64,000 nt of DNA from Sphaerolaimus hirsutus (Eukaryota; Nematoda; Chromadorea; Monhysterida; Sphaerolaimidae), in contig OZ038450.1 in the NCBI GenBank assembly GCA_964036195.1, forward strand, positions 33,807,197-33,871,196. Direction: 5' to 3'. The position numbers and the translations under genes are program-made. How positions within the stretch are numbered: the first letter of the stretch is position 1; each line of letters starts with the position of its first letter. The notes under the pieces are model-generated. The model was not told the origin of the DNA, made no database searches, and was given only the letters and a program-made list of their open reading frames with translations. Positions 1-64,000 of the stretch are shown here, piece by piece.

Positions 1-787
1 GGCTTCACACATGAAAAATATTTCATATGTATCACACAAAAATGGTTGAATAATCACATTTTTGTCGTCACAGTCATCACAGTGTAAACGCTGTCTAACT
101 GTTTGTTGAAGTTGCCTGCCCATTTCTTTGCTGAGGGTCTAAGGCGTTTGTCCCGTCCTTCTAGAATATGAAGTACGTGTCGAATATCCTGTAAAATATA
201 CCAGTTTGTTCAAGGGTCGTTCACACGGTTTCCTGTGCCGACAACAAAAATGGAGTTAGAAAGTTCCATAATTCCGGAATAAAGTTTCATATCTGCGGGA
301 AAAGCCAGTGAAGTATACTCACTACTTAAGTTTACAGACATGCCAATTTGCACATAATTTGAACCTATCCTTCAAGACTTATAAGCATTTGAATATGAAT
401 TTCAGTTGTCGGTTCGGTTTCAAAACGAAAACCGAACCGACAACTAAGATTCATCTTCAAATGCCTATAATTCGTGAACGACATGCTCAAATTATCTGCA
501 AATTGGCATGTGTGTACACTCAAGTGGTGAGCACACTTCACCGCTTATTCTAGCAGATATGGAACTTAATTCCAGAATTATAGAACTTTCTAACTCAATT
601 TTTATGTCGGCACAGAAACCGTGTGAACGTTTAATGTTTAAAATGTACCAGACAAAGATCGTACAAAATGTTGAACGTTCAATAATAAAATTTTTCTTGT
701 ATTGATTTACACTCTCATGACAATTGGCACGACACTTTACACTAATTGGATCACCCCTGGCCTCCAAACTCGATTAATCCCCCGCAG
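1..787. repeat. Region with a 0.4-kb fold-back MITE and no recognised exon
   Basis: Positions 218-629 form an inverted repeat. The left arm starts CGTTCACACGG and includes a GTGCCGACA block; the right arm is its reverse complement, ending CCGTGTGAACG at 629. The arms also share CAGATATGGAAC-like and GAAAGTTC blocks. A 40-bp inner palindrome made of ACCGAACCGACA-type sequence lies near 400-445. This is a non-autonomous fold-back element. The 5' exon(s) of the MRPL30-like gene should lie in or before this region, but I could not identify one. Confidence 0.6.
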
Positions 788-1439
788 CCCGATGGGTCTA
801 CAAACAGTACCGAAACCTGGACAGAGCATTCCCAGACCTGGACATAAATTACACCAAAACGCCATACGATTACGACAAAAACAAGGCGACCCCCGAACAT
901 TTTCCATTCAAATTGGACGGCCCCCCGCCAAAATTGTGGGTCGGCTGGATTTATAAGTCGAGGCACAGATATTCTAGGCATTATGAGAGCGTTATTGAGA
1001 GTTTGTTTGGGCAGGATTGGATGGTGGGTTGGGAATTTTATGTTTTAAATTTATTTTGAACGGATATTGTACCCTGGGGGGGGGGGCGTCGCACTCTGTA
1101 AAGTGTCAACTGCTTTATGTCATCCAAAATGTCGAAGTTCAGCATATAAAATCGTTTCTGTTTTTTTATTGACATTTTACACGGCATTGGACACTTTACT
1201 TACAGGGTGCGGGACTGCCCCCATAAAATCAGTCTGTTCGCATCAATTCTCAGCCGGGACGGATGCAAGTGTTCAAAAACACGGCGGACATAAATCGACG
1301 CCTGTGGGAAATCAAACATTTGATAGAACTGCAGCCGGTGACCTTTCCCCATGGGGAGCCAAATAAGGAGGATATACCCTATGTTAGGGTGGATCCCAGT
1401 GGTGGGGTTGAACGTTTATTTTTTTTGTTGTGGAGATAA
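788..1439 (+). CDS. MRPL30: Mitochondrial ribosomal protein uL30m (MRPL30-like), last two coding exons
   Basis: Structural protein of the large mitochondrial ribosomal subunit. Two exons are visible: 788-1023 (acceptor CCGCAG, donor ATG|GTGGGT) and 1254-1439 (acceptor TCTCAG, stop TAA 1437-1439). The junction is phase 0. The first exon carries KLWVGWIYKSRHRYSRHYES and the second VFKNTADINRRLWEIKHLIE. These align with the uL30 pattern of a basic 'IKS..R' strand followed by 'V.KN...N..L..VKHLI', which is the basis of the name. The first exon starts with two bases of a split codon and has an in-frame TAA just upstream, so at least one 5' exon with the start and targeting peptide is missing. The 230-nt intron contains an introner-family copy whose end lies 31 bp before the acceptor. 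The identification is by recalled family pattern, not by search. Confidence 0.75.
1074..1222 (+). mobile_element. Introner-family copy inside the MRPL30 intron
   Basis: The left end is CTG followed by a G-run and CGTCGCACTCTGTAAAGTG; the right end is CACTTTACTTACAGGGTGCGGGACTGCCCCCA. Both match the family's terminal repeats (CACCCTGTAAA / TTTACAGGGTG), but the left terminus is overgrown by a poly-G tract. The gene uses splice sites outside the element (1024 and 1253), so here the element is only intron filler. Confidence 0.7.
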
Positions 1440-1497
1440 ATTCATTGTTGGTTTGAGGTTTAGGTAGGGCGCTAATGGAACCAGTTCAGTTCATCTG

Positions 1498-1787
1498 GCG
1501 GCAGTTCCGTACCCTGTAAAGTGTAATTTCATATAAAATGTCAATCAAAACAGAAAAGAGAATATTTAATTACAGAAATTTTTGCACTTTGCATGACAAT
1601 TGACTGGCACCTGGGGTCACTCCCAGACCCTGTAAAATGACAATCGTCATTGTCACTGGCAAAGTGTCAAAAGTCAAATATAAAATAACAAATTTTGAAA
1701 TGGTGTTTTGACATTTTTCAAGACATTTTACATGCCTTTTGGAACTTTGCAGGACTTTTGACATTAGACAAGGTTTGGGAGTAGCAC
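1498..1787 (-). mobile_element. Two introner-family copies in tandem sharing one CTG target
   Basis: Copy one spans 1498-1610 (left GCGGCAGTTCCGTACCCTG, right GACTGGCAC). Copy two spans 1614-1787 (left GGTCACTCCCAGACCCTG, right GAGTAGCAC). CTG stands at 1495-1497, 1611-1613 and 1788-1790, so each copy is flanked by CTG and the middle one is shared. A third left end, GTGCCATTTCCGCAAGT, follows at once at 1791. Its right end could not be found before 2083. Confidence 0.7.
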
Positions 1788-2083
1788 CTGGTGCCATTTC
1801 CGCAAGTAGTCTAGTAGTGTTTAGTCAAGTGACAAGTGAACCTTCAAGCGTTATTGGAATTGATAGATGGAAGTACTTGACTTACCATTATCCAGGCGAC
1901 CCCTACCGAGAATTTTAATCTACTATCCCTAACCCCCCTCCCAAATCGGCCAGCTATCTACCTATCTGGGGCTTTTCTTTATTTTTTTGAGAAACTACCA
2001 CAATTTTCGCTCAGAATCGCTATTTTTCATACCTTTTTATATATTTTACCTACAAAATCACTAGTTCATGTGTCTAACTGCCC

Positions 2084-3365
2084 AAGGACATAGCCAGGGG
2101 GGGCGGGGGGGGGCGGCCGCCCCCCCTTCCAGGGGCAGACCAAAAAATGTGCCAGAAATGGTACTTTCAGAAGACGATTTGAGGCATCTAGTTCCGAATG
2201 TCGGTAAAGACCAAAGTGTAAAAAAATGAGTTAAGTGCGGATCTGTGATAAGTGCACTTATTTCTTCATGATAGCAAAAGAATTTTTTCAATATCTTATA
2301 CCGTTCCCGAGATATATATATGCCGATTTTTAGAAAAAACAAAAAAAATCATCCGAAACAGGGTATCTCCACCCTCAAATTGGAAAAAAGTCACTCGAAA
2401 CAGGGTATCTCCAAAAAGAGCCACCAAAAATTTCACTCGAAACAGGGTATCTCCACCAACGGAAAAAATCATCCGAATTACGGTATAGATTTGACGCAAA
2501 CAGTCCAAATTCCCATACAAAACAGAAAAAATCATCCGAATTACGGTATAGAATTCCAAACCAGTTTTTGAAAAAAATCATCCGAAACAGGGTATCTCCA
2601 AAAAAATCTTTGTCGGAAACAGGGTATCTCCAAAAAGTCTTTGTCCGAAACAGGGTATCTCCACTGCTCTGGGTAAGAAATTTGCTCTCAAGTTGATCCA
2701 GCGGGTGATGGGCCAGCAGAACGGCAGCACAACCGGGCCTGTTGATCCCATTGACTAAGTGGAGATACCCTGTTTCGAGTGATTTTTTTGAAAAAAATCA
2801 CTCGAAACAGGGTATCTCCACTGAATCTGCTGACCTGCTATCAATCAAATCATCATAACTCTAGCTATATACGCCGGCCGCAGGGTTTAAAATATGGAAA
2901 ATGTAGACAATTCCATAAGCTTTTCAAAAAGTTATGGGCAAGACTTGTCACTTTAAAGTTGCCCGCTCGGGCCAACTTTGAATTTTCAAATGCAATTTTG
3001 AAAAAACCTAAAATGATGGAGATACCGACATTCGGAACTAGATGCCTCATTTTGTCGACAGTTTGAAAAAATTTTGCACGCAAGTGCGCATTTTCCTTTC
3101 ACAACATATATTTTCGTCTGGCCGGTCACAGCGGCATCAAAGCCAGTAAAAATGGACTCAATTCGTGTCCATGTCGCTGTATAATCCAGACGTATACAGC
3201 TGTTTTGGCGCCAATGCCAACGCCAGTGGCGCCATGGCGTGGCGCCAGCGCCATGGCGCCATTCCCCTACTACAGGTTTGAAATTTTAGGGGGGGGGCGC
3301 TGCCCCCCCGTTCGCCGGGCTCCGTATACAATCCCCCCCGCTCAAAAATCCTGGCTACGTCCCTG
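2084..3365. mobile_element. Non-autonomous element with 'GGACGTAGCCAGG' terminal repeats and G/C tracts
   Basis: The left end carries GGACATAGCCAGG followed by a G-rich tract. The right end carries a C-rich tract, CTCAAAAATCCTGGCTACGTCC. The same termini recur at 11988-12380, 32948-33382 and 37411-37856, so this is a dispersed family. Subterminal GGCGCCATGGCG-type palindromes and a TTTGCGCGCAAATTTT-like stretch are also shared between copies. No transposase is visible. Confidence 0.6.
2340..2825. repeat. Minisatellite of CCGAAACAGGGTATCTCC units
   Basis: Units of about 24-30 bp built on AAATCATCCGAAACAGGGTA plus TCTCC recur, some with GAATTACGGTATAG instead. The array is interrupted at about 2660-2760 by unrelated sequence, and one unit is inverted at about 2760-2780. 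It lies inside the surrounding TIR element. Confidence 0.7.
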
Positions 3366-3681
3366 GAACTGCCTATTTTCAGCTATTTTTGTACTATATG
3401 TGCTTATATTTATACCCATTTTTCGCCTACTTTTACCGATTTTTCTTCCTTATACACCTTGAAAAAGCATATATATTGAACCCCCGCAACCCCTCGCCCA
3501 ATTTTTTTTCCAGCTATCCGTCTCGGAAGCCACTCAGCTATCTGTCCAACCCCCCGGAAATCTAAAATAACCCTGAACAAGTTCATTTACCCGAATACAC
3601 ACTCTTTGATTTTATCAAGTATCGAACAACACAAGCCACAAGCCTCACAGCAATCTGAAACACCTACTAAAATACTCATCA

Positions 3682-3897
3682 ATGTTTAAAAAACGCGATT
3701 TCGAAAAACCAGGCGCCGTGACATTCGATCGAAAAACGGCCATCACAGAGGAAGCATTAGAACCAGAAAAATCAGCACTGGGTCGAAAATTGTTGACTGC
3801 CAGAGAAATGACCAGCAGAGCCACTTCGCGCTATGGAAAGTGCTTGCACGTGAATGAGGATGAAGTTTGGACCGATGCCAACGAAAGTCACGTGTGA
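3682..3897 (+). CDS. Possible small exon or 71-aa ORF, not recognised
   Basis: An ATG-to-TGA frame of 71 codons encodes a charged peptide (starts MFKKRDFEKPG, contains RKLLTAREMTSRATSRYGK, ends DEVWTDANESHV). The frame is open about 70 nt further upstream after a TGA, and a CCTCACAG acceptor sits just before, so this could also be a terminal exon. It is not inside an obvious repeat, unlike its surroundings, and looks compositionally protein-like. I do not recognise the family, and it may not be a gene. Confidence 0.3.
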   Translation: MFKKRDFEKPGAVTFDRKTAITEEALEPEKSALGRKLLTAREMTSRATSRYGKCLHVNEDEVWTDANESHV

Positions 3898-5019
3898 TTC
3901 TGTGCAAAAAGTTGTTTTGTATTTATTTAGAGCAAGTGTTTAATGAATAGACTCCGCGCTCTGATGGTCTTGATTGGGTGAAATCGTGAGACTTTGAATG
4001 AAATGGGACTACCGTCGTTCTAGCAGTTGACAAAATGTCGTAAATTAAAAGGTTGGAAAATTGGTAGATAAAAATACAACCACAATTTTTAAGTTTGACA
4101 ATGATAATGATGTGGTGGCCTCCAAAATTTAGCTCTCTCGTAAGTGTCGATTTACAAACGACCGTGTTAGTAGTCATCTAGACCCCATTGGGGTGGGGGC
4201 ATAAATGAGCCACGGGGTTATCACGCGTAGGTGAGTAGCGGCCGGGGGATTAGACGACATGTGCTCTTTGTACCTGGTGTATGTGCATGTATTTATGCAC
4301 CCTGTGTGCTGTGCACAATTTCGCTGTAAATACGCGGTTATTTCGATCTAAAAATAAATTCAATGATTTACACTAAATACACAAATATTTGTGCAAATCG
4401 AGAATTTCGCGGCTACTTTGCCACGCCCCCCAATGTAAAAATATTAATCTATTTGCAAATCTAAAATAAATCAAATACGCATGCGATCTCAAGCCAGTGC
4501 CACTAATAGCCCGGCGCTGCTGATCTAGTTGCCCAACCCTCTGCCCGCTGTTCATCTCACCAGGGGCACACACCAGCCGTAGATTGATACCAGACCTGCG
4601 CCGAAAAAGCCTGTCATCTGGCACCCGTGTCGCCGCTTTTAATAGAACAAGCAAACGGCGCCAACTGACCCTTTCATTCATTTGAGGCACCATCAAAATC
4701 AACAGACCAACAAACATCTCATTGCCGCCATCACACAGGTGTCAATTCCTCAAGAAGACAAGTGTGAAGAAAAGTGGCAAGCGGTCAGTTGGAGGAACTG
4801 TTGTGACAACTAGTGTCAACTCGCACTCAACTTTCATTGAAAAATTCACTTGAAACAATTATTTACGTAATCTGCAACGTGACTCGCCGCACATAACTTC
4901 TTTTCAAGTGTCAGCTTGTGGAATTAAGCCCAGATAAAATTGGAAGTTCAGGCAAACAATAAAATATCAGAACAACCAAACAGGCCAAAGAAACACCCTA
5001 AAATCAGTGCAGCCCAAAA
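3898..5019. other. Intergenic stretch, no supported gene
   Basis: I see no exon that I can tie to a family. A 114-codon minus-strand frame (4717-4373) ends in a good donor-like CCTG|GTGAGAT near 4563, but its peptide is unrecognised and I do not call it. The part next to 5019 is the 3' flank of EEF1B. Confidence 0.4.
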
Positions 5020-8000
5020 TCAAATCTTATTGAAGGCAGCCACGTCGACGGATTGCACGAAATCTTCCATTTCAGTGATTTGTTCCTCCAGCCAATCGAT
5101 GCTAACTTTTTCATCCTCAACCACGCAACCGATTTGCAGTTTTTTGATGCCAAAAGCCACCGGGACTAATTTGCCTGAGACCGGCGAGCGTTTTGTGGAC
5201 AACATGCGGGTGGCGCTCAAACAACATGCGTGTAATACGCGGAAAGTTCAATTAACTCTGCAGACAGACCCACGCCCCGTGAAAGAATGCTGAATACGTT
5301 ACCCAACGCCGCATAAAAATATACCGCGTGCGGAAATATACACATACAGCCACCGTATTTCCTCGAAATACCCCCGGGGGTTTTGTTTTTTCATAGTAAG
5401 AATTTTGAGGGGGTATTTCGAGGAAATACGGTACTTAAAATTTAGCCATAAAAATGTCAAACATGAAAAGCGGCGAACCCCCTTGCAAATATGGGTCCCG
5501 GGCGACTCACAGACCCTGTAAAATGCCATGCAAATTGCCAAAAGTCATGTAAAATCCCATGAAAATTACCAAACGTGCAGTTAAATAAAATAAAAATTAA
5601 ACATTGTGCCTGCGCACACTAGTCTTCACACGAAATTTGGAAAACTCATAATTCAGCTTATAACGCACTTGAGTTTTCTACAATGAGTTGGCCGTTAACT
5701 ACAGTTGACGGAGATTAAAAATGACTCATTGTGGAAAACTCAAACACATTTAAAGCTGATTTATGAGTTTTTGAAATTTCGTGTGAAAACTAGTGTGCGC
5801 AGGGCCATTGTGCAAGACATTTTCCAGGGTCTGTGAGTGGCTCAGGGAAAACAAGTGGGTGCAGGGAGCAGAACGGACCGGCGCCCCAGAGCAGTCCCTC
5901 GGTGGCGATCTGCCTGACGGCGTGCTCCAGCTGCGCCATGTCCACCTCGTCGTCCCACGGCTTCACGTCCAGCACCACCGACGACTTGGCGATCGGCCCC
6001 GGCTCTGGGGGGAGCGCTTTCTTTAGTTTTTCATAAAATGCCCAGCCATTTCTTAATTTGCATATTTCACACTCAAAACACACTGCACTTCGCAGCAGCG
6101 CAGCCAGGTTTAACTTCTTTTTTTGAACTTTTTGTTGATTTTAACCTTTAAAACACGATTTTGAATTATATATCAGGGGTCTCCAATGGGGGGTGTTGGC
6201 GCATACCAATCGGCAAGCTATCTCCAACCCGCCCCCCAATCAGCCAGCATTTGGAGCAATTTGTGGGACATTTTACCCCAAATTTTGGTCAAAATAGCTT
6301 ATTTTAACCCCATTTTACTAAATCAAAGAATAAAAATGCAGCTATCCACCCACCCGGAGGAGCTATTTACTATTCATAAAACCCAGAAGAAATTATCAAA
6401 CTTTGGAGACCCGAAAAAATAGAGCAAACCAACTCTTTGATTTCTTGGCGGCATAAGCCTGCAGGCGTTCCTGCTTGATGCGTTCCTTTTCCTCATCATC
6501 CTGCAAAAACAGTTTAATATTTGTTTGTATACTCGGCAGACATCACACACTTACTATGGATACCTACCATAGCCCATCTGAATAATGGACACAAATTAGA
6601 CAGTTTTTCATCATAATATTTAGTTTTGACTATAGAATAATCTATTACAAAATTTATCACATGATTTTATTCATTAAATTTTGGTATGACTCTGCGTATA
6701 CTTTGCGGTCCGCTGTGGGTCTGAAAAAAGGTTAATTTTTTTAATTTTTAGCCACATGGAACATGCAAAATTTGAAGATCAATAATTTGGGTATTTCATG
6801 ACCGATTTCGTTCGTTTGACTTTTATTATGATCATAAATGTTTGAAGAGTTCATTTTTGAAGTCAAATTTGCTATTTACAATTTGCCATAAATCGATTTG
6901 GCCCAATTTCAGAATGCAAAATTTTGAGAAATTTTTTTTATTTGAACATGCTATCTCGTACTCTTGGTCGAAAGATACACTGTACCAAAAGAATCATATC
7001 GATATCTCTTTCCAATAAAAAGTTAGAGCACTTCAGACTTCCGCCTCCCATTCATACAATTACCCGCATGAAGAACAATGTGTGCAAAATCAAAACTCCA
7101 TATCTCGACCGATTTTTGCCAATGAACACTTAAAATGATTAGAATAATCTGGAGATTGTATATTTCATTATCAGATTATCTATATGAATTTTCATCATGA
7201 CAATTTCATCCAAGAGTTCGCATTATTAAGTTGTATGGGAAGTCTGATAAAATATATGCATAATTTGAAGAAGAAAAGCAATACCCATGTTATTCTGATC
7301 ATTTTAAGTGTTCATTGGCGAAAATTGGTGGAGAAATGGTCGAGGTATGGAGCTTCGATTTTGCACACATTGTTATTCATGTGGTTAATTGTATGCATGG
7401 GAGTGGGAGGTTTGAAGTGCTATAACTTTTGATTGGAAAGAGATATCGATCTGTTTATTTTGGTACCGTGTTTCTCTCGATCAAGAGTACGAGATAGCAT
7501 GTTCAAAAGAAAAAATTTTGCATTCTGAAATTGGGTCAAATCGATTGATGGCAAATTGTAAATCGCTAATTTGAGTTCAATAATGAACTCTTCAAACATT
7601 AATGATCATAATAAAAGTCAAACGAACAAATCGACTGTGAAATAGCCGAGTTTTTGAGATTCAAAGTTTGCATGGTCCAGGCGGCACACAATAGTTTACT
7701 TTTTTTCAGACCCACCCTATCTCGGGACTATTCGAGGATGCCCTCGATTTTCATGTTAGCCCCGACCTGAAACCATATTATATTCAAATTTCAACAATTT
7801 TCGCCAAGCGGGTCCGGAGATATAAACATGTGCTGACTGGCGAGACTCCCCCCCAATGCTACCCGTAAAATCCCCTATGTTTACAGCTCGGTTTACAGCG
7901 AGAAAAGCGTAAAATTAGTAAAGAAAAGTTTGATGTAAAATTATATCTAAATTATTTCATGTATTCTTTTATTTCAAGCCATTTTTAAAAAAACTTACTT

Positions 8001-9227
8001 AATTGAAAGAAATTATAGAAACTAGTTCCGCTCTAAAAAATTGACTTTAAAATAATCCAGATGCCTAAATTTTTATTTGCATCCTCAATACCATATCCAC
8101 CTCGCACACCCCCTAAAAAGTAACCCCCAAAGCTCAAAGGAAACCCCACCTCGGCGGTAGTATGGCGGGACTGACCAAAATATCGGGGGGGGGGGGGTTG
8201 GCATGGTTTCTTTTTTTTACCTCGCCTAATTTTTCGTTTTTGGTTGGAGGTTGATATTTAAAGAAGTGGGTAAACGGGGGAGTCGTTCCGGCATATCGAC
8301 GACGCCATAGGTCGCTGAGAACCATGACGTCATTGATATTAAATTTTTACCATAATCAGGGACGCATGTACATGCACTCAGCCACATGATTAGCACTGAG
8401 CGCATGCAGTTTTTTAGTAATTATCATGTGCACTGCACCCGCGCACATGTCGTGCCGCGCGAATTATAAATGGGCCGCGCACAGGTGCCTCCACTCAGTC
8501 GTTTTACTCGCTCAGCGTTGACCAAACCGTAGTCGGTCAATGCTGAGTGGGTTTATGTGCCAGAACAATATTTGGCTGACTGCGACAGCGCATGGCGCGC
8601 GTCATGCGTTATCGCAGTCAGCCAAATATTTTTCTGGCACGAGCGTAAAACGCCTCGCAGACTGGCGATGCAGTTGCCACCCACCTCTTCATCATCGGAT
8701 CCAAACAGGTCCACCTCCTCCTCCTCCTCCTCTTCCTTGGCATCCTTCCCTTTGGGGGGTGCGCCCGCAGAGGGGCCCGCCTTGGGCCAGGCACCCCTCT
8801 CTGAGTCACTGAAGCTGGCAATGTTCTTGTACCAGCGCTGCGCGTGCGGGTGCTTCGTGCCAGGGGCTGATTTCACTTGCTTGAACAGGGCACTGTCCAG
8901 GTCGCACGGGGTCCACCTGGGATTGGGCCATTTTTGAGGGTACATTAAATTTCCCAACTTTGCTGTACGGTAAACCCCCCCCCCCCCAGTAGCCAACTTA
9001 ATAACATTCACCGACTCATAGAATATAATACATTGCCCATTTTTCAACATACTAAATAAGTTAAAAACTCGATACAAACGAGCATCTAAATACGCAGCAC
9101 ATTGTATCAATCCGATGGCATTGCAATTTCAGGTTATCTTTATAAAATAAATTAACCCGTTGAGGTAAGGGGACGTAGCCAGGAACGAGTTCAGCCCATC
9201 CACGTTGTTCGCATCGAAAGCGGCCAT
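5020..9227 (-). CDS. EEF1B2: Translation elongation factor 1-beta (eEF1B-alpha), nucleotide exchange subunit
   Basis: Guanine-nucleotide exchange factor that reloads eEF1A with GTP during cytosolic translation. Five exons on the minus strand: 9227-9157, 8916-8685, 6500-6434, 6016-5879 and 5174-5020. Phases match (2, 0, 1, 1) and the total is 220 aa, close to the usual 225. Exons 1-2 give the short GST-C-like N-terminal domain (MAAFDANN..., [10 protein letters not shown]). Exon 2 ends in the acidic patch with the casein kinase II-type site DLFGSDDEE. Exon 3 is the charged linker. Exons 4-5 are the catalytic EF1-GNE domain with [26 protein letters not shown] and the C-terminal VDVAAFNKI. The exon 4 acceptor (AAAG|CG) is unusual but needed for the frame. 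Introns hold a fold-back element, an introner and the structured RNA candidate described separately. The gene is divergent from PFDN5. Confidence 0.95.
5352..5433. repeat. 82-bp palindromic MITE, ACCGTATTTCC ends
   Basis: ACCGTATTTCCTCGAAATAC at the left is mirrored by GTATTTCGAGGAAATACGGT at the right. The same terminal sequence bounds a longer element near 18276-19487. Tc1/mariner-pogo MITEs often have ends of this type; the class is inferred. Confidence 0.6.
5488..5850. mobile_element. Introner-family copy in EEF1B intron 4, split by a hAT-like insertion
   Basis: The left end has GACTCACAGACCCTGTAAAATG and the right end has CATTTTCCAGGGTCTGTGAGTGG. The copy lies about 30 bp inside the intron; EEF1B uses its own donor GCCG|GTCCGT at 5878. 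The interior is interrupted by the element at 5610-5805. Confidence 0.7.
5610..5805. mobile_element. hAT-like MITE with 8-bp TSD
   Basis: The ends are CTGCGCACACTAG and CTAGTGTGCGCAGGGC, with inner inverted CACACGAAATTT. It is flanked by direct repeats CATTGTGC at 5602-5609 and 5806-5813. An 8-bp duplication is the hAT hallmark. Related ends occur at about 37250 and 37930. Confidence 0.75.
6017..6433. other. EEF1B intron 3, nothing recognised
   Basis: AT-rich intron sequence between coding exons 3 and 4. No open frame or clear repeat beyond short CCGCCCCCC-type tracts was supported. Confidence 0.4.
6718..7718. mobile_element. 1-kb fold-back element in EEF1B intron 2
   Basis: Long imperfect inverted repeat centred near 7218. 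For example, TTCGTTTGACTTTTATTATG at 6811 pairs with its complement ending at 7626, and GGTCTGAAAAAAGG at about 6718 pairs with CTTTTTTTCAGACC at about 7715. No transposase remains. The core motif 'CACTTAAAATGATCAGAAT' type resembles parts of 33500-33700 and 35553-36752, suggesting one dispersed family. Confidence 0.65.
7719..8464. other. EEF1B intron 2 remainder, nothing supported
   Basis: I see no exon here. The stretch contains a G11-13 run near 8182 and a C-rich complement, and no convincing open frame. Confidence 0.4.
8465..8500 (+). promoter_or_regulatory. TATA box plus TCAGTC initiator, antisense inside EEF1B
   Basis: TATAAA at 8465-8470 is followed by TCAGTC at 8495-8500, placing the initiator A 32 nt from the TATA T. 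This spacing and the TCAGT motif match the arthropod-type RNA polymerase II core promoter. It reads on the plus strand, opposite to EEF1B, directly into the structured segment at 8500-8670. Confidence 0.4.
8500..8670 (+). ncRNA. Candidate structured RNA: three-way junction with a 38-bp hairpin
   Basis: P1: CGTTTTAC (8500-8507) pairs with GTAAAACG (8645-8652). P2: CTCAGCGTTGACC (8511-8523) pairs with GGTCAATGCTGAG (8535-8547), 12 of 13 matched. P3: the arm 8557-8594 pairs with 8603-8640, about 35 of 38 paired around an 8-nt loop. A further small hairpin CGCC...GGCG follows at 8651-8666. The upper half of P3 has the size of a pre-miRNA. It could instead be a fold-back DNA element; no target duplication was found. 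Confidence 0.35.
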
Positions 9228-9836
9228 TTTTGAACGATTTCAAGGGGGTTTAAAAGTGCGCAATGAGTTATTTTAACAAAAATCCTTCGGCGCCTCGGAC
9301 ACGTTTTATTCTTTTTTTACCACAATTTTCTCACGAAACAGGTGAAAAAGTGATGTCACTAAAAGTGATAGTTACATTTGTATAGTTATCTCCTACCATA
9401 CAGATTTTTTTCCGTGGGAAAGTCCAATTACCCCGATACGTGTGCCCTGGAATCAACGTAGCCAAATTCTGTGCGGTTTCGATTAAGAAATTACAGTTTG
9501 GAGATTCAGAAACATAAAAAAGTTGCGAAAAATTGCAATGATTCCCTGAAAAAGTTGCAAATAATTTTTGCAAAAAATATTATGGCTAATCGGACGGCGG
9601 AATATCGGATCATATTCATTGAATTGCACCTGACACGGTTTTTATTGCGATAATTCACAGAATATATAAATTTTCATAAATTAATTCAATTTTTATCAGC
9701 TTAGGGAAATGTGAAAGGTTGCCGAACAATCCGCTTTGCATTTCACCGAAATTTCTACGCAAAATATGATTTGCAATTGAATTTTATAAAAAAGGAAAAA
9801 TATTTCGATTTCAATCGCGATCTCGATCAATTTGTG
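9228..9836. promoter_or_regulatory. Divergent promoter region of EEF1B and PFDN5
   Basis: These 609 bp separate the start codons of EEF1B (minus) and PFDN5 (plus). No clear TATA box was found close to either start, so both may be TATA-less housekeeping promoters. Two genes of protein synthesis and folding sharing one promoter region would fit co-expression, but this is inference. Confidence 0.45.
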
Positions 9837-11602
9837 ATGGCCGCCCCAGCTGCCGCCGATGGCAAGCAGCAAATAATTCGTTTGGATGATCTCCCCCTTC
9901 AGGTGTTTTTCATATTTGAGTTAATTACAACATTGTGCTCAGGGTCTACTTTGGGAATTTTTATATAAGATTGCGTTTTTGGACGAGTGCCAGGGGATGG
10001 CGATTGAAGATAAAGACGCACGTAAGGCGCTTTACTTGCGTGTCCGATGCCTAGTTTAGATGTGGTTGCCTAAAACCTAATCCTTGCCGCAGTCAGTTCA
10101 CGAGTTGCAGCAGCGGGTTGACCAGGAAGTGCAGTTTTTCGTTGAATCCCTGGCCAGTCTGGAGGAGGTGGCCAGGAAGTTCCGCACATCCAAACAGAAT
10201 GTGGCTACGCTGCGCAATGAAAAAGATGGCAATGAAGCACTCGTTCCTCTCACTGAATCTGTTAGTTCAGAGGCCAGTCACGCACCCTGTAATATGTTTT
10301 TCAAGTAAAATGCTATGTAAAGTGTAAAAGTCATGCTAGAAGTCAAAAAAGTTTATTTTTGACGTTTTTCATTGCATGTATTCTTACAGGTATTTTCACG
10401 AATTTAATGACATTTGACAGGGTCTGTGAGGGGCCCCAGGGTTTGATGACCGGGTAGCATGACTCATTTTATAAAACATTGTAGTATCGTCATACACTTC
10501 ATTTAAAAGCAACGGGTGTATTATTGATCTTCACTTGTATTTATTCGGTGTCTGTACCACTAGGGATGGCTGGAGTTTTTTAACGTTTTTTTCAAAGCCT
10601 GGATGTTCTTTACTTCACTCAAGTCAACACATCGAAAAAAAATTTGATGTTCAAATAGAAAAATCAATGGTTTCAAAAAAAATACCCCCTATGTATGTAT
10701 CACGATATCGCTTTTCTCCCTGCTAGAGAACTTGCCACTTATTCCATTCACACCCAGATTTTCTCACTTTTCGTGTGCAGATGTACGTAAAGGGAAAACT
10801 GCGAAATACTGGTTTCGTGCTAGTCGAACTGGGCACTGGCTACTACGCACAATTGGTTTGTTTTTGTTGTTGTTGTCTTTGAATAGTTTTTAAAAAAATC
10901 CTCGAATAAGTGCCCGGGTGTCATTTCTTCGTTAGAAACCATATTGGCGTGGATTATTGAAGCGAGTTCTTACACAATTGACTGCGAAGTAAATGCGCAT
11001 TGCGTATCAATTTTGAACGGAAGTAATTTTTTCTTTCCTAGGTCTAACTGTGGGAATAGAATTCGAGAGTGTGACTTATTTGGAGAATTAGCCGTCAATT
11101 CAATTTTTCCCCACTTTAGAAATAATCTTATCTGATCTCAGATCACAAAAATCTAACGTACTAAATCCACAAAATCACTAGATTTATTTCCCACAGCCGT
11201 TGGAGCGAGCGGAGGCATTTTTCGATCGAAAGCAGAAATTTGTTCAAAAGCAGATTTCTCAAATCGAGGGCATTCTTATGGAGAAGCAGAAAATGAAGCA
11301 AGGTGGGTATTGTGGCTATACACTATTTGGTTTACGGCAAAAATTTCGGAACCTGATAAATCTTTTTTACTCCTCTGAGTTTATGAATTCATTTTTGATT
11401 TCTATCAACTAATTGACGGACTCCTCATTCCGGCAAACTCACATGCCGTCATAGCTGACTTATTAGTTTTTGATTTACCATTTTGCCTTTAACGTTCAAC
11501 TATTATTGCACTGTCAGCCTAATTTAATGCATTTATTATTTTCCAGCTATCACCGCCACACTGCAAAGCAAGGTTGCTCAGAGTTTGTCCACGAAAACGT
11601 GA
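9837..11602 (+). CDS. PFDN5: Prefoldin subunit 5
   Basis: Alpha-class subunit of the hexameric prefoldin chaperone that delivers nascent actin and tubulin to CCT. Exons: 9837-9902, 10093-10260, 10781-10855, 11197-11302 and 11547-11602. All junctions are GT-AG with phases 0, 0, 0, 1, giving 156 aa (human 154). The N-terminal helix includes LQQRVDQEVQFF. The central hairpins include KGKLRNTGFVLVELGTGYYA, with the family's GTGYY signature. The C-terminal coiled coil begins ERAEAFFDRKQKFVQKQI. The start is the first ATG of exon 1 and is followed by an Ala-rich stretch. An AATAAA lies at 11665, 63 nt after the stop. Intron 2 carries an introner-family copy. PFDN5 converges with TFB1M, with about 200 bp between stop codons. 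Confidence 0.95.
10271..10436 (+). mobile_element. Introner-family copy in PFDN5 intron 2
   Basis: Flanked by CAG at 10268-10270 and 10437-10439. The left end is AGGCCAGTCACGCACCCTGTAA; the right end is TTTGACAGGGTCTGTGAGGGGCCC. It lies in sense orientation, 8-10 bp inside the donor. The gene's own donor (TCT|GTTAGT) and acceptor (TGTGCAG at 10780) remain available, so splicing does not need the element. Confidence 0.75.
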
Positions 11603-11806
11603 TATTAACACTTTTACATTGCGCCACACTTGTGTCGTCAAACTGCTTCATGCTATTAATTCACAATAAATGTGCTAGACTATTAAATACTTTTATTGTG
11701 GTCGAAGGTCACAGTCAGACGATTACTTACATTTTAAGTAACACGTTACACATAAATAATTTTAACCAAAATCAACAGTAAAAAACAACAGAAAAGTCAA
11801 TAACTA
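11603..11806. terminator. Shared 3' region with opposed poly(A) signals
   Basis: The plus-strand AATAAA at 11665-11670 serves PFDN5, and the minus-strand AATAAA (TTTATT at 11692-11697) serves TFB1M. With cleavage 10-25 nt past each signal, the two mRNAs would end within, or just overlap in, the same short interval. Confidence 0.55.
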
Positions 11807-14800
11807 TCATCTATATTCCACGGCATCCATGTAACGAGACTCAATTTCCTCAGTGGCGGGCGGCCGCTCATAGGGGCATTCTGGTGGAAACGCATTCGGC
11901 CCCTTAGCCAGTTCTTCTAGGGCATGTCTGTTGTATCTGAAATTGGTGAACGTTTATATTCACGTTTTCATTTTAAGGTACCGCAGGCAGGGACGTAGCC
12001 AGGATTTTTGAGCAGGGGGGGATTGTATACGGAGCCCGGCCCGCCCCTAAAATTTTACCCCTGTAGTAGGGGAATGGCGCCATGGCGCTGGCGCCATTCG
12101 TAGCGCCACGCCATGGCGCCAAAACAGCAGTATACGTCTGTATTTTACAGGCATACCGTGCGACATGGACATGAATTGAGTCCATTTTGACTGGCTTTGA
12201 GGCTGCGGAGACCGGTCAACCGAAAATATATGTTGTGAAGTGAAAATGCGCGTTTGCGCGCAAAATTTTTTCAAACTGTCGATAAAATCGCCTTCAGAAA
12301 GTGCCATTTCTGGCACATTTTTTGGTCCGGCTCGGGAAGGGGGGGGGGGGGCGGCCGCCGCCCCCCCGGCTACGTCCTTGACCGCACACACTAGTTGAGA
12401 GGGACACCGAATGTCTACTGGTAGGGTTCAAACGATATCACTTTTCGATATCGATATTCGATATTTTTTCAAAATTTTCGATATCGATATTCGATATTTT
12501 TTCAAAATTTTCGATATCGATATTCGATATTCGATAGTTTTTCAAAATTTTCGATATCGATATTCAATACGATATGGACCCTCGATATCGATATTCGATA
12601 CAAAAAAATGGTCGATATTCGATATCGATATTTCGATATTCGATATTTAGCTTTTGGTATAGCAAGGCATATTTCAAGCAGCATGTTGTATTTTCATATG
12701 GTTGCAAACATGGTTGATTATCTCTTTACTGAAAAGTACAATTGATTTTAACAAGGTTTACAATGGTCAGAATGAAAAAATCGAAGAAGAAACACGACGA
12801 ATCAAATTGTATCAGACAAACAAAAATTGGTAGATACAACAATTCATACTTATAACCCAATTGTTTAAGGGCATGTTGCAAAAAAGCAGCATATCAGCAT
12901 TTTCTGGCTTCAAATATGAGGTAGGTAGTTCAGTAGGTATGTGGCCAAACCAAATACAAGAAATGTGGAGTAAGCACTCCAACAAAGATAACATTAAATA
13001 CTTTACTTTTACTCATCAACTTAGATACTATAAGCAAATCAAATTAATCACAAATATCTCAATACAAAAATAATAACTCAATTAAGGACATTATACAGGT
13101 TCGATATATCGAAAATATGGTCGATATTCAATATTCGATATTTTTTTGATATCGATATTCGATATTTTTTCAAAATTTTCAATATCGATATTCGATATTC
13201 GATATTAAAAAATGGTCGATATCCGATATTCGATATTCGATACGATATATCGTTTGAACCCTATCTACTGGTTCCCATCCCAATTCAAAGCTTGCTCGCG
13301 AGTAACCGAGTAAGCACTCAACACTTTTGCATTTGAACATCGCTTGTCGGCTCGTGAACAAGCTTTGAATTGGGATGGGAACCAGTAGACATTTGGTGTC
13401 AACCATGCGTGTAGGGCCATAGTACCCAAATGACTAACCTAAAGTCGAAAGCGTACAGTCCGGGGGTGCGGCTGCACTGCTCGTGGTACACGTCGCACAT
13501 GTCCGACAGCTCGGCGAGACTCAGCTGCGTGCACTGGCTGCTCGCTGACACGCGGCACCTGACACCAAGATATATTGAATGGGGAGTGGAGGCAAGTGTT
13601 GAGGGATGGAAAAAAACGTTTTTTAACACCGCAATTGAAAAAAAAGGTTTAGATAGCTAGACATTACATTCCAGGGTGAGGTGACCACAAATACTTGGCG
13701 CCACCACAAATGTCATTCTCAAAATGCATATCACGCGCTCGATCGCATAAATAAACAAAAGCAAAAACACCCAATTTCCAACCTCCTCAAAACCTCATCA
13801 GCCATTTCCTTTTTGATGTCATCCGGGTACAAATCTGCCAGCCCTCGTCTGAGCCATTTTCTTCGGTAATGAAACACGTGTCTGATTAATTTCTCCACCA
13901 AATCGAAATGTTGATAAATTCTGGGATGTTGGTGCGGCGTGAATGTGACCAGGGCGCCGTCGACCAGCGGCCGGGGCACGAATGTCGCACCTGCACGTGC
14001 TAATTCAGATACTCAGCAGCTCTGCGCTCAGTGGACATTTGCATGTGCGCGGTGGACATCTGCGCTGAGCGGACATTTGAATATGTGCGGTGGACATCTG
14101 CGCTCAGCAGACATTTGCACGGATGCGGTGGACACATGTGCTGCTGGTGCATGGCCAGACAAGCTCCAATGTCATGAAATGTGCTGCTGGTGCATTGCAA
14201 GGCATGAATGTCTGTAAATGTGTACATTTTGGGTCGGTGTTCAATGTGACAGCTAGGTGTGCAATGTTGCAGCGGCACCGACAGGTGCTTGGTGCCATGG
14301 ATGTCTGCTGAGGGACAATTTCCATTGTGCATATGCAAATGTGCACTGAGCACAGATGTCCTATAAGTGCAAATATCTAGGGGTTATTTGCCATTGAAGA
14401 GTCTCATTCCAAATGTACATAAGCACCACATCCATCAAAATCTGGCTAAGTATTGATTTGATACACACACAGTTTTCACATTTTAGAAAACAATTAGTGT
14501 AGTAGTTGACCATGAACCTCTCTGTAAGTAGTAGCAGCATGCAAGTAGTTATGACTAGGGTGTCAACAAAAACTTTTTGGCGGAAAACGGAAACGGAAAC
14601 GGTAAAAATTTTACACTTGCAGGAAAACGGAAACGGAAACGGAAAAAAATTTGCCTGCGGAAAGCGGAAACGGAAAACGGAAAGTTGACACCCTAGTTAT
14701 GACCACCTCGTCAAGTATTCATGCCAGCTACCACTGAAAATGGGCAATTTTGAAAAAAATGATCTCAGAATCCCTTAAAACGAAAATATGATTAGTAATC

Positions 14801-17546
14801 TGTCTGAAAAAATGCAGAGAAAATATAAGAAAATAATAGATATTTTTGAGAAAAAATTTACATAGTGGAAAAAACAAGTTGAAAATGTAAATAAATATTA
14901 GATTTTTGAAATTTTCTGATATTTTCAAATCTGTCAAATGTTGAAATGCTAATTTTGCTATGCTTGAGACAGATTTAATTATATTTTATTGAGAGATTTT
15001 CTGATTATATTCTCTCAAAATAAACCATCTTCCAGTGCCTGCTAGGGTGCATGCATGGGGGCAGGCCTGATACGCACATCTGCCCGTTACGCACATTTGC
15101 CCATTTTTTTCACTTGACACTTTTTCAAGTGATTTTCAGATATGAGTAAAGTGAAAAAAAGTTGCGCAATGACATTAGTGAACTTTTTTCACTTCACTCA
15201 TATCTGAAAATCACTTGAAAATGTGTCAAGTGAAAAAAAACAGTGAAAAATAGCCATTTTTCACTGTTTTTCACTTGACACATTTTCAAGTGATTTTCAG
15301 ATATGAGTGAACTGAAAAATGTTCACTAATGTCATTGCGCAGCGTTTTTCACTTCACTCATATCTGAAAATCACTTGGAAACGTGTCAAGTGAAAAAAAC
15401 GAGCAAATGTGCGTAACGGGCAGATGTGCGTATCAGTGCACCCCCGCATGCATGCAGGGTGAGCGCATTTGCAGAGAGGTCATAATTACTTACATGCCGC
15501 CACTACTTGAAGAGCGGGCTTACTTGCAGAAAGAGTTCTGGCCTTGCAATTCAGCCCAGCCCCCACCCCCACAAACGATTGATCAAAAAGTCGAGTTGGA
15601 CATGTGCCAAGTACTGGCAGATCACAGACAACCTGCACCTGTGCCGGCCCCCGATGGGCGCCGTCGCCCGCCAGCCCACTTCCTTCTGCAGCAACAGAGA
15701 ACAGGGGGTTCTGCCCACTTTGAATGCGCCCCGCCGCTGCGACATGTCGCGCAGTAGACTGGGGGGGGGGGGGTAGTCAAAAAAGTTTCTAGATTTTTTC
15801 GGATGAAATTTTAATCCAGTTTTGAATGGTCCTGGGCAAATTGAGAAGTTTAATAAACTACTTAGACGTGAGAAGCAACGATATAAAAGGAATAAAAATG
15901 ATAAAAAAGTTTTTTGAAGAGACAAATAAATTAAAACTGAAAGTTAAAAGAAAAGTAAACTCCTTTAACTTTAACTCTTTTTACTTTCCACTTCTAAATT
16001 GTTTTTTTTTTACCTATAAACTTGCAGAATTAACCATAAAAATGTTTCAACACTCCGAAATTTACGTCAGCGGTCAACGTGAAAAAATACAACCCAATAC
16101 CCAAATCTATTAACTCAACAACCACACTAAAAAGAACTGACTTAATCACCAACGGCGTGGCCACATTAAATGGCAAGTTGCCAGTGAACCTAGTTTTCGG
16201 CAACTGGTCACTCAGCCAATCAGCGCCGTACTTCTCTGCTGCGGGGCATTGCGCATTTGGCTGGGGCCAATTCCGCAAGTGGACAAGTAAAACACCATTT
16301 GAGAAGTGAAATGCGGAGTAAAAAGCTTAGTATAATGATAAGTGAGAGGTGAAATGAGAAGTACAAGATAAAAAGCGAAATGATATGTAAAAAGTTATAA
16401 GCTACCTGAACTTTTTACATCTCAACTTGTCATTTCACACTTCTTATTTTACATTTTAATCCTCATTTCACTTATCATTTGACGTGTCACTTCTGAAATG
16501 GTTATTTACTTGTGCACGTGCGGAATTGGCACCTGGTCCATTGCACCCCAAGCGCGTTGTTCGTAGTCAAAGTGCAGCGCGTCCGCGTGTTCGATGCGAA
16601 GCCGACCCTCGCTGCGCGATGCTAGTAACTGGCAGGGGTGCATTTCAATAGCGTTCACAATTCTGATGCAATTTGGCAAGTGCCACAAAAAAATGAGCTC
16701 AAGGAGTGCGTGGAAATGACAATTTATTTCCAACAAAAGCACAGTGTGCACATGATAATATTTATTTAACTTAAGCCGCCCCCAACAACCTGCAACATGG
16801 GAAAGAACCTCCTGTCTATCTCGAGCGCAGTCACAGAGTCAGGGAAACGTTCGAGTAGTCCCCTGGGGCCAGTCCCGCACCCGGTAAAGTGTAAAGCAAA
16901 ATGTCAATTTGAATAAAATAATATTGCTGAACGTTTGACATTTTACATTACATTTGACACTTTACTCTACACTTTACATGGTGCGGGACTGGCACCTGGT
17001 GAGGCTGCCGGCGCCAGCGCCAACTTCCACGACTGCGTGCCCGTCGAGTTTGTAGTTGGCTTGTGCACCAGCCACCTGGCCAGGAAATAGTGGGTCAACT
17101 TTGACTTGCAATTTATATTGGCCAGATAATCAACTATGATAATAGTGATACCTATTGATAATGGAAATTGTTTTCAAGAATAAATAATAAATCACAAATG
17201 TTGGCATTGTTGTATTGAAAATATCGGCGTGAAAACGTATCCAAACAGCCGCCACTCCACCCGAAAAATCTCAGATAAATTTTACGTGATGAGAGAAACT
17301 GGCGACATTTTACAGGGTGCCAGACAGGCCGCGGAAAAATAGATTCACGAAGGGAGCTCCTAAATCAGCACGCCCACACGCAGCATCTGAACAGTGCTGA
17401 AAGGAAGTCCCCCCCCCACGCACGTGCTTGGCGAGCCTCCTGCACACGTTCATGTCCAGCAGGAAGTGCTGCGCCAGGCGCTTGTCCGACGACAGCGCCG
17501 CCGTGCGCAGCAGGTCCGCCGCCGACGGCACCGAGGGCAGTCGCAT
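11807..17546 (-). CDS. TFB1M: Mitochondrial dimethyladenosine transferase 1 (mt 12S rRNA methylase)
   Basis: SAM-dependent enzyme that dimethylates two adenines in the 3' hairpin of mitochondrial small-subunit rRNA. Nine exons: 17546-17424, 17075-16996, 16862-16790, 16628-16533, 16260-16142, 15758-15577, 13990-13783, 13558-13439 and 11936-11807. Every junction phase agrees and the sum is 1131 nt, 376 aa plus stop (human 346). Motifs in order: SSDKRLAQHFLLDMNVCRRL; SAM motif VVEVGAGAGSLT; acidic LEIDRRF; HADALHF; catalytic motif GNLPFNVATPLVI; GRTPCSLLLQKEV; FVPRPLVDGALVTFTP; CDVYHEQC. Introns 2 and 4 each consist entirely of an introner element. Exon 6 is preceded by an acceptor whose pyrimidine tract is a run of C. 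The start is the first ATG of exon 1; a GTG-started upstream frame is ignored. Confidence 0.94.
11988..12380. mobile_element. 'CAGGGACGTAGCCAGG' TIR element in TFB1M intron 8
   Basis: Begins CAGGGACGTAGCCAGG and ends CCGGCTACGTCCTTG, with internal G-run and C-run tracts and GGCGCCATGGCG palindromes. Same family as 2084-3365, 32948-33382 and 37411-37856. Confidence 0.7.
12422..13263. mobile_element. hAT-like element made of CGATAT-type arrays, 8-bp TSD
   Basis: Begins TAGGGTTCAAACGATAT and ends ATATCGTTTGAACCCTA. Perfect 8-bp duplications TCTACTGG lie at 12414-12421 and 13264-13271. Both ends carry long runs of TTCGATATCGATATTCGATA-type units; the middle 500 bp is unique and AT-rich. It sits in the left arm of another TIR element (arms GGTTCCCATCCCAATTCAAA near 13272 and 13375). 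Confidence 0.85.
14015..14350. repeat. Minisatellite of GGTGGACATCTGCGCT units in TFB1M intron 6
   Basis: Imperfect units with GGACATTTG and GGTGGACATCTGCGCTCAGC recur about every 33-50 bp, then decay into CATGTGCTGCTGGTGCAT copies. An inverted partner sits at about 14300-14345. No coding role is seen. Confidence 0.55.
14556..14695. mobile_element. 140-bp hAT-like MITE made of GGAAAC arrays, 8-bp TSD
   Basis: Begins TAGGGTGTCAAC and ends GTTGACACCCTA. Perfect duplications GTTATGAC lie at 14548-14555 and 14696-14703. The interior is GGAAAC hexamers broken by a short spacer. Confidence 0.85.
15057..15445. mobile_element. hAT-like fold-back element with 8-bp TSD
   Basis: Termini GGGGGCAGGCCTGATACGCA and TGCGTATCAGTGCACCCCC. 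The duplication GCATGCAT lies at 15049-15056 and 15446-15453. The interior is alternating CACTTGACAC / GTGTCAAGTG and CAGATATGAGT blocks, two nested palindromes. A 228-bp relative sits at 17926-18153. Confidence 0.8.
15446..15576. other. TFB1M intron 6, exon-proximal part
   Basis: Short remainder between the hAT-like element and exon 6. No gene or repeat is recognised. The intron 6 donor chosen is AATC|GTTTGT at 15576. Confidence 0.4.
16264..16532 (-). mobile_element. Introner copy forming TFB1M intron 4
   Basis: Sense orientation with the gene. Exon 4 ends GACCAG and the element begins GTGCCAATTCCGCACGTG. The element ends TTGCGGAATTGGCC, followed by the CCAG that serves as acceptor. CTG (plus strand) stands at 16261-16263 and 16533-16535, the 3-bp duplication. 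The resulting 272-nt intron restores QRAWGAMDQ|PNAQCPAAEK in frame. The interior is unlike other copies (AAGTGAAATG-type repeats and inner inverted repeats), so the termini, not the body, define the family. Confidence 0.85.
16866..16995 (-). mobile_element. Introner copy forming TFB1M intron 2
   Basis: A 130-bp element. Exon 2 ends CTCACCAG, the element starts GTGCCAGTCCCGCACC and ends GGTGCGGGACTGGCC, and the acceptor is the duplicated CAG. CTG stands at 16863-16865 and 16996-16998. The intron of 133 nt interrupts the strongly conserved SAM motif region (GAGAGSLT|R), and removing it restores GSLTRGLLERF. The terminal repeats are near perfect over about 27 bp. Confidence 0.9.
17076..17423. 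other. TFB1M intron 1
   Basis: AT-rich intron. A stretch at about 17305-17330 (TTTTACAGGGTGCCAG) looks like a fragment of an introner end, but no partner end was found. The donor is CAC|GTGCGT followed by a G run. Confidence 0.4.
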
Positions 17547-17620
17547 CGCCCCAGCTGCCCGCTGCAAGCACCCAGTGTTTCCTGTGGGTGGCGCTGAAAG
17601 CACTTGGTTCACAGTCAGAT

Positions 17621-17756
17621 TCGGTGCCACTCTCAGACCCTGGGAAAATTTCCAAAAGTTATATATTTACTGGTCATTAGACATTTTACAGAGCATTTTG
17701 GATCATTTGTGACACTTTGCATCACATTTTTCATCTTACAGCGTCCGGGAGTTGCT
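17621..17756 (+). mobile_element. Degraded introner-family copy upstream of TFB1M
   Basis: GGTGCCACTCTCAGACCCTG at the left and CATCTTACAGCGTCCGGGAGTTGC at the right match the family, with decay. It begins about 75 bp upstream of the TFB1M start codon, so it may supply 5' UTR or promoter sequence. Confidence 0.6.
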
Positions 17757-17925
17757 TCGAATGTCAACTGGGCCGACTGGTTTACATTCAGTATTTTTTA
17801 GTTAATGGAGCGCATAACGATGTTCAAATGCACATATTTTACCAATTTTAATTCCTTTTTGACATTCCCTCGTTTGCACTTGAAAATTGTCCCGTGACCC
17901 GTCAACTGAAATCAGTTGTTGAAAC

Positions 17926-18153
17926 GGGGCAGGCCTGATACGCACACGTGCCCGATACGCACATATGCCCGTTTTTTTCACTGGACACTTTTTCAAGTGA
18001 TTTTCAGATATGAGTGAAGTGAAAAAAGTTCACTAATGTCATTGCGCAACTTTTTTTCACTTTACTCATATCTGAAAATCACTTGAAAAAGTGTCAAGTG
18101 AAAAAAACGGGCATATGTGCGTATCGGGCACGTGTGCGTATCAGTGCACGCCC
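17926..18153. mobile_element. hAT-like palindromic MITE, 8-bp TSD
   Basis: Begins GGGGCAGGCCTGATACGCAC and ends GTGCGTATCAGTGCACGCCC, with arms complementary almost throughout. The duplication GTTGAAAC lies at 17918-17925 and 18154-18161. It is inserted into another MITE (about 17770-18175, with TGTCAACTGGGCCGACTGG and AGTTGACACCCAG ends) whose uninterrupted relative is at about 40270-40475. Confidence 0.85.
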
Positions 18154-18275
18154 GTTGAAACTAGTTGACACCCAGTGTGCAGATAGGACTAGGGTGAGCC
18201 ACGGAATCATTTGAATGCATCAGTGTTATTCACCCCGAGATGCCCGTTCATCCGCAGGCTTCGACTTCTTCATAT

Positions 18276-19487
18276 ACCGCATTTTCTCGAAATAACCCCC
18301 CATCGTAATACCCCCAGGTTTTTTCGAGCTGGGGAAAAATACCCCCCCCCCCGTCTGGAAGAAGATACATCATATATACTATATAGGTACATGATGTATC
18401 AATTTGGACCAATTTGCATCGCTGGTACACATAGACTGGTTCGTATAGCGATACACGTCGATACGTTGTCGTTGTCCACGTTGTCCAAGTAAACACCTGC
18501 CCGATCAAGTCCGGCCGCCAACTTTTTTTTTTAGTTGTGACATCCTATCTACAGTTCTAGGACGCGCCAGAAGCTGAAAGATGGGGTAGATATTGGTGCA
18601 ACCCCCCTCTACTTCGCATGAATTGAAGGGGTCGCGGCGACCCCCTACAGGGTGCGTCGCCGAGTGCAAAAAATTTTGCAGCTTTTTTAGTGTCCCACAC
18701 AGGTCCGGCCCCCACTGATTTCTTACACTATGGTTCTGGTTTTTTGTCAGCCACCTGGGGGGAGGGTTCATGTGGTGGGCGGTTTTGGGTGGGATAAGAT
18801 ATTTTTAGAGGATATTTCATGTTTATGTCACATTATCAAACACTTAAGTGTTAAAACTACACACGTGTCCATTTTTTGTAATGCATATAGGTGCTGGACT
18901 TGTGTGAGACCGACATGTTTTAACTTTTAGCGCTGCGCCCCACACTGTGGTGAGTTGCCAAAAACTGCCTGGCCAGTGTATAATAGTGGGGTGGTGTTGG
19001 CGACACATTCCCGAAATTTTAGATTTATACCCCTTCCCACAGCTGGAGGTACGGCACCAGCAGTGTAAGAAATCAAGTGAGGGCCGGACCTGTGCGGGAC
19101 AGTGAAAACGCCGCAAATTTTTTTCACATACGGCGACCCCCTCTATAGTGAGTCGCCGCTGCCCCATTTATTCATGAGGGGTAGTGGGGGGTTGCGCCTA
19201 TATACCGCCCAAGTTTTAGTTTTCCACCCCTCCCACAAACGGAGATGGCCTGCGAAGTGAAAAAAAATAGGCGGCCGGACTTGATCGGGCAGGTGTTTAC
19301 AACCTCGTTCGCTGCATTTATTACCAGTTTGGGGGTATGAAATAGAGCATTCTTTAATACGATCAGTCTCGAAAATTTCTGGCAAAATAATAAACCCCCT
19401 CGAATAAGCCCCCTCGAAATAACCGCCCTCAAAATTTCCACTCTGAAAAAATCAACCCCCTGGGGGTATTTCGAGGAAATACGGTAA
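18276..19487. mobile_element. 1.2-kb element with TACCGTATTTCCTCGAAATA-type ends
   Basis: The left end is ATACCGCATTTTCTCGAAATA and the right end TATTTCGAGGAAATACGGTA. Inside are paired inverted blocks (ACACCTGCCCGATCAAGTCC near 18495 and its complement near 19275) and tracts on both sides. No intact transposase frame was found. Class (Tc1/mariner-pogo) is inferred from the ends. Confidence 0.5.
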
Positions 19488-19612
19488 TATATTTACTTCC
19501 ATAAAAATACTGAGCTCATGAAAATATTGAAGAACATAAATACTATAAATATCAAGTTAGGTTTTCATTCAATATCCACGTAGGTATATATTTATATCCA
19601 ATCAACTAAATG

Positions 19613-20915
19613 AGGCGTCTAATTCTAAAAGTCGACAAGTCCACCAAATGCGATTTTGTGTAAATCGCATTTTAAGTTTCAAACCCAATTACAGGCCCGT
19701 GGTGCGTGTCCAATTTGGCTCTCTCATGTTTTCCATTAATAAATACACTGTACTCTTAAAAAGTAGTTTCCGAAAAACCGTAGTACTTTAGATGCAGTGG
19801 GGGTTGAATGTTTGAAGGCACTATATTTAAAATGACCATTTCTAAGTGATAAAAAGTTGAAAAACTCCTCTTCCCATCCCACGCAAGCAGTGTGAACCCA
19901 ATTTAATTAAAATTTCGAAAATACCGTATTACTTCCAATATAAGGCATCCCTGTAATATAAGGTACCCTCTAATATAAGGTATAACTTTTGGCCATTTTG
20001 AACGCGACAAAATAAATATAAGGTACCCTCTAATATAAGGCATACCTCTAATAAGGCACAGCTGGCTGCGTGCCAAAACACGCAAAATAATACAAACGGT
20101 GGCTAAACATGGTGGAAAATGATGAAAATGGTACGGAAAGGCACTGCGATAACTCTTCGTCGACTTCCGCCGCTGAAAAATGTGTCAGAATACGGCGGCA
20201 CTATTCACTCGAAGAGAAACTTTGAATTGTTGACCAGACGAAAATCTGGCGAAAAAAATTGAAGGTACCCTCTAATATAAGGTATAACTTTTGGCTCTAA
20301 AAATCTGACCAAAACAATATAAGGTATACCTTATATTAGAGGTAATACGGTAGTTGTAAAAATGCTTTCGTTGGTGGGATACAAGAGTGAAGTTACTTAA
20401 AAGTTCCATATGTTTACAATGAAGTGTCAAATTTTCAGCCCCTTATCTCAACCTTTATGTGAAAAATGGGGTGTCCATAAAATTCCATTCCGTCAGAGCA
20501 AAACTGTTTCGGGGAGGGAAATGAACATGTCGACTTCTTGCACGCGAGAACATTTTTGTTCCCGGGGAAGCCGAGGCTGCCTTATGGGAACATTATGAAC
20601 TCGTCGCCTTTTAGAAATCGATGCCCACAGTGGACTTATCACATTTCTTGCGTTTTTTCCCATAAAAAGGATGCGGAGGATGGACTTGTCGACTTTTAGC
20701 CCAAAACTAAGTGGACTTGTCGACTTCTTGCCCAATTTTTTTGCATTTTTCCCCAAAAATGTCAAATTTGGTACTATGCCATATGGGCATGTGAGGTAAA
20801 AAAATTTATGGAAAATGATGAAAAATGTGCAGACGTAGCCCCAGATGACATTTCCGGGCCTAACTCGAAATTTTCATATTTTGGACTTGTCGACTTTTAG
20901 AATTGGACGCCTCAA
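19613..20915. mobile_element. 1.3-kb element with GAGGCGTCTAATTCTAAAAG ends and nested pogo relic
   Basis: The left end GAGGCGTCTAATTCTAAAAG and right end CTTTTAGAATTGGACGCCTC are inverted. The subterminal region repeats GGACTTGTCGACTT several times. A diverged copy lies in inverted orientation at about 32300-34145 inside DBR1 intron 4. The element at 19921-20352 is inserted within it. Confidence 0.65.
19924..20352 (+). pseudogene. Pogo/Tigger-type element with truncated transposase N-terminus
   Basis: The ends TACCGTATTACTTCCAATAT and TTAGAGGTAATACGGTA are inverted and start with TA; several TCTAATATAAGGTA units lie just inside. From 20109 an ATG frame encodes a short acidic N-terminus followed by RIRRHYSLEEKL and a TGA. 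That motif resembles the start of the CENP-B-like helix-turn-helix of pogo transposases. The reading is cut at the stop and no catalytic DDE part remains. Confidence 0.5.
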
Positions 20916-22201
20916 ATACATTTACACGCATCCACCTTTGAGCATTTATACTATTCACACATATTTTCGACTGTCCAAAAAGAAATAGTAAGATAAATCG
21001 ACCCTACAACAGCACGCGCATTAGAATCGTTAAAAAAGTACCGTCAAGTAACAAAATGCAAAAAAAGTAGCCGCTATAAACGCCAGCAAACGAACTATCG
21101 CAGCACACTATTCAAAGTAATCTGTTGCCAAGTGAAATCTCCTCTGGAGGTTGAGATCTATTCTGCCGTTACTTGCTTTAGTGATTTGCTGAATCGCGTC
21201 GTCTCACTTTTTAGTCCTGCCATCCTTGATAAAAAATTTTAAATTAGAAAGTTGTAAAAAAACGGATTTCGAATGTCAAGCGACAAATAGCTTATACCTA
21301 ACAAAAAATACGTGAGAGTTACATACTAGTCACCTAAAAGTACACCAGTCGCTTGACAACTTGCCAAATTGGCACCAAATGAAGAGACAGGAACAAATAC
21401 GAATAGCTGTGAATTATTTGATTGCTGATTTCTTAGCTTATAGCTATTATTTACATATAATTGGTAGTTCACGACAGTCATTTCACAAGTTCATTGCTGT
21501 CATTTGTTTCAGCATCACTTGTTACATAAATCAATACAACGGTAGAACTTTGATAAAAATCCCTATTCAAAAATATACCCGGAGAGACCTATTAGAGATT
21601 TACGGTAACTCAACATCGCACGAAACTCACCGTGCCGCGAGCCGGACCGAGAACCAATTTGCGGCTAAAATCGAAATGTTTCCCAGATGACCGGCTATCG
21701 GAAGTGCTGCTTTTCAACGCGGCAAATCTATCCGAATCTGGACCCGAATTCAATTCGCCCGATTTTCGGGCAGCCCGACTAACTCTGTCTGAAATTATAT
21801 GCGGTTAGACCCGACGCGGTCTGGGGCCAGTCCTGCACTCTGCAAAGCGTCACATAAAATTTGTTCGTCGTGCAAAATATCCGGTACAGGTAGGATAGAA
21901 AATTAAACCGGGTATTATATTTCTTATTTCCCATGACATTGGACATTCAACGTGTAAAATTGTATAGTGAATCTAACACGGAAATATTTTGTGAAGTGCG
22001 TAAACTGCCCGGTAAAATACAAAAAAAAATTGGCCGGGAATTTCATAGTTTCCATTAACAGGGTGAGGGTGCGATATCTGGTGATATTTTCCGACGAAAT
22101 TGAAGTGAACCTGCAAGTGAAAACCATTCACGTTGAATGACAAGTGTCGGTGACAAGTTACCACTTGCATACCTATGTACTATATACCGAACCGAAAATT
22201 C
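20916..22201. other. Intergenic region downstream of DBR1
   Basis: Nothing firmly supported. A plus-strand frame at 21361-21690 has no recognisable motif. A left introner terminus (GGGGCCAGTCCTGCACTCTGC) sits at 21826, but its other end was not found. The last DBR1 exon begins at 22202. Confidence 0.4.
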
Positions 22202-25200
22202 TCATTCATCAGTCGGGTAGCATAAAATTTTCAACAGAATTAATCTGGCTGCCATAAAAAAACAATGGGGATAATTAAATCCGGCCCCTGGAGCAGATTT
22301 ATCCGTGTGCAACGGCGGGGGCCGGCGGCGCCAGTTCGTGTCTTCAGGTGGACACTTTGCACTTGTCCCCGCTTTGTACAGAAGTTCGTTGAAATCCTTC
22401 CAGGTTGCAAAGAGAAGAAATCAGTGTCGAAAGACGTTTTTTACCAATATTGAAAATTGACCAGATGGTTTTCCATCGTTATGGTTATAAGCAATAAAAG
22501 ACCACAAGTTTTGCCAAGTCAAATCCCCACCTGAACGCCCAGCATACTGGCAAATCGGGCAGTCTGCAGGTTCCTGTAGTAATCGCTTTGCCCGCCACAA
22601 TTGTCCAGCGACTCCCCATCCTAAAGTAGTTTCACACTTTATCAAGTGACAAATAAAGTGATAGATAAGTTGTCAGAGTGGTCAGATAAGTTGTCAGAAT
22701 GTCAAATGGTCGGGCGACAGGAAAGCTTTAAGTAACGAGTTTTCACTTCACTTTACGAATTTTATTAAGCACTTGAATTTCCAAAAAGTTCCTCATCACT
22801 TATCATCTTCCTTAGGACTTGACAAAGGGAGGAATTGTGACCTGGAGCACGGGCGCCGTGCGACAGAAATCGTTATTTATGTAATAGTGCCCATCTGCAT
22901 AATCCACTATCTTTGCCTGCCGCAAAATGTCGCAAACGGCAGATACGTCATGATCGCTGGGTCGGTAATCCCATCTGTGAGAGGTACGCATCAACATTGG
23001 ACATTTATGAACAAAAAGCGCCAGAAAGAACGGCGCCAGAAGACGCCAGTGCCATGGCATCAGCGAAAAATGTCAGTTGGCGGATTTACCCCCCCCCCAC
23101 AATTGGAGACCACTGACATTGGCACCGAGTGGCATTCCCGCACCAAGTCAGGTGTCATGTAAATCGTCATACAAATTTGTCAACTGTCATGCGAAATGTC
23201 AAAATTTCAGTATTATAATATTTTCTTTTTGATTTTAATTGACATTTTAGATGAAATTTGACACTTTACAGGCTTCCGGCGTACCAGGTTTTTCTGGCAC
23301 AATAAAAAACAGGTTTTACCTCTGCTTGCCACGCGGGGAGGGCATGTCGCGCTGTTCGGGCTTTATGCTCATCAGGTGGTCAGTGTTTTTGAGCACTGCA
23401 CACCACACAGGGTCGTATTCCAATCTCACCTGGGGCTAATACCGCACTTTGCCAAGTGCAACTTCAAGCGACAAATTTCAAACAAATACTCACATTTCCA
23501 GTGGCGATAATGGACTTACGCACACCACCAATTGGTAACAGAAAACTCCAAAGCTGATAATTTAGTTTCAAACACATTTGAGTTTACAGGAATGAGGTGT
23601 TCGTCAACTACCTCTGATGGAGATAAAATATCTATTATGGTGAACTGAATTTCTTCAAAATAGATCTATCGGTCATGAAAACGTCGGCTGTCAACTAGTG
23701 TGCATGTCGCGAAAAAGTGTGCACAATTGACATGGCATGCTATTCAACATTTGTCTCATTTTTTCAGTTGACAATTGACAGTGTGCGGTATTGGCACCTG
23801 GCCAGCGGGGGGCAACGCCTCACTCGTTTCCATTTCGACCATGTCAAGAAATTCCCGACCCGGTATTGGCTCATCCAATGCTGAAAGGTGAAAATCTACA
23901 TGAAAAGCATTACAGCACGTGAACTAGTAATTTTGAAGGTGTAAATTGGTTAAAAATAGGAAAATAGTGATCTTGAGTAAAAACTGGGGTAAAATTTCCT
24001 AAAAATAGCTCCAGATAAATAGCTAGCAGGTCGATTTATGCGCAGTACCAGTGCACAAGTAAACCCGGTGCAAAAGTAACAATTTCCGGTGCCAATGTAG
24101 ACCCGATGCTTAGGTACAGCCCCCATAATTGAGCACTGGGTCTTCATGGGCACTGCAGGGGCTCAGTATGGGGGGTTGGAGGGGGGTTGGGTTACTAGGG
24201 TTCAAACGGGACCGCGGTCCCGGTACATGGTTCGGCAAAAAGTCGGGACTGGGGCGGTCCCGGTCCCGGTCCCGACACCCCAGTCCCGGTCCCGGTCCCG
24301 GTCCCGACAATTGAAAAAGGCCAGTCCCGGTCCCGGTCCCGACCACCCAGTCCCGGTCCCGGTCCCGGAATTTTTCAGCGGTCCCGATAAGAAAAATTGA
24401 CCGGACTGGATCCAAATTTTGCCTTTTAAATACTTGTCAAATTCAAAAAAAATTCGCGCCAGTCGCCGCATTCTCGAATTTTTGACGTTTTTTTTAGTGA
24501 GTTCCAAACATTCTCATTCATGTTCGACATCAGAGAAGGCTGAAAATATAATTTACTTTCAGAAAGCACTGCGCCAGCTTATGTATCAATACTCACTGTC
24601 ATAATTTTTGTGCGTTATGTCATTTTTGTGACTCAATTGAATTTTGTGACTTTTACCATATTTTTGATGACAATTGTGATTGAATGTAGTGTGAAAATCG
24701 TATGAAACTTCTGAAAATATGCATTCAAATGGTTATCGGTCCCGATACGGCTCAAAAGGGGGCTGTGGCCCTGGTACCTGGTTCGGCAAATCCTGGTCCC
24801 GGTCCGGATGCCCCAGTCCCGGTCCCGGTCCCGACAATTGAAAAATGCCAGTCCCGGTCCCGGTCCGGACCACCTAGTCCCGGTCCCGGTCCCTGTCCCG
24901 ATAAGAAAAATTTCTGGTCCCGGTCCCGGTCCGAAAAACCGGTCCCGTTTGAACCCTATGGGTTACCCCCCAAACGCTCCAGCTATCGGCAAGGGCCCAT
25001 TCCGCAAAAAAGCCCATTCCGCATTTTTGCGGAATGCTACACTGTCCCAGCTATCTACATAATTATGTATCTAGCGATTTTTCCACCTTTTTTCCTTCTA
25101 AGAGGGCGCCAAAGTACGCCGCACCATGGCGCCCTTTCTACTATTTTTGCTACTTGTGCACCGACACACCCCTGTCGATTTTTTTTTTGCGGGGGGGCTT

Positions 25201-28200
25201 CGAAAGATAGTAGTCAAATATAATCCTGCCGCGGAATAGATAAATAGATAGCCTGAGAGGTTCGGGGTGGGGTTCCCGACCGGCAGTGCTCTATTCCGCA
25301 TCTAAACCATCCCGCATCGCTGTTAACCTGGAACACATTTAATTATACCTGGCATGTTGAAAATAGGTAATAAAACACATGACCTAGTTATTTTGAAGGT
25401 GAAAATCTATAAGAAGTAGGAAAATTAGGAAATTTTGGTGAAAATTAGGGTAAAATTGCTCAAAAGCGCTCCAGATAGCTAGATAGCTAGGCAATTTGCG
25501 GGTGTGGGGGTGCTCAAGGGAATGTAACCAAAAAAAATTGTGCCAGGGATAGATAGATAGCTGGGCTGTTTGGGGTGGTGTTACCCACCCCCCTTTCTTA
25601 CCCCTGCAGGCATAATGTGTCTATAATGGGTGTACATGCGGAATGGGATTTGATGCGGAATGGGCCCTAGCCTTCCCGACCCCCCCCCGTTCTACCCCGC
25701 ATTGACACAAACAGACCCAAAAAGTGGGTGGTCTTTGCGTCGCGGTGCTTCACGAGTGCCTCGAAGCGGCAGTGCAGATGCGCAGAGAACCAGCGCGTCG
25801 GCCGGAGCTCGTGCAGCAGCTGCATGTAGTAACTGCTGCCCAGACCACCCGCGGCCGCTTGCTTCTGCGTCGGTGCAAGCCTATCGGCTAGGGCCCATTC
25901 CGCATCAAAGCCCATTCCGCATGTAGACCCCTTATAGACACATTATGCCTGCAGGGGTAAGAACACCACCCCAAACCGCCCAGCTATCTATCTATCCCTG
26001 GCGCAATTTTTTTTGGCTACATTCCCTTGAACACCCCCACACCCGCAAATTGCCTAGCTATCTAGCTATCTGGAGCGTTTTTGAGCAATTTTACCCTAAT
26101 TTTCACCAAAAGTCCCTAATTTTCCAATGTCTTATAGATTTTCACCTTCAAAATTATTAGGTTATATGTTTTATTACCTATTTTCAACATGCCAGGTATA
26201 ATCAAATGTGTTCCGGGTCAACATGCGGGATGGGTTTAGATGCGGAATAGTGCACTGCACGCCTATCGTTGTACAGTGACTAGAGTTGGAAAAAAAAAAC
26301 GTTTTTAACGCCATGTTTTCTTTTTTTAAACAAGGTTTTTATAAACAGGGTGCACGCCAGGTCCGCCACTCAAAATCTGAGTCGGTGCCGGACGCCATAT
26401 CTCCAGTTGTAGTGGGGGGATTTATTCGAAATTTTGAGGGCATACACTCGAAACCCACCCACTACTATATACGGGCTGGGGAAAGTCGGCGACCCACCTG
26501 AGTGTCGGTCGCCGTATACATTAATAGTTTTTTTGAAAAAGTCGCTGTCCACGCGAGGTCCGCCACCCGTTGTTTTTTTTATATAACGGGCTGCCAAACT
26601 AAAACTGTTGGGGGGAATTGATCGAAATTTTGAGGGGCTGTACACGAGGGCGTGGGTCGGTGCCCAAGTAAAACCGGTGCCCAAGTACGCCCGGTGCCCA
26701 AGTATAAAGACCGGTGCCCAAGTACGCCCGGTGCCCAAGTAAAGTGCCCGTACTTGTGCACTTTACTTGTGCACCGGGCGGCTGTTTACTTGGGCAACAC
26801 TTGTGCATTACTTGGGCACGGTTGCGTCGGGCCGGGCGGGCCGGGTTTACTTGAATTGGAATTGGGGAATTTTCTGTTTTCTAAGGAATGGAAGTTTCAT
26901 GAAATGTCATGAAAAGTGTCAAAAGTCATGGTAAATGCCATGCAAAATGGCAACTGAATTGCCGTCTTGCAGGGCATTTCTCATGACTTTTGACACTTTT
27001 CATGACATTTGAAATTTTACAGGGCTTTTTACAGGGTCTGCGAAGTTGAATTTCCATGAAAAAAAAACCCTGGTGCCAGTCGTAAATCCTGTAAAATGTC
27101 AAATGTCATGAAAAGTGTCAAAAGTCATGGAAAATGCTATGCAAAATGGCAACTGAATTGCCGTTTTGTAGGGCATTTCTGATGACTTTTGACACTTTGA
27201 CTTTTGACATCTGCGTGTTTCGGGGTATGTTGTATGAGAATAGCAATGCTGGGTGGGTATGTGATCTGCACCTCTCCCATTGCTCCCATACGCTATCGCC
27301 CCCTATCGCTCCCATACTTGTGCACCGGGCAGGGCGCTTGCGCCTGCCCGGTGCCCAAGTAAACATCCGCCCGGTGCCCATGCAAAGAGCCGCCTGGTGC
27401 CCAAGTACGGACACTTTACTTGGGCACCGGGCGTACTTGGGCACCGGAACTTATAATTGGGCACCGGGCGTACTTGGGCACCGGTTTTACTTGCGCACCG
27501 GCTCAGCGCCTGTACACGACACCCCCCACTACTTTTCATGGAAGGTTGAGCCCCCTGGCGACCCCCCTGAGAGTGGACCGCTGGAAAATAAAATGATATT
27601 TTTGAGAATTCGCTGTCCAGGTTTAGCACTGGACAACAAAAATAAAAATTACATTAGAATGTCCCTTGGAGGACGATGTATACCACTGTGAAAAGTGTGT
27701 ATTCAAAAAGCAAATTTGAAAATGAAAATTTGATCTGGTATGAAAGTGTTTTTGACACACATACACAAGTTCCAGATTAAATTTCGATTTAAGTCAAATC
27801 CTTAATACACACTTTTAAAGCTGGTTTACGATGCCTTCTAGGAGATGATTTAAGGTAACCGTGAACACGTAAGATACATAAACAACATTGCCCCAAAAAT
27901 CAACCATGGAGATTTGATGGGGTCACTGTAATGATGTCATCGATGACATCATTCCAGGAACAAAATTCGCCTTGTGGGACAGCTTTTGTGTTGACCCCCA
28001 TCAAATCTCGTCTATGGTTGATTTTTGGGGTAATGTTGTTTATGCGAATTTTTACCTTAAATCATCTCCTAGAAGGCATCATAAACCAGCTTTAAAAGTG
28101 TGTATTAAAAGTTTGACTTAAATCGAAATTTAATCTGGAACTTGTGTATGGGTGTCAAATACACTTTCACACCAGATCAAATCTTTTCACACCAGATCAA

Positions 28201-31200
28201 ATCGTTTTAAAATTTGCTTTTTGAATACACACTTTTTACAGTGGTATACATTGTCCTCCAAGGGACATTCTAATGTAATTTTTTTTTTGCTGTCCAGTGC
28301 CAAACCTGGACAGTGTATTCTCAAAAATATCATATTATTTTCCAGCGGTCCACTCTCAGGGGGGTCGCCAGGGGGCTCAACCTTCCGTGAAAAGTAGTGG
28401 GGGGTGTCGTGTACAGCCCCTCAAAATTTCGATCAATTCCCCGTTATATCTCCACCTATACAATTTCGAGAGAACTGCACGCTAAGGATGCTTCAATGCA
28501 AAAGATAGGGGCACAATCACAGCCTCATTTTTTGCCCGATTCGTGTGTGTTTTTTCACACAATGCAGTCACTATTTATTAGTACAAAATGCCCTTTACAA
28601 ACACGTTACAATCTTGACAAACAGGGTTAGTAGATGGCAAAGTTGCTTCCCAAGAATGCAATTGGACAGGTATAGGGGGTGAACTTGAGTTTTTAGGGGC
28701 TGAGTTTTCAATTCAGGGTTGAGTTGATGGGTGTTTATAAATTAGGGTTGAGTTGACAGAAGTTTAAAAATAAGGGGCTGTTGACACAAGTTTACAAATT
28801 AGAGGCTGAGTTTATGGGAGTTGAGTTGATGGGTGTTTGCCAAATTAGGGGCTGAGTTTATGGGAGTTAACAATAACATTACCATAATCCTTCAGTGAGG
28901 ACCCTGGGGCTAAAAAATATAAATTGTGATATGATGCATTTGTGGGTTACTGATTACAATGATTTGAAATATGCACTCCATTCTGACAGTACATTACCAT
29001 AACCCTGAAATTGAATCCCTGTGGCCAACTTTCAAATTGTGAAATGATGCATTGTGGGTTTCTAATTGCACTGATTTGATATATAATGCACTCCATTTTG
29101 ACACTACATAACCCTGAAAACTACATGACCATAACCCTGAAAATGAACCTCTGGAACCAAAAACTTTCAATTTGTGAAATCATTCATTCTTGGGTTTCTG
29201 ATTGCACTGATTTGATATATGCACTCCATTTTGACACTACATTACCATAACCCTAAAAATGAACCCATGGGGCCAAATACTTTCAATTTGAGAAATAATG
29301 CATTTTCGGGTTTCTGATAGCACTAATTTAAAATATGCACTTCATTTTGACACTACATTACCATAACCCTAAAAATGAACCCCCTGGGCCAAAAACTTTC
29401 AAATCATAAAATGATGGATTTGTGGGTTTCTGAGTGTAACAATTTCAAATATGCCCAGGGCTTCAAAAATTAGAAATTGTGAAATGATTCAATGTGGGTT
29501 TCTGATTACACTGATTTGAAATATGCACTCCATTTTGACACTACATAACCCTGAAAACTACATAACCATAACCCTGAAAATGAACCTCTGGAGCCAAAAA
29601 CTTTCAATTTGTGAAATCATTCATTTTTGGGTTTCTGATTGCACTCATTTGAAATATGCATTTCATTTTGACACTACATTACCATAACCCTAAAAATGAA
29701 CCCCCTGGGCTGAAAACTTTCAAATCATAAAATGATGCATTTGTGGGTTTCTGATTGTAGCAATTTCAAATATGCACTCCATTTTGACACTAAATTACTA
29801 AAACCCTGAAATTGAACCCCTAGACCCAAAAATTTCAAATTGTGAAATGATGCATTTTGCAGGTTTCTAATTGCACTGATTCGAAATGACTCAATTTCAA
29901 CTCTACATTACTGTAAGCCTTAAATTGAAAATTGAAAATAAATTAGAAATTGTGAAATGATGCATTTCTGGCTTTTTGATTGCCTTGATTTGAAATACGC
30001 AGATCATTTTGACACTACATTACCATAACCCTGAAAATGAACCCCCAGGGCTAAAAATTTTCAAATCATAAAATGATGTGTTTGTGGGTTTCTGATTGTA
30101 GCGATTTCAAATATACACTCAATTTTTACACCACATTACTAAAACCCTGATAATGAACCCCTGGGCCCAAAAACTTTCAATTTGTGAAATGATGCATTTG
30201 TGGGTTTTTTATTGCAGTGATTTGAGATGTGCACTCCATTTCTACTCTACATAACCATAACCTTTAAGTCTAACCCCTGGGGCTAAAAAATTGAAGATTG
30301 TGAATTGATGCATTTGTGGATTGATGCTAGCGATTATTTCAAATATTCATTCTTTTTTGACACTACATTACCATAAACCTGAAAATTAGTTTACAGGAGT
30401 TTCCAAATTAGGGACTGAGTTTATGGGAGTTTCCAAATTAGGGGCTGAGTCTATGGGAGTTTCCAAATTAGGGGCTGAGTTTACAGGAGTTTCCAAACTA
30501 GGGGCTGTGTTTACAGGATTTAGAGGGGGTCCCCATGGGGTGCCATTTTTGGGGGGTCTCCAGGGGGTGCCATTTTTTGGAGGCACATATGGGGGTGCCA
30601 TTTCAAGGGGGTCCCCATGGGATGCAATTTTTTGGGTGGTCCCCAGCGGTGCCGTTTTTTGTTGGTCCTTAGGGGGGTGCTATATTTTTTTGTGGGGGGG
30701 GGGGTCCATAGGGGGTGCCATTTTGGGGGGGGGGGAGTCCCCAGGGGGTGCCATTTTTGTGGCGGTTCCTAGGGGGTGCCATGTTTGGGGGGTCCCCAGG
30801 GGGTGCCATTTTTGGGGGGTCCCTAGGGGGTGCTATTTTTGGGGGGTCCCTAAGGGGTGCCATTTTTTGGTGGTCCTCAGGGGGTGCCATATTTGTGGGG
30901 CCCTAGGGGGTCCCATTTTTGGGCAGTTCCCAGGGGGTGCCACTTTTGGGGGGTGCCCTGGGTGATGCCATTTGGAGGGGGTCCCCACTGGGGTGTCAGT
31001 TTTTGCAAGCCTCTGAGTAGTGGGTACCTATAGCAGGATTCTCTCCAACCTTCAGTTGGGTTTTGTGGTTCTCTACAATTAATACCACAAGGATTTACAA
31101 ACACAAAAAGAACAGCAAAGCACAAATGTAACCAATTTAAGATAACAACAAAGTTTGACACCTTGCAAAAACCACACTATCATATCACAAAACCTATACC

Positions 31201-34200
31201 ACACAAAATGCACACTGCCCAACCATTTTACAGAAGTTTACAAAAAATCCATTCCAAAACATTGCATCTTTGGTATTGGTCTTGTTATTGTTGGTACATT
31301 ACATACCACATTTCAAAACACATGCCTAGCATGTGGGCAAACTTAACTAAACTATCATATTTCCTCCAATGGTATTAATTGTAGAGAACCACAAAACCCG
31401 ACCGAAGGTCGGAGAGAATCCTGCTAGTCAAAAAACAACGGGTGGCGGACCTCGCGTGGACAGCGATTTTTTCAAAAAAAACTATTCATTTATACGGCGA
31501 CCCACACTCAGGTGGGTCGCCGACCTTCCCCAGCCCGTATATAGTAGTGGGTGGGTTTCGAGTATATGCCCTCAAAATTTCGAATAAATCCCCCCACTAC
31601 AACTGGAGATATGGCGTCCGGCACCGACTCAGAATTTGGGTGGCGGACCTGGCGTGCACCCTGTTTACTTTTAAACGTTTAAAACAAACGTTTTTTAATT
31701 AAAAAAAACATCGGCCAACCCTAACAGTGACTTGGGGCCACTCCAAGACTCTGTAAAATGTCCTGTAATATGTCATTGTGTTGCAGTGTCATTGAAAATG
31801 CCCTGGAAAGTGGCAACTCGGTTGCCATTTTACTGGGTATTTTACATGACATTTGACATTTTACATGAATTTTACACTAATTTTAACACTATGCATGGTA
31901 TTTGTCAATTTACAGTGTCTGGAAGTGGCCATAGTTGTTCTTAGTTATGACTCCATGTCTTGATCGCTTACGCCGGCCAAATGCCAATTATTACTAACGC
32001 ATGTCACGCTTAAAAAATGTAAAATTATATCATAGATGTTAATACATGAATGCAAAACACAATCAGCACATTGTTTATACACATTAGTGTTTCATAACTA
32101 GGTACTGTTCTTAGCCTATAAAAATATGAAGTGAATCCCTGCCAGGGTAGCAAGAAAACTGGGATTTGTAGATCAGAATAAAAACTATGATTTTTCTGGA
32201 TCGACATTGAAGTATTCAGACTGAAAATACCAACATTTGTCGGGATTATGGCTTATTTTGAAAAACTGTTTTTACACCACAGAAACTATTTCACCCACAA
32301 ATCCGGAAATCGAGTTAGGTCCGGAAACGTCATCTGGGGCTACTTCCGCAGATTTTTAATGATTTTCCATAAATTTTTTGACCTCACATGCCCATATGGC
32401 AACGTGCCAAATTTGACATTTTTGGGGAAAAATGCAAAAAAATTTGGGCAAGAAGTCGACAAGTCCACTTAGTTTTGGGCTAAAAGGCGACAAGTCCATC
32501 CTCGTCATCCTTTTTATGGGGAAAAAACGCAAGAAATATGATAAGTCCATCATGGACACCGATTTCTAAAAGCCGACAAGTGCATAAATTTCCCATAAGG
32601 GAGGAGCAACGCGGGCGGGAACAAAAATGTTCTCGCGTGCAAGAAGGCGACAAGTCCATTTCCCTCCCAAGAACAGTTTTGTTCTGTCCGAATGGAATTT
32701 TATGGACACCCCATTTTTCACATATACGTTGAGATTAGGGGCAGGCTGGCCGCGAGTGTTCCGCGCGTGAAAAACACCGTGCTAAAACAAACGCGCGGAA
32801 CCTATTTTTGTTGCGCGCATAGAGAATGCAACCGCGCGCTTATGTGCTGACCAGCCATATGGGCACAAAAAGACGACGTGTCAACGCGCGGAACTTATGG
32901 AGGTCAAATCGACCAGGCGCGCGGAAACGTTTTTTTTAGCACACAAACCAGGGACGTATCCAGGATTTTTGAGCGGGGGGGGGCTGCTTGTCTACGGAGG
33001 CCGGCGAGGGGGGGGGGGCTCAGCCCCCCCCCCTAAAATTTTAGCTACATAGTGGCTGAATGGCGCCATGGCGCTGGCGCCATTAGTAGGCGCCACCCCA
33101 TGGCGCCATTGGCGTTGGCGCCAGCGCCATGAAACGCTGTATATGTATGTAAATATACATACAAAACAGCAAAAAGCACAAAATTGAGTGGATTTATAAC
33201 GATTTGCTGCCACGTGTAGCAAATCTGATGATAATGCCTTATCTTTGGTGAGAATGCGCGCTTGCGCGCAAAATTTTCCATGCTGACGTTGAAAAAGTCG
33301 CATTTTCCGGTCACTTTCTGGTCTCGCCCCGGGAGGGGGGGGGGCTGCAGCCCCCCCCGCCCCCCCCCTGGATACGGCCCTGACACAAACAGATTCTACG
33401 TGTTCGCAAAACGAACACGTAATGAAAATCACCCGGGCTGCAGCTTCCAAAGTAATTTTTGGGTAGTTTTTTTTAAAAGGCCACACATTCGGAACTGCAT
33501 ATTTACATGAATTCTCTACCGATTTTGATGTTTGAGCACTTAAAATGATCAGAATATTGTGGTGAATCTCAAATGATGCAATTGTAAAAATATATTGTGA
33601 CACTTGATTTTCATTGTTTCTAATGAGTGTGATGACTTCAAAAAATCTGAATAATGAACCAAAATGTAGACATTTTTTCATCATAATATTTTGTTTTTAT
33701 AATGCAATAATTAATTGCGAAATTTGAAACAAAATGCCTAAGTTATAGCTCCTGCGATAATTTTCTGCGTGTCGAAATGATTTGTTTTGCACGCAGACGT
33801 TGCCTGTTATGCGCGCGCCACTTTTGTGCGCGCACAGAGCTGCGTCTGTTGTGTGTCTGCGCGCGCGTCAGGCTACCTCAGTCCGTGTCATTGCGCGGAA
33901 CAAGTGTCCACCCAATTTTTTTTTGTGCGCTTGCGTGCGGAAACGCACGTGCGGAACTCTCGCGGCCAGCCTGATTAGGGGCTGAAAATTTGACGCTTTA
34001 TTGTCAACAAATGGAACTTAATGGAAAGCATGAGATAGCCAAATTGGACACGCACAACGGGCCTGGAATTGGGTTTGAAACTTAAAATGCGATTTTACTC
34101 AAAATCGCATTTTGTGGACTTGTCGACTTTTAGAATTAGACGCCTAAACTGTATAGGTAAATAGACAGCGCAATAAAAGCCACCCTGAAGCCAGGCTTCG

Positions 34201-37200
34201 ACTCGAAAAGCGTTTGCGTGTCCTCGTTGCTGCCATATTCAGTGATGCGAGCTGGCCACTCGTGCGTCAGCGCCACGTCCACGCGCACGCCGCTCAGCTG
34301 CCGCAGTCTGCAATGTATGCGAATAAGTTTCCGTCCCATCGAAGAAATAACTGTTTTTCGAATTGATTATTTTAATAGTTGAAAAAAAGTCTTTTTAACA
34401 CTAGACATTTGGAGAATTTTTGGCCTTTATTTTCACCGTCTATTTAGTTAGGTTTCACTTATTTATTGAACTCTTTTGGATACAGGCTGTCTAGTATGGG
34501 GAGCGCTACAGAAGGTCAACTACAGGGGAACTTCAACTTTCATCTCTCTTTCAGACATGTCAACTAGGTAGAGGTCGGGTAAACGTTGTTTTTTAAGAAC
34601 ACCAACAACGAAGCCGTTTTTCAAATAGCAGCTAACATTTTCGGTACTTATTGGCGCACCGCACACTGAAATTTTGCGTTCAGCGTTCGAACGTTTTTGC
34701 ACGCTGAACTACAAACGCTGAAATCAATATCTACAGAACAATGCGTTTTTGAAGCATAAAAATGCAGCTCGCATGCCAATTACGCGAATATTGCAAATTC
34801 CGAATTGTTTTACGCTTCAAAAATGTTAGGTTCTTGAGATTTAGATTTCAGCATTTGTAGTTCAGCGTGCAAAAACGTTCGAACGCTGAACGCAAAATTT
34901 CAGTGTGCGGTGCGGCAATCACTACGTATTTACAATTTTTTTGCAAAAAAAAAACATTTAAAAAACAGATCTAACAAAATTTATGTGTGTGTTTTTTTAA
35001 ACGGAGACCGTTTTTTGGAGAACGTGTCACGGAGAACGTTTTTAGCATCCCTCGGGTGTGGATTTGGGGCAGAGCAGACGCACCTGAACACATCGGCCGC
35101 TCTTATATGATAGACGCTCTTCAGAGTGTCTTTGTCGAAGGGAGGGCGTTCGAAGTGCCGCGTGTGCAGCCCCTTGCCGCGCGTGCCCGAGCAGCCGGCC
35201 ATGCGCAGCCCGCCCACCAGCACGCTGCCCGCCCAGCCCAGGGCCACTCCCACACCCTGCAAAAAGCCCTGGCAAATGTAAAATGTCATGCAAAATGCCC
35301 TGCAAAATTGCAACCGAGTTGCCATTTTGCAGGGCATTTTACATGACATTTGACATTTTACAGGGCTTTTTACCGGGTCTGGGAGTGGCACCAGGTAGTA
35401 CATGTTGGGCGCCACCCAGCCTGCGCTTTTGAACATTGACATTGTTTGATAAATAAATAATTACCACTAGGAACGCTGTAATTAAGCTGTAGAAGCAGAA
35501 AAGCGAAAAAAATGCTAACAATAGGAGAACATCGTTAAAAATGATTATATTAGGTTGTAAACTAATGAAGTGTCTTTTTTCGCCATCTCATACAAATATA
35601 CATTTGTGCTTTCCATTGTGTTGTACGTTGACCGATTTTGATGCCATTTGAGTATTTGTGGTTTGGGGTCTGGGCTATGATGAAATGTTTTTGTTTGCTC
35701 AAATAATCCCCCAGTCCCGAGATAAGGGGGGTCTATAAAAAGGTGGTCATTTTATGTGGCCAATATGCACATTGACTTTGAAGCTTAATAACTCAGCCAT
35801 TTCTGGGCCGATTCGGATCGTTCAACACTTAAAATAACCAGGACAATCCGCAGATTCAATTTTTGTTGTCGAGTTAGTGATGTCTTAATCCCGTATGCCG
35901 ATTTGACCCGGTTTTTTAACATGAAAAATAATCGTAATTAAAATTTTTCAAGACGATTTTTTTGAAGTTGCTATCATATACTATAGACAAAAAGAATAAA
36001 TCTGGCCCAAAAATTATTTCAATATCTCTCTCCAGTCAAAAGTTATATCACTTTAAACATTCGCCTCCCAACAATAAATAGAAAAATCTGCATGACGAGC
36101 AAATGCATGTGACTTCAGAAATCCATATCTCGGCCATTTCTCAGCCAATTTCCACCAATGAACACTTAAAACGATCAGAAAAACCTGTAAGTTCCATATT
36201 TATGCTCAGGTTATCTGTATTCATCGTTCTTGATTAGTTATTTACATGTATGGGCGGCAGAAGTTTAAAGTTCTATTACTTTTGATTGGAAAGATATATT
36301 GAAATAATTTTTTGGTATATGAATCCCCATTGTCTAAAGTATATGATAGCATGTTTAGAAAAATTTATTTTTGGTGTTTAAAAACTGGTTCAAATCGACA
36401 TACGTAATTTAGACATCACTAATCCGGCCACAAAAATGGAATCTACTGGTTGTGCTGATCATTTTAAGTGTCGAACGATCCAAATTGGCCCAGAAATGGC
36501 TGAGTGAGTAAGGTTCAAAGTGAATGTGTAGATCGGCCATGCAAAATGACCACCTTTTTATAGACCCCCCTTATCTCGGGACTGGGGGATTATTCGAGGA
36601 AACAAAAACATCGCCTCATAGCCCAGACCCCAAACCCCAACATACTCAAATGGCATCAAAATCGGTCAACGTACAAAAGAATGTGGGATGCACAAATGTA
36701 TATTTGTATGAAATCGAAAAAAGACACTTCATTAGTTTACAACCTAATTTAAGCAGATATGTAGCAGAAAATAGGCAATAAGGCACATGAAAGAATTATT
36801 TGAGGATGAAAATTGGTAAGAGGGTTGGGATAAGGGTAGGAAAAAAATCAATTTTTTTAAACGCCTTGATTTTTTTTAAAATATGATTTTTAAAAATAAA
36901 ATCAGATATTTTTAAAATCACCCAAAATGGGGGTATAGAGAAAAAATATATGTATGTTTAGTATCAGGCAATGTATTTTATGTCTATTGTGGTCATATTA
37001 TGACTGTGGAGTCATGGAATAGCATTATAAGTAGCGATTTCTTTCAAAAATATCCATTTTACGTCGACTTATTACGTATATCGCCTTTTGTCAAATGTTC
37101 GTGACTTCAAGTGAAGTTCAGCATGGAATAGTGCCTAAATAAGGTTGTAAGAGAAGGCTAATACATTGACAGTGATGTCACACACTGTAGAAGTTTGTGG

Positions 37201-39176
37201 GAGCACATTGGTTTGATATTACACTAACATATCACGGCTTATTGTGCCTACACACACTCGTTTTCACCGTGACTTCGTGTGAAAACTGAAATTTTTAAAA
37301 ATGCAAATTTATGAACATGGTTGAATGATTTTTTTAAAATTCAATTTGAATTCAAATTAATAAAACTTAAAATTTGAAATTTGATAACTAAAACACACAT
37401 AGCATACAGTCAGGGACGTATCCAGGATTTTGGAGCGGGGGGGGCTGCTTGTTTACGGGGGCCGGCGAACGGGGGGGGGCTCAGCCCCCCCCCTACAAAT
37501 TTTCCCTGTATAGGGACGGAAAGGCGTTTTGGCGCCAGCGCCATGCAAAGGCGCCACGCCATGGCGCTATTGGCGTTGGCGCCAGCGCCAGGAACCACTT
37601 TATATGTATGTAAATAGGCATACATATACACGAAATTCGCAAAAAATGTGTTCATTTCCAAGGATTTTGGTTTAAAGGGGCTAATCCGCTGAAAATACAA
37701 TGCATGGGGAAGAAATTGCGCGCTTGCGCGCAAAATTTTTAGGAAACATCGAAAATATTTAGGAAAAGTTGCATTTTCCGGGACTTTTTTGATCTCACCC
37801 CGGGAAGGGGGGGGGGGGGCTGCAGCCCCCCCGCCCCCCCTGGATACGTCCTTGCATACAGTAAGAGTAGGCTGGATGTCACCATGTCGCCATTTCAGTT
37901 TTCACACATGTCACGGTGAAAACTAGTGTGTGTAGGGCCATTATCACATGGTAACATAGATAAATGGAAGATTTTACACTTAAAATCACCCAAAACCCAT
38001 GAAAACACCACAAATGGTAATATGTATGAGAAATTGCGCGCTTGCAAGCAAAAAAAATGCAAAATACCTAGTGCAAGTCTACCAGAAATTTTGCCTTTTG
38101 ATTTTTTAAAATAAAAATCAGTTTCCACCCTTTGATTTAAAAAAAAATCAGATTTTTTTATTAAAAAAATCAGTTAAAAAAAATCAAGTGCCAACCCTAG
38201 TTGGGATTATTGAGCAGATTGAGGAATAGAGAGCCATATTGAACACACTTTTAACAAAATTTATCAAAAATTGCTCCAGACAGCTGGCAGATTGGGGGGC
38301 GGTTCAGGGGATAGCAGCAAAAAAGTGCCTTCAGATAGATAGCTAACTGGAGCCTTGGGCGATAACTCTCCAACTACCCTACCAGAGCTGCACAAGCCAC
38401 CAACCTCCGTAAGGCAATTCCTGCATAAAACCAGACGCCTCGTGATTTCCACCGACAAAAATCGTCAGAATCGGGGCAGTGGCCTCGCCGGAGTAATACT
38501 TGTAGAATGTCTCTAAACGACGATATTCCTCCGGGCAAGCCATGGTCCACAGATCGCTGTAGTTTCGAACCGCCTGCAAAAAAAAACACAATAGTTTCAA
38601 TCGTCTTGTGTTTCCTAGGGAGCGAAACGACTTTAAAAACATCGGCCATCCCAAGTATTGACTGTAGAAAATACAAAGTTGGTCGGGTGCCAATTCCGCA
38701 AACCTTCGAAAATTGACAACTGGGAAGTGATAAGGACACTTACTTTTAAGTGACTGATACCGTAGAAACTTTACTTATCAGTTACGGTTGGATAAAACGT
38801 TTTTTCAACGGTCTGGTAAAAAAGACATTTTTATATCACCAAAAAGGCGGTACTAAAAATCTATCTGTTGCGACCTCCGGACCAAGTAAAATACATTTTA
38901 AAGTTTCAAATGTCATGCAAAGTGTCAAAAGTCATGTAAAATTTGAAGCAAACGTAAAATTCTACTTTTTTGGTGTTTGTTAGTCATTTTGCAGGGCATT
39001 CTACAGGGTGCGGACTTGGCCGTGTGCCAAGGCACCTGGAAGTCGCCGCAACAGAGGAGCACGTCGGCCCGGCAGCCCCTGTGCGCCTGCATCTGCGCCA
39101 GGGCAGCGTAGAACACGTCCAACTGCCCGTGGCCGCAGCCCACCACCGCCACTCGCAACGGCCGCCGCTCGTCTGC
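22202..39176 (-). CDS. DBR1: RNA lariat debranching enzyme
   Basis: Metallophosphoesterase that cuts the 2'-5' bond of excised intron lariats in the nucleus. Exons (high to low): ~39158-39036, 38573-38405, 35420-35374, 35256-35084, 34307-34184, 25864-25717, 23880-23798, 23429-23320, 22974-22824, 22620-22531 and 22396-22202. Phases agree throughout, giving about 470 aa without the extreme N-terminus. Motifs: [51 protein letters not shown] (usual family form is SHDWP) and WFSAHLH, so the metal ligands are present. C-terminal DBR1 domain: [35 protein letters not shown]. No ATG opens exon 1 (the frame reads TTG-CGA-GTG), so the start codon is on an unseen upstream exon. The last exon and its stop are the least certain part. 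The long acidic tail of vertebrate DBR1 is missing. Intron 7 is a whole introner and intron 3 an unusual one. Confidence 0.93.
23110..23295. mobile_element. Degraded introner-family copy in DBR1 intron 8
   Basis: Terminal sequences GGCACCGAGTGGCATTCCCG and TTTACAGGCTTCCGGCGTACC are recognisable. The gene's donor AG|GTAAAA (23319) and acceptor CTCACAG (22975) are outside it. Confidence 0.55.
23433..23797 (-). mobile_element. Introner copy forming DBR1 intron 7
   Basis: Exon 7 ends GCTGGCCAG and the element begins GTGCCAATACCGCAC. It ends GTGCGGTATTAGCC, followed by CCAG as acceptor. CTG (plus strand) stands at 23430-23432 and 23798-23800. The intron is 368 nt and joins [13 protein letters not shown] in phase 0. 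The interior is larger than in other copies and carries a decayed internal insertion. Confidence 0.85.
24196..24958. mobile_element. hAT-like element made of GGTCCC arrays, 8-bp TSD
   Basis: Begins TAGGGTTCAAACGGGACC and ends GGTCCCGTTTGAACCCTA. Perfect duplications TGGGTTAC lie at 24188-24195 and 24959-24966. Both flanks are CCGGTCCCGGTCCC hexamer arrays; the centre (about 24400-24730) is unique AT-rich DNA. The first 12 terminal bases equal those of the CGATAT element at 12422. Confidence 0.9.
25310..26236. repeat. Inverted repeat pair (~350-bp arms) bracketing DBR1 exon 6
   Basis: The left arm runs from about 25310 to 25671 and the right arm from about 25886 to 26236 in reverse complement. 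Shared blocks include GCATAATGTGTCTATAA, GGAATGGGCCCTAG, AGCTAGATAGCTAGGCAATT and CCAGGGATAGATAGATAGCT. The 214-bp loop contains exon 25864-25717, which encodes the WFSAHLH metal-binding motif. Similar sequence, more decayed, occurs at 23890-24040. Confidence 0.8.
26650..26830. repeat. GGTGCCCAAGTA minisatellite, copy 1
   Basis: About 12-18-bp units on CCGGTGCCCAAGTACG, inverted in the middle (about 26758). A sister array is at 27310-27505. It lies in a block (26646-27511) that splits the left arm of a larger palindrome. Confidence 0.7.
26885..27205. mobile_element. Two adjacent introner-family bodies
   Basis: 26885-27045 carries ATGTCATGAAAAGTGTCAAA, the central GCAAAATGGCAAC palindrome and TTTTACAGGGTCTGCG. 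27074-27205 starts GGTGCCAGTCGTAAATCCTG and repeats almost the same interior, then breaks off. These are two insertions, or a local duplication, of the same subfamily. Confidence 0.6.
27512..28416. repeat. 905-bp palindrome centred at ~27964
   Basis: GTACACGACACCCCCCACTA at 27512 mirrors 28416. TATACCAC at 27679 mirrors GTGGTATA at 28248. Both pairs give the same centre. The left arm resumes at 26600-26645 beyond an 866-bp insertion. Confidence 0.75.
28630..30524. repeat. ~116-bp satellite with TTAGGGGCTGAGTT minisatellite borders
   Basis: From about 28880 to 30385 a unit of about 116 bp recurs some 12-13 times. Landmarks are ACATTACCATAACCCTGAAA, TTTCAAATTGTGAAATGATG and GTGGGTTTCTGATTGCACTG. 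It is bordered on both sides by short GAGTTTATGGGAGTTTCC / AAATTAGGGGCTGAG units (28680-28870 and 30390-30520). Confidence 0.8.
30525..31000. repeat. ~30-bp G-rich minisatellite GGGGGTGCCATTTTTGGGG
   Basis: About 15 imperfect units of GGGGGTCCCCAGGGGGTGCC plus ATTTTT. It reads open in one frame only because of the period, so it is not called a gene. Confidence 0.8.
31732..31935. mobile_element. Introner-family copy beside the hAT composite
   Basis: GGGGCCACTCCAAGACTCTGTAAAATGTCC on the left (as two adjoining blocks) and CAATTTACAGTGTCTGGAAG on the right, with the central CAACTCGGTTGCCATTTTAC palindrome. No clear CWG duplication was found. Confidence 0.65.
32948..33382. mobile_element. 'CAGGGACGTATCCAGG' TIR element
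   Basis: Begins CAGGGACGTATCCAGG and ends CCTGGATACGGCCCTG, with G/C tracts and GGCGCCATGGCG palindromes. It is inserted in the larger CTTGTCGACTTTTAG-type element that occupies about 32300-34145. Confidence 0.7.
34545..34912. repeat. Fold-back element in DBR1 intron 4
   Basis: GCACACTGAAATTTTGCGTT at about 34660 and AACGCAAAATTTCAGTGTGC at about 34890 are inverted. So are TTCGAACGTTTTTGCACGCT and its complement, with a 100-bp loop. Confidence 0.75.
35242..35391 (-). mobile_element. Introner copy in DBR1 intron 3 with CTG target and exonised ends
   Basis: A 150-bp element: GTGCCACTCCCAGACCCG at the 5' end, GGTGTGGGAGTGGCC at the 3' end, flanked by CTG (35394-35392 and 35241-35239, minus strand). 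No AG is available at the 3' boundary. Inner sites CCG|GTAAAA (35373) and TTTTTGCAG|G (35257) bound a 117-nt intron. Splicing there keeps 12 extra codons (VPLPDPGVGVAL) between MYYL and GWAG. The entire element is also free of stops in the gene's frame. Confidence 0.8.
35553..36752. mobile_element. 1.2-kb mariner-ended fold-back element in DBR1 intron 2
   Basis: Ends TTAGGTTGTAAACTAATGAA and TTCATTAGTTTACAACCTAA are perfect inverses of the mariner TIR type and abut TA. The arms are complementary for hundreds of bases (AATAATCCCCCAGTCCCGAG near 35703 and its complement near 36580). No transposase remains. Confidence 0.75.
36832..38199. mobile_element. hAT-like element with AAAAAATCA arrays, 8-bp TSD
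   Basis: Begins AAGGGTAGGAAAAAAATC and ends CAAGTGCCAACCCTA. Perfect duplications GTTGGGAT lie at 36824-36831 and 38200-38207. Subterminal arrays of AAAATCAG-type units flank a centre that holds another hAT-like MITE (about 37245-37945) and the element at 37411. Confidence 0.8.
37411..37856. mobile_element. 'CAGGGACGTATCCAGG' TIR element, nested
   Basis: Begins CAGGGACGTATCCAGG and ends CTGGATACGTCCTTG, with G/C tracts. It is nested within the hAT-like element at 36832-38199. Confidence 0.75.
38867..39035 (-). mobile_element. Introner-family copy abutting the DBR1 exon 1 donor
   Basis: Exon 1 ends GACTTCCAG and the next bases are the element's GTGCC. Its terminal repeat is AAGTCCGCACCCTGTAGAATG after a short insertion. 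CTG (plus strand) stands at 38864-38866 and 39036-39038. The intron's acceptor is far beyond the element (TTTTTGCAG at 38574), so the element supplies only the donor of a longer intron. Confidence 0.7.
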
Positions 39177-39208
39177 GTCTGTGTTCGGAGACTTTCCGTT
39201 AACGGGTT

Positions 39209-39700
39209 CCAGTCAAGCACCCTGCAAAGTAGAGTGTCAAGTGTCATGTACAGTGCGCGCAGATATTTTGCTTTGCATGCGCCGGTCCGCATAAGCTCCG
39301 CCCACTTTGGTGTGAATGCCCGCGAGCGCTAAGCACGCATTTTCGGTCAGGCGTGTCACTTTTGTGTGTGGCTCAACAATGAAGTTATATCTTATATTTC
39401 ACAGGGAACGCACATATTTTGAGGTGCAGAGAGGTATTTTCGCTATATAGATGGTTATATACCTATTTTTAGCCTATTTTATTTAATCGATTTCGATACA
39501 AGTTTCGGCCGGCTGTTTTTGGCTGGCTGCCGAGTTCCCGTACGGGTTCTCTTCGTCTGGTCGTTTAGATGGCCGTAAAATAAATAAAAAACAGAAATTT
39601 CTGCGCGCACTGAAGTGTAAACTTAGTATAAAATTCTTGTTCTTCTGAATTTAGACATTTTAGATAACACTTGACACTTTACTGGGTTGACTGCAACCTG
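39209..39700 (-). mobile_element. Introner-like element upstream of DBR1 exon 1
   Basis: Ends GGTTCCAGTCAAGCACCCTG and GGGTTGACTGCAACCTGG resemble the family. Inner TTTGCAGGGTG and CAGTAAAGTG provide splice-like signals. It lies where the missing first DBR1 intron is expected. Confidence 0.5.
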
Positions 39701-41325
39701 GTAAGATGATGCTTGAAGAATGCTACCGTATTTTGAAAAATGTAGAATGTAGAACTGAAATCAATGTATTGAGAAGTAAATTATAGGTGAATCGACGAAA
39801 ATATCGCTACAAAAACTGGCGTATATATATCCACTGGGGCTCCAATATTCAGCGGGCAATTTTCGGTTTTCGCATGCAAAATCTTTACCTCTTCAAATCC
39901 TGTTTTCCCACATTTCATTTGTCAGATTTCAGGTTTCTTGCTGGAGACTTTTGCCTTGTGCTTTACCGACAACTCATTTTTATACACTAAAATAAACACA
40001 AAAATATCGCACCATCTGTTTTGTTGCCGCTACTGCAGTTTTCCTCCCCCGTTCGATTTTGATCATTCTGTATGCAATCTGACGCCATGGCGTAAAAATT
40101 GAAAAGACCAGAAACACGGATTTCGAAATAGCTTTTTCTTTTTTTGTGGAAATCATTTTTTGGATACATAGATTTTATTCAAATAATCGCTTCGCTAGGT
40201 AGTTTTCGCTTCCACTTCTCTCAAACAGCGAAGACGATTCGCATAAACGAAAAATAGAGATGTTCCAAAGGCCCAGCGCACACTAGTTACAATGACGTCG
40301 GGTGTCAACTGAGCCGACTGGTTTCCATTCACATTATAAACAGTTGAAGCGTCGCCGAACCAATATTAATTCCTTTTCACATTGCCGCATGCGCACTTGA
40401 AAATAGTTCTGCGACCTGTCAACTAAATTCTGAATTGACATAGAAACCAGTTGACATAAAGTGTATGTAGCGCAATTAGTAACAATTTCTGATCGTAGGA
40501 GGTCGGATTTTGGATAGACGACAATTGGGGACTTCCATTTCAAAAGTTCACAAGCGGCAAATCCAGAAAAATCGAGTTAAGCGTGGATTGCACGTATAGT
40601 TTTTCACATTTTAGGAAAAAAATTAGCTTTATAGGCCATTTCGTTCCCGAGATATTTTACAGTGGTACCGGATTTCAGAAAAATCACGATTTTCATATCA
40701 AAAGTTCACATATCCATGACCAGTGCCCTATGAAAAACAGGACTTTCATTTAGAAAATGCATAAATCCATCTCAGACAGCCGGAGTTTCTTCTTCTTAAT
40801 ACTAATAGGGGCGGGAGGCTTGGGTCACTGCCAAAAAATCCAGCACACACAACTTACAAGCTGACTTAGGGAGTTGCCAGAGTCAACTTGTGGTAGAAGG
40901 GGAATTGGGTCCAAGTAAAAAATTGAATTGCTCCCTGGTCCTAGGGAACAATGGAGCTATTAGCTACAAGTTCACTGAGTTTCCAGAGTCAACTTGTATC
41001 AGTAAATTGAATTGGTTCCTGGTAGAAAATTGAATTGGTTCCTGCTCTTAGCTAAGGAAATTCTTGCTTCCTACAATTTTGAACTTGGACAACCCCCCAT
41101 CCTACGCACTGGGGGCCACTGGTCGGGAACACCCCCTACATAAAAATACAATCCCAATATAGGAAGTAGAACCCTATATTGAGTCTAGGTGCAGACCCAA
41201 GTGGGTCTGACTTTAGCTCTGGCTGTCCAGGGAGCTGGTTTTATACTGGGTGGGTGAGAGAGGTAAGAGCAGTTACACTAACACAGTGGGCGGAGCCTGC
41301 AAGCAAGCTGCTTTCAGGGGGCAGT
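39701..41325. other. Intergenic region between DBR1 and the satellite
   Basis: No exon recognised. A MITE with CGCACACTAGTTACAATG and TGTATGTAGCGC ends lies at about 40270-40475 and is the uninterrupted relative of the one around 17770-18175. 40860-41100 holds short repeats of TTGAATTGGTTCCTGG and GAGTCAACTTGT type. Confidence 0.5.
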
Positions 41326-41328
41326 CCC

Positions 41329-41511
41329 AGATTCTGTTAACTGCAAAGTAAGATGTCAAATGTCATGCAGTGTCAATTATCATGACAAATGCAAAGTAAA
41401 GTGTCAATTGTCACACAAATTTCAGTAATAAAATATTCTTTTATTGATTGACATGACATTTGAGATTTGACATTTTACTTTACACTGTACATGGTCTGGA
41501 ATTGGCACCAG
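41329..41511 (-). mobile_element. Introner-family copy next to the satellite
   Basis: GGGGCAGTCCCAGATTCTG at the left and GGTCTGGAATTGGCAC at the right, with ATTTGACATTTTAC inner blocks. It is flanked by CAG (plus strand) at both ends, i.e. a CWG duplication. No gene is seen around it. Confidence 0.75.
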
Positions 41512-41850
41512 CTGGCTCTGTTTGGACATGTTTGCTGATTCATTTGTCTAGACAGGCAGGGCTTTGTGTGATGTGAGAATTTTGGTTGCACCACTAAAAT
41601 GTCTAGTGATAGCAAATAAAAATGCAAAAATTAAAAATGTTGTCATATTTGCATATTTTTATTTTTCCCAATTGTAAAAACATGTAATGTAAATACTAAA
41701 CATATAAAAGTAAATAATTTTTTTAAATAAAGGAGTAATTTGGGGTGAAACATTACAGAAAAAAGCAAAAAATTGCATTTGTGTCATGGTCTAAAATATC
41801 TTAATCATCAACAAAAAATTCATTAGAATGTTATGTTAAATATCATCTGT

Positions 41851-44800
41851 CAGATTTCAACGCTCAATTTCCACAGTCAAATTTCCATAATCAGATTTCC
41901 ATAGTCAGATTTCCACAGTCAGATTTCCACAGTCAGATTTCCACAGTCAGATTTCCGTAGTCAGATTTCCACAGTCAATTTCCACAGTCAAATTTCCATA
42001 GTCAAATTTCCATAGTCAGATTTCCATAGTCAGATTTCCACAGTCAGATTTCCATAGTCAGATTTCCACAGTCAATTTCCACAGTCAGATTTCCACAGTC
42101 AGATTTCCACGCTCAATTTCCACAATCAAATTTCCATAGTCAGATTTCCACAGTCAGATTTCCACAGTCAGATTTCCACAGTCAGATTTCCACAGTCAGA
42201 TTTCCATAGTCAGATTTCCACGCTCAATTTCCACAGTCAAATTTCCATAGTCAGATTTCCATAGTCAGATTTCCACAGTCAGATTTCCACAGTCAGATTT
42301 CCACAGTCAGATTTCCATAGTCAGATTTCCACGCTCAATTTCCACAGTCAAATTTCCATAGTCAGATTTCCATAGTCAGATTTCCACAGTCAGATTTCCA
42401 CAGTCAGATTTCCACAGTCAGATTTCCACAGTCAGATTTCCAAAGTCAGATTTCCACAGTCATTTCCACAGTCAAATTTCCATAGTCAAATTTCCATAGT
42501 CAGATTTCCATAGTCAGATTTCCACAGTCAGATTTCCACAGTCAGATTTCCACAGTCAGATTTCCGTAGTCAGATTTCCACAGTCAATTTCCACAGTCAA
42601 ATTTCCATAGTCAAATTTCCATAGTCAGATTTCCATAATCAGATTTCCACAGTCAGATTTCTACAGTCAGATTTCCACAGTCAGATTTCCATAGTCAGAT
42701 TTCCACAGTCAATTTCCACAGTCAAATTTCCATAGTCAGATTTCCACAGTCAGATTTCCATAGTCAGATTTCCACAGTCAATTTCCACAGTCAGATTTCC
42801 ACAGTCAGATTTCCACAGTCAGATTTCCACGCTCAATTTCCACAGTCAAATTTCCATAGTCAGATTTCCATAGTCAGATTTCCACAGTCAAATTTCCACA
42901 GTCAGATTTCCACAGTCAGATTTCCACAGTCAGATTTCCACAGTCAGATTTCCACAGTCAGATTTCCATAGTCAGATTTCCACGCTCAATTTCCACAGTC
43001 AAATTTCCATAGTCAGATTTCCATAGTCAGATTTCCACAGTCAGATTTCCACAGTCAATTTCCACAGTCAGATTTCCACAGTCAGATTTCCACGCTCAAT
43101 TTCCACAATCAAATTTCCATAGTCAGATTTCCACAGTCAGATTTCCATAGTCAGATTTCCATAGTCAGATTTCCACGCTCAATTTCCACAGTCAAATTTC
43201 CATAGTCAGATTTCCATAGTCAGATTTCCACAGTCAAATTTCCATAGTCAAATTTCCATAGTCAGATTTCCATAGTCAGATTTCCACAGTCAGATTTCCA
43301 TAGTCAGATTTCCACAGTCAATTTCCACAGTCAGATTTCCATAGTTAGATTTCCACGCTCAATTTCCACAGTCAAATTTCCATAGTCAGATTTCCATAGT
43401 CAGATTTCCACAGTCAGATTTCCACAGTCAGATTTCCACAGTCAGATTTCCATAGTCAGATTTCCACAGTCAATTTCCACAGTCAAATTTCCATAGTCAG
43501 ATTTCCACAGTCAGATTTCCATAGTCAGATTTCCACACTCAACTTCCACAGTCAAATTTCCATAGTCAAATGTCCATAGTCAGATTTCCACAGTCAGATT
43601 TTCACAGTCAGATTTCCACAGTCAATTTCCACAGTCAGATTTCCACAGTCAGATTTCAACGCTCAATTTCCACAGTCAGATTTCCACAGACAGATTTCCA
43701 CAGTCAGATTTCCATAGTCAGATTTCCACAGTCAGATTTCCACAGTCAGATTTTCACAGTCAGATTTCCACAGTCAATTTCCACAGTCAGATTTCCACAG
43801 TCAGATTTCAACGCTCAATTTCCACGCTCAATTTCCACAATCAAATTTCCATAGTCAGATTTCCACAGTCAGATTTCCACAGTCAGATTTCCACAGTCAG
43901 ATTTCCACAGTCAGATTTCCACAGTCAGATTTCCATAGTCAGATTTCCACGCTCAATTTCCACAGTCAAATTTCCATAGTCAGATTTCCATAGTCAGATT
44001 TCCACAGTCAGATTTCCACAGTCAGATTTCCACAGTCAGATTTCCATAGTCAGATTTCCACAGTCAATTTCCACAGTCAAATTTCCATAGTCAGATTTCC
44101 ACAGTCAGATTTCCATAGTCAGATTTCCACACTCAATTTCCACAGTCAAATTTCCATAGTCAAATTTCCATAGTCAGATTTCCACAGTCAGATTTTCACA
44201 GTCAGATTTCCACAGTCAATTTCCACAGTCAGATTTCCACAGTCAGATTTCAACGCTCAATTTCCACAGTCAGATTTCCACAGTCAGATTTCCACAGTCA
44301 GATTTCCATAGTCAGATTTCCACAGTCAGATTTCCACAGTCAGATTTCCATAGTCAGATTTCCACAGTCAATTTCCACAGTCAAATTTCCATAGGCAGAT
44401 TTCCACAGTCAGATTTCCATAGTCAGATTTCCACAGTCAATTTCCACAGTCAGATTTCCACAGTCAGATTTCCACGCTCAATTTCCACAATCAAATTTCC
44501 ATAGTCAGATTTCCACAGTCAGATTTCCATAGTCAGATTTCCACAGTCAATTTCCACAGTCAAATTTCCATAGTCAGATTTCCACAGTCAGATTTCCACA
44601 GTCAGATTTCCACGCTCAATTTCCACAATCAAATTTCCATAGTCAGATTTCCATAGTCAGATTTCCACAGTCAGATTTCCACAGTCAGATTTACACAGTC
44701 AGATTTCCATAGTCAGATTTCCACAGTCAATTTCCACAGTCAATTTCCACAGTCAGATTTCCACAGTCAGATTTTCACAGTCAGATTTCCAGAGTCAGTT

Positions 44801-47800
44801 TCCACAGTCAGATTTCCACAGTCAGATTTCAACGCTCAATTTCCACAGTCAGATTTCCACAGTCAGATTTCCACAGTCAGATTTCCATAGTCAGATTTCC
44901 ACACTCAATTTCCACAGTCAAATTTCCATAGTCAAATTTCCATAGTCAGATTTCCACAGTCAGATTTTCACAGTCAGATTTCCACAGTCAATTTCCACAG
45001 TCAGATTTCCACAGTCAGATTTCAACGCTCAATTTCCACAGTCAGATTTCCACAGTCAGATTTCCACAGTCAGATTTCCATAGTCAGATTTCCACACTCA
45101 ATTTCCACAGTCAAATTTCCATAGTCAAATTTCCATAGTCAGATTTCCACAGTCAGATTTTCACAGTCATATTTCCACAGTCAATTTCCACAGTCAGATT
45201 TCCACAGTCAGATTTCAACGCTCAATTTCCACGCTCAATTTCCACAATCAAATTTCCATAGTCAGATTTCCACAGTCAGATTTCCACAGTCAGATTTCCA
45301 CAGTCAGATTTCCATAGTCAGATTTCCACAGTCAATTTCCACAGTCAAATTTCCATAGTCAGATTTCCACAGTCAGATTTCCATAGTCAGATTTCCACAC
45401 TCAATTTCCACAGTCAAATTTCCATAGTCAAATTTCCATAGTCAGATTTTCACAGTCAGATTTTCACAGTCAGATTTCCACAGTCAATTTCCACAGTCAG
45501 ATTTCCACAGTCAGATTTCAACGCTCAATTTCCACAGTCAGATTTCCACAGTCAGATTTCCACAGTCAGATTTCCATAGTCAGATTTCCACAGTCAGATT
45601 TCCACAGTCAGATTTCCATAGTCAGATTTCCACAGTCAATTTCCACAGTCAAATTTCCATAGTCAGATTTCCACAGTCAGATTTCCATAGTCAGATTTCC
45701 ACAGTCAATTTCCACAGTCAGATTTCCACAGTCAGATTTCCACGCTCAATTTCCACAATCAAATTTCCATAGTCAGATTTCCACAGTCAGATTTCCATAG
45801 TCAGATTTCCACAGTCAATTTCCACAGTCAAATTTCCATAGTCAGATTTCCACAGTCAGATTTCCACAGTCAGATTTCCACGCTCAATTTCCACAATCAA
45901 ATTTCCATAGTCAGATTTCCATAGTCAGATTTCCACAGTCAGATTTCCACAGTCAGATTTACACAGTCAGATTTCCATAGTCAGATTTCCACAGTCAATT
46001 TCCACAGTCAATCTCCACAGTCAGATTTCCACAGTCAGATTTTCACAGTCAGATTTCCAGAGTCAGTTTCCACAGTCAGATTTCCACAGTCAGATTTCAA
46101 CGCTCAATTTCCACAGTCAGATTTCCACAGTCAGATTTCCACAGTCAGATTTCCATAGTCAGATTTCCACACTCAATTTCCACAGTCAAATTTCCATAGT
46201 CAAATTTCCATAGTCAGATTTCCACAGTCAGATTTTCACAGTCAGATTTCCACAGTCAATTTCCACAGTCAGATTTCCACAGTCAGATTTCAACGCTCAA
46301 TTTCCACAGTCAGATTTCCACAGTCAGATTTCCACAGTCAGATTTCCATAGTCAGATTTCCACACTCAATTTCCACAGTCAAATTTCCATAGTCAAATTT
46401 CCATAGTCAGATTTCCACAGTCAGATTTTCACAGTCAGATTTCCACAGTCAATTTCCACAGTCAGATTTCCACAGTCAGATTTCAACGCTCAATTTCCAC
46501 GCTCAATTTCCACAATCAAATTTCCATAGTCAGATTTCCACAGTCAGATTTCCACAGTCAGATTTCCACAGTCAGATTTCCACAGTCAGATTTCCACAGT
46601 CAGATTTCCATAGTCAGATTTCCACGCTCAATTTCCACAGTCAAATTTCCATAGTCAGATTTCCATAGTCAGATTTCCACAGTCAGATTTCCACAGTCAG
46701 ATTTCCACAGTCAGATTTCCATAGTCAGATTTCCACAGTCAATTTCCACAGTCAAATTTCCATAGTCAGATTTCCACAGTCAGATTTCCATAGTCAGATT
46801 TCCACACTCAATTTCCACAGTCAAATTTCCATAGTCAAATTTCCATAGTCAGATTTCCACAGTCAGATTTTCACAGTCAGATTTCCACAGTCAATTTCCA
46901 CAGTCAGATTTCCACAGTCAGATTTCAACGCTCAATTTCCACAGTCAGATTTCCACAGTCAGATTTCCACAGTCAGATTTCCATAGTCAGATTTCCACAG
47001 TCAGATTTCCACAGTCAGATTTCCATAGTCAGATTTCCACAGTCAATTTCCACAGTCAAATTTCCATAGTCAGATTTCCACAGTCAGATTTCCATAGTCA
47101 GATTTCCACAGTCAATTTCCACAGTCAGATTTCCACAGTCAGATTTCCACGCTCAATTTCCACAATCAAATTTCCATAGTCAGATTTCCACAGTCAGATT
47201 TCCATAGTCAGATTTCCACAGTCAATTTCCACAGTCAAATTTCCATAGTCAGATTTCCACAGTCAGATTTCCACAGTCAGATTTCCACGCTCAATTTCCA
47301 CAATCAAATTTCCATAGTCAGATTTCCATAGTCAGATTTCCACAGTCAGATTTCCACAGTCAGATTTACACAGTCAGATTTCCATAGTCAGATTTCCACA
47401 GTCAATTTCCACAGTCAATTTCCACAGTCAGATTTCCACAGTCAGATTTTCACAGTCAGATTTCCAGAGTCAGTTTCCACAGTCAGATTTCCACAGTCAG
47501 ATTTCAACGCTCAATTTCCACAGTCAGATTTCCACAGTCAGATTTCCACAGTCAGATTTCCATAGTCAGATTTCCACACTCAATTTCCACAGTCAAATTT
47601 CCATAGTCAAATTTCCATAGTCAGATTTCCACAGTCAGATTTTCACAGTCAGATTTCCACAGTCAATTTCCACAGTCAGATTTCCACAGTCAGATTTCAA
47701 CGCTCAATTTCCACAGTCAGATTTCCACAGTCAGATTTCCACAGTCAGATTTCCATAGTCAGATTTCCACACTCAATTTCCACAGTCAAATTTCCATAGT

Positions 47801-50800
47801 CAAATTTCCATAGTCAGATTTCCACAGTCAGATTTTCACAGTCAGATTTCCACAGTCAATTTCCACAGTCAGATTTCCACAGTCAGATTTCAACGCTCAA
47901 TTTCCACAGTCAGATTTCCACAGTCAGATTTCCACAGTCAGATTTCCATAGTCAGATTTCCACAGTCAGATTTCCACAGTCAGATTTCCATAGTCAGATT
48001 TCCACAGTCAATTTCCACAGTCAAATTTCCATAGTCAGATTTCCACAGTCAGATTTCCATAGTCAGATTTCCACAGTCAATTTCCACAGTCAGATTTCCA
48101 CAGTCAGATTTCCACGCTCAATTTCCACAATCAAATTTCCATAGTCAGATTTCCACAGTCAGATTTCCATAGTCAGATTTCCACAGTCAATTTCCACAGT
48201 CAAATTTCCATAGTCAGATTTCCACAGTCAGATTTCCATAGTCAGATTTCCACAGTCAATTTCCACAGTCAGATTTCCACAGTCAGATTTCCACGCTCAA
48301 TTTCCACAATCAAATTTCCATAGTCAGATTTCCATAGTCAGATTTCCACAGTCAGATTTCCACAGTCAGATTTCCACAGTCAGATTTCCATAGTCAGATT
48401 TCCACAGTCAATTTCCACAGTCAATTTCCACAGTCAGATTTCCACAGTCAGATTTTCACAGTCAGATTTCCAGAGTCAATTTCCACAGTCAGATTTCCAC
48501 AGTCAGATTTCAACGCTCAATTTCCACAGTCAGATTTCCACAGTCAGATTTCCACAGTCAGATTTCCATAGTCAGATTTCCACACTCAATTTCCACAGTC
48601 AAATTTCCATAGTCAAATTTCCATAGTCAGATTTCCACAGTCAGATTTTCACAGTCAGATTTCCACAGTCAATTTCCACAGTCAGATTTCCACAGTCAGA
48701 TTTCAACGCTCAATTTCCACAGTCAGATTTCCACAGTCAGATTTCCACAGTCAGATTTCCACGCTCAATTTCCACAGTCAGATTTCCACAGTCAGATTTC
48801 CATAGTCAGATTTCCACACTCAATTTCCACAGTCAAATTTCCATAGTCAAATTTCCATAGTCAGATTTCCACAGTCAGATTTTCACAGTCAGATTTCCAC
48901 AGTCAATTTCCACAGTCAGATTTCCACAGTCAGGTTTCAACGCTCAATTTCCACAGTCAGATTTCCACAGTCAGATTTCCACAGTCAGATTTCCATAGTC
49001 AGATTTCCACACTCAATTTCCACAGTCAAATTTCCATAGTCAAATTTCCATAGTCAGATTTCCACAGTCAGATTTTCACAGTCAGATTTCCACAGTCAAT
49101 TTCCACAGTCAGATTTCCACAGTCAGATTTCAATGCTCAATTTCCACAGTCAGATTTCCACAGTCAGATTTCCACAGTCAGATTTCCATAGTCAGATTTC
49201 CACAGTCAGATTTCCACAGTCAGATTTCCATAGTCAGATTTCCACAGTCAATTTCCACAGTCAAATTTCCATAGTCAGATTTCCACAGTCAGATTTCCAT
49301 AGTCAGATTTCCACAGTCAATTTCCACAGTCAGATTTCCACAGTCAGATTTCAACGCTCAATTTCCACAGTCAGATTTCCACAGTCAGATTTCCACAGTC
49401 AGATTTCCATAGTCAGATTTCCACAGTCAGATTTCCACAGTCAGATTTCCATAGTCAGATTTCCACAGTCAATTTCCACAGTCAAATTTCCATAGTCAGA
49501 TTTCCACAGTCAGATTTCCATAGTCAGATTTCCACAGTCAAATTTCCATAGTCAAATTTCCATAGTCAGATTTCCACAGTCAGATTTTCACAGTCAGATT
49601 TCCACAGTCAATTTCCACAGTCAGATTTCCACAGTCAGATTTCAACGCTCAATTTCCACAGTCAGATTTCCACAGTCAGATTTCCACAGTCAGATTTCCA
49701 CGCTCAATTTCCACAGTCAGATTTCCACAGTCAGATTTCCATAGTCAGATTTCCACACTCAATTTCCACAGTCAAATTTCCATAGTCAAATTTCCATAGT
49801 CAGATTTCCACAGTCAGATTTTCACAGTCAGATTTCCACAGTCAATTTCCACAGTCAGATTTCCACAGTCAGGTTTCAACGCTCAATTTCCACAGTCAGA
49901 TTTCCACAGTCAGATTTCCACAGTCAGATTTCCATAGTCAGATTTCCACACTCAATTTCCACAGTCAAATTTCCATAGTCAAATTTCCATAGTCAGATTT
50001 CCACAGTCAGATTTTCACAGTCAGATTTCCACAGTCAATTTCCACAGTCAGATTTCCACAGTCAGATTTCAACGCTCAATTTCCACAGTCAGATTTCCAC
50101 AGTCAGATTTCCACAGTCAGATTTCCATAGTCAGATTTCCACAGTCAGATTTCCACAGTCAGATTTCCATAGTCAGATTTCCACAGTCAATTTCCACAGT
50201 CAAATTTCCATAGTCAGATTTCCACAGTCAGATTTCCATAGTCAGATTTCCACAGTCAATTTCCACAGTCAGATTTCCATAGTCAGATTTCCACAGTCAG
50301 ATTTCCATAGTCAGATTTCCACAGTCAATTTCCACAGTCAAATTTCCATAGTCAGATTTCCACAGTCAGATTTCCATAGTCAGATTTCCACAGTCAATTT
50401 CCACAGTCAGATTTCCACAGTCAGATTTCCACGCTCAATTTCCACAATCAAATTTCCACAGTCAGATTTCCACAGTCAGATTTCCATAGTCAGATTTCCA
50501 CAGTCAATTTCCACAGTCAATTTCCACAGTCAGATTTCCACAGTCAGATTTTCACAGTCAGATTTCCAGAGTCAATTTCCACAGTCAGATTTCCACAGTC
50601 AGATTTCAACGCTCAATTTCCACAGTCAGATTTCCACAGTCAGATTTCCACAGTCAGATTTCCACAGTCAGATTTCCATAGTCAGATTTCCACAGTCAAT
50701 TTCCACAGTCAATTTCCACAGTCAGATTTCCACAGTCAGATTTTCACAGTCAGATTTCCAGAGTCAATTTCCACAGTCAGATTTCCACAGTCAGATTTCA

Positions 50801-52157
50801 ACGCTCAATTTCCACAGTCAGATTTCCACAGTCAGATTTCCACAGTCAGATTTCCATAGTCAGATTTCCACACTCAATTTCCACAGTCAAATTTCCATAG
50901 TCAAATTTCCATAGTCAGATTTCCACAGTCAGATTTTCACAGTCAGATTTCCACAGTCAATTTCCACAGTCAGATTTCCACAGTCAGATTTCAACGCTCA
51001 ATTTCCACAGTCAGATTTCCACAGTCAGATTTCCACAGTCAGATTTCCACGCTCAATTTCCACAATCAAATTTCCATAGTCAGATTTCCATAGTCAGATT
51101 TCCACAGTCAGATTTCCACAGTCAGATTTCCACAGTCAGATTTCCATAGTCAGATTTCCACAGTCAATTTCCACGGTCAATTTCCACAGTCAGATTTCCA
51201 CAGTCAGATTTTCACAGTCAGATTTCCAGAGTCAATTTCCACAGTCAGATTTCCACAGTCAGATTTCAACGCTCAATTTCCACAGTCAGATTTCCACAGT
51301 CAGATTTCCACAGTCAGATTTCCATAGTCAGATTTCCACACTCAATTTCCACAGTCAAATTTCCATAGTCAAATTTCCATAGTCAGATTTCCACAGTCAG
51401 ATTTTCACAGTCAGATTTCCACAGTCAATTTCCACAGTCAGATTTCCACAGTCAGATTTCAACGCTCAATTTCCACAGTCAGATTTCCACAGTCAGATTT
51501 CCACAGTCAGATTTCCACAGTCAGATTTCAACGCTCAATTTCCACAGTCAGATTTCCACAGTCAGATTTCCACAGTCAGATTTCCACAGTCAGATTTCCA
51601 TAGTCAGATTTCCACAGTCAATTTCCACAGTCAAATTTCCATAGTCAGATTTCCACAGTCAGATTTCCATAGTCAGATTTCCACAGTCAATTTCCACAGT
51701 CAGATTTCCACAGTCAGATTTCCACGCTCAATTTCCACAATCAAATTTCCATAGTCAGATTTCCACAGTCAGATTTCCATAGTCAGATTTCCACAGTCAA
51801 TTTCCACAGTCAAATTTCCATAGTCAGATTTCCACAGTCAGATTTCCATAGTCAGATTTCCACAGTCAATTTCCACAGTCAGATTTCCACAGTCAGATTT
51901 CCACGCTCAATTTCCACAATCAAATTTCTATAGTCAGATTTCCATAGTCAGATTTCCACAGTCAGATTTCCACAGTCAGATTTCCACAGTCAGATTTCCA
52001 TAGTCAGATTTCCACGCTCAATTTCCACAGTCAAATTTCCATAGTCAGATTTCCATAGTCAGATTTCCACAGTCAGATTTCCATAGTCAGATTTCCACAG
52101 TCAATTTCCACAGTCAGATTTCCACAGTCAGATTTCCATAGACAGATTTCCACAGTC
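41851..52157. repeat. 10.3-kb satellite of 13-14-bp CAGATTTCCACAGT units, higher-order structure
   Basis: Some 700 or more monomers alternate among CAGATTTCCACAGT, CAGATTTCCATAGT, CAAATTTCCATAGT, CAATTTCCACAGT and CAACGCTCAATTTCC-type variants. The variants follow a higher-order order: a block of about 195 bp marked by CAGATTTTCACAGT recurs, and a rarer marker, TTACACAGTC, occurs at 44691, 45959 and 47366 (spacing 1268 and 1407). Open frames inside are artefacts of the period. Confidence 0.95.
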
Positions 52158-52159
52158 TG

Positions 52160-52438
52160 GGGCCAGTTCCGCAAGTAGACAAGTTAAGAGTTAAAAGTTA
52201 AGAGTTGAGTTAAAGGTTAAAAGTTGAGTCAAAAGTTGAGTTAAAAGTTAAGAGTTGAGTTAAAGGTTAAAAGTTGAGTCAAAAGTTGAGTTAAAAGTTA
52301 AGAGTTGAGTTAAAGGTTAAAAGTTGAGTCAAAAGTTGAGTTAAAAGTTAAGAGTTGAGTTAAAGGTTAAAAGTTGAGTCAAAAGTTGAGTTATAAGTTA
52401 AGAGTTTAGTTAAAGGTTAAAAGTTGAGTCAAAAGTTG
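52160..52438. repeat. Introner terminus followed by a 50-bp tandem repeat
   Basis: GGGCCAGTTCCGCAAGTAGA, preceded by CTG, is a family left end like that of the 16264 copy. It runs into about five copies of a 50-bp unit made of AGTTAAGAGTTGAGTTAAAG and GTTGAGTCAAAAGTTGAG. The other terminus is missing, cut by the retrotransposon junction at about 52440. Confidence 0.7.
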
Positions 52439-52439
52439 A

Positions 52440-53705
52440 TGTGCTGACCGTGGCAAAAATGAATGGATAAAGAAATACAGAGAATTGATAATTAGGCTCA
52501 TATTTACGCATTTACTTATTTGCATTAATTTACATTTTATGCACTATATTAATTTACCACGACAATTGTATTTTCTGCACTACATTATTTACCCATGGAG
52601 AATATTTGATTAGGAATGTATTCTATAAGTTATTGATAGGTTTATGTGGAATGTTCAGGTTAAAAGGTCAAATAAGTTATTATTAGGTGTATTAATATGA
52701 AATTAGGCTCATTCAACTCGCCGTAATTTTCTGATCATTATTATATATACATTTACATGGTTTACTTACAATTTGGGAAAGTCAAAAGTTGTAAATATCT
52801 ATATGCCACGTATTTAGTTAGGCCAGCGTCCTAATAAAGAAATAGTGCCCTGTGTGTAACTAGCATTTTCTGTATGAATTTACGAAGCCCTTCGCGTAGG
52901 CATAATTATAATTATAATACCCTTCTCAAGCTGAATGTATTATAGACCCTGCTCAATTACAATACCTATTTACCTCGAATAAGTCCCAATTTTGTTAGAT
53001 TATTCAACATACGTTTCCAGGAAGTGATAATTATTACATCGAATATACCCTACTCCATTTACGTCATTAGGAACATTTGCACTACTATTTATAGTTTTCA
53101 AACCCTATTATTATTAGTTCCAATGTGCGTCAATGTTTTCTGACAAATTGAAGCAAATTAGTAAATCGGCCGAGTTTGCGGACTTCGCGCCTCGTAAGAT
53201 TAATAGTTTTTCTATTAACCCAATTTGTACCTGGTATTTCTTTACCATAAGTATTTGAATGTATGCCCGCGCAGCATGAGGCAACTGTTTCGGCTAGATA
53301 TGTTTATTTGTTGCATTTGTGACTTATTTGTGTATTTGTATTAGAAAATTACTGTAACTGTTTTTCTATACATGATTTTCGTGTCTTAGTTACTTTGGAA
53401 GTTTTTACTTCAGTCTGCGGACCCCCAAGCTACTGAACGAAATAAGCTAGCGATAGAAACTTCGATTAGGAAGCTCGCTAGACTTTGCGCTTTTGTAACA
53501 CGCTGTATCTGATCGAAATAAAGTACCTGAAACAAATCGAACCCCCTTTTCAACACACAACTACGAAATAAACTCAACTTGGCTGTCGACAAGTGGACGT
53601 TCGGCTACAACGGGAAATCAACCACTCTAAAGGCCGTTTCTCACTACGGTCTTGGAGTTGCCGGATTCGGTGGTAGAAGACGCTGACTTCGGTGGCTTCA
53701 TCACA
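52440..53705 (+). mobile_element. BEL/Pao element A: env tail plus LTR
   Basis: The first 55 bp match the env C-terminal codons of element B (VLTVAKWMDKEIQ), broken by a one-base change in frame. After that the LTR extends to CATCACA at 53705. The same continuous stretch occurs inverted at 56648-57960, so the LTR's 5' edge cannot be fixed by comparing these two copies. A purine-rich AAAGAAATACAGAGAA at about 52470 may be the polypurine tract. Confidence 0.7.
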
Positions 53706-53723
53706 TGGCGCAGTGGGCAGGAT
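53706..53723 (+). promoter_or_regulatory. Primer binding site of element A
   Basis: TGGCGCAGTGGGCAGGAT starts directly after the LTR's terminal CA and begins with TGG, complementary to a tRNA CCA end. The tRNA was not identified. Confidence 0.6.
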
Positions 53724-54932
53724 GATTGCATGACATTGTGCTATCACCGAGCCGGAACGGACATTGTGCGGCAGTTGGCAGAACTTCAAAAGTCCTGCTG
53801 AACATCAATTTGGCCTTGGCTGAGCGTTGGCTGTTGATTTGCAGACAGCATTGTGCCAAAGTCACGGCACGCCTGTCTACATCCTGGGAGCGGTTCTACG
53901 CTCACGCGCGGAGGACACTGGAGTTCTGACAAGCCTGTCAGGATTTCAGGCAGCTTTCACCAGTGTTCTGGCAAGGTGCTAGACGCTGGGCGGCACCGGC
54001 ATTTGACAAGGAGTCATTGTCGGACGGTGGTCAAACTTTCGCTGGACGCTCCTGGACATCCGGACGCCAGTGACCGCTCACACGTCCTTCCTATGCCAAG
54101 GGAGGGTGACCTGACGGAGACAGGATCGCCACAAAGCCACGCTAGTCAAAGGGCTGTTTTTTGGGCATTCGCGGAGGTCCCTCGCTCCACTGGGTAAGAG
54201 TGGACTCATACCTCGGAAGTGCAAAAGTAGGGGTATCAGTGTACAAAGGGCTGTAGCTGACAGAGGGCTGTAGCTGACAGAGAGTGGATTTGAAAACCAA
54301 GTATTAGGATACTTGGTAGCGTGTAAGGGCTTTGCGGAGCTCCCATCAAATATACACGCTGTGCCTGCTCGGTACCATCAGATCAGACAGCACAAAAAGT
54401 GCCAGAATACTGCATTGCACAGGCGCAATTGCAGAGCAGTGTACAGAAACACTGCCCAGAATCAGAAAGTGCACCAGAGTGCACAGAAACGTGTCACAGG
54501 CGACACGGCAAGCGCAGCACTGCGCACAGCGGCACAGGAGCCGCTCAGGAAAGCAAGTGGCCGGCGTGGTCACAAGGCACAGGCGTGCCAGAAAAAGCGC
54601 CAGAGCGCTCAGAAAGAGTGTGTACGGGCCCTCTTTGGGCGCACACTGCTGGGCAAAGAACTTGTTTATTGTCCAGGTGGATTTGACCGGTGTGTTGAAG
54701 TCAACGCGTGTAAATAATCACGTCAGGGGCTTTAGGAACACACCTGGTGCCAGTACAGTAAAGGTCAACGCGTGAGAACACGTCAGGGGCCTGTAGGACT
54801 GCATTGGTATTGTGCGTGGCACAACAAATCCGTGGTGCGCAGAGCACTGCACAGAAAGACGCAGAGAAGCGTCCCAAGCGTCACAGGCAACGCACTATAA
54901 AGAGAAACAGTGAAGAAAATTCATCAGCAAGA
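53724..54932 (+). other. Element A 5' leader
   Basis: A long untranslated leader precedes gag. It includes short direct repeats (GGGCTGTAGCTGACAGAG twice near 54250 and CGTCAGGGGC near 54720 and 54780). Open frames here lack family features. Confidence 0.5.
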
Positions 54933-56647
54933 ATGGTTTCACCAACGGGTCACATTAGAAAGACCCTGGGGCCGGCAAAGCACAGGGTGGACAACAGATT
55001 GGCAAGAGAATATGCCAAATATGACCCAGAACTATTTGCGGGAGCAACGAAGGAAGAGAAGAGAACAGAAATGAGAAGAGTGATTGCATCTGTTAAACAG
55101 GAGGGTGCAAAATTGGAGAGTGCAATGACTGCAGTGAGAACTCAATTTGACGCATGGAGGGATGTCGTCAAGGACATTGACGAACCCGACCAGATGGAAC
55201 AAGAACAGAAGATATACCAAGACTCGTATGAGGAATATGCAAACATGTCAGACTTGGTGACACAGAAAATTGCAGCCATGAATGTATACATCGAAGAGTT
55301 GCAAGACATGATCCAGCAACTGAGCGGAAGTACTATGTATGAAGTCAACACAGCATTCATACAGCAGATGGCTGCACAGATGGCTCTGACAGCTCAGGGA
55401 GCTGCTCCGGGAGCCAGTTCAACCAATGCAACCACAGCAAAGAGCGTCAAATTGCAGAAACTCGAAGTGGAACAATTTACTGGGGAAATTGTCAAATTTC
55501 GATCATGGTGGCAAATGTTCGAATCCCACATCCACAATAGAACAGATTTGGAGGACATTTCCAAGTTCTCATACTTGAGGAGCTTGCTGAAAGGCTCAGC
55601 ATTTGGCATGATCAGTGGATTGAGTGTGACCGCATATAATTATGCACCCGCAATTGCGATGCTCAAGAAGAGATATGACCAGCCAGTTGTGGTCAGAAAC
55701 ACGCTGATGAGTAATATCATGAAGCTGCGACAGGCCAGGAATACCTGTCAGGATATGAGAATTTTGTTTGATGCAATTGAAAGGCTGCTCCAGCAGTTGG
55801 AGTCACTGGGTGAATCAGTGGAACATCCAATGCTGTTAAGCCAGCTGCAACAGAAAGTGCCACCCGAGGTTCTCAGAGAAATCCAGAAGGAACAGGGAAC
55901 TGAGGAAGCCTTGACGGTGGAAATATTCAGAAAGCTGTTTGGCAAGCAGCTAGCGCTCAGTGAGGCTGTACAGCATGCACAGCAAACTGAGGCACAAGTT
56001 CAGCAATCGCGCCAAGGATTCGGGAATAATCCACGCGCACAGCAATTCAATAATCGGTTCCAAGGCAATGGGAATCGATTCAGAGGGCCAGAGAACCCAA
56101 GGACCAGCACAGGGAGCATGTCTGTGATCCAGAATGGTCAGAGTGCACCACAGGCTGGATTCATGAATCCTGGGAGGCCGTGTGTGTTCTGCAACGACAC
56201 ACAGCAATTACACTTTAATGATAAGTGTCCAAAGTTCAAAACTGCCAGAGAAAGGAGAGTGATTTTGTCAAAGGCAGAGCGATGCCTGAGATGCCTGCAG
56301 AAAGGGCATTACATGAATCAATGTCAGTTTACGAGAAGTTGCTTCTATTTCAAGTCCAATAGGCACCACACTGCGGTGTGCCCAGAGAAATTTGGTGATA
56401 ATGGCAATGGAAACGCTGGACGGCAAATTCCAGCATTCAAAGCAAATGGTCAACAAAATGGCCAACAGTCAGCAAACAATGGTAGAAAATCTGTGCCAAC
56501 GGTCGGTCGACCAGCACAGAGCCAACAGAGAAAGGCCACAGTGAATTGTGTCACTGTGGAAGAAGCTGGACCAGAAGTGGTAGAGACAGAAACCATATCC
56601 AGCACAGTGGTTACAGAACCAAATACAAAGCAACAAAATACGTCAGT
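54933..56647 (+). pseudogene. BEL/Pao element A gag and start of pol, truncated
   Basis: ATG 54933 (MVSPTGHIRKTLGP) is chosen over an upstream TTG. The frame encodes a coiled-coil-like N-terminus, then a DUF1759-type gag core (LEVEQFTGEIVKFRSWWQMF, FSYLRSLLKGSAF), and a run of zinc knuckles: CVFCNDTQQLHFNDKC, CLRCLQKGHYMNQC and a third. The third reads CFYFKSNRHHTAVC, where element B has CFYCKSN, so one zinc-binding Cys is lost. At NTSV the frame runs into the inverted LTR of element B and ends at 56726. Protease, RT, RNase H and integrase are therefore separated from this gag by the insertion. Confidence 0.85.
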
Positions 56648-57882
56648 TGTGATGAAGCCACCGAAGTCAGCGTCTTCTACCACCGAATCCGGCTGCTTCA
56701 AGACCGTAGTGAGAAACGGCCTTTAGAGTGGTTGATTTCCCGTTGTTGCCGAACGTCTACTTGTCGACAGCCAAGTTGAGTTTATTTCGTAGTTGTGTGT
56801 TGAAAAGGGGGTTCGAATTGTTTCAGGTACTTTATTTCGATCAGATACAGCGTGTTACAAAAGTGCAAAGCCTAGCGAGCTTCCTAGTCGAAGTTTCTAT
56901 CGCTAGCTTATTTTGTTCACTTGGGGTGGGTCCGCAGACTGAAGTAAAAACTCTCAAAGTAGCTAAGACACGGAAATCATGTATAGAAAAACAGCTACAG
57001 TAATTTCCTAATACAAATGCACAAATAAGACATGAATGCAACAAATAAACACATCTAGCCGAAACAGTTGCCTTATACCGCGCGTGCATACATTCAAACA
57101 ATTATGGTAAAGAAATACCAAGTACAAATTGGGCTAATAGAAAAACTATTAATCTTGAGAGGCGCGAAGTCAGCAAACTCGGCCGATTTACTAATTTGCT
57201 TCAATTTGTCAGAAAACATTGACGCACATTGGAACTAATAAAATAGGGTTTGAAAACTGTAAATAGTAGTGTAAATGTTCCTAATGACGTAAATAGAATA
57301 AGGTATATTCAACATGATAATAATAATCACTTCCTGGAAACGTATGTTGAATAATCTAGCAAATTGGGACTTATTTGAGGTAAATGGGTATTGTAATTGA
57401 GCAGAGTTTATAATATATTCGATTGAGCAAGGTATCATAATTATTAAGTAAATATAAATAGTTGTGAACAGGGTTATGACAATTATACCTATGCGAAGGG
57501 CTTTGTAAAGTAAATGCTAGTTGCACGCAGGGCACCATTTCTCTATTAGGACGCTGGCCTAGAGAATTACGCAGCACGTAAATATTTACAAGATTTGACT
57601 TTTGTAAACTGCAAGTAAACTATGCAAATGTATATATGATCATGATCAGAAAATTACGGCGAGTTGAATGAGCCTAATTTTATATTAATACACCTAATAA
57701 TAACATATTTGACTTTTTAACCTAAACATTCCACATAAACTTATCAATAACTTATAAAACACTTTCCTAATTGAATATTCTCCATGGATACGTAATAAGT
57801 ATAGGAAATACAATTTGCGTGGTAAATAAATATAGTGCATGAAAAGTAAATAGTGCAAATAAGTAAATGTGCGAATATGAGC
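56648..57882 (-). mobile_element. 3' LTR of BEL/Pao element B
   Basis: Read on the minus strand it ends CATCACA at 56648, the same terminus as element A's LTR, and is similar over its full length to 52500-53705. It abuts element A's gag-pol directly, defining the insertion point. The 5' edge, somewhere between the env stop (57883) and about 57735, is not resolved. Confidence 0.8.
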
Positions 57883-58454
57883 CTAATTATCAATTCTCTG
57901 TATTTCTTTATCCATCCATTTTGCCACGGTCAGCACACTCCGGGCGGAAGAGTTGCTGCACCTCGTTGTTGCAGCAACGTCACATGCTGGTGGTGGTGGG
58001 CGCCAAAGTGATGAGTGGCGTTTCCACAGTCGCCTCGGTGGTGAACGTGGTCGTGCGCGAAGTCGTGGGCGTGCGTGAAGTTGCAGGTCCGGTTGCTGGT
58101 GATGCCAACGCCGACCTAGCCTGATGATGAAGCAGGTAGTTGCCCGTGTCGCTTCCTGCGCGTTCGCGTGTGGTGAATTTGCGGATATCAGGCATGTGAA
58201 CACTGTCTCTGTTCCTGGCTCTGACTTGTCCCTCATCAGCTGAACTTTCATCTGGTTGAACGTATGCTGATAGTGACTTTGCCATTCTGTCCTCTGTTTC
58301 TGCTCTCCTGGCAAATCTGACGGACTGTGTTGAGTTGGATCTGGCTCTCCTCTTGATTGCTGGTCTCAACTCTGTCTTGCGCACTTTCCTCTGTGGGTAA
58401 TTGGTCTCTTTCTGAGTTGATTTCTTGATAGTATATCTGATGGCTCTGAAGCAT
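57883..58454 (-). pseudogene. Element B env-like C-terminal region, frame uncertain
   Basis: Two overlapping minus frames are open here. One ends SVLTVAKWMDKEIQRIDN at 57883 and another is Ser/Thr-rich. A frameshift relative to the upstream env frame would be needed for one continuous protein. Confidence 0.4.
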
Positions 58455-58456
58455 AG

Positions 58457-58954
58457 TTATATGCACTTGAATGGACACACTATGCATTTCCATATGCATG
58501 TGTATACGCATGGTGGAATCACTGGTTTCCCTGTGGCAATTCTCCAATTGTACCACAGGTATCCTGCAGCAACAATTCCAGCTACCAGGATTGTGATTCC
58601 CAGCAGCATTGCGATTGTGTTGATGATCACTTGAAAGGGTCCTTTCAGCATTCCTCCCATAAAGTTGGTGTATCCTTTTGATACTCCAGATATATAATGA
58701 CCATATGCTTTGCCGATTCCTGCTGCTGTCTGTCCAATTCCAGCTCCAATGCCTTCTATTGAATTTCTGATCACTCTGGGATCCAATGACATATCTGCTG
58801 TGTAATCGATCAACTGGTTCTGCACATGCTCCAAATTCTGTAGTCTCTGAATCTGGCCTCTGACATCCATGAAATTGGTCGCTCTGTTGACAATGTTGGT
58901 GAACAGGTGAGGCGCATCAAACGTGAAGGCCTGCCATTGTCCTTTCCATGTCAT
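58457..58954 (-). CDS. BEL/Pao element B envelope-like ORF, membrane-anchor part
   Basis: A 165-codon frame with a Gly-rich stretch (GIGAGIGQTAAGIGKAYG) and one strong hydrophobic segment of about 25 residues (IAMLLGITILVAGIVAAGYL and neighbours), consistent with the C-terminal anchor of an env-like protein. The large ectodomain expected of a full env is absent. Its ATG sits one base after the pol stop (TGA-A-ATG), which suggests reinitiation. The env assignment is inferred from position and topology. Confidence 0.55.
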   Translation of the reverse strand: MTWKGQWQAFTFDAPHLFTNIVNRATNFMDVRGQIQRLQNLEHVQNQLIDYTADMSLDPRVIRNSIEGIGAGIGQTAAGIGKAYGHYISGVSKGYTNFMGGMLKGPFQVIINTIAMLLGITILVAGIVAAGYLWYNWRIATGKPVIPPCVYTCIWKCIVCPFKCI

Positions 58955-58955
58955 T

Positions 58956-61900
58956 TCAATTGGACTGTCTGTTCAACTGGACTTTGACTGTCACTGCTGT
59001 CTCTGGGATATCCATTGTCTTTGAATTGATTTCCAACGGATACAATTGATTGAGTGGTCTGCTGACCACATTTCTGTTGGCAGTTCTGACTTTTGCTGAG
59101 CGAATCTGTCCATCTTTGCTGGGCTCTAACTGCTCGATGCGACCCATCCTCCATGCACCTCTGGGCATGTTCTCTTCATAAATCAGCACAACTTCATTCA
59201 CTTTGGGTTCTTGAGTCGCTGTCAATCTGCCATGTTTGTGCGTCACCTGAGTTCTTTCCCTCAAGCTTGGGATATACTCTTGATGCCACAAGTCCCAGAA
59301 CTTATCCAAAGTTTGCTGGGTTGTCTCCCAATATTTCTGCAGTTTCGCTGCGTTATCCATTCTGGGCACAAATTCTCCATCTTTGTCTGCGTCAAACTGT
59401 GGTGCTCCAATCTGACCTTCCCCTGTCAAGAAGTCTTTTGGCGTCAGCACTCTGAGGCTCTTTACATCACCATAGATGTAAGAGATTGGCCTGCTGTTGA
59501 GCACTGCTTCGACTTCTGGCAGAAGTGTCAACAATTCTTGCAGGGTTAACATTCTGTGCCCCACAGCTGCCTTGAAATGTTTCTTGGTGATGCCCACCAT
59601 TCTCTCATAGACTCCTCCTTGCCATGGTGCCATAGGAGTCATCATGTTCCACTGGATTTGTTGCTGTGAGCAGTAAGTCTGTACTGCTCCACTTTTGACC
59701 ATTTCTGACCATTCTTTCACAGTGTTAATGGCCTTGTCAGTGCTTGAGCTGAGCACTTTCTCTGTCAATTTGAATTGCGTTGCATTGTCTGAAATCACTG
59801 CCTCAGGCTTTCCACGCCTGGCGATGAATCTCCTGACTGCGTTCAGGAATTCTTGTGCTGTCATGTCTAGCACACTTTCCAGGTGAACTGCACGTGTCAC
59901 CATACATGTGAACAAACAGATCCACATTTTCCTGTGATCTTTGTCCACTTTGTACCAAACTGGTCCCAAATAATCCAAGCCCGTGTACTGGAACGGTCTG
60001 GCTCTCTGAACTCTGGTTTCTGGTAAATCTGGCATTGGTGGAAGCTGGTACGGCTTCGCTCCCAATTTCTTACAGGTTGGGCAGGTTCTCGTCACATTGT
60101 AGATCACCCGTCTGCCCTGTGTAATCCAGTACTTTTGTCTGATCGCTGCCAATGTGTGTTGCACTCCTGCGTGCATCAACTTCTCATGCTGGTCTCTGAC
60201 GATCAGCTGAGTCACTGTAGCCGTTGCTGGCAACAGTATGAGTGGTACTGTGACCTCCTGTGGGTCTGTATGCTCCATTCTGCCGTGGCACTTCAGGATT
60301 CCATCCTGATGCATTTGCACATTGAGCCATTTGATCAACTGCTGGTCTGCAGCTGCTTTCTTGCCATCCTGGCTGCCTTTGCTGTGGCCTGTTGCCAGAA
60401 TCTCTGCCACTCCTTTGTAATGATTCTGTTGCGTCACTTTGATCCAGTATTTCAATACAATTTCTCTCTCTTCAATGCTGATAATTCCCTGTGGTTTTAT
60501 TGTACCACAGATACTTTCCATGATTTCTGACAATCCATTCTGACTGTCATTTTTGCTGCGCTTTTTGTGCATCTGTCGCACAAATCTCATCACATATACT
60601 GTTGCATCCAGTAACTTTGTCAGTGATGAGAATCTCTGAATCTCAATTCCCAATGGGTTGCTTTGCTTGCTTTCATCAGCTTGCACATTGCTGGCATCTG
60701 GGTCCCTGACCACTTGCTGTGTGGCGCCCAGGTAAATTGGACTGGCTTTTGGGAACTTGAGCTCTTCTTTCTTGATTTCTGCCATTACTTCTGGCGTGAC
60801 TGGCTCCACTTTCGGCTCTGGCCACTCTCCAGTCATTAGCCATTCTGGCCCCTTCCACCACAGGTTACTGCCTTCCAACTCTGACATATTCATGCCTCTT
60901 GTGGCCATGTCAGCTGGGTTTTCCAGTCCTGCGATGTGTCTGATATGCATGTTCTCTGTCTCACTCTGAATTTTCCTGATTTCATCCAATCTGTTCTTGA
61001 CAAAACATGCTAGTGGCTTCGCGGTTGTCAACCACTTCCGACAACAGGTTGAATCTGACCATACAACTGTCTGACTGAATTTGACGTCCTTGAGCTCTTT
61101 GTGAATAAACTTTGACATCCTGCTGCCGATCAACATTGCTAACAATTCCAGCCGTGGAATTGTCACTTCTGGTTTCTTTGGAGCTAGTCTCAATCTGGAG
61201 TACAGCAGGCTTGACGTGCCGCTGTCATTTTCCGTTTTCTGGCATATGTATGCCGCTGCGCTGTATGCCATTGCTGAGGCATCAACGAAAATGTGCAGTT
61301 GTGCATCTGCACCACTCTGATAATTCAAATTTCGGTTGAACTTGATCTGTCCAACTTTGAGCAACTCTGTCTCTAATTGCTGCCAAATTGCTGTCTGTTC
61401 CTCAGACAGGGGAGTATCCCACTCTTTGGCACTTGGTCCTGAATGCCATAACGTTTGCAAAAATCTCTTTGCTGGCAGTAGGACAGGACTGACGAGTCCC
61501 ATTGGATCAAAACATCCCGCAGTCACCTTTGCAACTGTCCTTTTCGTGGGAAGTTTGATTTTCTGGTTAGTTTCTGATAACTGTGATTGCTGAACTGTCT
61601 TTGGCGTTTTCAGCCACATCTGGTCGCTCTCTGTGTCCCATTTCATTCCTAGGACTGTTGTGACAATTTCCTTGGCCACATCTGACTCTGCCAATTGCCA
61701 AGTAAAGCTCTTATTGTTGCTGTTCCATTCTCTCAGATTCATCTGTGCCTCTGTGAACAGCACTTTGGATTCCTGGTACAATTCGATTGCTTTCTGCTCT
61801 GTATCCACACTGAGGATCAAATTATCCACATACAGATTTTCATCGATCAATTTTGCATTTTCTGTGCCAGCTTGATTCAGGTGGTATCTGACTGTCAGCG

Positions 61901-64000
61901 CCAGCAGCGCTGGGCTGCAGATTATACCAAATGGTACTCTGGCAAATCTGTAAATCTGAATGTTGTCCTCCATAGATGGTTTCGTGGGATCCTTGTACCA
62001 CAGAAATCTTGTCACATCTCTGTCACTGTCCTGCAGACTAATCTGCAGAAACGCTTTCTCTATGTCTGCGACCAGGGCGATTCCATGCAACCGGAATCGC
62101 ATCAGCATCCCTACCAGCTGTGGTAGTATCACTGGACCGCGGTACATGCACTCATTCAAGCTTGGCATGCCTGGCGGTTTTGCTGAGGCATCATATACCT
62201 CTCTGACCTTTGTGGTAGTTTTCTCTGGCGTTATCACTGGTTGATGAGGCAATATATGGAACTTTCTGCCATCCATAATATCCTCTTGGACTTTCTCAAT
62301 TACTCCTTGCTCCTCTTGTGCTTTCATGATTGCCTGAATTTTCTCCAGTAACTCTGGGTCTCTTTTGAGCCTGTTGGTGAGGTACCTGAACCTCTTGAAC
62401 GCCATTGCTTTGTTGTCTGGGAGTTCATGCAAATTCGGCTTGTACATGAACTTTACAGAGTACCGTCCATCTGGGTTTCTCTGTACACTCTCATTGAATT
62501 GTTTGATGGCCTCATCATCCTCGACGAGGTCTGGCTGGTCCATTATGCCAATGGTATCCAGTCTATCCATATCTTTGACATTTGGTACAGGAGCAATTGA
62601 CAACGGTGCTTCCTCGTACCACTTTTCTCTCTGAATTTGATGCACAATTGTGTTGACCACCACCGGATATGCGCCATCCGTGGTCCATTGATTTCTGTTG
62701 CTCGTCAGCTGCCCACCTCCCATCAGCAATCCCAATTCTGATGGAATGACATACAATCCTGACGGAAGTCTGGTGGTGCTGGTGTTTCTGGACATCAAGT
62801 CCCAGAAATAATTCAAGCCTACTATAATGTCTGGCTTGAACTTGCACTCTGTCCCTTTTTCCTTGGGAATTCTGTCTGCAAAGTAACTCTCATCCGGGAA
62901 GTACTTCTGCAGGTACTTTTCGTCCTGTTCTGACACAGGCACTTTGACTTGTTCTGTGGTCAACGTCGGGACCACATCAGCCACCATATCAACTTTCTGG
63001 CCATTTCTGAGCCGCATTCTGAATTCCACTTGCTGTACGACTTTATAGTGCGGCTTTTCATTTCCGAATGTGTACACCTGGATGTGGTGTTCACCTGTAC
63101 TCTTCAGATTGAGTTTCTTGGCCACTTTCTCTGACATGTACGTTCCCTGGGATCCTGTGTCCAGGAACGCTTGAATCTGTAGTGGTGGCTGTTCAGGCTC
63201 CATCTCTGTATCTATTTCTGAAGCCTCAATCACGGTTCTGGCTGTCATCAACATTGACATATTTCTGTTTACTGACAGGTTCACTGACGTATTCTGTTGC
63301 TTTGTATTTGGTTCTGTAACCACTGTGCTGGATATAGTTTCTGTCTCCACCATTTCTGGTCCAGCTTCTTCCACAGTGACACAATTCACTGTGGCCTTTC
63401 TCTGTTGGCTCTGTGCTGGTCGACCTGCCATCGGCACAGACTTTCTGCCATTGTTTGCTGATTGCTGGCCACTCTGTTGACCATTTGCTTTGAATGCTGG
63501 AATTTGCCGTCCAGCGTTTCCATTGCCATTGTCACCAAATTTCTCTGGGCACACTGCCGTGTGGTGCCTATTGGACTTGCAATAGAAGCAACTTCTCGTA
63601 AATTGACATTGATTCATGTAATGCCCTTTCTGCAGGCATCTCAGGCATCGCTCTGCCTTTGACAAAATCACTCTCCTTTCTCTGGCAGTTTTGAACTTTG
63701 GACACTTATCGTTAAAGTGTAATTGCTGTGTGTCATTGCAGAACACACACGGCCTCCCAGGATTCATGAATCCAGCCTGTGGTGCACTCTGACCATTCTG
63801 GATCACAGACATGCTCCCTGTGCTGGTCCTTGGGTTCTCTGGCCCTCTGAATCGATTCCCATTGCCTTGGAATCGATTATTGAATTGCTGTGCGCGTGGA
63901 TTATTCCCGAATCCCTGGCGCGATTGCTGAACTGGTGCCTCAGTTTGCTGTGCGTGCTGTACAGCCTCACTGAGCGCTAGCTGCTTGCCAAACAGCTTTC
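58956..64000 (-). CDS. BEL/Pao element B gag-pol polyprotein, 5' part beyond the window
   Basis: One uninterrupted minus frame from the window edge to TGA 58958-58956, about 1680 codons. Order: end of gag, three zinc knuckles (all Cys/His intact), an aspartic protease (AFLDTGSQGTYM), and Pao-type reverse transcriptase (EVYDASAKPPGMPSLNE, VPFGIICSPALLA, catalytic LYVDNLI with YVDN rather than YVDD, as is common in Pao lineages). Then comes RNase H (HIFVDASAMAYSAAAY), an integrase zinc finger (HAGVQHTLAAIRQKYW, CPTCKK), the DDE core (TGLDYLGPVW, VISDNATQF, WQGGVYERMVG), and the DUF5641-like tail (VVSRPLNQLYPLEI). The lack of stops suggests a young copy. A single gag-pol frame is usual for this family. 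Confidence 0.95.
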   Translation of the reverse strand, partial: KLFGKQLALSEAVQHAQQTEAPVQQSRQGFGNNPRAQQFNNRFQGNGNRFRGPENPRTSTGSMSVIQNGQSAPQAGFMNPGRPCVFCNDTQQLHFNDKCPKFKTARERRVILSKAERCLRCLQKGHYMNQCQFTRSCFYCKSNRHHTAVCPEKFGDNGNGNAGRQIPAFKANGQQSGQQSANNGRKSVPMAGRPAQSQQRKATVNCVTVEEAGPEMVETETISSTVVTEPNTKQQNTSVNLSVNRNMSMLMTARTVIEASEIDTEMEPEQPPLQIQAFLDTGSQGTYMSEKVAKKLNLKSTGEHHIQVYTFGNEKPHYKVVQQVEFRMRLRNGQKVDMVADVVPTLTTEQVKVPVSEQDEKYLQKYFPDESYFADRIPKEKGTECKFKPDIIVGLNYFWDLMSRNTSTTRLPSGLYVIPSELGLLMGGGQLTSNRNQWTTDGAYPVVVNTIVHQIQREKWYEEAPLSIAPVPNVKDMDRLDTIGIMDQPDLVEDDEAIKQFNESVQRNPDGRYSVKFMYKPNLHELPDNKAMAFKRFRYLTNRLKRDPELLEKIQAIMKAQEEQGVIEKVQEDIMDGRKFHILPHQPVITPEKTTTKVREVYDASAKPPGMPSLNECMYRGPVILPQLVGMLMRFRLHGIALVADIEKAFLQISLQDSDRDVTRFLWYKDPTKPSMEDNIQIYRFARVPFGIICSPALLALTVRYHLNQAGTENAKLIDENLYVDNLILSVDTEQKAIELYQESKVLFTEAQMNLREWNSNNKSFTWQLAESDVAKEIVTTVLGMKWDTESDQMWLKTPKTVQQSQLSETNQKIKLPTKRTVAKVTAGCFDPMGLVSPVLLPAKRFLQTLWHSGPSAKEWDTPLSEEQTAIWQQLETELLKVGQIKFNRNLNYQSGADAQLHIFVDASAMAYSAAAYICQKTENDSGTSSLLYSRLRLAPKKPEVTIPRLELLAMLIGSRMSKFIHKELKDVKFSQTVVWSDSTCCRKWLTTAKPLACFVKNRLDEIRKIQSETENMHIRHIAGLENPADMATRGMNMSELEGSNLWWKGPEWLMTGEWPEPKVEPVTPEVMAEIKKEELKFPKASPIYLGATQQVVRDPDASNVQADESKQSNPLGIEIQRFSSLTKLLDATVYVMRFVRQMHKKRSKNDSQNGLSEIMESICGTIKPQGIISIEEREIVLKYWIKVTQQNHYKGVAEILATGHSKGSQDGKKAAADQQLIKWLNVQMHQDGILKCHGRMEHTDPQEVTVPLILLPATATVTQLIVRDQHEKLMHAGVQHTLAAIRQKYWITQGRRVIYNVTRTCPTCKKLGAKPYQLPPMPDLPETRVQRARPFQYTGLDYLGPVWYKVDKDHRKMWICLFTCMVTRAVHLESVLDMTAQEFLNAVRRFIARRGKPEAVISDNATQFKLTEKVLSSSTDKAINTVKEWSEMVKSGAVQTYCSQQQIQWNMMTPMAPWQGGVYERMVGITKKHFKAAVGHRMLTLQELLTLLPEVEAVLNSRPISYIYGDVKSLRVLTPKDFLTGEGQIGAPQFDADKDGEFVPRMDNAAKLQKYWETTQQTLDKFWDLWHQEYIPSLRERTQVTHKHGRLTATQEPKVNEVVLIYEENMPRGAWRMGRIEQLEPSKDGQIRSAKVRTANRNVVSRPLNQLYPLEINSKTMDIPETAVTVKVQLNRQSN

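Follow-up and report, generated by a model that had tools for sequence, protein, structure and literature searches.

The 64-kb stretch of DNA analysed here (the window) harbors a family of short DNA transposons which, judged from the sequence, very probably acts as an introner family, being non-autonomous and MITE-like (we put this reading at about 0.87). A preliminary description had proposed a family with terminal inverted repeats and a CWG target duplication, inserted in exons and with edges coinciding with the GT and AG of introns, and this is borne out by three exact introns within the window and by a genome-wide sample.

Structure of the elements

The elements consist of terminal inverted repeats lying between two CWG copies and measure 130-370 bp if uninterrupted, thus displaying the features of MITEs (short length, terminal inverted repeats, multiple copies and a target duplication). 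Their two ends are unlike, one starting with GTGCC and the other mostly with GGG. In genes, a CAG target with the GTG end upstream gives the arrangement exon-CAG/GT...CCCCAG/exon (slashes mark the edges), and excision of the element together with one CAG yields an uninterrupted coding sequence. CACTA (EnSpm) transposons have a 3-bp duplication and ends that start with CACTA; this identity was ruled out, the ends here starting with GTG or GGG.

Exact element introns in TFB1M and DBR1

TFB1M lies on the minus strand at 16141-17546, with five placed exons (17546-17424, 17075-16996, 16862-16790, 16628-16533 and 16260-16141) and more exon matches downstream, near 15760-15602 and 14.0 kb. Its intron 2 (16995-16863, 133 nt) is filled by the 130-bp type I element B (16866-16995) and the acceptor CAG at 16863-16865, the first CAG copy (16996-16998) being the final 3 bases of exon 2. 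Intron 4 (16532-16261, 272 nt) is made up of the 269-bp type II element A (16264-16532) and the acceptor CAG at 16261-16263, with the first CAG copy (16533-16535) forming the final 3 bases of exon 4. Both introns start as CAG/GTGCCARTYCCGCAC and end as GGCCCCAG/, and over their first 15 bases the terminal repeats agree at 14 and 13 positions, respectively. As the preliminary description held, each comprises, edge to edge, a single inverted-repeat element and a single copy of CAG, the donor GT being the start of the terminal repeat and the acceptor AG belonging to the second CAG. None of the seven ordinary TFB1M and DBR1 introns tested had a terminal repeat above shuffles.

Neither TFB1M intron has a length divisible by 3. 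The spliced protein matched mitochondrial dimethyladenosine transferase 1 (TFB1M) in the PDB with an E value of 4e-19, and the Pfam domain RrnaAD (residues 21-163) crosses both element joints, upholding the claim that excision restores the frame, with the intron 4 joint not fixed by homology. Joints were scored with a profile of 120 homologues, mostly bacterial RsmA. At intron 2 (22 GT/GC-AG pairs), the exact joint was the best of the three in-frame pairs, scoring 143.0 bits versus 136.7 and 132.4. At intron 4, 16 of 60 pairs were in frame and the joint, which falls in a variable loop, was not pinned, the exact pair being absent from the best 12 listed.

The placed exons of DBR1, which encodes the lariat debranching enzyme, span 23320-39161 on the minus strand (39161-39036, 38573-38405, 35420-35392 plus 35238-35084, 34307-34184, 25864-25717, 23880-23798 and 23429-23320). 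Overlooked in the preliminary description, its intron at 23430-23797 is the third exact element intron of the window, comprising the type II element C (23433-23797, 365 bp, minus strand, with another repeat nested within it) and the acceptor CAG at 23430-23432. The exact pair was the best among GT-AG pairs, three GC-AG pairs scoring marginally higher (460.9, 460.4 and 458.8 versus 458.6). GT-first CAG copies interrupting TFB1M and DBR1 thus form exact introns in three of three cases; elements A, B and C each have stop codons in all three frames, and the exons of both genes are collinear and profile-matched on either side of the elements. The split DBR1 exon is interrupted, at 35239-35391, by a copy with a CTG target in the coding sequence (element G, 35242-35391, minus strand), which has no AG at its edge and reads through 51 codons of the DBR1 frame with no stop. 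It is a curiosity that the gene of the lariat debranching enzyme should itself carry an apparently element-made intron.

Further copies in the window and in the genome

Elsewhere in the window, elements D (4739-4930, plus strand, just past the eEF1B stop) and E (10271-10436, in an ordinary PFDN5 intron, 10 nt past the exon end and with no GT end) have CAG on both sides, while element F (1614-1787, minus strand), flanked by ends of other copies, has CTG on both sides on the plus strand, equivalent to CAG on its GT-first strand. Element H (41318-41508, minus strand, upstream of the placed DBR1 exons) has a CTG target on the GT-first strand, and elements I (31735-31931, within a long DBR1 intron) and J (5500-5843, within an eEF1B intron) show no clear duplication; E, I and J are given without a strand. 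In all, the CWG duplication was found in 8 of 10 full-length elements. With a threshold of 13 bits, a terminal-repeat profile, trained on eight of the window's own elements and scoring the left-out D, E and H weakly, detected 22 ends in the window and none in the reversed window or in any of 20 shuffles. These ends mark 13 places, of which 11 lie beyond the feature first described, and weaker ends add more, so the original estimate of about fifteen related copies in the rest of the window, lying in both orientations, is a fair one. No Rfam family or tRNA was detected in the window. Of the two proteins placed in trees, eEF1B and DBR1, the former clusters with unnamed metagenomic proteins.

The edge CAG/GTGCCARTNCCGCAC occurs 130 times in the 348-Mb assembly, and the reversed control pattern not once. 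Among the first 90 such edges, 36 were followed by a second terminal repeat and then CAG, and a CAG-flanked partner went unrecognised at 54. The 36 paired copies have a median size of 191 bp, with a few exceeding 500 bp; their far end is GGG in 18 of 36, the donor end being GTG by the search pattern itself, and far-end position 2 is G in 24 and T in 4. When 30 excised copies outside the window were scanned, a Pfam domain ran through the joint in five, namely ALIX (2e-21), ANF_receptor (6e-14, glutamate-receptor-like) and Tudor (3e-6) and, below the Pfam cut-off, HNOBA (cyclase-associated, 4e-4) and DUF229 (3e-4), with no domain over the joint in the other 25. Related elements thus lie in unrelated genes: TFB1M, DBR1, ALIX, a glutamate-receptor-like gene and a Tudor gene. 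Exact removal left at least 30 open codons on each side in 21 of 30 copies, compared to 14-16 of 30 with shifts of 1 or 2 bases. The genome-wide sample of CAG-flanked terminal repeats came out in favor of the family, through the edge count, the paired copies and the domains over joints.

Exact terminal repeats number 379. CAG precedes 37 of the 100 ends listed, and CTG precedes 11 of the 37 ends fetched from the 63 non-CAG ones. A C stands ahead of the CAG in 22 of 30 copies; this preference, with that for a purine following the CAG, would direct insertions preferentially to sequence resembling an exon end. Codon scoring, a weak test, did not separate sense from antisense in upstream flanks (sense higher in 17 of 33), favored sense in 25 of 33 downstream flanks, and gave P 0.06 for CAG copies against 21 non-CAG copies. 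One match to the edge pattern (L001, viral contigs) was discarded as chance, apparently being ordinary coding sequence with no second repeat seen nearby.

Probable splicing at the element edges and its alternatives

The placed introns are mostly GT-AG. The edge donors, GTGCCA, match 6 of 9 consensus positions, and the edge acceptors contain 7-9 pyrimidines in 17, both at the weak end of the gene set. Type I repeats carry CCCT/GTAAAA 18 nt in, the reverse complement of which is TTTTACAG/GG; among the 36 paired copies, an internal GT at +19 is present in 24 upstream ends and an AG at the corresponding place in 20 far ends. Splicing might thus take place at these internal sites, in which case messages would retain extra codons; the +18 donor stays in frame in TFB1M intron 2 (132.4 bits), and the top GT/GC-AG option for element G takes an internal acceptor, that copy having CTTTTTGCAG/GG 18 nt ahead of the exon. 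We nevertheless consider this improbable, given that the exact edges are top in TFB1M intron 2 (143.0 bits) and the top GT-AG choice for element C, that element B has lost its internal acceptor (CCGG), and that the type II element A is without such a site at 18 nt.

It is very unlikely that transposons moved into introns that were already old and ordinary. Ordinary introns do house elements E, I and J, and are often long in these genes, but the three exact introns consist of an element and one CAG alone, the other CAG ending the exon, and three chance fits at two edges each are not credible. Just as little weight can be given to retention of the elements, with genes broken or insertions read through: element G, open in the DBR1 frame, would suit it, yet A, B and C are stopped in every frame while the exons around them remain collinear and profile-matched. 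Least probable of all is spread as RNA by reverse splicing, which would account for similar introns in unrelated genes, whereas the terminal inverted repeats, CWG duplications, CTG targets, non-exonic copies and both orientations fit DNA transposition.

The introner reading would work as follows. The elements, each carrying a donor GT, would have been inserted by a trans-acting transposase, probably one of the PIF/Harbinger-like NuwaI type, and the duplicated CAG would provide the acceptor AG. The spliceosome would then remove them at their edges, sparing the protein, so insertions could persist. As a target duplication implies insertion, these introns were presumably gained by insertion, and recently. 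DNA transposition predicts the spread of copies seen, some of them non-exonic, some at CTG, and pointing either way.

Comparison with known systems

The origin of new introns is a long-standing question, and animal introners are scarce in print, with two animal groups given in Gozashti 2022 (PMC9860276). That study describes introners as related introns in unrelated genes, similar up to both splice sites, many families having terminal inverted repeats and target duplications; the present family shares with them the unrelated host genes, the repeats, the duplications and the donor-carried mode. The Chrysochromulina introner supplies the 5' splice site itself and obtains the 3' one from a 4-bp duplication, without terminal inverted repeats (PMC9860276), unlike the present family, with its 3-bp CWG duplication, its repeats and its ends differing at the second base. 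NuwaI, of the PHIS (PIF/Harbinger-like) superfamily, makes a CWG duplication in animals and is bounded by repeats 12-61 bp long, in which GGG is the usual start (PMC4482050). The CWG duplication and the animal host are common to both, and this duplication together with GGG-like ends would fit NuwaI; in that account, however, NuwaI is not described as intron-making, and the donor end of the present family is GTG. The initial remark that this family, with its CWG duplication, could not be matched to a described one accords with the listings examined, which covered freely available articles and named no CWG introner; among transposons, such a duplication is described for NuwaI (PMC4482050). The family looks like a new introner family, which may figure in the supplementary table of Gozashti 2022. 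In Fritillaria tunicates, introner transposons have been suggested as one source of non-canonical introns (PMC13326754); there an animal spliceosome accepts unusual splice sites, whereas GT-AG predominates here. The contigs of this assembly are ~30 Mb long and no fewer than 130 donor ends flanked by CAG occur in it, which makes target, orientation and splicing outcome countable.

CTG copies in exons

In two cases an exonic copy at CTG breaks into a conserved domain, namely element G in DBR1 and L105 in a 7-transmembrane receptor, so the CWG does not always serve as an AG acceptor at the edge. The L105 insert is 179 nt long, not divisible by 3, and has an in-frame stop, and 7tm_1 runs over the restored joint (5e-11). 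The open frame is kept by 24 of 66 GT/GC-AG pairs; among the 15 listed, the six GT-AG pairs all take an acceptor 24 nt within the downstream exon, and the GC-AG pairs would alter the protein by a few codons. Such copies might use an internal acceptor or a rare TG acceptor, or be retained in the message. A reading in which the family inserts equally at CAG and CTG and the duplicated CTG acts as a TG acceptor in this lineage, a single edge giving both GT-AG and GT-TG introns, seems unlikely. Human U2 introns provide a precedent in reported TG 3' splice sites (PMC2374985), but those are alternative sites, whereas in CTG copies TG would be the sole exact one. The CAG/CTG pair constitutes a natural experiment, the same element and edge differing in one acceptor base, and the comparison could measure how strictly the spliceosome requires AG and how selection acts to retain or eliminate introns of recent origin.

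Introns 2 and 4 of TFB1M are each one element and one CAG

TFB1M is encoded on the minus strand of the window, where we placed five exons, and the protein spliced from them matches mitochondrial dimethyladenosine transferase 1 (PDB, best E 4e-19). The preliminary description held that introns 2 and 4 each consist of one element plus one copy of CAG, and the edges read in the sequence bear this out to the base, with intron 2 running from GTGCCAGTCCCGCAC, directly after CAG, to GGGACTGGCCCCAG, and intron 4 from GTGCCAATTCCGCAC, again directly after CAG, to GAATTGGCCCCAG. The terminal repeats of introns 2 and 4 are alike at 14/15 and 13/15 of their first bases and the hairpin z-scores are -12.0 and -11.9, while a comparable terminal repeat exceeded shuffles in none of the seven ordinary introns of TFB1M and DBR1 tested. 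Both inserts have lengths not divisible by three and carry stops in every frame.

It had also been claimed that excision restores a conserved reading frame. This holds for both introns. When candidate splice pairs were scored with a profile built from 120 homologues, most of them bacterial RsmA, 3 of the 22 at intron 2 stayed in frame, and of these the exact edges ranked top (143.0 vs 136.7 and 132.4). The Pfam RrnaAD domain, moreover, covers residues 21-163 of the spliced protein and spans both joints. For intron 4 homology does not fix the exact joint, since 16 of 60 candidate pairs are in frame, with the exact one outside the best 12, and the joint falls in a variable loop of the protein.

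A third exact intron, and CTG-flanked copies

Element C, a family copy at 23433-23797, constitutes an intron of DBR1 (RNA lariat debranching enzyme), and is the third exact case. Its removal joins ...EALPPAGQ to VRLEYDPVW..., and the joint, located after residue 278, falls within the Pfam DBR1 domain (residues 245-312). The frame is kept by 15 of 91 splice pairs; among the 8 pairs listed the exact one is the best GT-AG pair (458.6), and three GC-AG pairs outscore it (460.9, 460.4 and 458.8). The hairpin of element C is weaker than those of the TFB1M introns (z -2.1), which may be due to a second repeat nested within it and common to element J. This nested palindromic repeat lies at 23541-23703 and 5632-5798, with one further copy at 11344-11476. 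Intron 1 of DBR1 (38574-39035) starts CAG/GTGCCT, holds two introner-like ends (39022 and 38687) and finishes in an ordinary T-rich acceptor; it is perhaps a decayed or rebuilt copy.

Element G (35242-35391) sits in DBR1 coding sequence and interrupts a conserved stretch between YYL and GWAG. There the animal DBR1 profile breaks off at position 107, in a weak piece with E 0.18, and restarts at 107 after 50 intervening residues. Because its target is CTG, its edge provides no AG, and exact removal (458.6) would require a TG acceptor. The element is open through 51 codons; 25 of 72 splice pairs are in frame, the best of which combines the edge donor with an acceptor within the repeat (CTTTTTGCAG/GG), adds 6 codons and scores 448.0, compared to 436.8 for read-through.

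The control class comprised GTGCC ends not preceded by CAG: 63 were listed and 37 of them fetched, and 11 of the fetched ends follow CTG. When joined controls were scanned for Pfam domains, one of 10 matched, and since this match, locus L105, is itself a well-formed copy, the class is not a clean negative. L105 is flanked by CTG at either end and interrupts a rhodopsin-family receptor, with 7tm_1 running through the joint (5e-11); its 179-nt insert contains an in-frame stop and must therefore be removed, or else the gene is broken. An open frame is kept by 24 of 66 GT/GC-AG pairs; of the 15 listed, those with GT-AG would shorten the downstream exon by 8 codons, and those with GC-AG would change a few codons.

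The family and its target site

Ten full-length elements (A-J) were seen in the window, eight of them with matching CWG on both flanks. In seven, one end starts GT and the other has G as its second base; a GT end is missing from E, I and J. Elements B, E, F, G, H, I and J carry the type I repeat (...CCCT/GTAAAA, 18 nt in), and A, C and D type II. A profile of ends, trained on 8 of the window's own elements, found 22 ends at 13 bits or more in the window, and none in the reversed window or in 20 shuffles. In leave-one-out tests the profile refound at least one end of each of B, C, F, G and H at 11-20 bits, and A (10.8 bits), E (7.7) and D (4.6) more weakly.

In the window C adjoins CWG at 10 of 16 half-sites (P 0.002), or at 8 of 14 (P 0.01) without element F, which is flanked by other copies. 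In 22 of 30 unique copies the base before CAG is C, and in 22 the base after it is a purine. At the far end, the second position is G in 24 of 36 copies and T in 4. Given this preference for CCAG plus a purine, the elements tend to land on sites that resemble the end of an exon.

Copies across the genome

A terminal-repeat search over the assembly of 348,482,957 bases (762 contigs, window included) returned GTGCCARTNCCGCAC 379 times (reversed pattern, 47), 130 of them preceded by CAG (reversed, 0). Of the first 90 CAG-preceded ends, which we fetched, 36 were followed by a partner repeat (at least 14/25 bases alike) and then CAG, including 3 of the window's own; the remaining 54 were not counted as excisable. 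Leaving out three near-duplicates from the 33 copies outside the window, we scanned 30 joined peptides, five of which contain a Pfam domain that continues across the joint: ALIX (L025, 2e-21), ANF_receptor, as found in metabotropic glutamate receptors (L029, 6e-14), Tudor (L026, 3e-6) and, below Pfam's cut-off, HNOBA, next to a guanylate cyclase domain (L077, 4e-4), and DUF229 (L081, 3e-4). L043 and L053 showed a weak match downstream of the joint, L040 only low-complexity matches below cut-off, and 22 of the 30 no Pfam match.

Exact removal leaves at least 30 open codons on both sides in 21/30 copies, and shifts of 1-2 bases in 14-16/30 (Wilcoxon P 0.007). Codon usage favors sense over antisense in 25/33 downstream flanks; the upstream count (17/33) is uninformative. 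The copies compared are not young, the best end-to-end identity among them being 83% (L025/L040), near-duplicates aside. The near-duplicate loci L065/L066/L067 and L044/L045 carry elements 95-99% alike, each a CAG-flanked copy within the same flanks.

Mechanism and known systems

Insertion geometry, duplication and restored coding sequence are directly observed. The elements are inferred to transpose in trans and to be spliced out at their edges; insertions would thereby leave the protein intact and so persist. The edge donor agrees with 6 of 9 consensus positions (5-8 in other placed introns), and edge acceptors have 7-9 pyrimidines of 17, vs 7-13.

Like introners described in a survey in which two animal groups carry them (PMC9860276), this family would carry its donor and co-opt its acceptor. 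The eEF1B and DBR1 proteins of the window resemble animal ones, none of them from a close named relative. The literature searched yielded no introner family with CWG duplications; NuwaI transposons of animals are described as having CWG duplications and repeats starting GGG (PMC4482050). A search for a CWG-centred Harbinger target motif found no paper. The target of zebrafish Harbinger is centred on CWG.

Other features of the window

The eEF1B gene (5023-9227, minus strand) matches Pfam EF1_GNE, and a prefoldin subunit 5 gene (10093-11301, plus strand) Pfam Prefoldin. A separate palindromic family (15080-15423 and 17948-18131) has ends like GTGCCCGWTACGCAC and arms alike at 38-39/40 bases. 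An inverted-repeat element at 24993-25667 has ends (GGGCCCATTCCGCA) similar to those of the introners and no CWG duplication. About 747 copies of a 14-bp unit, GTCAGATTTCCACA, make up a 10.3-kb tandem array (41849-52157), at whose border lies the end of an introner-family copy (52160). Finally, an ORF of 654 aa (54762-56726) contains Pfam DUF1759 (2.5e-32), a domain typical of BEL/Pao retroelement gag.
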